NCBI GenBank assembly: GCA_963402885.1
Contig: OY727101.1
Location: 12,162,917-12,226,916 of the forward strand
Source: Antedon bifida
Taxonomy: Eukaryota > Echinodermata > Crinoidea > Comatulida > Antedonidae
Length of the DNA stretch: 64,000 nucleotides
Direction of reading: 5' to 3'
Below, piece after piece: positions 1 to 64,000 of the stretch (position 1 is its first letter; every line of letters begins with the position of its first letter). The position numbers and the translations under genes are program-made. The notes beneath the pieces were generated by a model that saw nothing but the letters and a program-made list of their open reading frames with translations, was not told the origin of the DNA and did no database searches.

Positions 1-378
1 CTTAACTACTTACACGATGATTTTGGCTCTCCATTTTCTCTTAATATCATCAGCTTTTTGTATCCTATCGCTTTAGGTCAGTTCTTTCTTGGTAAAACAC
101 CACTGAACTCTTTACTGCTATTGACGCTGACATACCAGTGTTTGATGTATACTGTTGGCTGTACATTCCTGTTCTTTCAAGCGTGGTTCCAGCTTACAAA
201 CGGACAGACACCTCATGAAGCCCATAATAAAATTTCTATCTACAAGTATACCATGAAAGAGAACATTCAAATTGTATTTGGACGAAAGTGGTTACTTGCT
301 CTCATTCTTCCATGGCCAACGGCATTACCAAAAGACGGTATTACATGGGAAGTGAGCAATTTTACCAAAAATCTATAA
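1..378 (+). CDS. ZDHHC24: DHHC palmitoyltransferase, ZDHHC24-like, C-terminal part (5' truncated)
   Basis: The reading frame is open from base 1 to a TAA at 376-378, so upstream exons lie left of the window and no start is visible. The 125 visible codons hold two hydrophobic segments (about residues 15-32 and 37-58 of the fragment). They are followed by GQTPHE, resembling the TTxE-type motif after the last membrane span of DHHC enzymes, then an amphipathic tail with FGRKWLL and LPKDGIT. From memory, a tail of the form G-x-x-W then LPxDGIT is typical of ZDHHC24 and weaker in ZDHHC22. The family transfers palmitate to cysteines of proteins at Golgi or ER membranes. The catalytic DHHC motif is not in the window, so catalytic competence cannot be judged. 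Family assignment is good; the exact paralogue is less sure. Confidence 0.62.
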   Translation, partial: LNYLHDDFGSPFSLNIISFLYPIALGQFFLGKTPLNSLLLLTLTYQCLMYTVGCTFLFFQAWFQLTNGQTPHEAHNKISIYKYTMKENIQIVFGRKWLLALILPWPTALPKDGITWEVSNFTKNL

Positions 379-487
379 ACTTACTGTAGCCATTGTGTAA
401 ACCATCAACCTAGCAGGGTACATTTTATATTGTAATGCATGATTCTAAAAAATAACTTAAAAAATGACTTAACCAAAGGCTCATGAT

Positions 488-534
488 CTCACACTTTTTT
501 TGTCAAACTAGTTTGACAGTGTAGACAGAGCTTT
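488..534. repeat. MITE-A remnant (right terminal repeat)
   Basis: Contains TTTGTCAAACTAGTTTGA followed by a variant of the terminal repeat GTAGACAGAGCT. The same end is seen in the fuller copies at 3681, 6344 and 9761. Only one end survives here. Confidence 0.6.
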
Positions 535-800
535 ATGGTAACAGGTATGTAAATGTTTTTACATAGTTTGATTAAGATCACTCAGTATAGTTAGCTATAG
601 TTTGTTATTTAAACATTTTATTTATAAAAAAGATTTTCTGTTAATTAATTTTTATTTGCACAATATGAAACAATTTTTGTGTGCATATTATTCTACTTTA
701 ACACAAGTTAAATGTGTCTTTGTATGTTATTCAGTACTGAGTGTATACAAGTATTGTATCTGGTTTGACAAATTTTGTCTAAAAAATTTTATTTAAATTT

Positions 801-1015
801 GTTTATATATATTATATATACACTTGCACTGATGAAGGGCTAGTGTTGCCCGAAAGCTCTGCTAACTTTTCTGGCTGTTTTACTTCTCGTTTTGATTTAG
901 CTTTTCGCTTTTATTTTGTATCTCCATTGAGATCCAGCCACTGATACCCACAGCATTGTCATTTTTTCAGTAATTTGCCTTTGGATTTATATATTATATA
1001 TACAGTATATATATA
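801..1015 (+). repeat. Repeat piece with hammerhead-ribozyme-like core, between TATA microsatellites
   Basis: CTGATGA at 829-835 is followed by GGGC (837-840), a 7-nt loop, GCCC (848-851) and GAAA (852-855). This is the order of a hammerhead core: CUGAUGA, stem II, GAAA. The block is flanked by TATATA runs on both sides (about 801-820 and 989-1013), as if inserted into a microsatellite. Penelope-like elements and retrozymes are known to carry such motifs. There is one extra A between CTGATGA and the stem, and I do not find a convincing stem I, so it may be a decayed copy. Confidence 0.45.
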
Positions 1016-1780
1016 GGACCATTGACATGAAATTGGTTATCCTAACAGAACTAACAATTACAGTAGTACTCTTGCAGTTTTTAGCCAGATTGCCTTTTAA
1101 CCAAGTGTAGTCAGGTTTTTTTTTTTTAACATTCCAGAAACACTAGTGTATATTATATCTGAATTAAGGACAGAAGAGCTTTAATTTAATCATGACACTT
1201 TTCAGTGTTTTAGTAAACAGTTGTGCAATTCTTGAACAATACCTTGAGAAGGTAATTTTTAATTTTAAATAAACTATATGGAGAAGTACTATTTCTGACA
1301 TACTATTAGTGTACAGACACTGTACTGTTGTCTTACAGGCTATTAAAGCAGTATAATAATTTGGTGATTGAACTATTTGATTTTTGGCTTTTCATAATGG
1401 ACGCCACATATGTGAACCCCAATAATAATAATATGGCCTATTTCCCCTTCCCCATTTGAGCGCCACTACTGTACTTGATTCTGGTGTTTTTATTGCAGTT
1501 CACACATTTTATATTGTTTGTACAGGTTATACTCTTTTATTGGATATTTACTTATTATTGAGACTGGTTTTTGTATTTTTAGATAACCATTTTAGACAAG
1601 TTGCTCAATTTTTACCATTTTGGAAAATTATTAATATATGTAACTAACAACATATATTTTTGATTAAGTAATTATTAATTGAAATATATCACTTTTTTGT
1701 AGTACTTTTATATTGTTTGTATAATTTTCTGAATTACAAATTGGTTACACTGCTGTATAACATTTATGCAAAGTTGTTTC

Positions 1781-1786
1781 AATAAA
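1781..1786 (+). terminator. Candidate polyadenylation signal of the ZDHHC24-like gene
   Basis: AATAAA lies in an AT-rich stretch about 1.4 kb after the stop codon and about 300 bp before the next gene's start. It is the best placed of several weak candidates. Confidence 0.3.
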
Positions 1787-1979
1787 TGTTGTCATTTCAC
1801 ACGTTCATTAACTGCTTACTATTTTTTAATAAAAATCCCTTAGCAAATTATCTATTGTCTGCATAGTCAATAGATTAGAAAGTATTGACTATGGTCTGTG
1901 TTGTAATAATCTATTACTAAGCTCATATTTATATCAAAATGTATTACGCCTGGTTGAGTAATTGTCAGTACAAATAAAC

Positions 1980-2045
1980 CACCGCGCGTCGTTTATAACA
2001 ACAGAAAGATGTCGCCGGCGGCGGAGAATGAAAAACGACGCGACG
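1980..2045 (+). promoter_or_regulatory. CpG-rich 5' region of the RNF14-like gene
   Basis: A short island of CG dinucleotides (CCGCGCGTCG, GTCGCCGGCGGCGG, CGACGCGACG) stands out in AT-rich surroundings immediately before the start codon at 2089. It is probably 5' UTR and core promoter. No TATA box is obvious. Confidence 0.4.
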
Positions 2046-2088
2046 AAAACAAACGAAACTACTAGGAGTGACAACAGATGATCGGGAA

Positions 2089-5000
2089 ATGGCTGAGCAA
2101 AATTCCGTTGAAGAACAAAGAGAAGAGGTAATAAAATCACCTAATAAGCTAGTCTTAGATATTTAGTAAAAATTAAAAGATAATTTTATGACTTGCATAC
2201 TTTATTAACTATCCTTCAATCGTTATCATTCATATTCAAAAGGCTAGGCCCTTGTTGTGTGTGATTGTAGGATTAGGTAAGCCTTTATATGTGGAGTTTG
2301 TTTCGGTTTGTATAATTATTGGTCGTTTCGCCCTATTTCTTCTAGCCTAGTACAGTGTATTTAAATAATTATTTTGCAGCTTTTTGCTCTCCAAGCAATA
2401 TTTGATGATGGTAGTATCGTTATACAAAATGATGATCCAGATAGTGGACCGTTGTCTTTTAAGGTTTGTTTTGTCATTTCTTTTTTTGCTAATTAATATT
2501 AAACAACAATTACTAGCCTAGAAGTAGTATCAGGAGTTATGTTGTTTTTTTTATATTATTTCATAATTGAATGTATTTAAAAAGTTTAAACTTGTATCAC
2601 ATTTACTGTACACTATGTATACCATATATATAAACTTACAAAATAACTCAACTAAAGGTAGACTGATCAATTTCAATCTATTTAAAAAGTGGGTAGTATA
2701 AATAAGAAACAGAATTAAAAATAAGGACAAATTTGGTAATTTGTAAGATTGGCAGTTGAATTTTTCCATACTCATCAAAGGCTAGGCTATAACGGAAGTG
2801 TTGGTTAACAATTGTAAATTTTGTTTGTTGTTAACTTAATTTTTCAACAATATAACTTAATTTCTCAACAATAATCAGCAATAATTATTAGCTTATTTTA
2901 TTTTTTTATCATAGTTCAAAGTTCCTGTGCAATTGATTGGTACAATGATTCAAGTTGAAGTGTGGTTGCCAGATCAAGTGAACTGCAACATTGCAAAATC
3001 TGCTACTGCCCACTACAAGCCAGAGTCTTTACGACCTGACTTTGCACGTACTATATCAGGTGACTTATTTCAAATATTGTATGCCCGGGGCGTTTATTGT
3101 TGAGGAGTGGAGTAGGAAGGAATTCGTTTGAGGAGTGGTGAAGGAGGGGGAACAAATTTACTCTTAACAAATGCTCCTAATGTACTGTACAAAGCAATTG
3201 TTAAAATACAGCATTTTGCTACACTAAAGAACATTTTTCTAAACTGTTAACATCAGTCTATGATTATCAATTGTTTGTATTGAAAACAGAAAATATACAA
3301 TAACATTAACAATGCATAATTGATAAATACATTGATTTTTGTACTTTACGTGTCAGTACAGTAGCAAGCCAGTGGTAATTCCAAACATTACATGAATGTA
3401 TTTGAATACTGGTGCAAGTTTGTATAAAATAAATGCACCATTTAGAAAAGCTTCACACTAATGATGGGAAACAACAATATTATTTGCATTATGATCATCC
3501 TTAAAAAAAACATGAGATTATTGCTATAATGAGTAGTGTTATTTGTTGAATGTATTTCATTAATATTTACATTTACAGTTTTTTTTATTTATTTATATGT
3601 ATACAGGGACCTACTGCATATACCCTTAGTATCTTATTGTTTTTTAAATAACCAAGTTTTATATTTTATTCTGTTTTGTTTAAAGCTCCGCCTACACCAT
3701 CAAACTTGTTTGTGATGGCATGTGCCCAATTATGGTAATGATATGACATCATTGTGTGCATTATGGGCACATCACATTTTTTTGTCACATAAAGTTTGAT
3801 AGTTTAGACAGAGTAATAATACTTTTTTAATTTGCCTAACATATGATATTTTTGCATGGTAAATCCTTTACTGTTATTAGAGTTTAAATGTTTTAATATT
3901 CTCCCACAGGTCATAGGTGGCACACAAAATTCAATGTATCAAATTTAACCCCAATTGAAATCGACATGATTTTACCACCCAATTACCCTTCAGAAGACCC
4001 ACCCTCATTCAAGTTGTCTTGTTTGTGGTTGTCAAGGCAACAATTGTCTGCTGTTTGTAAACAACTTGATAAGTTATGGGAAGAATATCAAGGGATGCCG
4101 GTTGTTTATACCTGGGCTGATTGGATTCAACATCATGTACTGAGGTAAATAATTATTTAAAGCTCAGGTACAGGCATGAATTTTAAATATGATATCTGGT
4201 TAATTGTAACAGAAATCGAAAAAACATGAATTCCTTTAAAATGGCGAAATAAAAAAAATTCTGCTATAAAAGCCAGACAGACTTTTTTTTGAATGAAAGA
4301 CCATATCCAGTGACTCCCTAGAAAGTGAAAAAAAAGTTGGTAGGTACACAGAGGATAAACATGGTCCACTGTATTAATATCTGTCTAAAGGCCAATTTAC
4401 ACAGACGAGCGGTAACGGTAATAAACATAAAAAATCTATGTTATTCCTTATGACTATTTACACACAACGTGGAGCGGACTATCAGGATAGATACAGATTT
4501 TACGTGGGACAAGCTACGCGGTTTTCCGCTTACCGTTACCGCTCGTCTGTGTAAATTGGCCTTAAGACGAATAAAGTTGTGTAAAGATGAAAAAATCAAA
4601 AACTTGCCTGTGTGATGCAAATTGTCATGAACAATTATATTTTTCATGATTTTCCAAAAAAAATGATAGCCGCTTCTATTAACACCTTTAAAGTATAATA
4701 TTATGTTGCCATACAAAAACCCCAATCTTTATATTATTATGGGTGTTCCTGCTAAATCTACAGTGTTATTGGTCAGCATTTTAACAAGTAAACTGCTCTA
4801 GCCAACTGATTTAATTTGATTTCAAACAAAGTTAAACAATACAGAATAAAGCAAACAAAAAATGCAATAAATTTGTTATGGTATCAGGGATATCCCTCTA
4901 AATCGCCAAAAGGTACTGTACATCTTAAGGGGTAGTTTACTGCAGTTGTCATTTGGAATGTCAAAGTTCACTTGTTGTGCATATGATTAATTCATAATTA

Positions 5001-8000
5001 AGCATAAATTACAATTTTGTTTTCTTAAAGTTTTCTTGGAATTCGTGAAACTGTAATGATTGGTAATTTTTCCACTAATGACGACAATTTTGACGAAAGA
5101 GTAGCAACAGGGGAAACTGATTGTATGGATGAGATGATTAACATTTTAAGGTAAGGTTGTTGCAAATATAATTTTAGTGTAGTGTAGGCTTTTTGTGGAC
5201 GAAGTAACTCAAAGTAGTGGGGTAAAGTTGAGACCCATTCATATAAAACATTGTGATTTAATTATGGTCTATTATCATGCTAAGTTTAGCACGATAAAGA
5301 GAAACTGTTCACATAGAAATCATATGATCTATTTAATATGCTAATGAGGTGTTGTGCGCACAATACTAACTCAAATGCTGATTGGTTGATTCTAGCTTAT
5401 GGATTAATTAATCACATTAAAGTATATTAAATCATGTTTCCCCAGCATGCTCCACTAGATCATGTTAGGTTGATTAAGCTGATCAAGTTATTTGATCATT
5501 TTACAGTAGGTTCACAAGAAATGGCTTGATCATGATCAGTAGAAGCATGATCAACGGTGAATGGGAACCCAGAATTCCTCTTCAAATTAAAGTGAAAGTG
5601 GCTTAAACTTTGCGCAGATTACTAGCTGCATTATGGGAATATGTTTCCATACATGTTTGATCCAAAAATGACCGGGGTAATAATATGTACAGTGTTTAGA
5701 GGTTTCACGACATTAGGCACTTTGTAAATCCAGGATATTATTATTATTAATGAAAAATATCTTAATTTATATTTTTTTTTTTACACCATATTTAATGAGG
5801 GTGATCCATCCAGCAATTGCTGATCATTAGGGACCCTCAGAGGTTCACAATACAAACATATACACTTGACACTTGATGCTCTACATAAACAAAGTCTTAT
5901 TACAAGTCTTTGGGAGTGGAGTTGTAATTTGGTCCTTAGAAAAAATCCTGACATGTGACGGGACTTGAACCCAGGACCCTTGGAGTGGTAGCCAAGCATC
6001 ATAACCACCAAGCCACAACTCCACAATGAAATTATTTTTCCAGGTTTAACTGTCAGTGTGAAATGAAAGTGTTCCTTCAGGAGACACATGAATGTGAGGT
6101 GTGCTTTGATGTAAAACCTGGTGAAGAATTCTATCGTCTTAATTCTTGTTTTCATCATTTCTGTTACGACTGCTTTCACGATTACTGCGAGTTACACGTA
6201 ACAGAAGGAACAGTCAAGGCTCTTACGTAAGTTGTAATACCATTATAATTCGATTGGAGGATAGTGGGTCACGTGGTATTCAATAAATACTCTATTGTAT
6301 GTCAGAGTGCAATGTTCTTGTTACACAATATGCATTTTTAATGTTAAGCTCTGTCTACAATATTAAACTTTATGTGACAAAAAAAATGTGATGTGCCCAT
6401 TTATGGACATGATGATGTCATATCACTACCATATTTGGGCACATCACTACCATATTTAGGTACACTTTATTCATATTTAGGTAAGATGGTAGTTTTTTTT
6501 GGAATTGGAAAGGATAATCTGAATTCATATATGACAAGAGAATTAATTAAAAGTTGCTTGCAAATTTATGACTTTATTTCTTTAATTTTCAGTATATCAT
6601 TTTATTTTGTAGGTGTCCTCATCAAGAATGCAAAACGTCATTGCCACCTAGGTTGCTACGTCAGGTACTAGGAGATGAAAAATACCAAAGATGGGAGAGA
6701 CTCCTATTACAAGTAAGTTATAGGTCTATGTACATCTATTATTGACATTAGAATCATACCTGTGTAGACTGAAGATGGTACAAATATGACAAAAACATTT
6801 TTTTGAATGCTGTATATGTTGTTCAATCAATTAATAATTTTCTGAATATTGTTATCAAGAAAACTTTAGAAAGCATGGATGATATAGATTGGTGTGTACG
6901 CTGTCAGATGCCTGCTACTAAGGAATCGCAAGTGGATGGTGCCAGTTCTGAGAAGGCAAACTTAGCATTCTGTACTTACTGCTTCTATTCATATTGTTCA
7001 CAATGCAAAGATCCATGGCATGTTGTAAGTTGAAATCTTCAAGATTACAATCCCAATTAAATACTAATTGTATCTCAGACCTTCCAGGTCTCCCACTGAG
7101 ACATTTCCCAATATTTCAAAAGATCTCTCTAAATTTACAATTTTTTCCAATAGCTTTGGAAATCCTAGTAGTGCATAAATTTACGATTTGGGTTCTACTA
7201 CCCCTTTTGGTTTACAAATACATGTTGTATTGAAAAATTGCCAACTCATTTTTTGCATTAGTTACATTTTTCTCAATTAACATCAATATATGCCATACCT
7301 ATATACCTGCTACTTCTTTAAAAGAAATTATAGATCTCTGGTTTAACCACGCTCTATAAAGTCAATAAGTTTTTCCAATGTTTTTGGATGTAATTTGTAC
7401 CCTATTCTTAATCAGTTTGGTAATATTGAAAAATAGGAACTGTACAGAATTATTTATATTTAGCACAAAAAGAAATAAGTGTATTATAGTAACATGATGT
7501 TTTAACTTTGAAGGGAACTCCCTGTAAAACAGCAGATGAGAAATTACAAGAATTGGAAGAGGAAGATAAAGGAATGACTTCCGAAGAATTGTACATTAAA
7601 AGATTGCAACTAACCCAAGAAATTCAATCTGCTGAAGAAATCAAAAAAGTATCTAGGAAATGTCCAGGATGCCTTATACCCATTCAGAAAAATTTTGGGT
7701 GAGAAAGATAGTTTTTAACTTTTGAATTGATATAGTTTTTTTTTATAAATTATCGGTGCAATCAGCAACTTGTGTTGTCATTCTGTGCGATTAATGATAA
7801 TAATAATAATATTTATGTAGCGCACATATCCACTAAAAGTGTTCAAGGTGCTAACAATCACATACTGTAGCTGATTTAGAATCTGATTTCTTTTATTCAT
7901 TAATTTCATATGCCTCAGAAAAGATTTTAATGTTTTTTTTAAAAAAATTAATTGTATGGAGATACTTCAGGAACAGTATTTCAAAAAAGCAGAAAGTACA

Positions 8001-9529
8001 AGGTTGTCTTAACCCTTTCACATCAAACTCTGCAGTGATTCTCCGGAGACACCCCATAGGAACTCCGGGATCGGTGACCATTCATACCGACGAGAAACCC
8101 TGGGGTGACCCCCATACTCACATTGACCTTCAGATGTGGTCTTAAGCCTTTTGGCTCATTTGCATGTGATCCTAGTGCACTGTATAGTACTGCCGAATTC
8201 ATAACCATAATTGAGTGGGTTAATGCAGGGGCGCCGTTTACTGTACCTAAAGAGCCAACTTTGAAGCCGACTCACTCTATGGTTCTGGTGGTGGAACAAG
8301 TCTTCTCGGATAAGGACTATAAATCGTAGGTCAAGTGTGCACATTTTTTTTCGTGTGCACTTTAAAGAACCTGATAATCATTTGAGAACATGGGGAAAGT
8401 AGCCTGTGTGCATGGGGATTACCACCTAATAAAATAGTGAATAATTTAATATTGGTAATCCTTGCCTAAATACTTAAAATAAAAAATACCATATACCATC
8501 CCAAAAAATACTATTATAATATTAAAATACTACTAACTATTCCGATGAGATCCTCAAAAGACATAAAAATGTCATTAAAAATGAAATTTTCTGTAAACGA
8601 AGGATTGAAATATATTTTTGTTTGTCCCCAGTTGCAACCATATGTCGTGTTCTCAATGTCACACGTCATTCTGTTGGCGCTGTGGAAAAATAATTGTTGG
8701 GTATGATCATTTTGGGGATGGCAGTTGCATATTGTTTCCAGGGCAAGAAGAAGGTGACTACATTGTACCCGTTCAAAGACGAAGAATAGATAGAGAATAT
8801 TTACCTGTAAGTATTATGACTTCAATTTTATTGGAGTATTGAAAGACTATAAGATTTTTTACAGTCTCAACCATTCATTTACACTTGTTATGTGAAATAG
8901 TAACGCAGTTTAAAAGTGTATTAGAACCCCTCCTTTGGGATACCTCTATTCAAAGGACACTCCTTTTAAGTGGACACTTTCCTGTGAAACGAATGAAGAC
9001 CAATATATGTTTTAACATATGGCCAACCCATATTTAGTGGACACCTCTATTAAGGGAACACTTGGTTGGGAACCGATAGTGTCAATTTAAAAATTGACAC
9101 CAAAAATCTGTCAAAATTGATCTAAGGATTTCTTTGGTAAGGTTTACATGAATGTTTAAAATGTCTTGAATGTACTATTTCCTTAGAACATCAAAGCTTG
9201 TCCCACCCTAGATATTTTGGTCAAGTCAGTTTAATATTCTTAATTATTCCACAAATAAATATAGCTGTGTGAAAATGTGTAAATACAAATAAATCTGTTT
9301 TCTTTAGGGTGCAGTAGCTGTCCGTGATGCTCTCAGAAATCCAGAAAATATACATCTGGTGAAACGTTGTCCAACATGTGCCCAGCAGAACCTCAAGAAT
9401 AATGACAACAACCACATTTTGTGTTGGTCATGTCGCAGTCATTTCTGTTTTCAGTGCTTAAAAAAAATTCAGGGTAAAATAATGGACCACTTTAAACCAC
9501 CAAGCAAATGCCAGCAACATTCCAATTAA
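2089..9529 (+). CDS. RNF14: E3 ubiquitin-protein ligase RNF14-like (RWD + RBR), complete, 11 exons
   Basis: Exons: 2089-2127, 2380-2463, 2915-3059, 3910-4144, 5031-5150, 6044-6226, 6613-6712, 6860-7024, 7514-7698, 8632-8806, 9308-9529. All joins are GT/AG and in phase, giving 550 residues. Residues about 8-170 form an RWD domain (PPNYPSEDPP at about 110-119). RING1 begins at Cys225 (CEVC, then CFHHFC and CYDC). The IBR spans about 314-361, its H-x4-C crossing the exon 8/9 join. RING2 starts at Cys407 with the likely catalytic Cys420 in FGCNHMSC, coded by the first full codon of exon 10. RBR ligases pass ubiquitin from an E2 to this cysteine and then to substrate. RNF14 is known in vertebrates as an androgen-receptor coactivator and in clearing stalled translation complexes. 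A further Cys cluster follows (498-546, CPTC, CWSC, CFQC), ending HFKPPSKCQQHSN. The last exon reads through a possible donor to this stop, chosen because the tail fits RWD-RBR proteins I recall from plants. Confidence 0.88.
3681..3815. repeat. MITE-A copy in RNF14 intron 3
   Basis: Terminal inverted repeats AAGCTCCGCCTACACCATCA (left) and TTTGATAGTTTAGACAGAG (right) enclose about 90 bp containing GCCCA..TGGGCACATCACA. Related copies lie at 6344, 9761 and 55292. There is no coding capacity. Confidence 0.65.
4389..4562. repeat. MITE with long perfect inverted repeats, TAA target duplication (PIF/Harbinger-like)
   Basis: About 33 bp at each end are inverted copies: left begins AGGCCAATTTACACAGACGA, right ends with its complement. 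TAA flanks both sides (4386-4388 and 4563-4565). A 3-bp TWA duplication is typical of PIF/Harbinger. The 174-bp element has no coding capacity and sits in RNF14 intron 4. Confidence 0.7.
5785..6026 (-). repeat. tRNA-derived SINE, copy 1 (RNF14 intron 5)
   Basis: On the - strand a tRNA-like head runs from about 6022 downward. It has an A-box-like GGCTTGGTGG and a B-box GGTTCAAGTCC, followed by a non-tRNA body. The body (5875-5990) is shared with the copy at 38702-38842. The head ends only about 20 bp before the exon 6 acceptor at 6042-6043. Confidence 0.7.
6344..6478. repeat. MITE-A copy in RNF14 intron 6
   Basis: Starts TTAAGCTCTGTCTACAATAT and carries the internal block ATGTGATGTGCCCATTTATG. 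The right end is replaced by a short duplication of CATCACTACCATATTT. Same family as 9761-9894. Confidence 0.6.
7795..8430. repeat. Composite repeat block in RNF14 intron 9
   Basis: This stretch is clearly GC-richer than its surroundings. It begins with an AATAATAATA run and TTTATGTAGCGCACA, and ends near TGTGCACTTTAAAGAACC. A related GCGCACATTAAAGAACTT occurs at about 41493. Open frames on both strands (7930-8329) carry no recognisable domain and are not conserved across the splice sites, so I treat them as chance frames in an old mobile element. Confidence 0.4.
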
Positions 9530-9760
9530 AGATCTTCTGTTATATAAAGACATACCATCATCATCATCTTCCTTTACTGTGTAGAACCTCATTTCAAGTA
9601 TATTCGCACAAAGAGACTTCCTTAATGAGGGGCACTCATTCATCTGTTCACAACAGGCTGGCTGAGATGGGCCAGTACAACGGGGTACCCTACTCTTGCG
9701 AAAGATGCACTAGGTTCTTTAAAGTTCACACGAGCCAGATGTGTACACTGGACAAGTTTG

Positions 9761-9894
9761 AAAGCTCTGTCTACACTATCAAACTTTATGTGACAAAAAA
9801 TGTGATGTGCCTATATATGGACATGATGATGATCACTACCATATTTGGGAACATCACACTTTTTTGTCAAACTAGTTTGATAGTGTAGAGCTTA
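9761..9894. repeat. MITE-A, best copy (134 bp)
   Basis: Left end AAAGCTCTGTCTACACTATC and right end TTTGATAGTGTAGAGCTT are inverted complements of each other. The interior holds GTGATGTGCC and CATCACACTTTTTTGTCA. It serves as the reference for the five copies in this window. It has no open frame and depends on an unidentified transposase. Confidence 0.7.
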
Positions 9895-11257
9895 AGTCCT
9901 TATCCAATAAGACTTGTTCTACCACTAGAAAATGGTCAAGGTGCAACTTCAACCTGTGCTGATTTCAACTTTATTGTCAAGAAAAAAGGGTGATAAGATA
10001 TAGTTATAAAATCTAATCAAGCTTAACACCATCTAGATAACAATACAAGATAATTAATTATATACAGTCGTAAGCTCCTGGGTTTAGCCAGTGAGCGCTC
10101 CTAGTCATTACGTCCTACAGTACTAAATCATATCAGGATTGTCAAATGCTTCAATCCTTCATTTTAACTGCGATTTTAAGATTGGTTCACAATCTTTGCA
10201 TTTTCTGTCGTCTAGTACCTATAGTTTGAAACGAACTCACATGCCTATTTTTGGAATATCAATAGATTAGAAGAAGAAAAGATCTATTCAAATAGGAGGA
10301 AAATGATAGATTAGATAGAAAAAGTGGAGCATGAAAGGAGTGAGTATCCTAAACCTCAAAGTAGGGAATAGTTACTTAACAAAGACTTTTATATTGGTAA
10401 ACTAAATTACATGAGTATAAGCAATTAAAGGAAAGATATAGGCTTATAAAGAGAATCATTGCATATATTTTTTTTATCAGAGAATAGATTGTACATATGT
10501 ACAGATAGATAGAATTCAGTACAGTAATACAGTATTAAACAGTAGTGTGTATATATCCCAAAGTATATCTGCCTCAATTATTTAAACGCATATCATTTTT
10601 TAACGCATACTCTGATATATCGGCAATTACAATTGTTAATAATGTTATTATAATCCGTATTTTACACTTTTTGTAATACAGTACTATACCTTGTCTATAT
10701 ATTTTAAAATGTATGTGTTTGAATGAATCGCATAATGTAGTTGTTAGGCCTATTTATTTTTTATCATTAATTCAATGGCCAGTATAGGATTATGTAAAGG
10801 AAAGGAAAACGTAGATGATGTGACATTAAGAAGAGATGTACAGTAGGTGACAGAACCAGGATTTGAGAGTTTGGAATGTAGATGTAAAAGATAATTAGGA
10901 AGAAGAATGAAAGAAAAGGACATGAATTAGGGATATTGTAGGAACATGGAACAACTGACGCCGTCGGTAAGGAAAAAAAAGCATTTAATTAATTTAATGC
11001 CTGTTTCCGACTAGCTATATGTCAGCAGTGGACGAGTTGCTTGTGTTAATCAGGCTCAGACGTGTAGCTAGTGCGAACTAGACGTAATTATGATATTAGT
11101 GAATGTGCAATTTAGTACTTTATACACGAATTTTACAATTGAATTAATTGACTTAATTTGGTTTTGTAAAGGTAATTTCTTATATCAATTTATATATTGT
11201 ATTTTAAAATGCAATGCAATCGGGTCTTTAGGGGGAGTTTATTTGAGGGAGTGTGTG

Positions 11258-11515
11258 TGTTGTGTGTGTAATATGGTAACATGTATAATCAAATAAATTC
11301 TCCCTAAATATGAAATAAGTACAACACAATATCAAGAAGTAATAAAATACATTAAAAAGTGTATCAACATGATTGGTCAATTATAGATCATGGAAGTCAA
11401 TGAGTTCTACTACAAATAGAAATGTGATACAATACTGTATTGTGTGTACATGAATGTGGGGCGTTTATTCCAAACGATGTTCTATTGGGGGTGTTTATTC
11501 AAAGCGGGCTGTACG
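11258..11515. repeat. Dispersed repeat, copy 1
   Basis: TGTGTAATATGGTAACATGT and a downstream TTCTACTACAAA..GGGCGTTTATT pattern recur in the same order at about 21447-21640. This marks a diverged interspersed repeat. A GGGCGTTTATTG also appears near 3086. Confidence 0.45.
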
Positions 11516-12023
11516 GTATGTAAATTTAGATGTACTATACTGATTATGAAATATGCGAATAATACCCGAAAGCGCACTATTATTTGTATATAGTCGGCCT
11601 GTGATAACCCAAACACAGATTGAACACAGATTGTACAAGAATCACATAAGTTCAATAATTACAATATCAACAATGAGCATATAACTTTGGAAAAGCCAGA
11701 CCCGCCAAAAATACATAATACTGTGCATACCAATATAAATTCAAAGCATCTAATCTTAACTAAACTTAAATCATTCACCTAATATCTATATTCAATACAA
11801 TGTGTAACCATTTAACATTTAACATCCAAATGACCGCGTACCCCAAACAAACTACACATACTTTACACATTCGCTTTTATTTGCACCCTAAACTAAATAA
11901 GAATGTTTTTAACAATATTGTTAAATATTTGCAATGCGTTCAAGATAGGCCGTGAAATTAACCAGATTTGACTGCCCGTAACCATCTCCAACCAATTGTT
12001 GGCAAATCTTCTAGTGTCTCGTC

Positions 12024-12144
12024 TCTAGTCTACACTGGCAAATTTATGTTGGAAAACTCGAACAAACTCCGAGTTGAGGTTTGTGTAGTGTAGAGCAAAC
12101 CTTGGTAAACTGCAGAGAACAAGTTTGCAGAAGTCTACACTAGA
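12024..12144. repeat. Small foldback (MITE candidate)
   Basis: Left end TCTAGTCTACACTGGCAAA and the complement of the right end TCTAGTGTAGACTTCTGCAAA are near-identical inverted repeats about 120 bp apart. Only one copy was noticed. Confidence 0.45.
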
Positions 12145-12604
12145 ACAAAAGTTATGAGTGCAATAATTTGATTATATTCGAAAATGATATTATTGAGTAC
12201 AAATACAAACGTGAAAACTGAACTTATTTTATAGTTTTAAAAGGGACAAAGAGCGCAATAATAATATTATTATATTTCCAGCCGATATTGAAGGTGCAGA
12301 TAACTCGAGATTTGAATAAACAATTTAATATGTTTCTGAAAATCAACAGACATGGTCTGATGTGTATACCTGTATAGATATAATAATTGAACATTTTGGA
12401 CGTCAACGTGCAAATAAACAAACATTACAAAGCAAGCGGTACTTAGATATTTATACGTATACGTAATATATATAATTTGATCATGCTAGGCTTATACTAA
12501 AACACATAATATTTATATGAATATAGTTTCCCGGACGTTGTAGAAATACAGTTGCCCAGGTAGAAATGCAGTTGCCTGGACGTTGTACTGTATATCAGTT
12601 CAGG

Positions 12605-15600
12605 TCAAATGTACTTGATATGTATTGTCATTGTGCTGGCTGTTCCGGTGGTGGTGGCTGAAAATAAGTAAATGTTAGTGTTGAGAAAATTTTTTTGTGT
12701 GAATTATTAGTTAAGTGTATTTCATTATCTATATTACAAATGGTATGAGAATTGTGTTAATTCATACAATCATTCAAAAAAGCCTTAAAAATAAAGTTAA
12801 ACAATACAATGTCAAAACTATCTTGAGTAATAATGTATTGTGATGTTAGTGATGGCGCTAATTACAATCCGTTATGCGTGAGTATGTAATGTATGACGTA
12901 ATGCATAAATAGTGTGCACTGTAAATACAGGAAAGTCCGGTTATGCTATGTAACAAGCCAGAGATGGGGAAATAGTACGAATGAAATTAGCTGATTTTAT
13001 TCATTAGCTTTACCAGAATTTCCTTGTTTTTTTATTGCTTCTGATTGAATGTTTTTATTATGTTTTTTGTTTGCATTTTATATTTTAATTATCAGTCACT
13101 ATTACATTATTAAACATTTATATTATATCAAAAAATATTTTAATATCTAAAGTAGCATATAACACCTTCTTTGGTACACTCCAATGGGGTCCCCTTAATA
13201 GACGTTGTTTTACTGTAATTTGAATATTCTTCACTTACCAGCGGTGCTGTAATAATACTCTTTTGTAGAAGAAGCACTGTAGACAAACACAGGCGATGTT
13301 CCTCGTTGTTCCCATTCACATTCGAGATAATCACAAATAGCAATCCAGCCAACATCTTCGAGACACCCGCCAAACGACGAATGAATGAAAAACCGTCGAC
13401 CATATGTACTATTAAAATTTAAACAATCATTACGTATAACTAGTACAGTAATAGTAATTCTATCAAGGCAATCTGATATTGCTTGATCAACGCGTTGGTT
13501 CTAAGAATCCTAATATAAGCCTACATCAAACCAAGTTATCAAATATAATGTCAACAGATCAGTAAATTATTATTTATATTAATTGTATTAATACTTACTC
13601 TTCGTCAATGCTGAAGGAAACCAATGATACACCTGGCTTCAAATCTGTCCAAGGTGACGTTATTAAATTATCTATTGAAAACCACGAATGAGTAGTAGAG
13701 CCAACACCATCAAACACCAAATATCTAAGTTCGACACCCGATTCAGAATACAGCGTCAGCTTAACCTGCAAATAAAGATGTGAAGGGAAATCATCATCGA
13801 ATTTATTTTCTTAAGCCGCAAGCGTATTTTTCCCCGAGACTTATTCTGAAAATTGATTGCAAGAGCTAGCCTAAATATAACTGAACCTAACTCTCTAAAT
13901 ACTCTCTCAAAACTATTTTTTAAAAAAGCCCCACTAAATAAAGTCGATAGCTTTCGAACCGGGAGCCCCGGTTACATTGAAGTCCGGTTAAAGGTATACA
14001 TACAAAAAAAATCATGATTAATTGTGAATACCTTTAATAAAACTACAATGGTCTATTCGAAGTTTGATTTTACTCATCTTTTATTTTCCTGCTTTGAGGG
14101 ACAATAAATATATTGCATACGGTAACTTCAACATTTAGCCAAACAGCAGGAAAGATGTCTCGCAGTTTATTGTCTCTAAGACATTATATTTTTAACTCAA
14201 TAAATATCATCTATCGGATCGAGTAATACTTTGCCTATTTCATTAATTCTCTGTGTGGGCTTTTTCTTCATATGGATTGGCATGGTGGAGAGCAAGAGTA
14301 TCGGGTGCGCGCGGCATGATCAATCTTATATTGTATTCACATTCTTAAATTGTCTGCTCATGTTCAGTGTGGTTCACTATAGAAAGACGGGAGACGCAAC
14401 GCGACGAGCTTACAAATGACAAGTGCGCAACATGACAGTTCGAATAATCCGTGCTTGTGATTGGTTATATTATTACGTTGCGCTAACATCCGTACACTAA
14501 TCAAATTTAAATTTGTGTATGTTAAAAAGAAAGAATAATATATAAAATATATAAAGAATAATTTAAAATGAATAATAATACAATTACAATTTTTATTAGT
14601 TATATATTTTTTTAATTTTTCACAGACATAAAGGCGGTACTTTTCTTTGGCCAGTCAATAATTGGAATTCCGAATACAAGAAAGGTAGGATATTGATTGT
14701 AAAACTTTAAATCATAAAACACATTCGTACTGTTCAGACGAAATAAGAACGGTGTGGCATAACTTTGCTTGACAACAAAAAAGGAAGAAGAGACAAACAA
14801 CCCGACTTTTATCATTAAAAAACAGGTGAGACCAAATCAAAGTTTAGCGATCGCTTGTTGATACTGTAAATAATAGGCGAATAGAGTAATATATTGAGCA
14901 ATGTTTTTCGCATTAAAAAGTTTATACTTTCCGCATGTTATGTTATGTGAACTGTTGCGCGTGCGTGCATCGAGCTTTGTGGAACCTGTGAGCGCAACAT
15001 CTCCCCTCCCCTCTTCCTAACACGAATGAAACTGACATTTCCGATCACATCAAAGTAAGCTATATACCGAAGGCCTACAAGATGTCTATGAAATGGTGTA
15101 ATTGCCGGTACAGTATATTTATTGGTAACAATATGTAATAGGCATACGTACTTGAGAGATTGGCAGATCTTTCCAGTTTTCAAAGACGTCATTCAATCTG
15201 AAGTTGCGAGAAGTTTGAAGGTTTGCAGCATTGTCGTCTGTTGATGTTTCTATTCCATTATCATAGGATTCTAGCACGGATTGTTCGTTTCCAGCGGCGG
15301 CTTTGAATATCAAGTTCCATGCTTTATAGAGAAATAAACATACTTGCATTGAATTTTTTGTAAACGACACTCTCCAGGAAAACGTGTCCACTTACGGGAT
15401 GTTACAACCGCTAATGTAGAAAACGCCAGCTAATGTCGAAACAACCGTTAATGTAGAAAAATCCACCGCTAATGTAGTAAAACCTCAAGCTAAATTACAA
15501 AAATGTCTAAATCATGTGCAAATGCATCGATCTTTACTTAGCTATCAGTCTTTCCACCTCTCGTAAACAACCAACTTTCTAAAACGACCACACATCGTAA

Positions 15601-18600
15601 GCAACCATCTATGTTTAATCGACCACCACTCGGAAGTGATCACCTCCTCTCTTAAGGGACCCCTTTTCATTTATTTTTTATTTCATGTCATAGGACATGT
15701 CTACCAAATTTGGTGCCTTTATCAAAAAGTGACCGATCGACCCGTTTTTATCGTGCTAAGAACCCCTACTATACGAGTTGGTCGGTTATGAGAAGCGGTC
15801 CCTTAACAGAGATGGTGGTCGTTCAATAGAGGTGGTCATTTTCGATCAGTGGTCGTTGTGGCAGGAGATGGTCGATTATGAGAAGCAGTCTCTTAATAAA
15901 GGTGGTTGTCCTTTAAAAGAGGTGGTCACTTACGAGAGGTGTGATCGTTACGAGAGGTGGTCGATTATGAGAAGCGGTCCCTTATGAGAGGAGGTGATCC
16001 CTTAGGAGAGGTGGTCGATTATGAGAAGCGGTCCCTTAACAGAGATGGTTGCTTACGATGTGTGGTCGTTTTGCTTACAAGAGGTGGAAAGATATAGCTA
16101 AGTAAAGATCGATTCATGCATTTAGACATTTGTGTAAAATATATAACATTTTCTACATTAGCTGGCGATAGTAACTACATAAGCTCGGAGGCAATTTTCG
16201 TTACTACATAAGCTTTTGACCGTTTCTACATTAGCTGGTATTGATTTATATTTACTACATAAGCTGTTGGTGTTTCTACATTAGCTGGAGTTTTTACTAC
16301 ATTAGCGGTGGATTGTTCTACATTAACGGTTCTTTCGACATTAGCTGGCGTTTTCTACATACGCTAGCGGTTGTAACACGGGAGGTTAATTCGGTTAATA
16401 GAGGGCTAGATTTAGTGTAGATCACCGATATAGTTACGCTATGCTTTATCTATATTTAATACATTTGTTGAATAATATTATTTTATAGAAATTATATTCG
16501 TCGTGTGATCTAATAATCGCAGCGGCGCCTAAATTTAAGAAATTCGATTCTTAAATTGATTTTTAACGTACCACTATTGGAGCAATCGTCATCATCAAAA
16601 ACACACGTGTCCAAGCATGACTTTTTGTTTGATACTTCGGTTCCACATATCTGGTAATGCTTTATTCAAATTTGAGCAGAAAAAAGAACATTTACATAAC
16701 ATATTTTATACTTTCTGTAGATTTTAGTGAAATAGGAATATTGCATAAAGCGTTTCAGATGTGTGAAATTAAAACCTATACAGTCTATAGAACCTATAGA
16801 CTACTACAATACCATGGTATGATGTTGTCTCTTTAGATCTTACTGTATTAATATGTATTGTGCAGCCCTTTGGTGTAACTATCGTATGAAGAATATTAGA
16901 TCTCTTAATGTATGCTACAATAATGCTCTGCGCCATACTTAATGTCTCTAGAAGTAGTAGTGCCAGTGCAATGTTTATTGAACATGGTGTCCCTTCCTTT
17001 AATGAGTACATGCGGAAATCTACCTATGGTTTCATGCAACGTATGTTGAATAGTGGTAACATCCTTGTTGCTTGTGTTTGCAAACATAATTATGCTCCAT
17101 AACTCCAAAATGTATTGTAGATGGAGAAGCATTCTTTATACTTAAGTTTAGATTTTTCTTTTTCTGTTTATAAGTATATTAATATGGATGATATTTCCGA
17201 AATAAAAAGAAATTGAATTGAATTGATAGGCTGTTCTCTGCAGAGAACATGATAATTCGTATATCGATATAAATTTTATCTCATCCCCAACTTTTAAAGA
17301 AAATTCCCATTAAAAATACTTTTTAAAAGCACAATTTTTTTCTCAATAAATCTCAAGCCTATACATACTCAGTGTAACTGTGATTATTTCAGCGGACATA
17401 CCTTGTAACTAAACTCATAGTTGACCACCTCATCATCTGCAATAATCTCTTCTGCATCCTGTATTTTGACATCATTTAAAAGACACGTTTTATTTTTCTG
17501 ATAAGTGACTGACATACAACGTAGATCCATCTGACAACATTTGACACAAGAAATTACAGATGATTTGAAACTAGCGATCACGTGACCTTGTAATACCCCA
17601 CTAGGCTCCACTTTCTTCATTGTGCTAGAGCGTTCAAATTTCTTGTTTAATACAAAACGAGTATCAACATATCCTATAAAAATGAATCAACGGCATCATC
17701 ATCAAAATGTATTTTGTAGAGGCCTACAATAATAGTATTTGTTTCTTTCACAATGTTCTATGTAGATTCAATAAACCATGCGATACTATATTTTAATGAA
17801 AAAGTATAATAATATTGAAATTTATATTTTATATGTTTAATATTATTATATAACACTTTTAGAAACACAATGAGTATTGGGTATCACTAGAATATTAATA
17901 ATAATACTAATATCCTAAATTTATAACGCACAATGTCGTGAAACCTCTAGGCATAAGCGTAAATTATTACCACGTTCATTTTTGGATAGATTAATTGTCG
18001 GTGGCAAATAGATAGAGATAACATGTATTAATATACTGATCTTTGTATCGGAATGACGCGATATAGTCAGTAGACTAGTGACAATTGCAGTATCGGGTGT
18101 GATGAGTATCGTGTAATATAATACCCCTTTTATAAAGGCAATGCAACTTTTTCGCATGTTAAAAAAATATAATTTTTAAGAATTTTGTTTTTCTCTTCTG
18201 TGGGTTTTTTCCTCTTTTGGGGCAACTATAAAGGCAACGAACAAAGCCGTTCAGATGAAACACAATAACGACACAGAAGATAAACAAGGCCAACAGCCAT
18301 TAAGTCGCGTGCTACAATGCATAGTGATACCGGACCGACAGACAGACCGACAGACCGACCGACCGACATAGTGAACTATAGAGTCGCGTCCACGCGACTA
18401 AAAATGTAGGCACTATGATAAGCGAACCATTAAAAGACATCTGATTTACCTTTATAAACCGCCAAAAATGAGTAAGATCTGTAACCTGTATTATTCGCTA
18501 ACTTGTGTGAGGAACCAATAACTAGGCCGTCGACATCAATTTGAAATGCTTGCTCAATCCTAGATGTTTCACTGTAGTCATATGGCAAAATTACCTGTGT

Positions 18601-20748
18601 GGTGTTAAAAGATTTTTAAAAGGAGATGTTTAAATAACGGTAAGAATATCAATACTTACCGTACTATTCTAATTAGCTGAAATGTAATTTAAAGATGTAT
18701 TGTTCCCCCAAAAACATGAAAAATGAAGATTAATTAAATCAGATTTTGAATATGTTATTTTGTAGTTTTTATCAAGTTAATCACTTCCATAGAAAAAAAA
18801 ATAATGTTTTCACTTATAAATTGACAAAATAAATGGTTAAATTCAACCAAAAACCCACTGGCTGGCCGCCAATTTGACAATTTTTTGCTTTAAATTACAG
18901 TTTTTTCAGGTAAATTCATTTTTGTTCGATCCAATTTTTGGTCAAAGTGGATAACTATTATATTACATTAAAATGGCTATTCAACAAAATTTTGTTAAGA
19001 ATTATTTTTTCAGGAGGACAATACATCTTTAAAGGTTATTTTATTTATATATTTATTTTTTTGTTCATTAATATTTTACACAGAGGCGCCTCACAAGGTG
19101 GAATCATCTTAGCTTCAAGGCGCCTCAGATAACAAATACAACATTTTAAAACAGCAAAAAAACAGAAACATCAATCAAATCTTCCAGAATTAACAAGAAA
19201 TCGAAATAAAACATTTTCACAAGTCGAAAGAAGATCGGATCCAAAAATAAAAATTTAACTTAAAAATTTAAAATTATACATTACATACATACATAAAATC
19301 ATTTGCTAAAATATCCTCAATAATTGAGTTGCGCTTACAAGTATAGAACATCTCTTTGTGTATTATAATTAGGGCAGTAACATAAGAAATGAAGCGGATT
19401 CTTATTAATTTTATTTAAAGAGATTATGTTTTTAGTAAATATTGAAAGTTAAAAATAGGTAAAATTTAATTGATTATTATTAATATCATACGTAAAATCC
19501 TAATTTTAGTTGTAGAATTGTACCTGATTGATATAGAAGCCAATAATATCTCCAGTCTCCACTGATATCCACTCAGAAGGATTCATATTGTACGAGTAAG
19601 CTTGGTTGATTGTAGGCGCAGGTGGTAATTGTGTTTTCCCTACTAACTCATATTGAGAAGTTTCCGAATTTATCGGTCTCCAAACTAGGCCAAGCATCCT
19701 TATAGATTCTGTTGAATTCTTAGATGGAAACCACTTCCATGCCTTGATATATCCCGGACATGTGATCGGTGAACTCGCAAAAGCCGATGCAATCTCGAGC
19801 GTGTTGTCAAAAAAGTACCTCTTCTTTAATATGTCATTTTCAGCGGCATTACAACCAGCACACGTTTCTATGAAAAAAGAAATAATAAAAAAAAATGTAT
19901 TCAAGTCAGCATCTGGATTGATGTGGGCCAAGCTGTCTGAAGTCTTACCACTCGCCCATCGAGTAGGCCTCTGTCGGGGACACAATTGCCACTTGTAAAC
20001 TTTACCATGCAAGGAACAGGCAGTAATACGAGTTTGCTCTCTCATCTCTTAAGAGCAGTATTGAAACCATAAACATTATCAAGGATACTAGTGTCTGATA
20101 TGGTTTACGTTTCACTCTGAGTGTAAAACATCTATTGTACATTTTTCTAAATTGCTTGGAAACTTTCTACTTTGTTGCTCTAGCAATAGCTAGAGAAGAT
20201 TATTATGGGCAACTGAGATATTGTGTTTTACCCAGGTATACTTTGAGCCACTTTAACTTTGTTATAATTGCGATGTCTCTCAATTAATGTTTTCTCAAAT
20301 AGGCCTAGTCATTTTTTATCTTACTTTTATCTGCAGAAGCACGAGTGTTGTGAATTCTACAATTTTACCAATTTAGGTAATACTGTTAACACAAAACATA
20401 TTATGGTGTTAATTAAGTTAATAAATAAGTTGCCATATATTGTTTGAAGGTTTGCATGGCGAATCAATATGTAGATATAAAGTTTGCGGTACGTTTTGAT
20501 CAATATAGGCCTACTTCGATCGTCCTCTCAGGAGTGAGAATGCAGAAATTCCAGAAACTGAGAATATAATTACTATAAGATAAGAACTATATCATGGTGT
20601 AAAACTTTATATCTACAAATAATTTGTGGTTTTTTTTAAAACCAAATCTATATTTTCTCACAATAACCGAATTATCAAACTTACCGTTTACAAGTAGGCC
20701 TAGGAGAGATAATAGAAATAACCCTGTTCCACGGTTATCCATTGTCAT
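12605..20748 (-). CDS. Secreted PAN-domain protein with WNL(I/V)FKA C-terminal domain, complete, 9 exons
   Basis: Exons in transcript order: 20748-20685, 19867-19524, 18594-18450, 17673-17402, 16650-16572, 15321-15152, 13765-13599, 13408-13239, 12657-12605. All joins are phase-consistent and give 487 residues. A signal peptide covers residues 1-21 (hydrophobic LFLLSLLGLL). An unrecognised region of about 160 residues follows. A PAN/apple module lies at about 185-275 with the spacing C227-x2-CC-x4-C236 and C247. A short Cys-rich linker (276-301) precedes a domain opening WNLIFKAAAG at about 303 and containing FGGC and CEWE near 425-445. I recall this PAN + WNL(V/I)FKA arrangement from marine-invertebrate proteins, including coral 'uncharacterized skeletal organic matrix protein 5'. 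Function is unknown; an extracellular adhesive or matrix role is inference. The exon 6 acceptor is the weak point: an alternative at 15390 keeps frame and adds 23 residues. Confidence 0.78.
14375..14495. repeat. MITE-D copy (CCAAT-hairpin family), diverged
   Basis: Carries ACGCAACGCGACGAGC, then GACAGTTCGAATAATCCGTG and TTGTGATTGG, then ACGTTGCGCT. The same word order is seen at 30166-30307 and 56294-56399. Confidence 0.55.
15395..15399. repeat. Target-site duplication CGGGA, left
   Basis: CGGGA directly precedes the left end TGTTACAACCG of the foldback element. The identical CGGGA follows its right end at 16379-16383. Confidence 0.8.
15400..16378. mobile_element. 979-bp foldback DNA element with repetitive arms
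   Basis: The ends TGTTACAACCGCTA and its complement TAGCGGTTGTAACA are perfect inverted repeats, flanked by the direct repeat CGGGA. The arms (about 15400-15650 and 16030-16378) are inverted copies built from a short word, CTACATTAGC or TGTAGAAA, repeated many times. The core (about 15775-16060) is a tandem array of GAGAAGCGGTCCCTTA-type words. There is no transposase frame; the open frame at 15778-15987 is only the repeat read through. It is a non-autonomous element inserted in an intron of the PAN-domain gene just upstream (in the sense of that gene) of exon 6. Removing element plus one CGGGA restores a continuous intron. Confidence 0.85.
16379..16383. repeat. Target-site duplication CGGGA, right
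   Basis: Identical to 15395-15399 and directly adjacent to the right end of the foldback element. Confidence 0.8.
18295..18405. repeat. TCGCGTG/CGACCGACC repeat, copy 1
   Basis: GTCGCGTG and CGCGACT words enclose an array of CGAC/CAGAC units and the word ATAGTGAACTATAGAGTCGC. The copy at 21333-21412 is in the opposite orientation. It is probably the end of a dispersed DNA transposon. Confidence 0.5.
18689..19032. repeat. MITE-C copy (TTAA-flanked) in PAN-gene intron
   Basis: TTAA followed by AGATGTATTGTTCCCC at the left, and GAGGACAATACATCT followed by TTAA at the right. The interior shares words such as AACATGAAAAATGAAGATTA and TTTTTGGTCAAAGT with the copies at 28901, 44880 and 50962. Confidence 0.7.
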
Positions 20749-21332
20749 TTATAAACAGATGAATTAGCAGTTTATGCAATGACGACGATAGATATTTTTC
20801 TCTTCGACGACTACGTACGAGTTTCAAGAATAAGCATTCTCACAAGCATAGTGTATGTATAGCCATTGATTGGTTGATTTCTCATCACGTGCCGTCCGTT
20901 ATTCGCATTTGAAGACGAATTAAGTTTATACAACTTAAAACAATCAAGAAATGTACATAGATACATTCAGATTAAGAATAAAGGCAATTCTGATAAATGG
21001 TTGATACTATTATTCCTGAAAATAGTTTTCCATTTAGGCCTTATTTGCATATAGACCTACAGATAGTGCAATACTGTGTTTAGTTTTGCGCTAAACCATG
21101 AACGAGCATGTTTCCTTTGGTCCACGGTTCGAATCCCATCGCCGCTCTCCGTGTGTTTTAACTTGCTGGTTGAAATACATTATATAGCTCTTCGTCTTTC
21201 GGATGAGAGCTACGTTAGTAAAATAATAATTACGACTATTTCTCAGTTGACAGAAAAAGAAGAATAAACTTTATTACATGAACATTTTGATTTCTTTCTT
21301 GATACTTTTTATTCGAGGGAAGAGTTTGTTTT

Positions 21333-21412
21333 TAGTCGCGTGCAACGCGACTCTACAGCTCACTATGTCGGTCGGTCGGTTGGTCGGTCGGTCGGTAAAC
21401 ACTAACTTGAGC
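21333..21412. repeat. TCGCGTG/CGGTCGGT repeat, copy 2
   Basis: AGTCGCGTG, ACGCGACTCTA and GCTCACTATGTCGGTCGG occur in inverse order to the copy at 18295-18405. The array here is GGTC-based. Confidence 0.5.
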
Positions 21413-21446
21413 ACGCGACTGCAGCCATTTATATGACCTTGTTTTG

Positions 21447-21640
21447 TGTGTAATATGGTAACATGTATATAAATATACAGAATTGTGACAAAAAGTGATA
21501 AAAATACAGTAAAATTCTACTACAAAATGTGTTATAATACGAATGTGTGTTATGCATGTGTGGCGGGGAAAAATATTTGAAGAAAAAAATCAATGCCCGG
21601 GGAGTTTATTTGAGGGTATTTATTTCAGTAGTAGGCCTAA
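21447..21640. repeat. Dispersed repeat, copy 2
   Basis: GTGTGTAATATGGTAACATG, TTCTACTACAAAATGTG and GGGGAGTTTATTTGAGGG occur in the same order as in 11258-11515. Confidence 0.45.
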
Positions 21641-22489
21641 CTATGTTTTTAAGCTACAATATAAGGTAACGTTGAGTTCTTTAAATGTAGAAAGTAAATA
21701 ACAGGCATGTATTATGTTTTTATAATGTAGTAACTGCTGTAGAATAATGACATGATCACTTATGAATAATTATTAGTTGTAAACATGGGCCTGTCGTGTC
21801 TGTTGCCAAGACAACATATACCCATTTCGATTAAGTAATTAAGCACCTAAATCGATTACAATATGTGGGTGCGTGTGTGTGTGTTTTTATTGAGATACAA
21901 ATTATTGTCAAAATACATAGACTGTGAAAAAATGTTTGCGTCAATATACACGTCGTCTAGAAACCATGTATGGACGGACTATATACCTGCCTGCATCGTT
22001 CAGTTATTCATATTTTTCGCGATTTTGGGAAGAAATTCATCATGAAGTTAAAGACTGTTAACATTCGTTTAAGCTCAAATTAATTTCGTAGAGTAAAGTG
22101 TTGTGCTCTCATATGCTGCAAGTTTTTGTGCTTTGATGCATGATTTTTTGCTTTTTATTGTTTTTAGATATAGGCCTATTTTGTTAAATTGCTATATTTT
22201 AACTCAATGGTAGAGGTGAACACTGGCTCATAGGGATTTAGTTCCCTTTTGTGTTTCCTGCCACTTACTTCGTGGTTGTTTGTTGTTGTGTTTATGATGT
22301 TTATGGCCATAAAGAATTCAAATTAAAAAATAATCGAATGATTACAGTTCACGGCCACACCTGTCTTCTCAAAAGTGTTTATTACCCGAAACGAAAACAA
22401 TGATACGTACTATACCTAAATTAATCTAAATCAATGTTTAGGAGCGCACCTTGGTCGCACGCGTTTAATTGACGGCGCCGGTGTCGGTA

Positions 22490-23215
22490 GCAAATCCAAC
22501 GTTGTAACTACGTTGTTGCTCGACGTCGATTCACATTTCAAGTTCATTTCAACATCGTATCGACGTTGCGACTGGACGTCGAAGTAACGTTATATCCGAC
22601 GTTGACACAACTTCAAACAGATGACGTCGACAAAAGCCAACATTTTATCGACGTCGTGACTGGACGTCGATTTAACGTTGATATCCGACGTTGAAAACTG
22701 ACGTCGATTCACCTTTCAAATCCAACTACAACACAACGTTATATCGACGTTGCGACTGGACGTCGATGTAACGTTTATATCTGACGCTGACACAACGTCA
22801 CAAAGATGATGTCGATTCACCTTTCAAATCGAACTAAAAAACGTATCATCGACGTCGTCGCTGGACGTCGATGTGACGTTGATATCCGACGTTGCATAAC
22901 GTCGCAAATATGACGTCGATTCACCTTTCAAATCCAAATACAATCCAACGTATCATCTACGTCGTGCGTGACTGGACGTCGACGTAACGTCGATGTTTGA
23001 CGTTGACACAACGTAAAAAAGATGACGTCGATTCACTCAAATCCAACTACAATGCAAAGTTGTATCGACGTCGTAATTGGACGTCAATGTAATGTTGATA
23101 TCCGACGTTGATACAACGTTTGCATAATGACGTCGATCCACCTTTCATATCCAGCGTCTATTCAACGGCGTGTCGGCGTCAGGGTTCGACGTCGATACAA
23201 CGTATTTTGCCATCG
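22490..23215. repeat. CpG-rich ACGTCG tandem satellite, about six units of 90-110 bp
   Basis: The word CTGGACGTCGA or a close variant recurs at about 22574, 22664, 22759, 22863, 22974 and 23080. Each is followed by GTAACGTTGATATCCGACG, ACACAACGT and a GACGTCGATTCACC word. Units are diverged and uneven in length. ACGT, AACGTT and GACGTC palindromes are strongly enriched against an AT-rich background. No transcript or open frame is apparent. Confidence 0.75.
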
Positions 23216-23427
23216 ACGAAGATTTTTGTCAGATTCTGTGGAGTTTTATACACGATGTTTGAAAACATTTAATAGATGATGCCGGCGGTAAACGCCACGC
23301 CGTAAATGTAACCAGAATAAAAGAACTGGTGATGAAGGCTAACCAATGATTTAGAAAAACAATTTTACAGGTAAAATTATGAATTTAAAAAGAGAATGAA
23401 TTAAATAAAATATTACTAACTGAAATA

Positions 23428-23667
23428 AACCCGCCGATTCTCGGTACTGTATCTATTTCCGAAGTATCATAGGAATATTAATTGGTAATTTCACATGTAT
23501 CTAGTAGTAATCTAACCCCTTAATAATCTAACCTTACATGATACAGGCACCACATGTGATAATGAGATGCTAATATCAAGATGTTACCAAATATTCCTAT
23601 GATACTTCACAAATAAATATAATATAACTTAATATTATTAATACAGCACTGAGAATCGGGTGAATAA
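23428..23667. repeat. Foldback repeat (about 240 bp)
   Basis: Left arm holds CCGATTCTCGGTACTGTAT and GAAGTATCATAGGAATATT. The right arm holds their complements AATATTCCTATGATACTTC and ACTGAGAATCGG. A single arm end, GCTGAGAATCGGATGG, recurs at about 61533, indicating a family. Confidence 0.6.
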
Positions 23668-24729
23668 ACCATGCTGTATGTTTATAGGCTTATATTTTGT
23701 TTAACAACTTATTGTAAACATACTATGGGATACGCAATTATGGTACTACGTGTCCGAGGAGACATTATGATGTGATTAATTTTAATGGGAACAATGCTAA
23801 ACAGCACTAATATAAAACGAATTGTTAATTACAATACTTATTTTCACGTTTTTCAGAAATAATTTGATGATTACATACGAATACCAGCAAAGTATAAATA
23901 AGTTATTATGTTCATGTTGCTCATGTTGATCAAGTATGATTAATTCCTACATAAAAGACGTTCAATAATGTAAAACACGAGAAAATGCCATTACAAAATA
24001 TATAGATACATCTGTCCTTGTAACGGCATGCAGTAGGCCTAGGGCTAAAGGTATTGTAATTTTCCCGAAAAATGTAAGATTTCCAAGCATGGTTATGGAT
24101 ACTGTACAACATTTCATTACCGTATTAATTCTAGCTTGTAGGTTTGTAATTTATTGTTATATCATTATAAATAATGTAATAAATTATAATGATTTCTCTC
24201 TCTTTTTTTTAATATTTATCATTTGTATTTAACAAAGAAATAAGATAAGAAATAAATTTGTTTTTGATATTTTACCACGACATAAATGATAACTGCTTAA
24301 CGGATTGTTTAACTTTTATTCATTTGATCAGTTAGATTAACTTTGTATATTGTACTATTTTATTTTGCTCCATTGTGTATCAACTCTCACCTCACATGTT
24401 TCATTTTTGAGTGCTTGATTAGACCGCGTACGTGATCGACCAATGAAAAGCAGGCTCTGTGCGCGTAACCGGTGGTCGCATTTTTAACAACAACATGACA
24501 GCAAAAAAGGAGAGAATTGAAGGGAGTCGAAAAAAGAAAGACCTTTTTCAAATTGTTTTATTTTGAAGAAAAAACTAATAATTAATAGATAATATAAACG
24601 TACTGTACGTGTGTTTGCAGTTTATAATAATGGTATTTATGTTTTATTTACTACATTATTTATATTTTGATATATATAGGCCTAAACTGATAAAATGAGC
24701 ACAAAATATAGTTTTGCCGGCATTGTTAG

Positions 24730-25085
24730 GCCTACTAGCCTAGGCATAGCCTTATTAGCCTAGCCTAGGCCTAGCTGCTAGGCCTAGTGGTTGGTGTACC
24801 GTGTAGCCTAGGAATAGGAGGCCTAAACTATTCATAGAGCGAGGAGGTCTAGCCAGCTAGGCTATAAATAATTAAATTAGAATTAGGCCAGGCCTATCTA
24901 GAGCCTAGCTAGAGGGCCGGCCCTAGATAGAGAGTAGCTAGGCTAGGCGAGTCCTACTACTAGCTAGAGAGAAGAGAGTGAAAAAGCTAGCGAGAGATTA
25001 AAATTAAGACTTATTATTAATAATAATATTATTACTTATTAGAGTAAGTTCTAGGCTAGGATAGGCTAGGCCTAGTAGTAGTAGC
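24730..25085. repeat. AGGCCT / CTAGC-rich simple tract
   Basis: Repeated permutations of TAGGCCTAG, GCCTAGCC and CTAGCTAG are packed within 350 bp, unlike the flanking DNA. The AGGCCT core also occurs singly across the whole window, often as TAGGCCTAC. Confidence 0.5.
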
Positions 25086-25184
25086 TAGGCATAAATAATA
25101 AACCGTGACTTTAAATATATATATTGCCCCACCCCCTCTTCTACTGTACTGATTTCGGTATTTTAGTATGTATCGTAAGTATAC

Positions 25185-25425
25185 CGTATTGTGTGTACAA
25201 AAAATTCATCATTCAATCATAAAAAGTTTCCACAAACTGTTGACTTGCCTTGTTTTCGTATTATACTATTAATTATATTAAATAGGCCTTGTATTATTAT
25301 ATATACCATGGATTATGTATGTACAAAAAACGTTTTAATCAATCATAAAAAGTTTCCACAAACTGTTGACTTGCCTTGTTTTCGTATTACTATTAGTTAT
25401 AGGCCTTGTGTTATTATATTCATAT
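25185..25425. repeat. Direct duplication of about 110 bp upstream of ADCY10
   Basis: AATCATAAAAAGTTTCCACA followed by AACTGTTGACTTGCCTTG occurs twice, at about 25217 and 25342. The flanks GTACAAAAAA and TAGGCCTTGT are also shared. An apparent 85-residue open frame here is only this duplication and is not considered a gene. Confidence 0.65.
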
Positions 25426-25620
25426 TAATTATTATTAAATATTATTAGTGTCTTTACATTACACTGCATTTGTTATTAATATTATTATGGCGATGTAATA
25501 TACAGTAGTAATATAGCAAGTTTGATTTACTTTTACAATCTTAATTTATATTTTTTTGTCATTTTAAAATTAATTTAGGTGTGATTTCCAGTTTAAAATT
25601 CTGGACATCAAACGTTCAAT

Positions 25621-28600
25621 ATGCAACAACCACAAGTACAGAACCAACTTGCAACTCACGTTCCTGATTTAGTGTTAGCCCCCTCTACAATGGACAGACA
25701 GCTTCCTTTCAGTCAACGCTTAGAAGGAATGTTAATGTTTGCAGATATTTCAGGTAGGACTAATTAAATCTAAGCTATACATTATTCTCATCTTCATCGT
25801 TAGTCTAGATTCTAGGACGGCGATTCGACTTAATTTTCGTCAAAAAAAACATGTTGGCACATATTGCGTGTCATACCTATAGTGGAGCTGAACAAAATCA
25901 AGAAGGCAGCTGAAAGGAATTCTTTGTTAATTATCTATCATATTCATTTCTTTTACATACAAAATGTAATGAAATTTATTTTCCATTTTCCTTTTTCGAA
26001 TAAACCGATCTAATGGCGCATTACGTTTATTGGCGGACTGATAACAGATGAGCCCGTTAAATATACAGCGGAAAATAGTAGTGCAAAGAGGAATGCAATT
26101 TGATATAAAACAAAATTACTTTTATTAATAAAAAAATATTATAAAATTTACAGAAAACACACTTCCCAGTAACTTAGATTAGAATGTTAAAAGCAATGTC
26201 CAATATCAACTGATTGTATTGTGCTGTATAACGGTTCGCAGTGACAGATATGGTAACACAATATACAGTGGTGGTTAAAGACTTCTCAATTAATTTACGT
26301 TGTGGTTGGTTTTATTGTCAAGTCGGAATTTACTTGTAAAAAAACAATACATTTTTGGTCGCTCTCAGATGTTTTCCCCATTCCTATAATTGAGTACAGT
26401 GATGAAACAGACCACATACCCTACCCTGTGTTAAGATTATAAAATAGGTACTAATATAACAATACTATATTTATACAAGCAATACAATTAATATAGATAA
26501 AGTATTTAAAAAGTTGTCATTTACATGAACTAACTATGGTTGGTACAAAAAGAAAACATTTAAAAATTAAAAGTGTAAATACTGTAATTAATTAGTTATT
26601 AACAATTAATTACTGTAACATTGTAACAAACGTATTAATGCAATACACAAAACACGCAATGTTGTTCGGCCTATTATAAATAAATTACAGAAGTACATAA
26701 TTCCAAAACACTACTGTATAGAGTCACGTGACATTAAGATCTCAAATTGCTAGTCATGTGATGTATTTCCTCATATCTGTATAATCCGGGTACATATTGG
26801 TCAGATATGTTTCGATTAAAAATTCCACATGTTTTAATATATTTATATGAAAATTTGACGAAAATGTAATTGTAATGAATACCATTAAAATGGTATTCAG
26901 ATGTGGATCTATTGATCTGTCTGGACCTAAATAACAATGTGATACCATTCACAAAAATGTATTGAACAAAAGATTGTTCAAAATCTTGGAATCTAGATAC
27001 GTAACAATACAACATAATTCAACAATACAAATGTCTCAGCAGATGCCAGAACTGCTTTAACGACAAAACTAAAAACTATACTTTTTAAATTCTTAAAATA
27101 GGGCGTTGGCGTTGCTGCTTTTGGCTTTTGTTCCATCAGTTCGCAGTACGGCGTTTTATCCAAAATAAATAAGTATGCATTGGTAATTGTGAGAAGAGAA
27201 TATAGATGATACATATTTTTGGTTGAAATTAATTTAAATCCACATTGTTTTTGTTTTTATATTATTAGTCCGAACAAAGTAAAAATAACGAGAGTAAATG
27301 TGATGAAAGAGAAAGTGTTCCTTGTTGATGTACTCGTCGTGGGATCAATGATAAAATCCTGCGTACCACGATTACGACTGTTCTTGTTTGCCTTTGTGCT
27401 CGCTTCTTTCATTGCAATAGTGGTCGACATTTTTGATGAGGTTTGTCGATGAGTACTTGATCGTCGAGTTGTTTGTCTTCTTTCGGTCGTCGTCGGATTC
27501 GTCGTTGTCGGGGCCAGTGTTGTTGTATAACACACTGAATCCGGGAATTCGTTCACGTACCTGTCTTTAACTGCTCGAGAAACTCGCTCAGAACCTGTTT
27601 CCCAGTTCAATTCATTCACCTTATACATATTTTCATGAGGTTCTAATAGTATCAGATTCTCGATCGTATGTCCTAGGACTATGTTTGTTATTGTACAGTC
27701 AGAATTGTCTCCGAATCCGGCTATTTTGACGTTGCTATTAACGGAAATACTACCAGTATCATCTTTAATCACGCATTTAACGATGGCGTTGACCCAGTAT
27801 CCACAAATGGTATCGGAGCTGCATGGTGCACCCCCGGAGCCATCAGTTTTCTCTGTAACCGTTGCGATTATCGCGATACTAGAATCATTTATACGCTCAA
27901 TCATGGGTATTGCTCTCCAACCAGGTGATGGATCGCAAGCCATCGTAACGCTAACAATGTACAACATAGAAATCCAAAAAACCAACATGATACCTATTTA
28001 CTGTAGGCCTCGTATGAATTCCAAACAATACTTTGACTGTGTAGGCCTACTAACGAAAATGTCCTGTGTTTCCGATCTGCTCTGATCAGGGAAGAGTGAA
28101 ATGACAGCTCTGATCAACCGTTCAACGAACTGACTGGAATACGCCTTCAGTCTAACTCGAAACTATCTATCCTGTCTCAGTTTATGTTGTGAACCCGCTG
28201 CTTACCACTCACTTAATTATATGCCAATTCCTTCCGCCGAAAGACACTCCTATCGTCTGCTCATAAGTTTAGAAACCACGATTATTGGAGGAATTTCCGC
28301 CACCTTTTCTTTTTAACGATTATTGTGTTGGCCTACCGTGTGCTTATACTGTACTGTGACGTTTATATACCACCTAATAGTTTATGCTACTCATCGTTGT
28401 GGAATTCTTTTGACGACTAGTCGCCGTGTCTCAGTGGGATAGGGCTCGTGTTACAATTCATAGAAACTGGCATATACCACTATTAAGTGCACATTAATTT
28501 TATGCGATTTCATATAACTTTATTCGATGTTCTTATTTGAATTAAATGCCGTTGTTAATCACCATGAAGTTTAAATTCAGGTGTAATAGAAAGCTTTAGA

Positions 28601-31600
28601 ATTAAATTGACAGTTTTAGTACCGTACTTACAATAATGGAATAAGCTGCTGTTGTCGGAATTATGTATTTTACACTACCAGAAAAAGTACATCAACAACT
28701 TTTTAGTGAAAATGAAATTGTATGTTTTATTGACGTCTTTACGATGATTGAAAAAAATGCTTTAAAGAATACCTTTCCATCAAATACTTTAAATAATTAT
28801 GATTGTCGAAATATGTACATTATAACTTTTGACTGAAAGTGGAATTGTACCACTTTCTTTATACATGTTTTATCGACGTGTTACGATGATTGAAAAATGC
28901 TTAAAGATTGTCTCCCAAAAACATGAAAAATAAAGATTAATAAAATAAGACTTTAAATATGCCATATTTAAGTATGTTTTGCTTTAAATTACATTTTTTA
29001 GGTAAATAATTTTTTTTCGATCCAGTTTTTGGTCATAGTGTTATGTGAAATTAAAATGACATATCCAACAAAAAATTAGAAAAGAAAAATTAGGGGGACA
29101 ATATATCTTTAATAAGGCCCTATAAAAAATGTTTTGTTTGCCTGAGGCAAATTGTACACAATACATACATTGTATACATACATCTTTGTAAAAAAAATCT
29201 GTAGATAGGGAATGATAAACAATTAGATTTTTTTTAAATATGGCCTCAATTAATACAATAGAATACATGAATTATAAAACAGAAATAATCATCTTTTTGA
29301 TCGACTAGCGTACTGATTAGTGTTTCAATCAACGACCTCCCTCTCTAACGACGACTGATGCCACCAAGGATATCAAAGCAGTGTCGCCGGCCGTAAACAA
29401 CACATTTGGGCTACAGCGGTAAAAACAACCCCTCCAGGGAAAAGTGACAAATTAAAGTTTAAGGTAGTAAATGTCGACATAAAACGGGCACGATTTGAAA
29501 ATGATTATTATTTATTACTGAAATAATGATTTGGCTCAAAGGTTATTTTAGGCTAATTATTTTTTACGTTATTTTCGTGATTAGGCCCAGAGTTTGAAAA
29601 TAATATAATGTTATGATACAGGAGTATCCTGATGAGTCGATCTGCACAAGAAGACAATCTACTGAGCTCGCCTTTCAAAGACAGGAACTCGTACAGTCCT
29701 TTGATCTTATGTCTGGCTCCGACAAAAGTACTGCATATTCTCCGCGGCGGCGGAACTGATCGTGTCAGCATACCGTTGTTAGATTGCAGTACATGCATGC
29801 GTATAGTGAGAAAGGGTTTGTGTGGGCGACTTCTCGTCCTTAGCCCAGTTTCCACGTGATCTCAAATTATATGTACAGATTGTTGTTATTTTAACAGCAT
29901 GGTTTGCGTTGCTGTAATTATGAAAGATTTCTGTCACTTTTATTTTTTTAAATTTATTAATGATTATGTGCGGTGGGTGGGTGGTGTGGTATCAGACCAG
30001 AATTGTACTGGGAATGTTTAAACTAGAAAGTTTGAAAACCGTACATCATGAAGGGTTCTGTGGGTTTGGGGGGAGTAATAGAATATCAACATGGAAGGTT
30101 ATAAAATACTGGAATGCAGGAGAGGTAGCTCTGGGCGGGTATTTCTTCTAGTTTCTTAAGCGTGGTTCCCACTAGAAACACAATGCCGTAGGCGCAACGC
30201 AAGCGAGTTGACCAATGACAAGCGACAGTTCGAATAATCCATCGCTTGTGATTGGTCAAATTATACTTACGTGGGCTTACTTCCCGGCGTTGCGTTCTAA
30301 TGAGAATCAGGCGTTACTATTACACTATCGTATGATGACAAAAAATGATGAATTATGTAAACAAAATTACTATAAACTGTATACAACTATATTAACCTTT
30401 TCCACTATTGACATTAAGCCCATTGGTTTATTATTTACAGGTTTCACTGCTCTGTGTGAAAAATACAGTTTGAATTCACGTAGTAATGGTACAGATAAAC
30501 TTTCCAAGACGCTGAATGACTATCTCGGTGCCATAGTGGAGAATATCATCGGCTCAGAGGGTGACGTTCTCAAGTTTGCAGGTGAATTACGAATTATTTA
30601 CTATAGGCCTACTAAAATGGTGGATGGACTAACTCGTCAAGGTGACGAGTTCAAATCTAGTTTTGTTCGTAGGTAGTAGCAGGACAGGGAAAACAAAACA
30701 TCCGAATTTTGGGGGAAAGATTCGTAATGCAAAGGACAAACCGTAGTGCCAATATAATAAATATAGTTTATCATCTTGACACAAGCTATGGCCTATAATA
30801 ATACACACAGTGTAAAGTATATATCTAGATATCTCCCTCAAATCCATCTGCTGATGTGGAAGAAAAAATGGGGTGACTTGACCGAGACCAGATTACATTA
30901 AATTATACATAATATATTATATAAATTTGACAGGCATTCTGAAACTGCAGACTCCATACTGTGCATGCTATCATCAGCAACAGACAAAATTTACAAAGAT
31001 ATATGATATGAAGGTGATGATATGATATTAATGCTTGTGTCGCATAAGGTCATGTGATGACGCCAATCAATCAATTAGGTTAATCTGTGTGACAGTAGAT
31101 AGGGTTTTTCGGAGCTAATTGTCTCCTCTTTCAGATACGGTATTTTAAATATGGACATATCCTTTTTAAATCAAGCACCGTTTCTGCTTCCACGCATCAT
31201 ATAAAAAGGTATAGGCAGAGTGGATCAAATTCGGTCCTGCAGTAAAATAAGTTCATTACAACAGATAGACGGAAGTGTGGTGGGGAAGATTGTAACGATG
31301 ATACCCGCTCCAACTATAAATATGTAAATATTTATTGCAGTCCATAATAATTTGAATATAAACAATCGGAATTGAAATTGAAAGTCCACCTCTCAGTCTG
31401 ATTAAACAATGTCTAAATTCAACTCAATTATCAATTTTGAAACTAACCATAAATTGACTTGCAAATTGATAGGTTAGAATACTAGTAACACTGTTTACTG
31501 TTTTCAGGCAGAGCACTTGTCCTAATTCAATTTAACTGAGGCCAATGATAACAACTTTTTATACCTGTGTGGAATTTATCATCTGCAAAAGCATTCACAT

Positions 31601-34600
31601 AAACTTTTCATAGAGTTCATGACTATATGGCGCGCCGGTCCTGTTTAAACAATACGGGATTATGAGGAATAATAGCCCTACACAACACTCGGTTCTCTGT
31701 ACTAGGCTTAGTTTCGGTATGTTAGTTGTGTTCAACGTTCTTCCGTGAAACAGAGTCACATGTTACAACTCTATCTAGTCTGGGTTCCAGACAGAGTTAT
31801 GACTTAATATTAATAGTAAAAAGCTAAATATTTTTTTGCACATATGGCGTTTCATACGGATACTGCTTGAGCTGTAAACTCCAGACAAAAATCGAAACGT
31901 CGACTTGTGGACTAACATAAAAAAGACAATAAAATACAGACTTGGAGCAAGTATAAACTGTATCATACTGTACGGATAATTTAAAAGGTTACAGTAAGGT
32001 GTTATGCAAATTATGACATTTGCTCCTAGAATAGGCTAGGCCACTGTCACACTGAAGTGTGTGTTATGAGTGACAGTTACGTCACAGTGCATCCCCCTCA
32101 ACCCCCTCCCCCACTCTACACACACAATAATATCTTCTTGCAGTGCGTTTATGACAATATGGCAATGCTTGCTTGTATTTGTAGTACTGTATTATGGGCC
32201 TATTATGTACAATGTGTTTTTTTACAGGTGACGCTTTTATTGCGTTATGGAAAGTTAAACGTGACACTCTGGACAATACGATAATTCGCGTTGTCAAATG
32301 CGCACTTCGTATCCAAGAAAAATGTGACAATTGGAACACAGATGTAGGCGTCCGGCTAAAAGTAAAAATAGGTAACTGTTTATATATCTGTATATCCTGT
32401 ATTCTTATAATTTTGAGAAGAATAATTTGCTGCCTAAATTTATTTGCCTTTTTAGTGATAAATTAGTATCCTTTTTAGTTGTTCTTTTTAGAACGGCGAT
32501 TGGTTCGACTTAATATTGATAAAGCTAACAATGTTGGAATACATGGTGTTTCATAGGAATAATACCTTTTTTTCTGGATCTAGTTTACAGAAAAATCGAA
32601 ACGGCGATTTAAAAACATAATAACTAGAGTAAAACATATTGAGCGTTTGAAATTTAAATGTTTTGTGTAGGCCTATCGTTAACAAGTTCTTGTCTTCTTG
32701 ATTTCATTACATCAATGTTATTTTCACTACCACCTAACTATAATGTGATTTATATCAGAACAAAAATAAAACCGAAACAATAATGTTCTCAGCACGTAAT
32801 ACCACACAACCCACGTTTAACCTTGTCAGTAAATTTAAAAATGAACAACTTTTTGTTTAGTGCCTGTATATCGTAGAGAACACTTGCTTACTCTGATAAT
32901 CGTGGAAATATTCAGAACGAGACAAGAACAAATTGAGACAGAATACATTTACAACAGAAAACATCATGAAAAACATAACTTTTATTTGTTTTGTTTCCTC
33001 CCTTGGCGGTAAAGCACCACAATGCTTCTATAAAGAAAAAATGATTGGAAATATGAGTAAATTTTATTTGATTTGTTTCCTCGCTGGTGACAAATGCTTT
33101 ACTTGCTACAGTATAAGAAATACAGTACGAGTGTGAATTAATGAAGATATTGTATTTGTTTCCTCTCTGGTGTAGGCCTACTATTAGTATTATAATAACT
33201 GGTTGAAGGATTTTCATTTGGTCGATGGTGGACTCTGTTGCGTTCATTAAAAAAGTTTTAGAATCGCTGACCGAATGGAATAAAAAGGTTGTCTCCTATA
33301 GTAAATACAACGTACAGTATCCTCAAAGCAATACCTGCTTCAGAGGCGTAGAATGGTTGCTGTCTGAAGGGTGCGAAAATTGTAAATTTTGAAAAATAGA
33401 GCTGCTAGGTTGCCGGAAATTACACCTAAAATAATAACATTTGCCTTTTAATAGATTTAGGTTCAATAGATGAGCTATTGTATAGTTTCGAAGGAAGGGA
33501 AATAACCCGAGTAATTTCGCAATATTGATACTATACCCACTTCGGTTTCAAAATGCAATAAATCATATGCAAAGTTCAATTTACATCGAATTTTTCCAAA
33601 GCCCGTCCACCAAGTAGACTATCAAATTGTAATTTGAATTGCAATAACATTTCTTCATCATCGTCGTTGTCAATCGTTGTCATCATCGTCGTCGTCGTCA
33701 TCATTATCATCATCGTCATCATTCCCATCATCATCATCGTCGTCGTCACCATCATCATCACCATCACCATCGTCATCGTCACCGTCACCACCATCATCGT
33801 CACCATCATCATCATCACCATCATCATCATCGCCACCATCATCATCATCATCAAGTATTTTCCATTTCCTTATATGAAGCTAACCGACCATTTCGGTGCC
33901 ATCTCTCCATCTTCTTCGCTGTAGATATAAGTAATAATTAAAACTCGTAATTAGGTATAGTCTGAGAATATTGTTTTTTTATCTTTTTCGAAATAAGATG
34001 ACTGAAATAAAATTGTTGACCCGTTCTGTTTTTAAAAGTTCATCATTCAGTTGAGAACACAATAATTTCAAGTTCGATAAAACGTGACAACCGAAATTGG
34101 AATAACACAAAACATCTGTCAATTATAATGTTTACAGTCTATATCGACCAATTTTGCTGAATGTATTGTAAACCGTTTCCTTCTTCTTGTTTCAAGTTTA
34201 ATACAGTATTTAAGACGGAACATTTGTTGTTAAATAGATTTTGAACAGAAATTATTTTTTAAAATATATAGTACTATTATGATGATACATTATGATGGAA
34301 ATGTGAACCTTTCTGTGTTTATTATGATTCCAATAGTTTTCTGAAATAGCCTACATATCAATAACATTTTCGGTGTTAGTATTGCCAATTATCTTCTTGA
34401 AGTTGAAAATGTTCACATCGATTTTTGTTTTAAAATCTTTTTAGTAGCCCTTTTGGCTCCTGCTTTTTACACAAAAGGTCTCTTGCGTCTAAAGCGCACC
34501 ATACGCGCAGGGTTTAGCTATTTTTTACGTCGTAAATGATGCACTGCGTAAGTATTCGTATTAAAACGATCGCAGTTTTTAAACAAGCGTGCGTCTGTAC

Positions 34601-37600
34601 TAGCGCGTGTACGTACCGTACTGTGGTGTAAGTTGCGTACCGCGCAAAATACCTACAAGTTGCATTAGTGTGAACCAGCCGGACCTTATTATTGTTAACG
34701 CACGTGTGGTTTTAATTGTGTCTCCTTTAGGTCTTTCTATTGGTCCTTTACAAGTTACATACATTGGTAACGATGAATGCCAGCAAGTGGCCCTGAGCAG
34801 TACGGCTGTTGATGATGCTAATAAAGCGGAAAAGTTTGCCCAGCCAGGCGATATTATCTTGTCTCCCAAAGTGTGGGCTTACGCGCCTGATCACGACCTT
34901 TGTCACATCGAAAAAATGTCTGACGGTAAACATATCCGGGTAAGAAGTTCCATATGTAAACTACCACACAGATGTTCCAATTCACGAGTGTGGTCAAAGT
35001 ACATAATACAGTACTACTTGGCATTAGACCTTATATGACATACGATCTTTATTGACTGAAATATTACAAATTTATGGAATTCTTATTTTTAAGTTTAAAC
35101 TTTAAAAAAGTGAATTTATTTAAATACCGATAATTAAGAAAATATAAAAAATATGGTAAATACTATTAAAATAAAACCAACATCTATTTATTAATTTAAC
35201 AAATCAAATCTTATCTGGTTATCAAAATTTTATTTTCAATGCTAAGTAAGAAATATGTAAAATCTTAATATAGTATTAATATTAGTAGGCCTACTGTAAT
35301 ATGCGTGTTCATTTATCCTTTAATTAACTGTGCTGTCTATTTCAAGGTGATATCCTATGGCCTACCAACTCCAGACGATGATATTTTAGGCCTTGTTAAA
35401 CAGCATGAACTGCAGGCGAACGCTGTTAGTGGGGCCCTACTAGGCATTACTACTCCTGGTAAGCACATTGTGAAAATGAATATTCATTTTACTACATTCA
35501 TTGAAGTGAAAATATTCGTTGGAAAATCTCTCAACTCAATGATAAAAAATGTCTACTGAAAGACTGCCATAAAATACAACAGTGAGTCGCTTAAAAAAAT
35601 CTAATCAGATGGCCAAACCGTTTTAGTATTTAACTTAATACTAATAAGCCTACTCCAGTTCCGACATTTTTTTCCTTTCTTTCATATGCGCGCGGCATAG
35701 CATAATATTATTTCATTCCTTATTATATTCAATTCAATTCTGGTTTATTAAAAATATTAGAATAATATGAATTATACAGTAAGTGTATAGAGGCATTTGC
35801 CCAATTTCATCTCGTAGTAAATACGAGGTTACGAGTGTATTGTGAGGTTCGAGCCTTGCGGGTGCGTAGATCACTTATCATCAGCCCGCCGCGAAAGAAA
35901 GAAACATACAAAATACAAATATATTTAACTTTAATACTCATGTGCTAGTAGGGGTTTTAAAGCACATTTTTTTTTCTTTTATTGCTAATCTAACCTGTTA
36001 TACGTTGTGTTATCATGATATCATGTTTTGTATTCACAGTCAAACGGGTACAGTCTCCAAGAAAGGTGTATGGTAAGGAAGCCAAGATCGACGAGAAGGG
36101 AAGACGTAAGTAGACTTTTCGAACCCAAGAGATCAAATTATTTAGTAGTGTGAAGCGCTGTATATAACATTATAATGTATATGGAAAGAAATAATAACAC
36201 CTACCAAAAGAAAAAGGGAAAAGGGATATTCGTTTTTATTTTTGTTACGGTATAATTTTACTACCGGTGCTTAAATTTTAATTGTTCATACAACATATTA
36301 AAATAGGCCTACTGTATAGTTAAATATTATTTGTTGAATAGGCCTATGCCATTTTAATGTCACACAATAGTTATTCACTTTGCTGGATCGAAAAAAATGT
36401 AATTAAAAGCCAAAAAAATACCTAAAATAAACTAAATCTGTCAGACATTGGTTTTGGTTAAAATTAACCGTTTCTTTTGTTATATATAAATAGTTATTTT
36501 TGTTGATTTTTTTTCTACAGAAGAGAATAACTTTATTAAAACTGTAAAATTACCTTTTCAAAGTCTGATTTGATTAATCTATATTTTTCTGCTTTTTGGG
36601 GGACAATACATCTTACGTTTTGGCCTGCCTCAATTTTTACTTACTGTTACTGTTCTGTATATTTTGTCAAAATCAAAATTAAATGATTTAAATAATATAG
36701 AAATTGGACAATATTAATATTAATAATATTCTATAGTCATTTTCCACAATAAAGTTAGTTTGTTTCTCAGAATGTTATTTCTTTTTACTGATTGTTCTTA
36801 TAATATGTCGGAAGAGTGAAATGTGCATAAACAATCACTTCGCTTTGCTATTACGGAACCACCTATAAGCCGTAACGGAACATTGCATTATGTTTTAAGA
36901 ATTCCACTGAAATAACCACAATAGTATGACTACTGTAAACAGTTTTTAAAGAATGTTGTCACTTTGGAAACTAGGATACATCATTCATTGAAGTTTCTTT
37001 TTTCTGTTTCTCATGTAATTGAAAGAGTTAACGTTTACAACATACCGCATCGCGTCTAAGGTTTGCCTTAAATTAGAAGGTATTAACGCTACGTACATAT
37101 GCGGGGTATGACTTAATAAATACACCTTCAAAGTACCTTCCCATTATTGTCTTTGGTTATACTGTTATTTTCTAGTTTTGGCATATTCTTACTTTTGAAA
37201 TACGATACAAACATCATATTACTACACATTAGTGGATTTCAAAGACACACACTGGAGAGTCGTTAAAAATGTCCAAAACAATGGGTACTTCCCTTAAAAA
37301 CTACTTTGATGTGTTTTTGTTTTCAGTCCGACAAGCAATTTTTCGTCCACCGTCAAAAAGAGAAAAGGCCGTTTTACGAAAATATGTCATACAACCAGTT
37401 TTAAAAAAGGTATTTTTTAAATTTATATTCTAATTGTTGCTGTAAGCCTATTACTCATACTATAATTTACAATAGGAAACACAATAGTTCCTGTGGAATT
37501 TAAGTTCCGGCTGGTTTTAAATTTATTCCGGTGTCAGAGTAGGTACAGTAGGCCTACAATTTACCATACCGTCGGTGTGTGGTGATTTATATGGTCTGTT

Positions 37601-40600
37601 ATCGAATAACCGTAAGTAGGTTTGACCTCTTCGCGGTGGGAGAGGATTAGGATTACATTAAAGGAAGAATGATTGCAATTTTATGTGAAGTTAGACACTT
37701 ACCGGTACATATTGGAATTTTATGAATCACGCATGTACGTCTATAAAAAGTATCATTTGACACTAAATAAGAGCATATTTTATGTTTTTGTAAGCGTGTG
37801 TTTGATTGTACACCCACCCAACTACTTACGTACGTGATGGAGTTTGTTGAACTGTCAAAAATATTATGGAATATGGTTCCATGTTTTGCTTTTATATATT
37901 TTACTATATATAGTAGGCTATAACATGCATTTGTAAGGGGACACCTTCAAGATGTTTCCTAATACTAATAGTGAGATCTGCTGTAGTGTTAAAATATTTT
38001 GACTTGTTTGTTTCACGTAAATGTGTCCTATAGATGAGCACTAGAATAGATTAATCTTAATTATGATAACCACACTGCTCCAACTCTCTACTATTTTAAA
38101 AATAGATTTAACAATAAGTAGAACTAGGCCTATGTTAAAAATAAAAACATAAACAATATCATTGTACCTTTTTTTCAAATGGAAACATTCTAGGCCTAAA
38201 TATCGTATGTTTTGTATATATTTCATTTTATAAATTTGTATTTTGGGAGGGGAGAACACATGGGAAAATCAAGAAATTGTTGAAGTCTGAATAGAAGAAT
38301 ACATAAATTCTGTCGTTCTATAATAATATTGCTCGACTTTACAGGAATATCTTGTACGATGTCATATTATTTTGTGAATGTTTATACAGTATTAAATACC
38401 TACTTATACAATGTTGATGTAAACCTGACATTGTAAAGTAGGAGTTGAAGAGGTTGCACAACATCAATTAAATATGCGTGGGTTATCATAAGTGACATCA
38501 CAGCAGGTGCGATACCTTTTGTGGGATAGTCCCACTTCTGTTTCATTTGAGGTATACAGTATTTTTGGATGTGATAAAACTTATTGTTTTGTTTTTGTTT
38601 TTATATATTTAGGCAAATTGCCAAAGATAACCATAAATGAATTCTTTCACTATCCTTCTTAAAGGTGGCAATCCCGTTCACAGGACAAACATACACAAGA
38701 TTCTCTACATAAACAAAGTCTTATTACAAGTCTTTGGGAGTGGAGTTGTAAATTGTGATTAGAAAAAATCCTGACATATGACAGGCTTGAACCCAGGCCC
38801 CTTTTATTGGTAGCCAAGCATCATAACCACCAAACCACATATATTTACATTATATACATATACATATACTTCATTCATAATTCTTGCATTCATTTGTTAG
38901 ATTTCATGTATGGTGTATTTTTTCATATGCAGTATTTTAGGTATGATAATTGTACATATAATAACATTCAATTCATAAATTTCACTACTATAAAATAGTA
39001 ACAAACCATGTAGAAATAGATTGGCGAGAAATATACAATTTGTTAAATGTACAGTATATTACATTCATTTTTTCCTTTATTCATTTATACATGCATGTAT
39101 TATTTCTTGGATTCATTCATACATGTATTATTTCATTCATTCATTCCTTCCTTCATTAATTAATGTCATGTATGTTTTTGTTTTCTTTCCTTGAGTGATA
39201 ACAGCACACCAGCATACAATACCATTGATCATTTCAGATTGAAGATGGTCAGCCATTGGAATATTTATCTGAAATGCGTCAGGTGTCTGTTGTCTTTATC
39301 AACATCATATTTGTACAGACTAAGGAAGTTGAAGACACCAACAACAACTTGCAACATGCATTTGATGTTATCTTCAGTAATTGCAAGCAATTTAGAGGTA
39401 GGCCAGCTACGTCTATTGCTTTCTATTTCAGTATATTTGTTATGCAATGTATTCCAATTGTTCTTATTATGTGTAATAGAGAGAACATTAACAGTATTAC
39501 TTATCAGTATCAATCCCGGTTTCAGTGAACTTTCGTTAAAATGAAACAATCAACCCACGACATCACCTGACTTTTAATCTTCAACTTTTTGGGTTTTTTT
39601 TATGGCGCGACAAGCGGAAATTAATTGGATCAGTTTATAAATCTGGGATATCTTTTCAAACGAGGAGATCACTATATAAAAATGACATATATTTAAACTA
39701 ATCTAAGGCAAATTACTGAAACAATGCTGTGGCTTACAAAATAAGATGAGAAAAAATCTAAAATTGAAGATACCTATATTTGGGGGAAATGGCAGTTTGG
39801 TGTGTCATATTTTGGCTTTAAAAAGTGTGCTTTCATGCTGATAAAACATGGTGTTAAAACTATGGTAGTTACGTAAGTCCTTTACTTATAGAATAAGGAA
39901 GTAACTTTCTATGAAATATAAGTTAAAAGACGCTACGGAATATACTAACGTTTATATTTGTTTCTATTAGGTTGTCTCAACAAAGTGTTTATGTTTGACA
40001 AGGTAGGGCTACTATTATTATTAGTTTGTTTGTTTGTTTCATATCGACAGAAACAATTAAACATCAAGTACTTAATTCTGTTTTTGTTTTGAATGTCTTT
40101 TCGTTTATCGGCGTTTTCCGGCCTCTCCCTCTCATACGGGGCGTCATAATATAATTATTTCTGTGTCACATACGAGGTCACATAACAATATGTTCATAGT
40201 GCCCCAAACGGCGCCCCGTACGCATAGGCTTTCTTTCTCTGCATACAAAGCCTGTTGATTTTGATTTATTGTTTTCTCTGATAATATGTTTCGAGAGGGC
40301 GTCTGTGATTTTTTTTACTGATCATTTTTAGCTTTAGTCCATTTATAGTTGATGATCTTATTGAATTCAATTCTTTCGCAGGGATGCACTTTTCTGGTCA
40401 TTTATGGATTGCCAGGTGACAAGCATGAAGAGGACTGTGCACATGCGCTGAAATCATCACACGTGATTTTAGATCAACTTAAAGCTACTCCCCTCATCTC
40501 GTAAGAAATATTCAAGTTAGGCCTACATTGTTTTTATTATTGAAAATGAGTAGCAACGATGACCACCCCAGGGCTGAAATTGATGTCAATATTTCAACTC

Positions 40601-43600
40601 GAAACCCCCGATAACCTATAAATAGACATATTGGAAGCCTAATGGAAAGTGTGGGTTTTTTACACCATTTTGAATCCAAGATGGGCGCACAAATGTGATT
40701 TCAATAATATTTCGGATCCACGAAACCTATTTCATCTCGTAATACATAGTTACGAGACTATTGTGAGATAAGAGCATAGCGCATGCGCGGATCAGTGAGC
40801 TGCTAATCACGCACTAATGTGTTTTGCAAATTATATGTACTCATCGCGTGTTGTTTAGTCTTGCAATTATAGACACCGAAATTTCCAATTTTGAGAATGA
40901 TGTACTAGTCCCTTGAATTCATTGTAATGAAACTGAAATTTATTTTTAATCTTTCAATAGACAAGTATCTATTGGTGTTACCACGGGTTCGTCATTCTGC
41001 GGTGTCGTTGGTCATAAACATAGGCATGAATATACAGGTATGCAAGGGAACATAATTATACACCATTAATAAATAGGCCTACAATCCTGAAACTCAGATA
41101 ATGTGCTTTAAATAACAATACAATCTGCTGGTAACATATTTCATTCATTTGCATCACACCTGAGTGTATCCCTGCCATTTTATTAGTTAATTTATTAACC
41201 TGTTTCGTTGAGTATTAATTATACTTAACCGAAAAGTGATATTTAATGGTTATATAGAATGGTACTATTGCACGTTCACCTTTTTGTAAACATGTGTCAA
41301 ACGTCTTAATGAGTTATTTTGTACGTCTTTTAGAAGATTGTTTTTATTTTACGTCCACACGGAATTGATCACCTCCATATCGTCGCACAATTGAAATCTC
41401 CCTAAAAATGAAATATAATAATACAAAAATATAAAAATATTATTTTATATTAATACGTCACATCCTTTCACCGTTGATCCCGTGTATATACAGCGCACAT
41501 TAAAGAACTTACACGAGTATGGGATCGTCATCCGTTGTGCTGACCTGAGTGGGTGCTGTACGTGGGCCTAATCGTAATTTCCTCAGTTTCATGAAGACGA
41601 TTATAATTAGCCGTAAGTTTAAAAAAAAATAGAAAAAATTAAAATGAGAATTCACACAACTTTCTTTTTTTTCAGTGATAGGACGAAAGGTGAACATGGC
41701 AGCCCGATTGATGATGCATTACCCAGATAAGCTGTCTTGCGATTCGGAAACATTTCATCATTCAAAGCAGCCACGACATTTCTTCAGAGAACTTCCACAC
41801 AAAGAAATGAAAGGTGTTCGCAATTCTGGCACCATTCATGAATATGTAGAGGGATCTGAGTATGTGACGTATCATTTATTTTGTGACGTATTTGTAGTAG
41901 GCCTATTTGATTTTTGTGACGTATAATTTTTGTAACGTATATTTTATTTGTGACGTATAATGTATGTTTATGACGTATAATTTATTTTGTAACGTATAAT
42001 ATATTTCGTGACGTAAAATTTATTTTTGTGACGTACAATTTTATTTTTGACGACACGAATCCGTAATTGTTTTAGCTGATTTCTGTCAGACTTATACCCA
42101 CAGATGCAATCTTTAAATCTGAAAAATATAGTTAATTCAGTTAATTAATTCTTTTATTGAACTTCATTCACTGACATTTAAATTCCAATTATTATAATTG
42201 GTCGGTGATTTTTGTTCGGTTATTTGTAAGTTGATACCGAATACTACATTTGTAAATGTCTTTATGAGGCATAGCCTATATTTAGATTTAACATATTAAT
42301 AAACTAGTTTTTAAACGTTACATTATTTATTTAATAGGAAATGTATCATTGGTTGCCGTTTAGTGCGTCGATGGCGTCACGAAATGACATTAACAGGCAC
42401 TACGCGCCAGAAATGGATTTTGTGTTTTTTTGTTTCTAACATCTACAGCAGTTTAATATTAGAGTTAAACTACGCCGTTAAATAGCTGAATTCTGAATAG
42501 CTGAATCAAAATTTAAAATCTACATAAAAATTGAAGCTAAAATTATGTGTTTTGTGAAACCACTGCTCGCTTAGTGTCACTTCGTGACGTCACTAACGGA
42601 TAATTTATTGCATAATAATGTTATTTTTATTGTCATATTCATTCTCTCACACAGAAATAACATGCCTGTTCCACTTACGGTTCCAGAATTCGAGTTTCCT
42701 ATACTAGGTATCGTATATCATAGTAATTCATCTCTGTAATATTGGTTTACCTTATTAGTGTTTATTGAAATATTAACCAAGTTTAAGATTCTTAGAATTA
42801 GTGCGATTTAATGAGTGCCTAATTATTTAACTATCAGTTATCACCTTACGGAGGTATTTAGTGTGTCGCTTCTCGACAAAGTCCCTCTCTCATTCATCCT
42901 GCTCCCCGCAATTAGCGCCCTGTTCTGACGAGCTAGAAAGAACGAAATACATACATAAATTGATGTGATTATAATTTAAAAGACGAAAAATGTTTGTTAT
43001 AGGAAGAGTAGACATAGTCGTGTGGTTGGTGCGGTTTCTAACGTGTTTCCCCCTTTTGGGATTGTTTATACGTTGGCTAATAATTATAATAGCGAAACTA
43101 TTTGGTGAAGTTTTATGAACTGAGCTAAGTTATTTTGTCTGCCAGTGGTCTATGCTGTGCAATCTTTATCGTTTATGAACTAAGTTCAGTCTTTAGATTT
43201 TAATCCTTATCATCTATGAACTAAATTCAGTCTTGACTGTCAATCCTTATCATCTATGAACTAGAATCAGTCTACTGTCAATCCTTATCATTTATTATAA
43301 TACAAAGAAATATATTAGGACAGGAACACCCATATTTATGAGAAATTTTCTCCTGAAATGAACGAGGGTAACATGTTTAAACTACAGCCAACCTCACACT
43401 GAATTTAGGCTCTGTAAAACACACTGTTTCTTACTAAATGTCATTGTATGTTTTTCAAAGGACGGGAAAGGGAACTTGAAGAATTTGTTACTCAACTACG
43501 TCTGATGAGAGCACCATCAAACGAATCTTATAAGAACATTGTAATATACGATGGAGAGTCAGGTATCGGAAAAACTCGTATGTTAGATGCCATTATTATT

Positions 43601-46600
43601 GAAGCCATGCGAGAAAACGTAAGGTAAGATGAATATAATACTATGTAGATTTCTGTAAGAGAAGCTGCGAATTGTCAATGGGCCCGTTCATGCTTAGATC
43701 CGGTTAAGTTGGTTTCTACCTACCAAAGTTTGCTACATGTCGATTTGAGAGGAGCGAAATCGGCACCTCTATTTAAACGTCAAATTAAACCTTTTCTTTT
43801 TAATTAATTACTAAGTATTGTTAGGCGCTCTGTTCTTTGTAGTGCGCCATATAAAAAACTTTTAGAATAGAATACCGTGCCCCGGAAATCAACATACCCG
43901 GATATAAATATCTAAGCCTGAACAAGTCCAATGATAGCACAAACAATTCCAATTATAAGTTAGATTATTTTGCATACATATTAAGTTTGGATCACGCCAG
44001 TGAGTTGACCAACCACAAGTGACAGTGACTTGCGCTGCGTACCGTACTAGAGTGCGACTTAAGGTTGTACTTTTAGTAGCGATAGGTTATGTCACCCTTG
44101 TGAATAGTTTAAATCAATAATTAATATTTCTTAGATTAATAATTAATATAAGTAGTTAATAATTACTGTACTCCAAAGATTAATCGTTCGTTATCAATAA
44201 CGTTGTTAAGTTTGTCCCTCGATAGTAAAAATACAGAATGGTAGTTTTTTATGTATTTATAAATTTGTACTAAATAAAAATATTAAAATTAATATATAAA
44301 CACAAGCATATGCTTGCCCTTTTATCCGTCAATTGTTATAAAATAAAGTGATACTTTTGAAATATATTCACAAAAGATGGTTGTGTCATATCCCTCGATA
44401 GCTCAGTTGGTAGAGCGGAGGACTGTAGAGTTGTCACTGTTATCCTTAGGTCGCTGGTTCAAATCCGGCTCGAGGGACTTGTTTTATTATTTAAATAAAA
44501 CATTGTGCTTTTTTTTTAATTAATTTCCCTCGGCTCGTTTTTCTTAATTTAAAAACTTACTCATTTTTTTAATTAAAAAAAAAATTCCAATGGACAAATA
44601 ATAAAATAAGTTCCCACACCGGGAATCGAACCCGGGCCGCGGCGGTGAGAGCGCCGAATCCTAACCACTAGACCATATGGGACAACTTGAGAAACGTCTA
44701 AATTTAAGCGCTAATGTTGTTCATAGTTATTATGCATGGAACTTGATTAATTACGTTTGATCGAAGATTTATTTTCCTTATTTTAAATTCAACATTATAT
44801 TCAATAGTTTAGGATATTACATTAAAAAGCATTAAATAAATGAAATAGAATATTATATTAAAATGTCAAAACATTAAATATTTATTGTCTCCCAAAAACA
44901 TGAAAAATGAAGATGAAGGAATCAGAATTTGAATATGCCATATTATGCCCGTTCATTCAATTGTTATTAAATAAAGTGGTACCCTTGAAGTATATTCACA
45001 AAAGATGGCTATTTTGTCATATCCCTCGATAGCTCAGTTGGTAGAGCGGAGGACTGTAGAGTTGTCACTGTTATCCTTAGGTCGCTGGTTCAAATCCGGC
45101 TCGAGGGAATTGTTTTATTATTTAAATAAAACATTGTGCTTTTTTTATATTAATTTCGTTTTTCTTAATTTAAAAACTTACTCATTTTTTAATTTAAAAA
45201 AAAATTCCAATGGACAAATAATAAAATAAGTTCCCACATCGGGAATCGAACCTGGGCCGCGGCGGTGAGAGCGCCGAATCCTAACCACTAGACCATATGG
45301 GACAACTTGAGAAACGTCTAAATTTAAGCGCTAATGTTGTTCATAGTTATTATGCATGGAACTTGATTAATTACGTTTGATCGAAGATTTATTTTCCTTA
45401 TTTTAAATTCAACATTATATTCAATAGTTTAGGATATTACATTAAAAAGCATTAAATAAATGAAATAGAATATTATATTAAAATATCAAAACATTAAATA
45501 TTTATTGTCTCCCAAAAACATGAAAAATGAAGATGAAGGAATCAGAATTTGAATATGCCATATTATGCCCGTTCATTCAATTGTTATTAAATAAAGTGGG
45601 ACCCTTGAAGTATATTCACAAAAGATGGCTATTTCGCATATCCCTCGATAGCTCAGTTGGTAGAGCGGAGGACTGTAGAGTTGTCACTGTTATCCTTAGG
45701 TCGCTGGTTCAAATCCGGCTCGAGGGACTTGTTTTATTGTTTAAATAAAACATTGTGCTTTTTTTTATTAATTTCCCTCGGCTCGTTTTTCTTAATTTAA
45801 AAAACTTACTCATTTTTTTAATTTAAAAAAAAATTCCAATGGACAAATAATAAAATAAGTTCCCACACCGGGAATCGAACCCGGGCCGCGGCGGTGAGAG
45901 CGCCGAATCCTAACCACTAGACCATATGGGACAACTTGAGAAACGTCTAAATTTAAGCGCTAATGTTGTTCATAGTTGTTATTATGCATGTGTTATGCGT
46001 ATGTTAGATGCCATTATTATTGAAGCCATGCGAGAAAACGTAAGGTAAGATGAATATAATACTATGTAGATTTCTGTAAGAAAAGCTGCGAATTGTCAAT
46101 GGGCCCGTTCATGCTTAGATCCGGTTAAGTTGGTTTCTACCTACCAAAGTTTGCTACATGTCGATTTGAGAGGAGCGAAATCGGCACCTCTATTTAAACG
46201 TCAAATTAAACCTTTTCTTTTTAATTAATTACTAAGTATTGTTAGGCGCTCTGTTCTTTGTAGTGCGCCATATAAAAAACTTTTAGAATAGAATACCGTG
46301 CCCCGGAAATCAACATACCCGGATATAAATATCTAAGCCTGAACAAGTCCAATGATAGCACAAACAATTCCAATTATAAGTTAGATTATTTTGCATACAT
46401 ATTAAGTTTGGATCACGCCAGTGAGTTGACCAACCACAAGTGACAGTGACTTGCGCTGCGTACCGTACTAGAGTGCGACTTAAGGTTGTACTTTTAGTAG
46501 CGATAGGTTATGTCACCCTTGTGAATAGTTTAAATCAATAATTAATATTTCTTAGATTAATAATTAATATAAGTAGTTAATAATTACTGTACTCCAAAGA

Positions 46601-49600
46601 TTAATCGTTCGTTATCAATAACGTTGTTAAGTTTGTCCCTCGATAGTAAAAATACAGAATGGTAGTTTTTTATGTATTTATAAATTTGTACTAAATAAAA
46701 ATATTAAAATTAATATATAAACACAAGCATATGCTTGCCCTTTTATCCGTCAATTGTTATAAAATAAAGTGATACTTTTGAAATATATTCACAAAAGATG
46801 GTTGTGTCATATCCCTCGATAGCTCAGTTGGTAGAGCGGAGGACTGTAGAGTTGTCACTGTTATCCTTAGGTCGCTGGTTCAAATCCGGCTCGAGGGACT
46901 TGTTTTATTATTTAAATAAAACATTGTGCTTTTTTTTTAATTAATTTCCCTCGGCTCGTTTTTCTTAATTTAAAAACTTACTCATTTTTTTAATTAAAAA
47001 AAAAATTCCAATGGACAAATAATAAAATAAGTTCCCACACCGGGAATCGAACCCGGGCCGCGGCGGTGAGAGCGCCGAATCCTAACCACTAGACCATATG
47101 GGACAACTTGAGAAACGTCTAAATTTAAGCGCTAATGTTGTTCATAGTTATTATGCATGGAACTTGATTAATTACGTTTGATCGAAGATTTATTTTCCTT
47201 ATTTTAAATTCAACATTATATTCAATAGTTTAGGATATTACATTAAAAAGCATTAAATAAATGAAATAGAATATTATATTAAAATGTCAAAACATTAAAT
47301 ATTTATTGTCTCCCAAAAACATGAAAAATGAAGATGAAGGAATCAGAATTTGAATATGCCATATTATGCCCGTTCATTCAATTGTTATTAAATAAAGTGG
47401 TACCCTTGAAGTATATTCACAAAAGATGGCTATTTTGTCATATCCCTCGATAGCTCAGTTGGTAGAGCGGAGGACTGTAGAGTTGTCACTGTTATCCTTA
47501 GGTCGCTGGTTCAAATCCGGCTCGAGGGAATTGTTTTATTATTTAAATAAAACATTGTGCTTTTTTTATATTAATTTCGTTTTTCTTAATTTAAAAACTT
47601 ACTCATTTTTTAATTTAAAAAAAAATTCCAATGGACAAATAATAAAATAAGTTCCCACATCGGGAATCGAACCTGGGCCGCGGCGGTGAGAGCGCCGAAT
47701 CCTAACCACTAGACCATATGGGACAACTTGAGAAACGTCTAAATTTAAGCGCTAATGTTGTTCATAGTTATTATGCATGGAACTTGATTAATTACGTTTG
47801 ATCGAAGATTTATTTTCCTTATTTTAAATTCAACATTATATTCAATAGTTTAGGATATTACATTAAAAAGCATTAAATAAATGAAATAGAATATTATATT
47901 AAAATATCAAAACATTAAATATTTATTGTCTCCCAAAAACATGAAAAATGAAGATGAAGGAATCAGAATTTGAATATGCCATATTATGCCCGTTCATTCA
48001 ATTGTTATTAAATAAAGTGGGACCCTTGAAGTATATTCACAAAAGATGGCTATTTCGCATATCCCTCGATAGCTCAGTTGGTAGAGCGGAGGACTGTAGA
48101 GTTGTCACTGTTATCCTTAGGTCGCTGGTTCAAATCCGGCTCGAGGGACTTGTTTTATTGTTTAAATAAAACATTGTGCTTTTTTTTATTAATTTCCCTC
48201 GGCTCGTTTTTCTTAATTTAAAAAACTTACTCATTTTTTTAATTTAAAAAAAAATTCCAATGGACAAATAATAAAATAAGTTCCCACACCGGGAATCGAA
48301 CCCGGGCCGCGGCGGTGAGAGCGCCGAATCCTAACCACTAGACCATATGGGACAACTTGAGAAACGTCTAAATTTAAGCGCTAATGTTGTTCATAGTTGT
48401 TATTATGCATGTGTTATGCGTATGTTAGATGCCATTATTATTGAAGCCATGCGAGAAAACGTAAGGTAAGATGAATATAATACTATGTAGATTTCTGTAA
48501 GAAAAGCTGCGAATTGTCAATGGGCCCGTTCATGCTTAGATCCGGTTAAGTTGGTTTCTACCTACCAAAGTTTGCTACATGTCGATTTGAGAGGAGCGAA
48601 ATCGGCACCTCTATTTAAACGTCAAATTAAACCTTTTCTTTTTAATTAATTACTAAGTATTGTTAGGCGCTCTGTTCTTTGTAGTGCGCCATATAAAAAA
48701 CTTTTAGAATAGAATACCGTGCCCCGGAAATCAACATACCCGGATATAAATATCTAAGCCTGAACAAGTCCAATGATAGCACAAACAATTCCAATTATAA
48801 GTTAGATTATTTTGCATACATATTAAGTTTGGATCACGCCAGTGAGTTGACCAACCACAAGTGACAGTGACTTGCGCTGCGTACCGTACTAGAGTGCGAC
48901 TTAAGGTTGTACTTTTAGTAGCGATAGGTTATGTCACCCTTGTGAATAGTTTAAATCAATAATTAATATTTCTTAGATTAATAATTAATATAAGTAGTTA
49001 ATAATTACTGTACTCCAAAGATTAATCGTTCGTTATCAATAACGTTGTTAAGTTTGTCCCTCGATAGTAAAAATACAGAATGGTAGTTTTTTATGTATTT
49101 ATAAATTTGTACTAAATAAAAATATTAAAATTAATATATAAACACAAGCATATGCTTGCCCTTTTATCCGTCAATTGTTATAAAATAAAGTGATACTTTT
49201 GAAATATATTCACAAAAGATGGTTGTGTCATATCCCTCGATAGCTCAGTTGGTAGAGCGGAGGACTGTAGAGTTGTCACTGTTATCCTTAGGTCGCTGGT
49301 TCAAATCCGGCTCGAGGGACTTGTTTTATTATTTAAATAAAACATTGTGCTTTTTTTTTAATTAATTTCCCTCGGCTCGTTTTTCTTAATTTAAAAACTT
49401 ACTCATTTTTTTAATTAAAAAAAAAATTCCAATGGACAAATAATAAAATAAGTTCCCACACCGGGAATCGAACCCGGGCCGCGGCGGTGAGAGCGCCGAA
49501 TCCTAACCACTAGACCATATGGGACAACTTGAGAAACGTCTAAATTTAAGCGCTAATGTTGTTCATAGTTATTATGCATGGAACTTGATTAATTACGTTT

Positions 49601-52600
49601 GATCGAAGATTTATTTTCCTTATTTTAAATTCAACATTATATTCAATAGTTTAGGATATTACATTAAAAAGCATTAAATAAATGAAATAGAATATTATAT
49701 TAAAATATCAAAACATTAAATATTTATTGTCTCCCAAAAACATGAAAAATGAAGATGAAGGAATCAGAATTTGAATATGCCATATTATGCCCGTTCATTC
49801 AATTGTTATTAAATAAAGTGGGACCCTTGAAGTATATTCACAAAAGATGGCTATTTCGCATATCCCTCGATAGCTCAGTTGGTAGAGCGGAGGACTGTAG
49901 AGTTGTCACTGTTATCCTTAGGTCGCTGGTTCAAATCCGGCTCGAGGGACTTGTTTTATTGTTTAAATAAAACATTGTGCTTTTTTTTATTAATTTCCCT
50001 CGGCTCGTTTTTCTTAATTTAAAAAACTTACTCATTTTTTTAATTTAAAAAAAAATTCCAATGGACAAATAATAAAATAAGTTCCCACACCGGGAATCGA
50101 ACCCGGGCCGCGGCGGTGAGAGCGCCGAATCCTAACCACTAGACCATATGGGACAACTTGAGAAACGTCTAAATTTAAGCGCTAATGTTGTTCATAGTTG
50201 TTATTATGCATGGAACTTGATTAATTACGTTTGATCGAAGATTTATTTTCCTTATTTTAAATTCAACATTATATTCAATAGTTTAGGATATTACATTAAA
50301 AAGCATCAAATAAATGAAATAGAATATTATATTAAAATATCAAAACATTATTTATTGTCTCCCAACAACAAAATGAAGATGAAGGAATCAGAATTTGAAT
50401 ATGCCATATTATGCCCGTTCATTCAATTGTTATTAAATAAAGTGGGACCCTTGAAGTATATTCACAAAAGATGGCTATTTTGTCATATCCCTCGATAGCT
50501 CAGTTGGTAGAGCGGAGGACTGTAGAGTTTAAATGTTGATATCCTTAGGTCGCTGGTTCAAATCCGGCTCGAGGGAACATTTTATTCCCATTTTCCGTTG
50601 TTTTTCATTGATAGTGATTTTTTAAACGATTTTACAGTCTTGGGATAATTTACCCTATCTATTTCAAATAAAATATTATAGACAAGAAATAAAATAATTT
50701 CCCACACCAGGAATCGAACCCGGGCCGCGGCGGTGAGAGCGCCGAATCCTAACCACTAGACCATATGGGACAGCTTGAGAAGCAGCTACATTTAAGCGCT
50801 AATGTTGTTCTTGGTTATATTCATGGAATCCGATTAATTATGTTTGTTCGAAGATTTATTTTCCTTATTTTAAAATAAATTCAAAATTGTATTCAATTTT
50901 TGTATCATACTACATTTCTAAGCATTAAATAAATGAAATAGAATATTATATTAAAATATGAAAAAAAGATGTATTGTCTCCCAAAATCATGAAAAATGAA
51001 GATTAATAAAATCAAATTTTGAATAAGCCATTTTTATAAAGTGAATCACTCCCGCATAAAAAAAAAGAAAAAAAACAAACAAACAAACAAAATTGTGTTT
51101 TCACTTATGAAAAGACAAATTTATTCAGGTAAATATTTTTTTGTTTCGATTTAAAGATGTATTGTCCCTTGAAACACAAAAAAATGAAGGTCAAAATATT
51201 CTAAATTTAAATTGGCCATATCAAAGTAATATTAAAGTTATTCACTTTAAGTCGAAAATTCGAGTCAAAAACAACAATTTTACGTAATTAAAAGCTAAAT
51301 TAATTTACAAATTTCATCTGTAAAATCAACGCGAGCGAAAGTAAACAAAGATTTCAAACCACAAGTATACATTATGCATGATGCTAATTAGGATTGTTTA
51401 CAACTCTTCACGGTTGAGAAGGTGTTTTCACACAGATCGCGAGGAAGTTTTATGAGTATGCATACAGAGTAGCCAAATAAGCGCGTTGCATTATGAGGTA
51501 TGTTTTGATTGAAAACTTTGACTGGAAGTCAAAGTTATTTTTTGAACCAAAAAACGTCTGTATTTCAGTTAAATGATTTTTTTTTCGACTAATTTTTGGT
51601 GAAAGTTAATAACTATTATGATACTTCAAAATAACCCACTTTTTTTCGAAATCTTTTATTTTTTATTTTTTTGGAATTTGACAAAGGGACAATACATCTT
51701 TAATTATTGGTCAAAGTAACTATTATGAAACATTTAAAATAAATAAATATATAAAAGCAAGCATATGTTTTAACATTTCATTTGTTAATTATTACAAAGT
51801 AAAGTGGTACCAAAAGCCGCTGTCAGTATCGATCCCTCGATAGCTCAGAGCGGAGGACTGTAGAGTTGTCATTGTTATCCTTAGGTCGCTGGTTCAAATC
51901 CGGCTCGAGGGACATTTTTTTTGTTTTTATTTATTTTTTGAAATATTTGTTTTTATTAATTCTTTTCCATAAACACGTAATCAAGAATGTATAACAAGCT
52001 TTTAGCTTTTTAGCTTTTTTTAAAATGTTTATCTGTGGATGCGACACGATCAGTTCCACCCCCCTTAACAGACACTGGCCGCCGCGGAGAATATGTACAT
52101 AATATAGTACTATTGGTATTTGTCGCAGCCAGACATAAGACAAAAGGACTGTTACGAGTTCCTATCTTGGACAAGACGAGCTCATCGTCATGTTGTTAAA
52201 TGTTCCTGGTATAACAAACGACCACCAACAAGGCAACAAAAATAGAAGAAAATTGTGCTATTTAATTCATTAATTATGTTATTTGTGGGAATAATTATTA
52301 ACCTAATAGTATTTATTACTGCCGTTAATGGTGTAACCAAAATCAACAATAAACAAATGAGTAAAATAATAAAACCAAAAAAAAAAAACCAAAATGCAAG
52401 AGAAAAAAAGAAAGGAAAAATATTATATAAACTAACCACAGTGCATGTGCAATTAAAGAATGATCAAGTGAATAAGATAAAGAGCACAAATGCTACAATG
52501 CAAAGGGAAAATAATATGTTTAAAAAACGAATAAAAAACGCCAAACTAATATATAATAAAATATTATGTTGTAGGTAATTCATCATTTTATATATAAAAA

Positions 52601-55600
52601 AAACTTTTCCTAGAGACCCGAGAACTGGCCGCTCAATACACTAAAATAGTGATAATAGTACCGTAACCGCATAATACAATGGTAATGATATATTTCTTAT
52701 TACAATTTGTATCTTCTTCTTTCTAAAATGACCGTCTTCATAGGCATTAGTCATTGACTGGTTGTTGATATTCGTTACTGTGTATTGGTTACTTAATTTT
52801 AGACTCGAGAGATCACCATCGAAATGTAACGGTAACGAAACATCTGTGTGTAATTTTGTCATGTCTTGGTTTTGCAGAAGTTTGCCTTTAGCATTGACGA
52901 TTAATGACCACAACACCCCTTACTACACAGTTCGAGTCCTCGTCCTAATGCTGTTAGAAATGGAAGGATGCCAGAGCCATTTGGAGCGTGAACACGTGTT
53001 GTTGGAACACATACAGAATGAAGTTATAAGAGACGATTTGTGCTTGTTAAACGACCTGTTGATGATCAAGGTAGTGCAGCAACTTGCATTGTTTGTTAGG
53101 CCTACTTGACAAAATGCTTGATAAATATTTTGCAAGTACAGTATGTTACTTTTTCTTTAACTTGCATGATAAAGTCCATCATTTTCTAGTTTTTTTCCTG
53201 AATTGTTTAGCTTTATACCAAAAGACCATGCCTGTTGATTTACATGAACATCGATATATTGGTGACGTCACAAAGGCGTAATAAAATCTCGAGTTATCTG
53301 TATCTTCAATATAGGCCGAGATATTAAATACAGCGCCCTCTGTCACATTCTGCATTTCTCCAAAGATCTTTTAAAGAAATTTGGTTGATCAAACGTGATT
53401 TATTTGTGTGTGCTTTATTGTATCACCTTTAACGATTTCACAAACTAGCCTAAATATAATAATTACACGGTGCATTTATTTTATTTTTTATGAATCATTT
53501 ATGTATTTTACAGATGCCAAGTAACCCGAGGTTTTTAATGATGGATCGTGTAAGACTTATCACTGAATTCAGAGCATTACTGATGAAAATTGTTAGGCAG
53601 TTTAGTAAAAAACAACCAATCCTGTTCGCGATTGACGACGCTCATTATATCGACAAAGAATCGTGGGATTTCTTTACAGACTTATCTAAAACGCCATACG
53701 TTATGTGCGTCTTATCCATGCGGCCGTTCACAAATGAGAACCAGCCTACTGCGTCGGCTAAGGCTGTTCTTGCCAGTGACATGGTTATGAAGATTCGACT
53801 ACGTGGTTTGAAATCTGAACAAATGGCATCTCTCGCCTGCCAACTTCTAGACGTTGAAAGAGTTCCAATTGAATTGGTCAAGTAAGTTTTAATTGACTTT
53901 TTGTTTCTGTTGTCTGATTTATTTATTCAAGGAGGATACTGACCCCAAAAAAATGCTGACAACCAAGGGGCCCTCATATAAACATATAAAACAAACATAA
54001 TATAAAAATATAAAAGAATTATACAAAAATATACTATACAACTATACAAAAATACACTATACAATACAAAAATATACTGTACAACTATACAAAAATACAC
54101 TATAGTATTGATTTTTTTGTCAGATTGCTGAAAGAACGAAGTCACGGAGTGCCATCATGGTGTGAACAACTGACACGAGAAATGTTAAGTGAGGGGCACA
54201 TTCAAGTTGTATCGCAGAGCAGCTCCTCCAAAGAAGCTAATCACGTAAGAAAAGTTTATGTTGAAATAGTATATATATATAAACATTTGTTTACATATGC
54301 ACTGCAATTTATTAATCGTAAAGAATGTAGGTAACTTAAACAAGATCGAAAACAAATATCATTCGATTTGTTATTGAAAGTTTAAACAATAGGCCTAATT
54401 AGAAATGTTTAAAAGACAGAAGTTTGAGGTTTTACTGTTGCAGTAATAAGGCCTATTAAGAAGACACATTCGAAGTGTCCCGTGATAGTGGGTTGGTCGT
54501 ATAGTAGTGTTAAATGTTATTCATCGTTTTCACGGGTTCCAATTGTATCCTTTGGGGTGCACCAAAGGAGGGTTTCCACTGTGATTATTTTCTCTTCAGA
54601 TATCGGCAAGCATTGAAGCTATCCAAAAGAGAAAGGGAAGTGTTGGTAGTGGTGGTTACAGCAGAAGTCGACGAGGCAGTCTTGATGTAAAGGTAAAATA
54701 TACTTTCAAAAATCAATCAATACATTTATTCAGCAATATATACATTGTTACGCACAATATTGCAAGGATCTTACAGAGAAAAGTTTATTTTCGGTAGTCG
54801 TAAGACCATTATCCATGTCACAAAATTTAGATATGAAATTTGATGGAACCACTAGCTAGACCACATAAGCCTAATATTTCAGTGCGAGACGCGCCTTGCG
54901 AGAATTTGTATGGAAGTTATCCATAGAGAAATATAAAATTGGTTCAGCCTTGCTCTACGAAATCAACCCCGCCTCCTTCCTCTGAATTAATGAACTTGAT
55001 TTCAAATGTTTTCAATAATATTAATAACAATCAGTAAAATAAATAAGGACGTTACATGTTTTTAAAATATCTCGTTCAATAACAGGACTCTGGATCTTTG
55101 AAAGTTCCTGTGTTAGGTACCCAGTTGTTGGAAAGACTTACAAACATAATGGAATCTACCAATGACGATGACGATATGTTTGATGACGAGTTTAATGTTG
55201 GTGGAATGATTTGCATCATAACACCAGGAGTAGTGCTATCAAAGTTACCTGTGCCAGATTCAATGAAAGGTATATTTCAAAATCTAAGAACTAAAGCTCT
55301 CTTTAGGCTATCAAACTAGTGTGATGTGCTCCAATACGGTATTGATATGACGTCATATGGACACATGAAGTTTGATAGTGGAGATTTGATAGAGCTTAAG
55401 ATCATTCACAATTTATAACACATCCGAGTGTATCGTTGCCATTATTTGAAGTCGTTGACTGATCTACGTTGCGTCTGTAGGTTGGATGTAAACTTTGCAG
55501 TTACAAAAGATTTCTTCAACTATAAAATAAGTATGTAAATAAATATTTAAATCCGATTAAACTTGATTTCAATAGATGACTTTTATTTTTAATTTTTTTC

Positions 55601-58600
55601 ACGAATGTGTTTTCCCCTTTTATACAGGAATGTTGATGGCACGAATCGACCGAATGAAACCATCTGAACAAATGGTTGTCAAATGTGCAGCCATTCTTGG
55701 TGTGACATTTACACGAAAAATGCTCGAAGTGATCGTGCCAAACTGCAACACGCGCAAACTCAGACGTTCTTTACAAACACTTATGCAAACGCGCGTATTT
55801 GAGTGCGCAACACCGCCGTCAGATGCGACCCAGACGCGAAGACTCAGCGTTAAAATATCCAGTCAACAGGGTTATAGTAATCGAATGAAAGGTCAGATTG
55901 AATGTTTCTGTAGAGGCACGGACGATGATGCTACCGAAGATTGGGAAGAGTCTTTCCAATGCCTTCCAATCACAAGTTGCAGATTCCTGCGTTTTTGTAG
56001 TACTCTGATGCAAGAAACCGCGTACGGTCTATTTTTGACAAACCAAAGGAAAACTCTTCACGAACAGTCAGCTATATTCCTAGAGTCTCAAGCTCACAAG
56101 TGTAAACACTGTGGAGGTGGTGATTTCATACCTGGGCACCATTCGGAAACTGCATCCGGTAGTACTACCATCATTAAAGGCCACAAGGCGAATTTCTCGA
56201 CGACGTCCGTAGCTTCATCAAGGCGCGGAGCTGTTTCCCCGCAGACTTCAACTGACGAAATATTCACTCCAGGTAAAGATAAATTAACATTAGTTCCCAT
56301 TAAGAAGCAACTCAAAGGCGTACGCGCAACGTAACCAATCACAAGCGACAGTTCGAATGATCCGTCGCGACGTCATTGGTCCATTACTTTTAGTGGGAAT
56401 TTTGTAAGTTTAGGTAGGCCTACAGTATATAACGAGTAACAATAATTGACTTTCAGCAATAATAGAACACAATGTGTTATTGTGACAGATTACTGTGTAT
56501 GTATAACAGCAGTATGCTTATTTTATGTTTCGCAGAGGTAAGTCGACGTCAAATACAAAAACCTCCAGGAACAACGCCAGTGTTAGATATAGGTAGGTAT
56601 TAATAATTTCCCATGGCGCTGAGTAGACCTAGTTTTATTTTGTACATGGTGAAGTTATTATACAGATTTTGCCTGCTTCAAGATGTAATATAACATTTGT
56701 TATATTTTTCTCTCAGAACTATATTCTATACTCTCCCTCCCCTGGGGTATCAAATGGCATATGAAACCGATAGAAAACAATACATAGCCAAAAACCTCTT
56801 TTAAACAGACTCTAAAATAATTGTATTTTTTAATTTTTTTAAAAAAGCATTTTATATCTTTTAAATATTTCGTATTTTACATTTTGGATTTTAACTTTCA
56901 ATCTAATCTCTTTTTAGTATAAGGAATCTGTGCAATTTGTTTCTCTGTGTTTCTGGACCCCAATGGAAATAAGTTTTTTACTTTTTGGGATATGCTTTTA
57001 ACTCGAGTCGGTTGTACTGTACTGTTTTTACTCGGGATACCCGAGTCTAGGACTCACTCATTTTCTCCTCCATCTGGACACTATTGAGTAAAAAATGCGA
57101 TTTATAAAGTACTACTCCTCCCTTTTTCGTTGTAGTATTGAGCTGGGATTTGGCATGAATATACTACAGGGCCATGTCCTCAAAGCTATAGAGCCGGATT
57201 TTTAAATTTGTTTTTTGTTAATTAATTTGTTTAATTAAGATGCCACAATGTGTGACACACACCACGTCGTTATTTTGTTATATGCGGCTTCGTAGTGTAG
57301 TGTTTATCACGTCTGCTTAACACGCAGAAGGTCTCCGGTTCGATCCCGGGCGAAACATTTTGTTTTTAACTTTATGGTGAAAAGTACTGTATACTCAATA
57401 TGATATACAGTATATCTTATTTTTATTATTTTTTTAAATACTTATTTTGTGTAATCGGTAATTATCACTTTTACACATGTTTATTTTGCTTTGTGCTTAT
57501 TACCATATTTATTTGTAATTTTAAATGGATTAAAAAACTTTGTGTAACCCACATTTTTGGTGTAAGAGATTTCGTAGTGTAGTGGTTATCAAGTCTGCTT
57601 AACACGCAGAGGGTCCCCGGTTCGAGCTCTGTTGAACCCTATTTTTCTTAAACTTTATGGTGAAATATACTGTATACGTAATATGATATATAGTATATCT
57701 CGTTTTATTACTCTGGGTACCCGAGTCTAGGACTTACTCATTTTCTCCTCCTCCTCCATCCGGACACTATTGAGTAAAAAGTGCGATTTATAAAGTACTA
57801 CTCCTCCCTTATTCGTTGTAGTATTGAGCTGGGATTTGACATGAATATACTACAGGGACATGTCCTCAAAGCTGTAGAGCCGGATTTTTTAATTTCAAAC
57901 CGGATGCAGCCATATCACGTCTCGAAGATGGTACCGTATAGCCGTATTTGGTAGCGAGGTTAATGATGTGTATGTGACGTTACATCCGGTCTTATGAAGT
58001 CATTACAGCTTCTTTTGCTGTACCCCGAGTATCGCACATTCGTGCTTGTCATTGTATGTATCTGTGTTGACTCGGTTAATAAAGAAATCAATCAATCAAT
58101 CAAATCTTTCTGCCGTCATTTCAACCAATCACATTCTCGTATTTACATAAGCTATTACGATTAGGCCCAAGTAAAAATACTGGTAGTTGTCAAATATATT
58201 TACGAAAGCCGGTTGGTGTATCGTATCCCTCGATAGCTCAGTTGGTAGAGCGGAGGACTGTAGAGTTGTCATTGTTATCCTTAGGTCGCTGGTTCAAATC
58301 CGGCTCGAGGGAGAATTATTTTTATTTTCTAAATAACAAAATAACGTACAGCTACCTTTATGTTGCTCGTTATAATAGCATTACCTATATCAATATGGTT
58401 TTATTTAAAAAAGAGTAATAATTTGGCTTTTAATTGCCAAAAAGATTCATAGATATAGATTATACAATTATGAGTGACACTGCTTTTATTAAATTAAACT
58501 TCTCTTTTCATCAGTAATATCCAGCGATGGTAAAGTTGAAAACAAAAAGACAGTGACGATAAACGAAGATGCCAAAGAAGCGGAAGGACATGAAAACGCA

Positions 58601-61600
58601 TCTGACTTTAACCAAAAAAGACGTATGAGTTTGCGAAAATCATCAATAGCAAGCCAATGGAGTATAATAAGGTTCGTGGTAGGTTTTTAATAAGTCTGCA
58701 GTTATTGCGCGCCATTAATTGCTATACGTATGAAACGCCATGTGTGTCAAAACATTTATCTTTTTACCAATATTATGTCGAAATACAGTCTAGAATCTAG
58801 ACTAGTTTTCATATTACTAGAAATTGAAAAGTGCAAGTGAGTGCCCCGAAAACATCTATAGTATAACGTAGTTTTGATGACACAAAGGACCCTCCCAGAA
58901 GACACACCGAATGTCTATATTATTAGTATAACGCTTCTCAATATATCACACACAGACTATGCATTATACAATCGTCGACTACAATACATGATTTCAATCG
59001 GCAGAGAGCGAAAACCATAAACCCGCCTAGATCGTCTTAGGCCAATGTTTTTTAGTCAAACAATGAACTTTCGGGTCAAGCAATGAGGCGGGAAATCAAA
59101 TTGCTGTAGCGAATATAAATAGCTGCTACGCAGAAATTTAGCACGTTTTCGCTTTCCATGACCGACGCGAAACTACGCGTCGAGTCGAAACGTTTTGCAC
59201 GCTCATAAACGTAATATGAGCATGCGCAAACAGACTTTTAGACTTTATAGATACTACGTGTCATGAAAACCTTTAGTAAAATATTATCGTAAAAATCAGC
59301 ACTGTTCCTTTGCATATGTAGCAACCTTAACTTGTCTTGTACCCATATTTTTAGATTAATAATTGTATTATGTTAGTAATACTGTGTGTTATATATGTGA
59401 TGGAATAATTTTATACGCAACAGCCTTATGTTATGGATTTCTTATGAATACAAATTTTTTCTGTAAATTATTATTAAAGACAGTTAATAAGTAAAGGTAG
59501 GGTACTATTAATATTCATGAAAGCTGCTTGTATTTCCATCCCTCGATAGCTCAGTTGGTAGAGCGGAGGACTGTAGAGTTGTCATTGTTATCCTTAGGTC
59601 GCTGGTTCAAATCCGGCTCGAGGGACTGTTTTATTTTTTTGTTTGAAATTGTTTAAAAAAACGGTTTTTAAACAAGGCAATCGACATAATAGAAACAAAT
59701 ACAAACAATTTTTTAAATAAAAATGCTTACTGTTTAATTTGTAAATTATTATTAAAATCGGTTGTTAAATACTGGTAGGTGTACATTATATTTACAAAAG
59801 CCGCGTGCTGTATCATATCCCTCGATAGCTCAGTTGGTAGAGCGGAGGACTGTAGAGTTTTCACTGTTATCCTTAGGTCGCTGGTTCAAATCCGGCTCGA
59901 GGGAAAATTTGTTTTTATTTTCTGATTGACCGAAAAATGTACAGATTTTGTTATATTACGTTTCAAAATAGACTTACCAATGTATTTTTATTTTTAAGAA
60001 AAAATCCTCACATCAGGAATGGAACACATGCCGCGAGGGTTAGAATCCTAACCGCTAGACCATTATGACTATTGTAACCATTATCAACCTATAGTGTGTA
60101 ATGATAAATTTAACTAGAAATCGTGTAGAAAAGTGCACCAAAAAAAAAAGCTTCAATACGGTTTGGAAGCCTTTCGAGCACAAAGTTATAGAACCGGAGA
60201 TTATAGTATGATATTGATAACTTATTACTTAAGAAGATTTGTAAATTATTATCAAAAGCGGTTAATAAATACGGGTAGTTTTAAAATATATTTACAAAAG
60301 GCGCTTTGTGTATCGTATCCCTCGATAGCTCAGTTGGTAGAGCGGAGGACTGTAGAGTTGTCATTGTTATCCTTAGGTCGCTGGTTCAAATCCGGCTCGA
60401 GGGAAAATTTGTTTTTATTTTTTGAATAACCGAATAATGTACAAATAATAATTTATTCGTTATAGTAGCATTACCTATATCAACATAGTTTTATTTCATT
60501 TTTTTTATGTGAAAAAACCCAGTCTACATCACATTATTTAACGTAAATAAAAACATACAAAACAACATTGTTTCCAGTAACCTAAAAATAAGTCGCCCAC
60601 AGAAGTGGGTAAAAAGAAAATAAAATGCAAGCAAAAAATATACTCCCCACCCGGGAATCGACCCCGCACCATATGGCACAAGCTGATGATCAGTTTGATT
60701 GTTAGCGATTACCTAGATTATGTAATAATATATTTGGAGCACAAAGTGCACTCACTACCAACAAGATAAGGCACAGAGTATTTTTAACATTTTGAGGGAT
60801 TTTTAATTGCGCTTTTATTGGTCATGAGGAAGTCCAGCTTCCTAACCAGAACCACTGTACTCCATGTGACGTATTAATTGTTAGTTAATACCTGGTTAAT
60901 AGCGTCCAATAAAAATTTAATTTTCATGGAATATACTTTCTTAATCTTTTGTTTGGTTAGGAAGGAAGTGGTATGGTAAGAATACCTCTAATGAGATTTA
61001 GGTGACTGACCCGATCAACCTAGTAGGCCTAGGCCCAATACGAAAAGAATCGTTTGTTTTTCATTATCATAATACCTTTTGGTCCATTATTAATTTACTA
61101 CTTTACGCGTGTAAAATGCTTGACTGTAGGCCTACCTGACTGTTTTTGTTATCGAACTCTAGGTGTGTAGTAACGCCTAGGCACCATTGACTGAATAGTA
61201 GGCAACAGGGCGTTTTCTGTTAAACTTAATGAATGCGTTTAAGTTTTTATTGTCCAATTTAAAAATTAAATTTGTTTTTGTATACACTACATCAAAAAAT
61301 ACTATACAGAATATTATATAAGAATATACATCAATTATTCAATCAATCTAAAATGTTATGAATGAATGAATTAACTTTAACTCAACTTTCCTACATGAAT
61401 TATGATTAAAATGTCTATAATATCCACCGTACGATAAATGTTAAAGTATTTTTCTATGAGGTGTTTTGAACTAGGCCTATTACTTTTGAACACTATATCC
61501 TATAATTATTATAACAATATATGCAGTACTGGGCTGAGAATCGGATGGCTAAAAAAAGTGGATTTAGACATTTTCACACTTCTCTCTGATCATAGTAAAG

Positions 61601-61869
61601 TATAATATAAATTGAGATTTTATTATAAATATTATGGTTTTTATTTTTTCAATTTTTACAGCATCGATGATTCTTTTGCTGACCGTATGGGGAATACTGA
61701 GAGTATACTAGATACTATTGACATGCGAGAGTGCGAGTGTCCACTCATACTCAACACAGTCTACCCTCAATTGGTCAGGCATTGGAGAGCAGCAGCTAAC
61801 ACAGAGAAAACAATACATTTTTTGGTAGAAGCCGGCAGTGCAGCCGTGACCACTGAAAATAACTTACAA
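25621..61869 (+). CDS. ADCY10: Soluble adenylyl cyclase (ADCY10), 23 coding exons, 3' end beyond the window
   Basis: Exons: 25621-25753, 30441-30581, 32228-32371, 34731-34939, 35347-35458, 36040-36105, 37327-37409, 39238-39397, 39971-40002, 40382-40500, 40961-41037, 41676-41859, 42655-42707, 43461-43623, 52878-53070, 53514-53881, 54124-54244, 54600-54692, 55086-55269, 55628-56272, 56536-56592, 58515-58671, 61662-61869. All are GT/AG and phase-consistent, 1,234 codons. It converts ATP to cAMP and in mammals is stimulated by bicarbonate and calcium. Catalytic domain C1 shows metal-binding Asp42 and Asp93 and Lys89 (LKFAGDA). C2 shows Lys360 in FMFDKG and the Asn432/Arg436 pair in VNMAAR. An ATPase-like region follows, with P-loop GESGIGKT (536-543) and ILFAIDDAH (659-667), then HKCKHCGGGDFIPGHH as in mammalian ADCY10. 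The start ATG is followed by HVPDLVL, close to the mammalian N-terminus. Intron 1 hosts an antisense gene; introns 14, 21 and 22 host tRNA genes. Lys89 is conserved; the bicarbonate-contact arginine position reads Asn170. Confidence 0.93.
27257..27988 (-). CDS. Secreted, probably GPI-anchored single-exon protein nested antisense in ADCY10 intron 1
   Basis: A 243-residue uninterrupted frame starts with a signal peptide (residues 1-17, hydrophobic FWISMLYIVSV, cut before Cys18). A Cys-containing globular part follows (about 18-152), with CDPSPGW at its start and paired cysteines around 55-62 and near 97. Next come a Thr-rich stretch (153-190) and a basic Ser/Thr segment. The C-terminal 20 residues are hydrophobic (FITFTLVIFTLFGLII) with no charged tail, as in GPI-anchor signals. 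The globular part reminds me of the CCDC3/NTR-like secreted proteins of invertebrates, but I cannot confirm this. Being intronless inside another gene's intron, it could be a retrocopy or an independent gene. The domain logic (signal, ectodomain, Thr stalk, anchor) argues against a chance frame. Confidence 0.65.
   Translation of the reverse strand: MLVFWISMLYIVSVTMACDPSPGWRAIPMIERINDSSIAIIATVTEKTDGSGGAPCSSDTICGYWVNAIVKCVIKDDTGSISVNSNVKIAGFGDNSDCTITNIVLGHTIENLILLEPHENMYKVNELNWETGSERVSRAVKDRYVNEFPDSVCYTTTLAPTTTNPTTTERRQTTRRSSTHRQTSSKMSTTIAMKEASTKANKNSRNRGTQDFIIDPTTSTSTRNTFSFITFTLVIFTLFGLII
28901..29112. repeat. MITE-C copy in ADCY10 intron 1
   Basis: TTAAAGATTGTCTCCC at the left and GGGGGACAATATATCT followed by TTAA at the right. 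Internal words are shared with 18689-19032. It is internally shortened. Confidence 0.65.
29635..29800 (-). repeat. GC-richer 150-bp sequence shared with 52031-52190
   Basis: Read on the - strand it contains ACACGATCAGTTCC, CCGCCGCGGAGAATATG, AGCCAGACATAAGA, AAAGGACTGT and ACGAGTTCCT. All of these recur in the same order on the + strand at 52035-52190. Open frames on both strands here have no known domain, and the second copy is not open. It could be a dispersed repeat end or a small RNA-derived sequence; I do not recognise it. Confidence 0.55.
30166..30307. repeat. MITE-D, best copy (CCAAT-hairpin family)
   Basis: Left end TTCCCACTAGAAACACAATG; the complement of the right end is TTCTCATTAGAACGCAACGC. 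The middle is a hairpin with GTTGACCAATGACAAGCGA on one arm and TCGCTTGTGATTGGTCAA on the other around AGTTCGAATAATCC. Copies occur at 14375, 43985 (partial) and 56294. Confidence 0.65.
33645..33855. repeat. Trinucleotide microsatellite (CAT/CGT)n
   Basis: About 200 bp of ATC/GTC/ACC triplets in ADCY10 intron 3. It is open in several frames on both strands, giving spurious poly-Ser, poly-Ile/Val and poly-Met frames that are not genes. Confidence 0.9.
35814..35884. repeat. Short dispersed repeat (CTCGTA..TACGAG), copy 1
   Basis: TTTCATCTCGTAGTAAATAC, GTTACGAG and TATTGTGAG are followed by a GCG..GTAGATCA tail. The same order is seen at 40730-40800. Confidence 0.45.
36370..36615. repeat. MITE-C related fragment, right end
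   Basis: Ends GGGGGACAATACATCTTA and contains GCTGGATCGAAAAAAATG and GAAAAT/AGTCTGATTT words of the MITE-C family. The left boundary is unclear. Confidence 0.45.
38702..38842 (-). repeat. tRNA-derived SINE, copy 2 (ADCY10 intron 7)
   Basis: CTCTACATAAACAAAGTCTT, GGGAGTGGAGTTGTAA and the tRNA-like head GGTAGCCAAGCATCATAACC match copy 1 at 5785-6026. The B-box and acceptor end are more decayed. Confidence 0.7.
40730..40800. repeat. Short dispersed repeat (CTCGTA..TACGAG), copy 2
   Basis: TTTCATCTCGTAATACATAG, TTACGAGACTATTGTGAG and GCGCGGATCA are shared with 35814-35884. Confidence 0.4.
41862..42052. repeat. TGACGTA minisatellite directly after ADCY10 exon 12
   Basis: Nine irregular units of about 20 bp, of the form TTTGTGACGTATAATTTAT. 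Seven carry TGACGTA and two carry TAACGTA. The first unit overlaps the exon 12 splice donor region (GAGTATGTGACGTAT). Confidence 0.75.
43159..43293. repeat. Short tandem repeat, about four units
   Basis: The word CAATCCTTATCATCTATGAA followed by CTAAATTCAGTCT recurs with small changes four times. It lies in ADCY10 intron 13. Confidence 0.65.
44392..44477 (+). tRNA. tRNA-Tyr-GTA: tRNA-Tyr(GTA), intron-containing, no. 1
   Basis: Acceptor arms CCCTCGA / TCGAGGG with A73, A-box TAGCTCAGTTGG, anticodon GTA in ACTGTAG, and B-box GGTTCAAATCC. A 13-nt intron (AGTTGTCACTGTT) follows the base 3' of the anticodon, the usual site in eukaryotic tRNA-Tyr. A T-run follows within 10 bp. It faces the tRNA-Glu at 44611. 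Confidence 0.96.
44611..44682 (-). tRNA. tRNA-Glu-CTC: tRNA-Glu(CTC), no. 1
   Basis: On the - strand: acceptor TCCCATA / TGTGGGA, D-arm TGGTCTAGTGG, anticodon CTC in GCGCTCTCACC, and T-arm GGTTCGATTCC. It is 72 nt with no intron. A TTTT terminator follows on the - strand. Convergent with tRNA-Tyr no. 1, 133 bp apart. Confidence 0.96.
44882..44962. repeat. MITE-C left-end fragment within the tRNA sub-unit
   Basis: TTGTCTCCCAAAAACATGAA and GAATTTGAATATGCCAT match the left part of MITE-C (compare 28906 and 50973). The same piece recurs before Tyr no. 3, 5, 6, 8 and 9, so it was amplified together with the tRNA genes. Confidence 0.7.
45023..45108 (+). tRNA. tRNA-Tyr-GTA: tRNA-Tyr(GTA), intron-containing, no. 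2
   Basis: Same mature sequence and 13-nt intron as no. 1; second sub-unit of copy 1. All arms pair. Confidence 0.96.
45231..45302 (-). tRNA. tRNA-Glu-CTC: tRNA-Glu(CTC), no. 2, T-stem variant
   Basis: As no. 1 but with two changes in the T-arm (CCAGG pairing to CCCGA instead of CCGGG/CCCGG). This leaves two mismatched T-stem pairs. Function is doubtful. The same variant is found at 47652. Confidence 0.85.
45642..45727 (+). tRNA. tRNA-Tyr-GTA: tRNA-Tyr(GTA), intron-containing, no. 3
   Basis: Intact cloverleaf, 13-nt intron; third sub-unit of copy 1. The 5' flank differs slightly (ATTTCGCATA). Confidence 0.96.
45860..45931 (-). tRNA. tRNA-Glu-CTC: tRNA-Glu(CTC), no. 3
   Basis: Intact, identical to no. 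1. Convergent with Tyr no. 3. Confidence 0.96.
45998..46044 (+). pseudogene. Duplicated 3' end of ADCY10 exon 14 (orphan, copy 2)
   Basis: Identical to 43577-43623, codes the residues after the P-loop (MLDAIIIEAMRENV), and is followed by a normal donor. No splice acceptor is visible immediately upstream, so it should stay intronic unless a cryptic acceptor is used. Confidence 0.85.
46813..46898 (+). tRNA. tRNA-Tyr-GTA: tRNA-Tyr(GTA), intron-containing, no. 4
   Basis: Copy 2 equivalent of no. 1 (offset 2,421). Intact. Confidence 0.96.
47032..47103 (-). tRNA. tRNA-Glu-CTC: tRNA-Glu(CTC), no. 4
   Basis: Copy 2 equivalent of Glu no. 1. Intact. Confidence 0.96.
47444..47529 (+). tRNA. tRNA-Tyr-GTA: tRNA-Tyr(GTA), intron-containing, no. 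5
   Basis: Copy 2 equivalent of no. 2. Intact. Confidence 0.96.
47652..47723 (-). tRNA. tRNA-Glu-CTC: tRNA-Glu(CTC), no. 5, T-stem variant
   Basis: Copy 2 equivalent of Glu no. 2, with the same two disrupted T-stem pairs. Confidence 0.85.
48063..48148 (+). tRNA. tRNA-Tyr-GTA: tRNA-Tyr(GTA), intron-containing, no. 6
   Basis: Copy 2 equivalent of no. 3. Intact. Confidence 0.96.
48281..48352 (-). tRNA. tRNA-Glu-CTC: tRNA-Glu(CTC), no. 6
   Basis: Copy 2 equivalent of Glu no. 3. Intact. Confidence 0.96.
48419..48465 (+). pseudogene. Duplicated 3' end of ADCY10 exon 14 (orphan, copy 3)
   Basis: Second orphan copy of 43577-43623, again with an intact donor (GTAAGATG) and no acceptor. Confidence 0.85.
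49234..49319 (+). tRNA. tRNA-Tyr-GTA: tRNA-Tyr(GTA), intron-containing, no. 7
   Basis: Copy 3 equivalent of no. 1. Intact. Confidence 0.96.
49453..49524 (-). tRNA. tRNA-Glu-CTC: tRNA-Glu(CTC), no. 7
   Basis: Copy 3 equivalent of Glu no. 1. Intact. Confidence 0.96.
49864..49949 (+). tRNA. tRNA-Tyr-GTA: tRNA-Tyr(GTA), intron-containing, no. 8
   Basis: Equivalent of no. 3 (flank ATTTCGCATA). Intact. Confidence 0.96.
50082..50153 (-). tRNA. tRNA-Glu-CTC: tRNA-Glu(CTC), no. 8
   Basis: Equivalent of Glu no. 3. Intact. Confidence 0.96.
50489..50576 (+). tRNA. tRNA-Tyr-GTA: tRNA-Tyr(GTA), no. 9, with a different 15-nt intron
   Basis: The mature part is identical to the others, but the intron is AGTTTAAATGTTGAT (15 nt). 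The 3' flank is unrelated to the array after the last base. It is a less recently homogenised member. Confidence 0.95.
50699..50770 (-). tRNA. tRNA-Glu-CTC: tRNA-Glu(CTC), no. 9
   Basis: Intact 72-nt cloverleaf, with a G-T wobble in the T-stem (CCTGG instead of CCCGG). Its 5' flank keeps the TTTAAGCGCTAATGTTGTTC word of the array. Confidence 0.95.
50962..51760. repeat. Older MITE-C copy split by a second MITE insertion
   Basis: The left part (50962-51150) ends at TTTGTTTCGAT and resumes at 51704 as TTATTGGTCAAAGT. The intact copy at 18689-19032 has these words contiguous (GTTCGATCCAATTTTTGGTC). The 553-bp element at 51151-51703 therefore inserted into it. Confidence 0.65.
51151..51703. mobile_element. 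553-bp DNA element, TTAA-flanked, 20-bp inverted repeats
   Basis: Left end TTAAAGATGTATTGTCCCTT, right end its complement. No transposase is present. The interior is partly shared (inverted) with 62871-63205, including CTTCCAGTCAAAGTTTT and GTTTACAACTC words. TTAA at both borders is the target preference of piggyBac-type elements, but the inner termini do not start with CCY, so the superfamily is open. Confidence 0.75.
51834..51912 (+). pseudogene. tRNA-Tyr(GTA), no. 10, D-arm deletion
   Basis: Lacks 7 nt (TTGGTAG) of the D-loop between TAGCTCAG and AGCGG. This removes the conserved GG and one side of the D-stem. The rest, including intron AGTTGTCATTGTT and B-box, is intact. Probably non-functional. 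Confidence 0.85.
52031..52190 (+). repeat. 150-bp sequence shared with 29635-29800 (opposite strand)
   Basis: Contains GACACGATCAGTTCC, GGCCGCCGCGGAGAATATG, GCAGCCAGACATAAGA, AAAGGACTGT and ACGAGTTCCT in the same order as the first copy, with two short insertions. Confidence 0.55.
55292..55399. repeat. MITE-A copy in ADCY10 intron 19
   Basis: AAAGCTCTCTTTAGGCTATC at the left and TTTGATAGTG..AGAGCTTAA at the right are the family's ends. The interior is shortened. It begins 23 bp after the exon 19 donor. Confidence 0.55.
56294..56399. repeat. MITE-D copy in ADCY10 intron 20
   Basis: Left TTCCCATTAAGAAGC and right CTTTTAGTGGGAA are inverted. The middle is AACCAATCACAAGCGACAG and GTCGCGACGTCATTGGTCC. 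Lies 22 bp after the exon 20 donor. Confidence 0.6.
57286..57358 (+). pseudogene. tRNA-Val(AAC)-like sequence, degenerate, no. 1
   Basis: The anticodon arm TCTGC-TTAACAC-GCAGA reads AAC. The T-arm TCCGG-TTCGATC-CCGGG is good. The acceptor (GGCTTCG / CGAAACA) has two mismatches and the D-loop GG is changed to GT. It is more likely a pseudogene than a functional tRNA. Confidence 0.7.
57568..57640 (+). pseudogene. tRNA-Val(AAC)-like sequence, degenerate, no. 2
   Basis: Keeps TTCGTAGTGTAGTGGTTATC, anticodon AAC and the 5' side of the T-arm. The 3' half of the T-stem and the acceptor have decayed (GCTCTGTTGAACCC). Confidence 0.75.
58227..58312 (+). tRNA. tRNA-Tyr-GTA: tRNA-Tyr(GTA), intron-containing, no. 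11 (ADCY10 intron 21)
   Basis: Intact, intron AGTTGTCATTGTT. Followed by AATTATTTTTATTTT terminator runs. No tRNA-Glu partner is present. Confidence 0.96.
59540..59625 (+). tRNA. tRNA-Tyr-GTA: tRNA-Tyr(GTA), intron-containing, no. 12 (ADCY10 intron 22)
   Basis: Intact, intron AGTTGTCATTGTT, followed by TTTTATTTTTTT. No Glu partner. Confidence 0.96.
59819..59904 (+). tRNA. tRNA-Tyr-GTA: tRNA-Tyr(GTA), intron-containing, no. 13
   Basis: Intact, intron variant AGTTTTCACTGTT. Followed by a decayed Glu copy at 60005, so the convergent Tyr/Glu layout was once present here. Confidence 0.96.
60005..60069 (-). pseudogene. tRNA-Glu-like pseudogene
   Basis: On the - strand TAATGGTCTAGCGGTTAGGA is well kept. 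The anticodon arm has lost the CTC, and the T-arm reads TGTTCCATTCC, so it cannot be a functional tRNA-Glu. Confidence 0.75.
60319..60404 (+). tRNA. tRNA-Tyr-GTA: tRNA-Tyr(GTA), intron-containing, no. 14
   Basis: Intact, intron AGTTGTCATTGTT. Followed about 240 bp later by a remnant of tRNA-Glu. Confidence 0.96.
60642..60682 (-). pseudogene. tRNA-Glu remnant (internal deletion)
   Basis: On the - strand only the 5' end GTGCCATATGG and the T-arm/acceptor GGTCGATTCCCGGGTGGGG remain, joined directly. Confidence 0.6.
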
Positions 61870-62590
61870 GTAAGTGCAGGCCTAGTTGTTTACAGCCTTA
61901 GTCAAACTATAACCATGATATGATTGTTTTCTGCACTCTGGCAAAAATAACATAGTAAAGTAAGTAAAAAGAAATCATAGTATTAAAGTAGAATTCGATA
62001 GACAATAGCCATTGGTATAATTAAGAAGGAAAACATCACATCGTTACAGTAAGGAATATGCTTTAATTAGCGGTTATGCAATTCGTTCTACGACATAAAA
62101 TAAGAAAGTCAACACAGGCGGTTTGCATGCAACCCGAAGATTTGTTAGGCGATATAGATGATGTGAGTGTTTTGAGTAGGCAATTTCAACCATACTGTGC
62201 TAATATCAGTGGTTCATCCAGGAATATGAAAATATGAGGCCAATAATTGCAACGAACCATCTACTGTATCTCAAGTTCGTGTCGTGTCGACTGTAGATGT
62301 TATGTATTTGTATGTTGTTGGTTTTGACAGCAATGAAAACGTGACCATCACCTGTCCCACAAAACCACAACAGTGTGGTAGTTGAGGATATAGTGCTATA
62401 CCTAAAAACAACAGGTTTAACGAACATAGCATTTTTATGTCATAGATTAGAATATACCTTTCGGATATAGACTAGACTAATAATAATGTAGCCTATTATT
62501 CTTAGCGGATCATTAACAACAAAAATAAACCAGTAAAGTACAAGGGCACTCGTCGTGTTAATTCCAGTGTTTTAGTCGGGGGTTCCATTT

Positions 62591-62870
62591 TAGAAACGAC
62601 TGAATTTAAGCGCTAATGTTAGCAACGACTGAATTTAAGCGCTAATGTTAGCAACGACTGAATTTAAGCGCTAATGTTAGAAACGACTGAATTTAAGCGC
62701 TAATGTTAGAAACGACTGAATTTAAGCGCTAATGTTAGCAACGACTGAATTTAAGCGCTAATGTTAGCAACGACTGAATTTAAGCGCTAATGTTAGCAAC
62801 GACTGAATTTAAGCGCTAATGTTAGCAACGACTGACTTTAAGCGCTAATGTTAGAAACGACTGAATTTAA
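62591..62870. repeat. 29-bp minisatellite, nine full units and one partial
   Basis: Unit AACGACTGAATTTAAGCGCT followed by AATGTTAG and C or A. Units differ only by that C/A and one A-to-C change in unit nine. The last unit is broken at its TTTAA by the following DNA element. The core AATTTAAGCGCTAATGTT also occurs 5' of the tRNA-Glu genes. Confidence 0.92.
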
Positions 62871-63205
62871 AGATGTATTGTCCCTTTGACTAATTCCAAA
62901 AAGATAAAAAATAACAGATTTCGAAAAAAGGTGGGTCATTTTGAAGTATCATAATAGTTATTAACTATCACCAAAAATTTGCCGAAAAAAAAATCATTTA
63001 ACTGAAATACAGACGTTTTTTTGTTCAAAAAATACCTCTGACTTCCAGTCAAAGTTTTCGATCAAAACATACCCCATAATAAAACGCGCTTGTTTGGCTA
63101 CTCTGTATGCATAATCATAAAACTTCCTCACGATCTGTGTGAAAATACCTTCTCAACCATGACGAGTTGTAAACAATCCTAATTAACAATCCTAATTAGC
63201 ATATT
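62871..63205. mobile_element. Partial copy of the TTAA-flanked DNA element
   Basis: Starts TTTAAAGATGTATTGTCCCT and matches, in inverted orientation, the right half of 51151-51703. It stops at AATTAGCAT..ACAAG, where the LTR begins, which suggests that the retrotransposon interrupted it. Confidence 0.65.
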
Positions 63206-63210
63206 ACAAG

Positions 63211-63340
63211 TGTGACTCGTCAACACGGTTCTTTTAATTCAACTGTTTTATTAATTCACCGAGCGTAACGTAGTTTGCATAATTAGCAAATAACAAACAA
63301 AGATAATTAGCATATTAACATAACATATGTGATATCTTCC
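63211..63340 (-). repeat. Probable 3' LTR of a Ty3/Gypsy-type element
   Basis: In element orientation (- strand) a purine-rich AGAAAAGGGAAGA precedes it. It contains an AATAAA-type signal and ends in GACGAGTCACA. It appears short (about 120-130 bp). The exact 5' boundary is uncertain because the internal-domain start is outside the window. Confidence 0.45.
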
Positions 63341-63455
63341 CTTTTCTAACAAAATAAATTTCTAAAGTTTTTTTAAAAAATTAATATCAAAAGTGACTTA
63401 GACACGATATATCACATTTCTCATAAATAAATAATCTTTACTTTTCCTTAAACAT

Positions 63456-63585
63456 AAATTGTTTCTTAGATCACATTCATATGTTTCAAATTGTTTCTTA
63501 GATCACATTCATATGTTTCAAATTGTTTCTTAGATCACATTCATATGTTTTAAATTGTTTTTTAGATCACATTCATATGTTTCAT
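63456..63585. repeat. 32-bp tandem repeat, four units, in the retrotransposon 3' region
   Basis: The word AAATTGTTTCTTAGATCACA followed by TTCATATGTTTC is repeated four times, between the pol stop codon and the probable LTR. Confidence 0.85.
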
Positions 63586-63639
63586 ACATTATAGGATGGT
63601 TTGAAAATAAACATGAAATGAAGTTAATTATTAATACAT

Positions 63640-64000
63640 TTATTTATAATCCAATCGATCCGGTGGACGACTAACACGATCACTTCTACGTAAGGGTGGT
63701 GCTTCTGGTACCTTCTGCAAAGTTGGTACGCCCTTCTGCAAAGTATCCGGTTGTTGAGTGTTTAATAAATGTTGTCGATTCCGTCTGTACGACGTTCCAT
63801 CTTCGGTCATCACTACATATGAACGGGGTAGCTCATGTTGCTTATCCACAACAGCAGGTTCCCATTGCCGTCCTTTCAATATTCTCACGTTGTCCCCTTT
63901 TCTTAATTTCGTCAATACACGTGTACCACGATCATAATATTTTGTCATAGATTGTTGACGTGACTGAAGGCAATCTCTAGCTCCGACAATAACTTGTGGT
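63640..64000 (-). CDS. Ty3/Gypsy-type retrotransposon polyprotein, C-terminal end (partial)
   Basis: An open frame enters from the right edge and stops with TAA at 63640-63642 (about 119 codons visible). It shows the region after the integrase core of Ty3/Gypsy elements: a basic KYYDRGTR segment, an SH3-like KLRKGDNVRI strand pattern, RSYVVMTEDG and YRRNRQHL, then a Pro-rich tail ending RRSDRVSRPPDRL. These are typical of the integrase C-terminal domain. Reverse transcriptase and the catalytic integrase residues are outside the window, so whether the element is intact is unknown. Confidence 0.8.
   Translation of the reverse strand, partial: PQVIVGARDCLQSRQQSMTKYYDRGTRVLTKLRKGDNVRILKGRQWEPAVVDKQHELPRSYVVMTEDGTSYRRNRQHLLNTQQPDTLQKGVPTLQKVPEAPPLRRSDRVSRPPDRLDYK

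Follow-up and report, generated by a model that had tools for sequence, protein, structure and literature searches.

Can the introns of one protein-coding gene house a working supply of tRNA, or is a dense intronic array of tRNA genes a by-product of amplification? The question is raised by a 64,000-nucleotide stretch of the crinoid Antedon bifida genome (contig OY727101.1, forward strand, positions 12,162,917 to 12,226,916; hereafter the window), in which tRNA genes appear to crowd the introns of ADCY10, the gene for soluble adenylyl cyclase. Judged by its sequence, this megacluster is probably a working RNA polymerase III (Pol III) tRNA supply nested in an RNA polymerase II (Pol II) gene.

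The host gene

Protein matches to PDB 4clf and related entries, at E 2e-17 and 4e-5, identify the host as ADCY10. A coding exon of the AAA/NTPase part (43461..43623, + strand, as are all exons given here) precedes the first tRNA-bearing intron, and the gene model joins it in frame, at 43623|52878 (...MRENVR|SLPLAL...), to the coding exon that follows (52878..53070, right end approximate). A further coding exon (55628..56272, right end approximate) encodes protein that matches once in the genome at E 0.001, and another (61662..61869, donor at 61870) precedes a giant intron. In coordinates extended beyond the window, this intron ends at 126221, spanning 64,352 bp between consecutive coding exons and holding 159 tRNA matches. 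Its junction, 61869|126222, is likewise in frame in the model, a phase-0 Q|A at which no residues are lost relative to the human protein. The C-terminal exons lie past the cluster and are collinear; the matches of several downstream exons are weak, and among those past the cluster the last alone gives a significant match by itself. As modeled, the tRNA genes of the cluster are thus intronic, flanked by successive exons of a single protein-coding gene. An earlier note on this DNA had proposed a tRNA amplification within ADCY10 introns, and the identity of the gene, the order of its exons and 185 Rfam matches bear this out.

tRNA genes within the window

ARAGORN and Rfam (RF00005) each total 24 tRNA genes in the window, spread over three ADCY10 introns: 14 tRNA-Tyr(GTA), nine tRNA-Glu(CTC) and one tRNA-Val. 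All 24 Rfam matches (45.0-60.6 bits) exceed the cut-off of 29, so that by this measure a majority of pseudogenes, which the earlier note had named as fatal to its reading, did not turn up. Its counts hold, as do the decayed Glu and Val copies it reported, and every Tyr (14/14) is in the sense orientation relative to ADCY10 (+ strand) and every Glu (9/9) antisense (- strand).

In the gene model, the intron at 43624-52877 contains ten Tyr and all nine Glu genes, many of them within a tandem repeat of 2,421 bp (+ strand). Its first copy (43577..45997) starts inside the preceding exon, with the final 47 nt and the donor, and carries three Tyr/Glu pairs: Tyr A1 (44392..44477, with a 13-nt intron) and a convergent Glu (44610..44682); Tyr B1 (45023..45108) and a Glu with two T-stem changes (45230..45302); and Tyr C1 (45642..45727) and its Glu (45859..45931). 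The second copy (45998..48418), in which the exon end recurs and a donor-like GTAAGATG lies at 46045, carries Tyr A2 (46813..46898) with Glu 47031..47103, Tyr B2 (47444..47529) with Glu 47651..47723 (two T-stem changes), and Tyr C2 (48063..48148) with Glu 48280..48352. The third (48419..50212, right end approximate) again has the exon-end copy and a donor-like site (48466) and lacks pair B, leaving Tyr A3 (49234..49319) with Glu 49452..49524 and Tyr C3 (49864..49949) with Glu 50081..50153. Beyond the repeats lie Tyr D (50489..50576), which has a different intron of 15 nt, its Glu (50699..50770), and Tyr E (51834..51912), which has a 7-nt deletion in the D arm and is probably decayed. ARAGORN labels this last copy as Asp, an assignment we reject: it is a Tyr gene whose D arm lacks seven bases.

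Two further stretches bear tRNA genes in the model. The first, from about 56.3 to 58.5 kb, contains tRNA-Val(AAC) (57286..57358, +, 45.0 bits) and Tyr F (58227..58312), together with a decayed Val (57571..57636, +; 86% over 66 nt) that is absent from the ARAGORN and Rfam matches. The second, from about 58.7 to 61.66 kb, contains Tyr G (59540..59625), H (59819..59904) and I (60319..60404), with a decayed Glu (60009..60063, -; 73% over 62 columns) convergent to H. The tRNA-bearing stretches of the window may, on this model, also include a small extra ADCY10 exon. Across the window, 13 of the 14 Tyr introns are 13 nt long, with three sequences among them, and the other is 15 nt; the T-stem changes affect two of nine Glu copies (48.7 bits). 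The convergent Tyr/Glu pairs about 130 bp apart described in the earlier note account for nine of the 14 Tyr; in one more, the Glu that lies 105 bp downstream is decayed.

The cluster beyond the window

The window takes in the left edge of the cluster, the remainder of which reaches about 65 kb further. Window and adjoining sequence together give 185 Rfam tRNA matches (weakest 30.2 bits), a total that excludes 15 L022 matches and one L023 match from a listing of 94. They comprise 53 Tyr, all sense and all full-length covariance-model matches above the cut-off; 83 Glu, of which 82 are antisense and one, the lone exception to the strand pattern, is not; 47 Val, all sense; and two Ser. By covariance-model match and anticodon, 45 of the Glu genes are Glu(CTC), including the nine in the window. 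With introns allowed, ARAGORN made 182 calls over the 164-kb joined stretch, some of them misreadings, against the 185 Rfam matches. Its Tyr genes with long introns (about 330 nt) were rejected, being normal Tyr genes fused with a downstream orphan 3' half; 42 such orphan halves occur. In comparisons of 52 Tyr copies, which leave out the copy at 51834, the pre-tRNA intron just 3' of the GTA anticodon measures 13, 15 or 24 nt in 50 and 12 and 17 nt in the remaining two, and 15 of the 52 carry private changes. These changes, the orphan halves, the decayed Glu and Val copies and some weak matches amount to decay inside the cluster, which counts against a working supply.

Growth of the array

The array expanded as Tyr-Glu and Val units duplicated in tandem. 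Eight of the 14 window Tyr genes lie within the three near-identical 2,421-bp copies, the repeat starts inside an ADCY10 exon, and Tyr spacings of about 620-630, 745, 1,067 and 589 bp recur, giving head-to-tail units that contain tRNA genes. Because tandem duplication of a Tyr/Glu unit preserves orientation, it yields the segregation of Tyr and Glu by strand at no cost, and a special meaning for this layout is not supported. Collision avoidance was also rejected as a reason for the pattern: the Glu genes run head-on to ADCY10.

Conservation of tRNA bodies

The earlier note had seen alike Tyr bodies between differing flanks, and took this to suggest that the mature tRNA is under selection or gene conversion. 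When lineages are compared (at most 150 random pairs for each comparison), Tyr bodies are 0.96-0.99 identical, upstream flanks 0.55-0.60 and random pairs 0.56, which supports that suggestion. The contrast in flanks holds between older copies and fails between corresponding copies of the 2,421-bp repeats, to which eight of the 14 Tyr belong. Some flanks exceed the random level, upstream at 0.70 (two window groups) and downstream at 0.89 (two later groups), and part of the likeness therefore reflects recent common origin. A stretch alike upstream of the window Tyr copies was not seen by eye at three later-group copies. Mean site variability is 0.023 in the Glu body versus 0.061-0.19 in its flanks, and 0.043 versus 0.16-0.34 for Val. 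A TTTT within 30 nt downstream follows 53/53 Tyr, 79/83 Glu and 46/47 Val genes (178/183 in total), over a background of 22-25% (25% for Tyr). Gene conversion in the absence of function could likewise maintain the similarity of the bodies.

Distribution in the genome

Pattern searches, for which reversed-pattern controls gave no genome-wide match in any of six cases, place 53 of 58 Tyr cores in the ADCY10 locus and five elsewhere, and likewise 41 of 42 exact Glu(CTC) cores; two Glu(CTC) copies were seen outside it. A 40-nt Glu core occurs 81 times, 80 of them in the locus. A looser 23-nt Glu search returned 132 matches (100 of them listed), 85 in the locus and 47 outside, which rules out an exclusive Glu supply from ADCY10; 16 of these 47 are among the matches listed, and they include an array of the Glu(TTC) isodecoder on C11. 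An exclusive Val supply is ruled out as well, with 51 of 153 Val cores (100 of them listed) in the locus and a Val array elsewhere. Given these other sources (five Tyr cores, two Glu(CTC) copies, the Glu(TTC) array and the Val array), the cluster is perhaps not the chief one. Tandem tRNA arrays are common in this genome, Lys, Cys and others forming them too.

Discussion

If the cluster is a working supply, its tRNA genes, with internal promoters and terminators of their own, would be transcribed by Pol III independently of ADCY10 and would provide most of the tRNA-Tyr and tRNA-Glu(CTC) of the animal. Unequal crossing-over among the repeats would expand and homogenize the array, and selection on tRNA output would keep the tRNA bodies intact. 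The introns may tolerate such an array because splicing removes the insertion and because ADCY10 perhaps has little use beyond the germ line; the segregation by strand would be an inheritance from the founding units.

It is unlikely, though deserving of weight, that the array is instead mostly silent and redundant, amplified by recombination and inactive in most tissues like the Ser-Tyr-Tyr (SYY) cluster of Arabidopsis, with the cell living on a few copies elsewhere. The near-identical young repeats, the orphan halves and decayed copies, and the Tyr and Glu copies outside the locus are what such a history would leave, and the Arabidopsis cluster is a precedent (PMC12308677). It accords poorly, however, with tRNA bodies kept between lineages whose upstream flanks are saturated, with the retention of terminators, and with only five Tyr cores outside the locus.

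More speculative, and in our view improbable, is that the tRNA pool is switched by ADCY10, transcription of the gene (for example in the male germ line) lowering the sense Tyr and Val genes more than the antisense Glu genes, or raising all of them through opened chromatin. Were this so, two isotype groups amplified on opposite strands would link the expression of a cAMP gene with the capacity for decoding. A shade less probable still is an array maintained for its effect on ADCY10 or on chromatin, as a boundary or as a control on Pol II pausing or splicing. Its density and position would suit such a role, a boundary function has been proposed for a tandem repeat of human tDNA (PMC4041453), and host promoters reportedly influence intronic tRNAs in Caenorhabditis elegans (PMC4999229); but conservation in Tyr and Glu spans the whole tRNA body, beyond a binding box.

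Repeats multiplied or misplaced in assembly are a very remote prospect: the three 2,421-bp copies hardly differ, but the sequence runs from 44 to 126 kb without a run of N, many of the units differ from one another in both sequence and spacing, and exon order is collinear on both sides. The copy number of the array may nonetheless be inexact. A pile-up of tRNA-derived SINEs would account for many tRNA-like units and is scarcely credible, since the Tyr copies retain pre-tRNA introns and terminators and the Tyr and Glu(CTC) cores sit at one locus, not as dispersed copies.

Of the genes detected, most tRNA-Tyr and nearly all tRNA-Glu(CTC) thus lie in the introns of one gene, which shows how the bulk of an isoacceptor family can become bound to a single locus. 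With 159 matches in a 64-kb intron and sense and antisense sets adjacent, the cluster offers a natural test of template sharing between Pol II and Pol III, in which Tyr intron lengths could serve as tags for the copy groups that are expressed.

Comparison with known systems

A literature search over the opening lines of abstracts found no precedent for the cluster. In C. elegans, Pol III tRNA genes likewise reside, in either orientation, within introns of Pol II genes, the sense copies having lower Pol III occupancy than the antisense (PMC4999229); unlike that arrangement, A. bifida has 185 matches in one gene, 159 of them in one intron, in tandem arrays. The human tDNA variable tandem repeat at 1q23.3 is likewise a tandem array of units with tRNA genes, its 7.3-kb units being GC-rich and, a CTCF site and the tRNA genes excepted, not conserved between human and mouse, but its abstract mentions no location in the introns of one gene (PMC4041453). 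The Arabidopsis SYY cluster, described as heterochromatic and silenced in most tissues, shares a tandem tRNA-Tyr array grown through duplication; there the partner of Tyr is Ser, whereas in ADCY10 it is Glu and Val, and SYY is not reported there to be intronic (PMC12308677). The mitochondrial code of the present genome marks it as an echinoderm. In a fellow echinoderm, the sea cucumber Apostichopus japonicus, 49 of 1032 tRNA genes are intronic, and the authors of that survey report that tRNAs are scarce in deuterostome introns (PMC8580430); those 49 are the total for that genome, against 185 matches in a single A. bifida gene. Intronic tRNAs and tDNA arrays are, then, known kinds, and what sets ADCY10 apart is the extreme scale.

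tRNA genes of the window

An earlier note had counted 14 tRNA-Tyr(GTA) genes on the + strand and nine tRNA-Glu(CTC) genes on the − strand, and ARAGORN and Rfam concur on both figures. Both tools bring the window total to 24, the remaining gene being a + strand tRNA-Val(AAC), and all 24 exceed the Rfam cut-off of 29, with scores of 45.0–60.6 bits; ARAGORN labels most of the Tyr genes "???" because of their intron, and one "Asp". The Tyr at 51834 is without seven D-arm bases, two Glu copies carry two T-stem changes each, and decayed copies of tRNA-Val and tRNA-Glu lie at 57571–57636 and 60009–60063, respectively. About 20–45 bp upstream of the Tyr genes (44.3–60.4 kb) is a stretch like ATATTNACAAAAG, similar even among old copies.

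Part of the array is organized as a 2,421-bp unit present three times in nearly perfect match, with copies beginning at 43577, 45998, and 48419. The full unit comprises three convergent Tyr–Glu pairs, and copy 3 is short of one. The unit begins within an exon; the final 47 exon nucleotides and the donor GTAAGATG are copied with it, placing donor copies at 46045 and 48466. Near-perfect identity among the copies indicates that this part of the array is young.

Elsewhere in the window, + strand exons at 2.9–9.5 kb encode RWD and IBR domains and match RING weakly; they probably belong to an RNF14-like ubiquitin ligase gene. Short tandem repeats with units of 29, 32, and about 105/216 bp occur at 62590–62870, 63456–63584, and 22688–23153, respectively.

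Extent of the cluster and its host gene

The window (C14:12162917–12226916, in a genome of 315.6 Mb) was joined to 80 kb of downstream and 20 kb of upstream sequence. The 20 kb upstream contain no tRNA matches. Rfam matches number 24 in the window, 83 in the genomic stretches L005–L007, L020, and L021, and 78 in L008, L018, and L019 (94 less 15 in L022 and one in L023), for a sum of 185. By anticodon region these are 53 Tyr (+), 83 Glu (82 −, 1 +), 47 Val (+), and 2 Ser (+). Among the 83 Glu anticodon loops, 45 are CTC, 35 share one common TTC loop, and three differ. Most members of this second class, at 71.9–125 kb of the extended window (L005–L008, L018, L019), have a Glu(CTC)-like body in which two changed anticodon-loop sites give TTC, and they differ from the Glu(TTC) isodecoder of contig C11; they look like the product of an anticodon shift that was afterwards amplified. 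ARAGORN also reports a Glu-type body with a Lys anticodon (TTT) at L005:8759–8832.

PDB searches with the + strand exons hit human ADCY10 (E 2e-17 and 4e-5), and tblastn with a human ADCY10 sequence as query places the exons in order between 25.6 and 61.8 kb; the protein of one exon (220 aa) finds a single genomic place at E 0.001. The junction of 43623 with 52878 is in frame (...MRENVR/SLPLAL...), and the intron 43624–52877 therefore contains 10 Tyr and 9 Glu genes. Of two more inter-exon stretches, one holds the Val and one Tyr and the other three Tyr. Past the cluster, collinear matches to the ADCY10 C-terminus occur at 126.2, 127.8, 140.7, 141.2, 141.8, and 142.3 kb of the extended window; the last alone is significant (E 4e-5), the other five being weak (E 0.25 to 6.4) and resting on order and open frames. 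One exon (...AVTTENNLQ) ends at 61869 and another (ALSYLNEAQELIKTL...) begins at 126222; both are in phase 0, and they abut with 0 residues lost relative to the human protein. The intron between them spans 64,352 bp and includes 159 of the 185 matches. On this exon model, the entire tRNA cluster falls within ADCY10.

Conserved bodies, terminators, and probable relics

Tyr bodies are highly alike across the window copies and the groups with 24-nt and 15-nt introns (pairwise 0.993, 0.971, and 0.964). Upstream flanks in the same comparisons reach 0.562, 0.597, and 0.547, with random regional pairs at 0.56; downstream flanks reach 0.62–0.64, except for 0.886 between the two later groups. Within the window, the last four Tyr match array copies at 1.0 in their bodies and 0.70 in their upstream flanks. 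Mature sequences are identical in 37 of 52 Tyr, and the other 15 carry private changes. Such conserved bodies fit selection, gene conversion, or the two together. A TTTT run within 30 nt downstream accompanies 53/53 Tyr, 79/83 Glu, 46/47 Val, and 1/2 Ser, against a background of 22–25%. Scattered through the array (71.4–122 kb of the extended window) are 42 orphan 3' halves of tRNA-Tyr, each lacking its 5' half; the 16 inspected share an upstream junction, and by the simplest reading these halves are amplified relics.

Share of genome-wide tRNA genes

Genome-wide shares vary with the core chosen, and genome-level tRNA scoring covered 63 of 30,430 candidates. A 27-nt Tyr core (≤2 mismatches) occurs 58 times, 53 of them at the locus, and an exact 41-nt Glu(CTC) core 42 times, 41 at the locus; an additional, altered Glu(CTC) lies at C14:11.63 Mb. 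For a 23-nt Glu core (≤3 mismatches) the locus holds 85 of 132 occurrences, and for the Val core 51 of 153. Outside the locus, a C11 tandem array of ~180-bp period accounts for at least 13 places among the matches listed, and all three places read are the Glu(TTC) isodecoder. A second Val array, with 48 Val, occupies C14:13.13–13.15 Mb.

Tandem tRNA arrays outside the locus, of Lys(TTT), Glu(TTC), Ser(AGA), and Val isotypes, were seen at C13:4.536–4.548 Mb (L001, L011), C11:17.28 Mb (L032), C14:13.08 Mb (L022), and C14:13.13–13.15 Mb (L029–L031). In a tandem tRNA-Cys(GCA) array of 137-bp period, two members (L002:3611–3685 and L002:4158–4229; C1:13.7586 and 13.7592 Mb) combine a Cys body with a Tyr anticodon (GTA). 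Contig C27 (15,844 bp) is a mitochondrial genome; the echinoderm/flatworm code (AAA=Asn, AGR=Ser, ATA=Ile) gives the expected conserved residues in its COX1, and by its COX1 features the organism is an echinoderm.

Possible function and comparison with known systems

The cluster combines nesting in ADCY10, by the gene model, with tandem growth, conserved bodies, and terminators. Pol III would transcribe its tRNAs from internal promoters, and the selected function may be tRNA supply. Duplication of one Tyr–Glu layout and one Val layout accounts for the strand pattern. For intronic tRNAs of C. elegans, Pol III occupancy is described as lower on the host's strand than on the opposite strand (PMC4999229); if this effect applies here, ADCY10 transcription would burden the Tyr and Val genes more heavily than the Glu genes. 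In echinoderms, soluble adenylyl cyclase is described as acting in sperm (PMC12867704), a role that might restrict any effect of ADCY10 transcription on the tRNAs to that lineage.

Title and abstract openings in the open-licence PMC literature yielded no comparable case, which is weak evidence of absence. A sea cucumber survey lists 49 of 1032 tRNA genes as intronic and describes deuterostome introns as poor in tRNAs (PMC8580430). Both tRNA genes within introns and tDNA arrays in tandem have already been described (PMC4999229, PMC4041453, PMC12308677), and we class the ADCY10 cluster as an extreme form of these known kinds.
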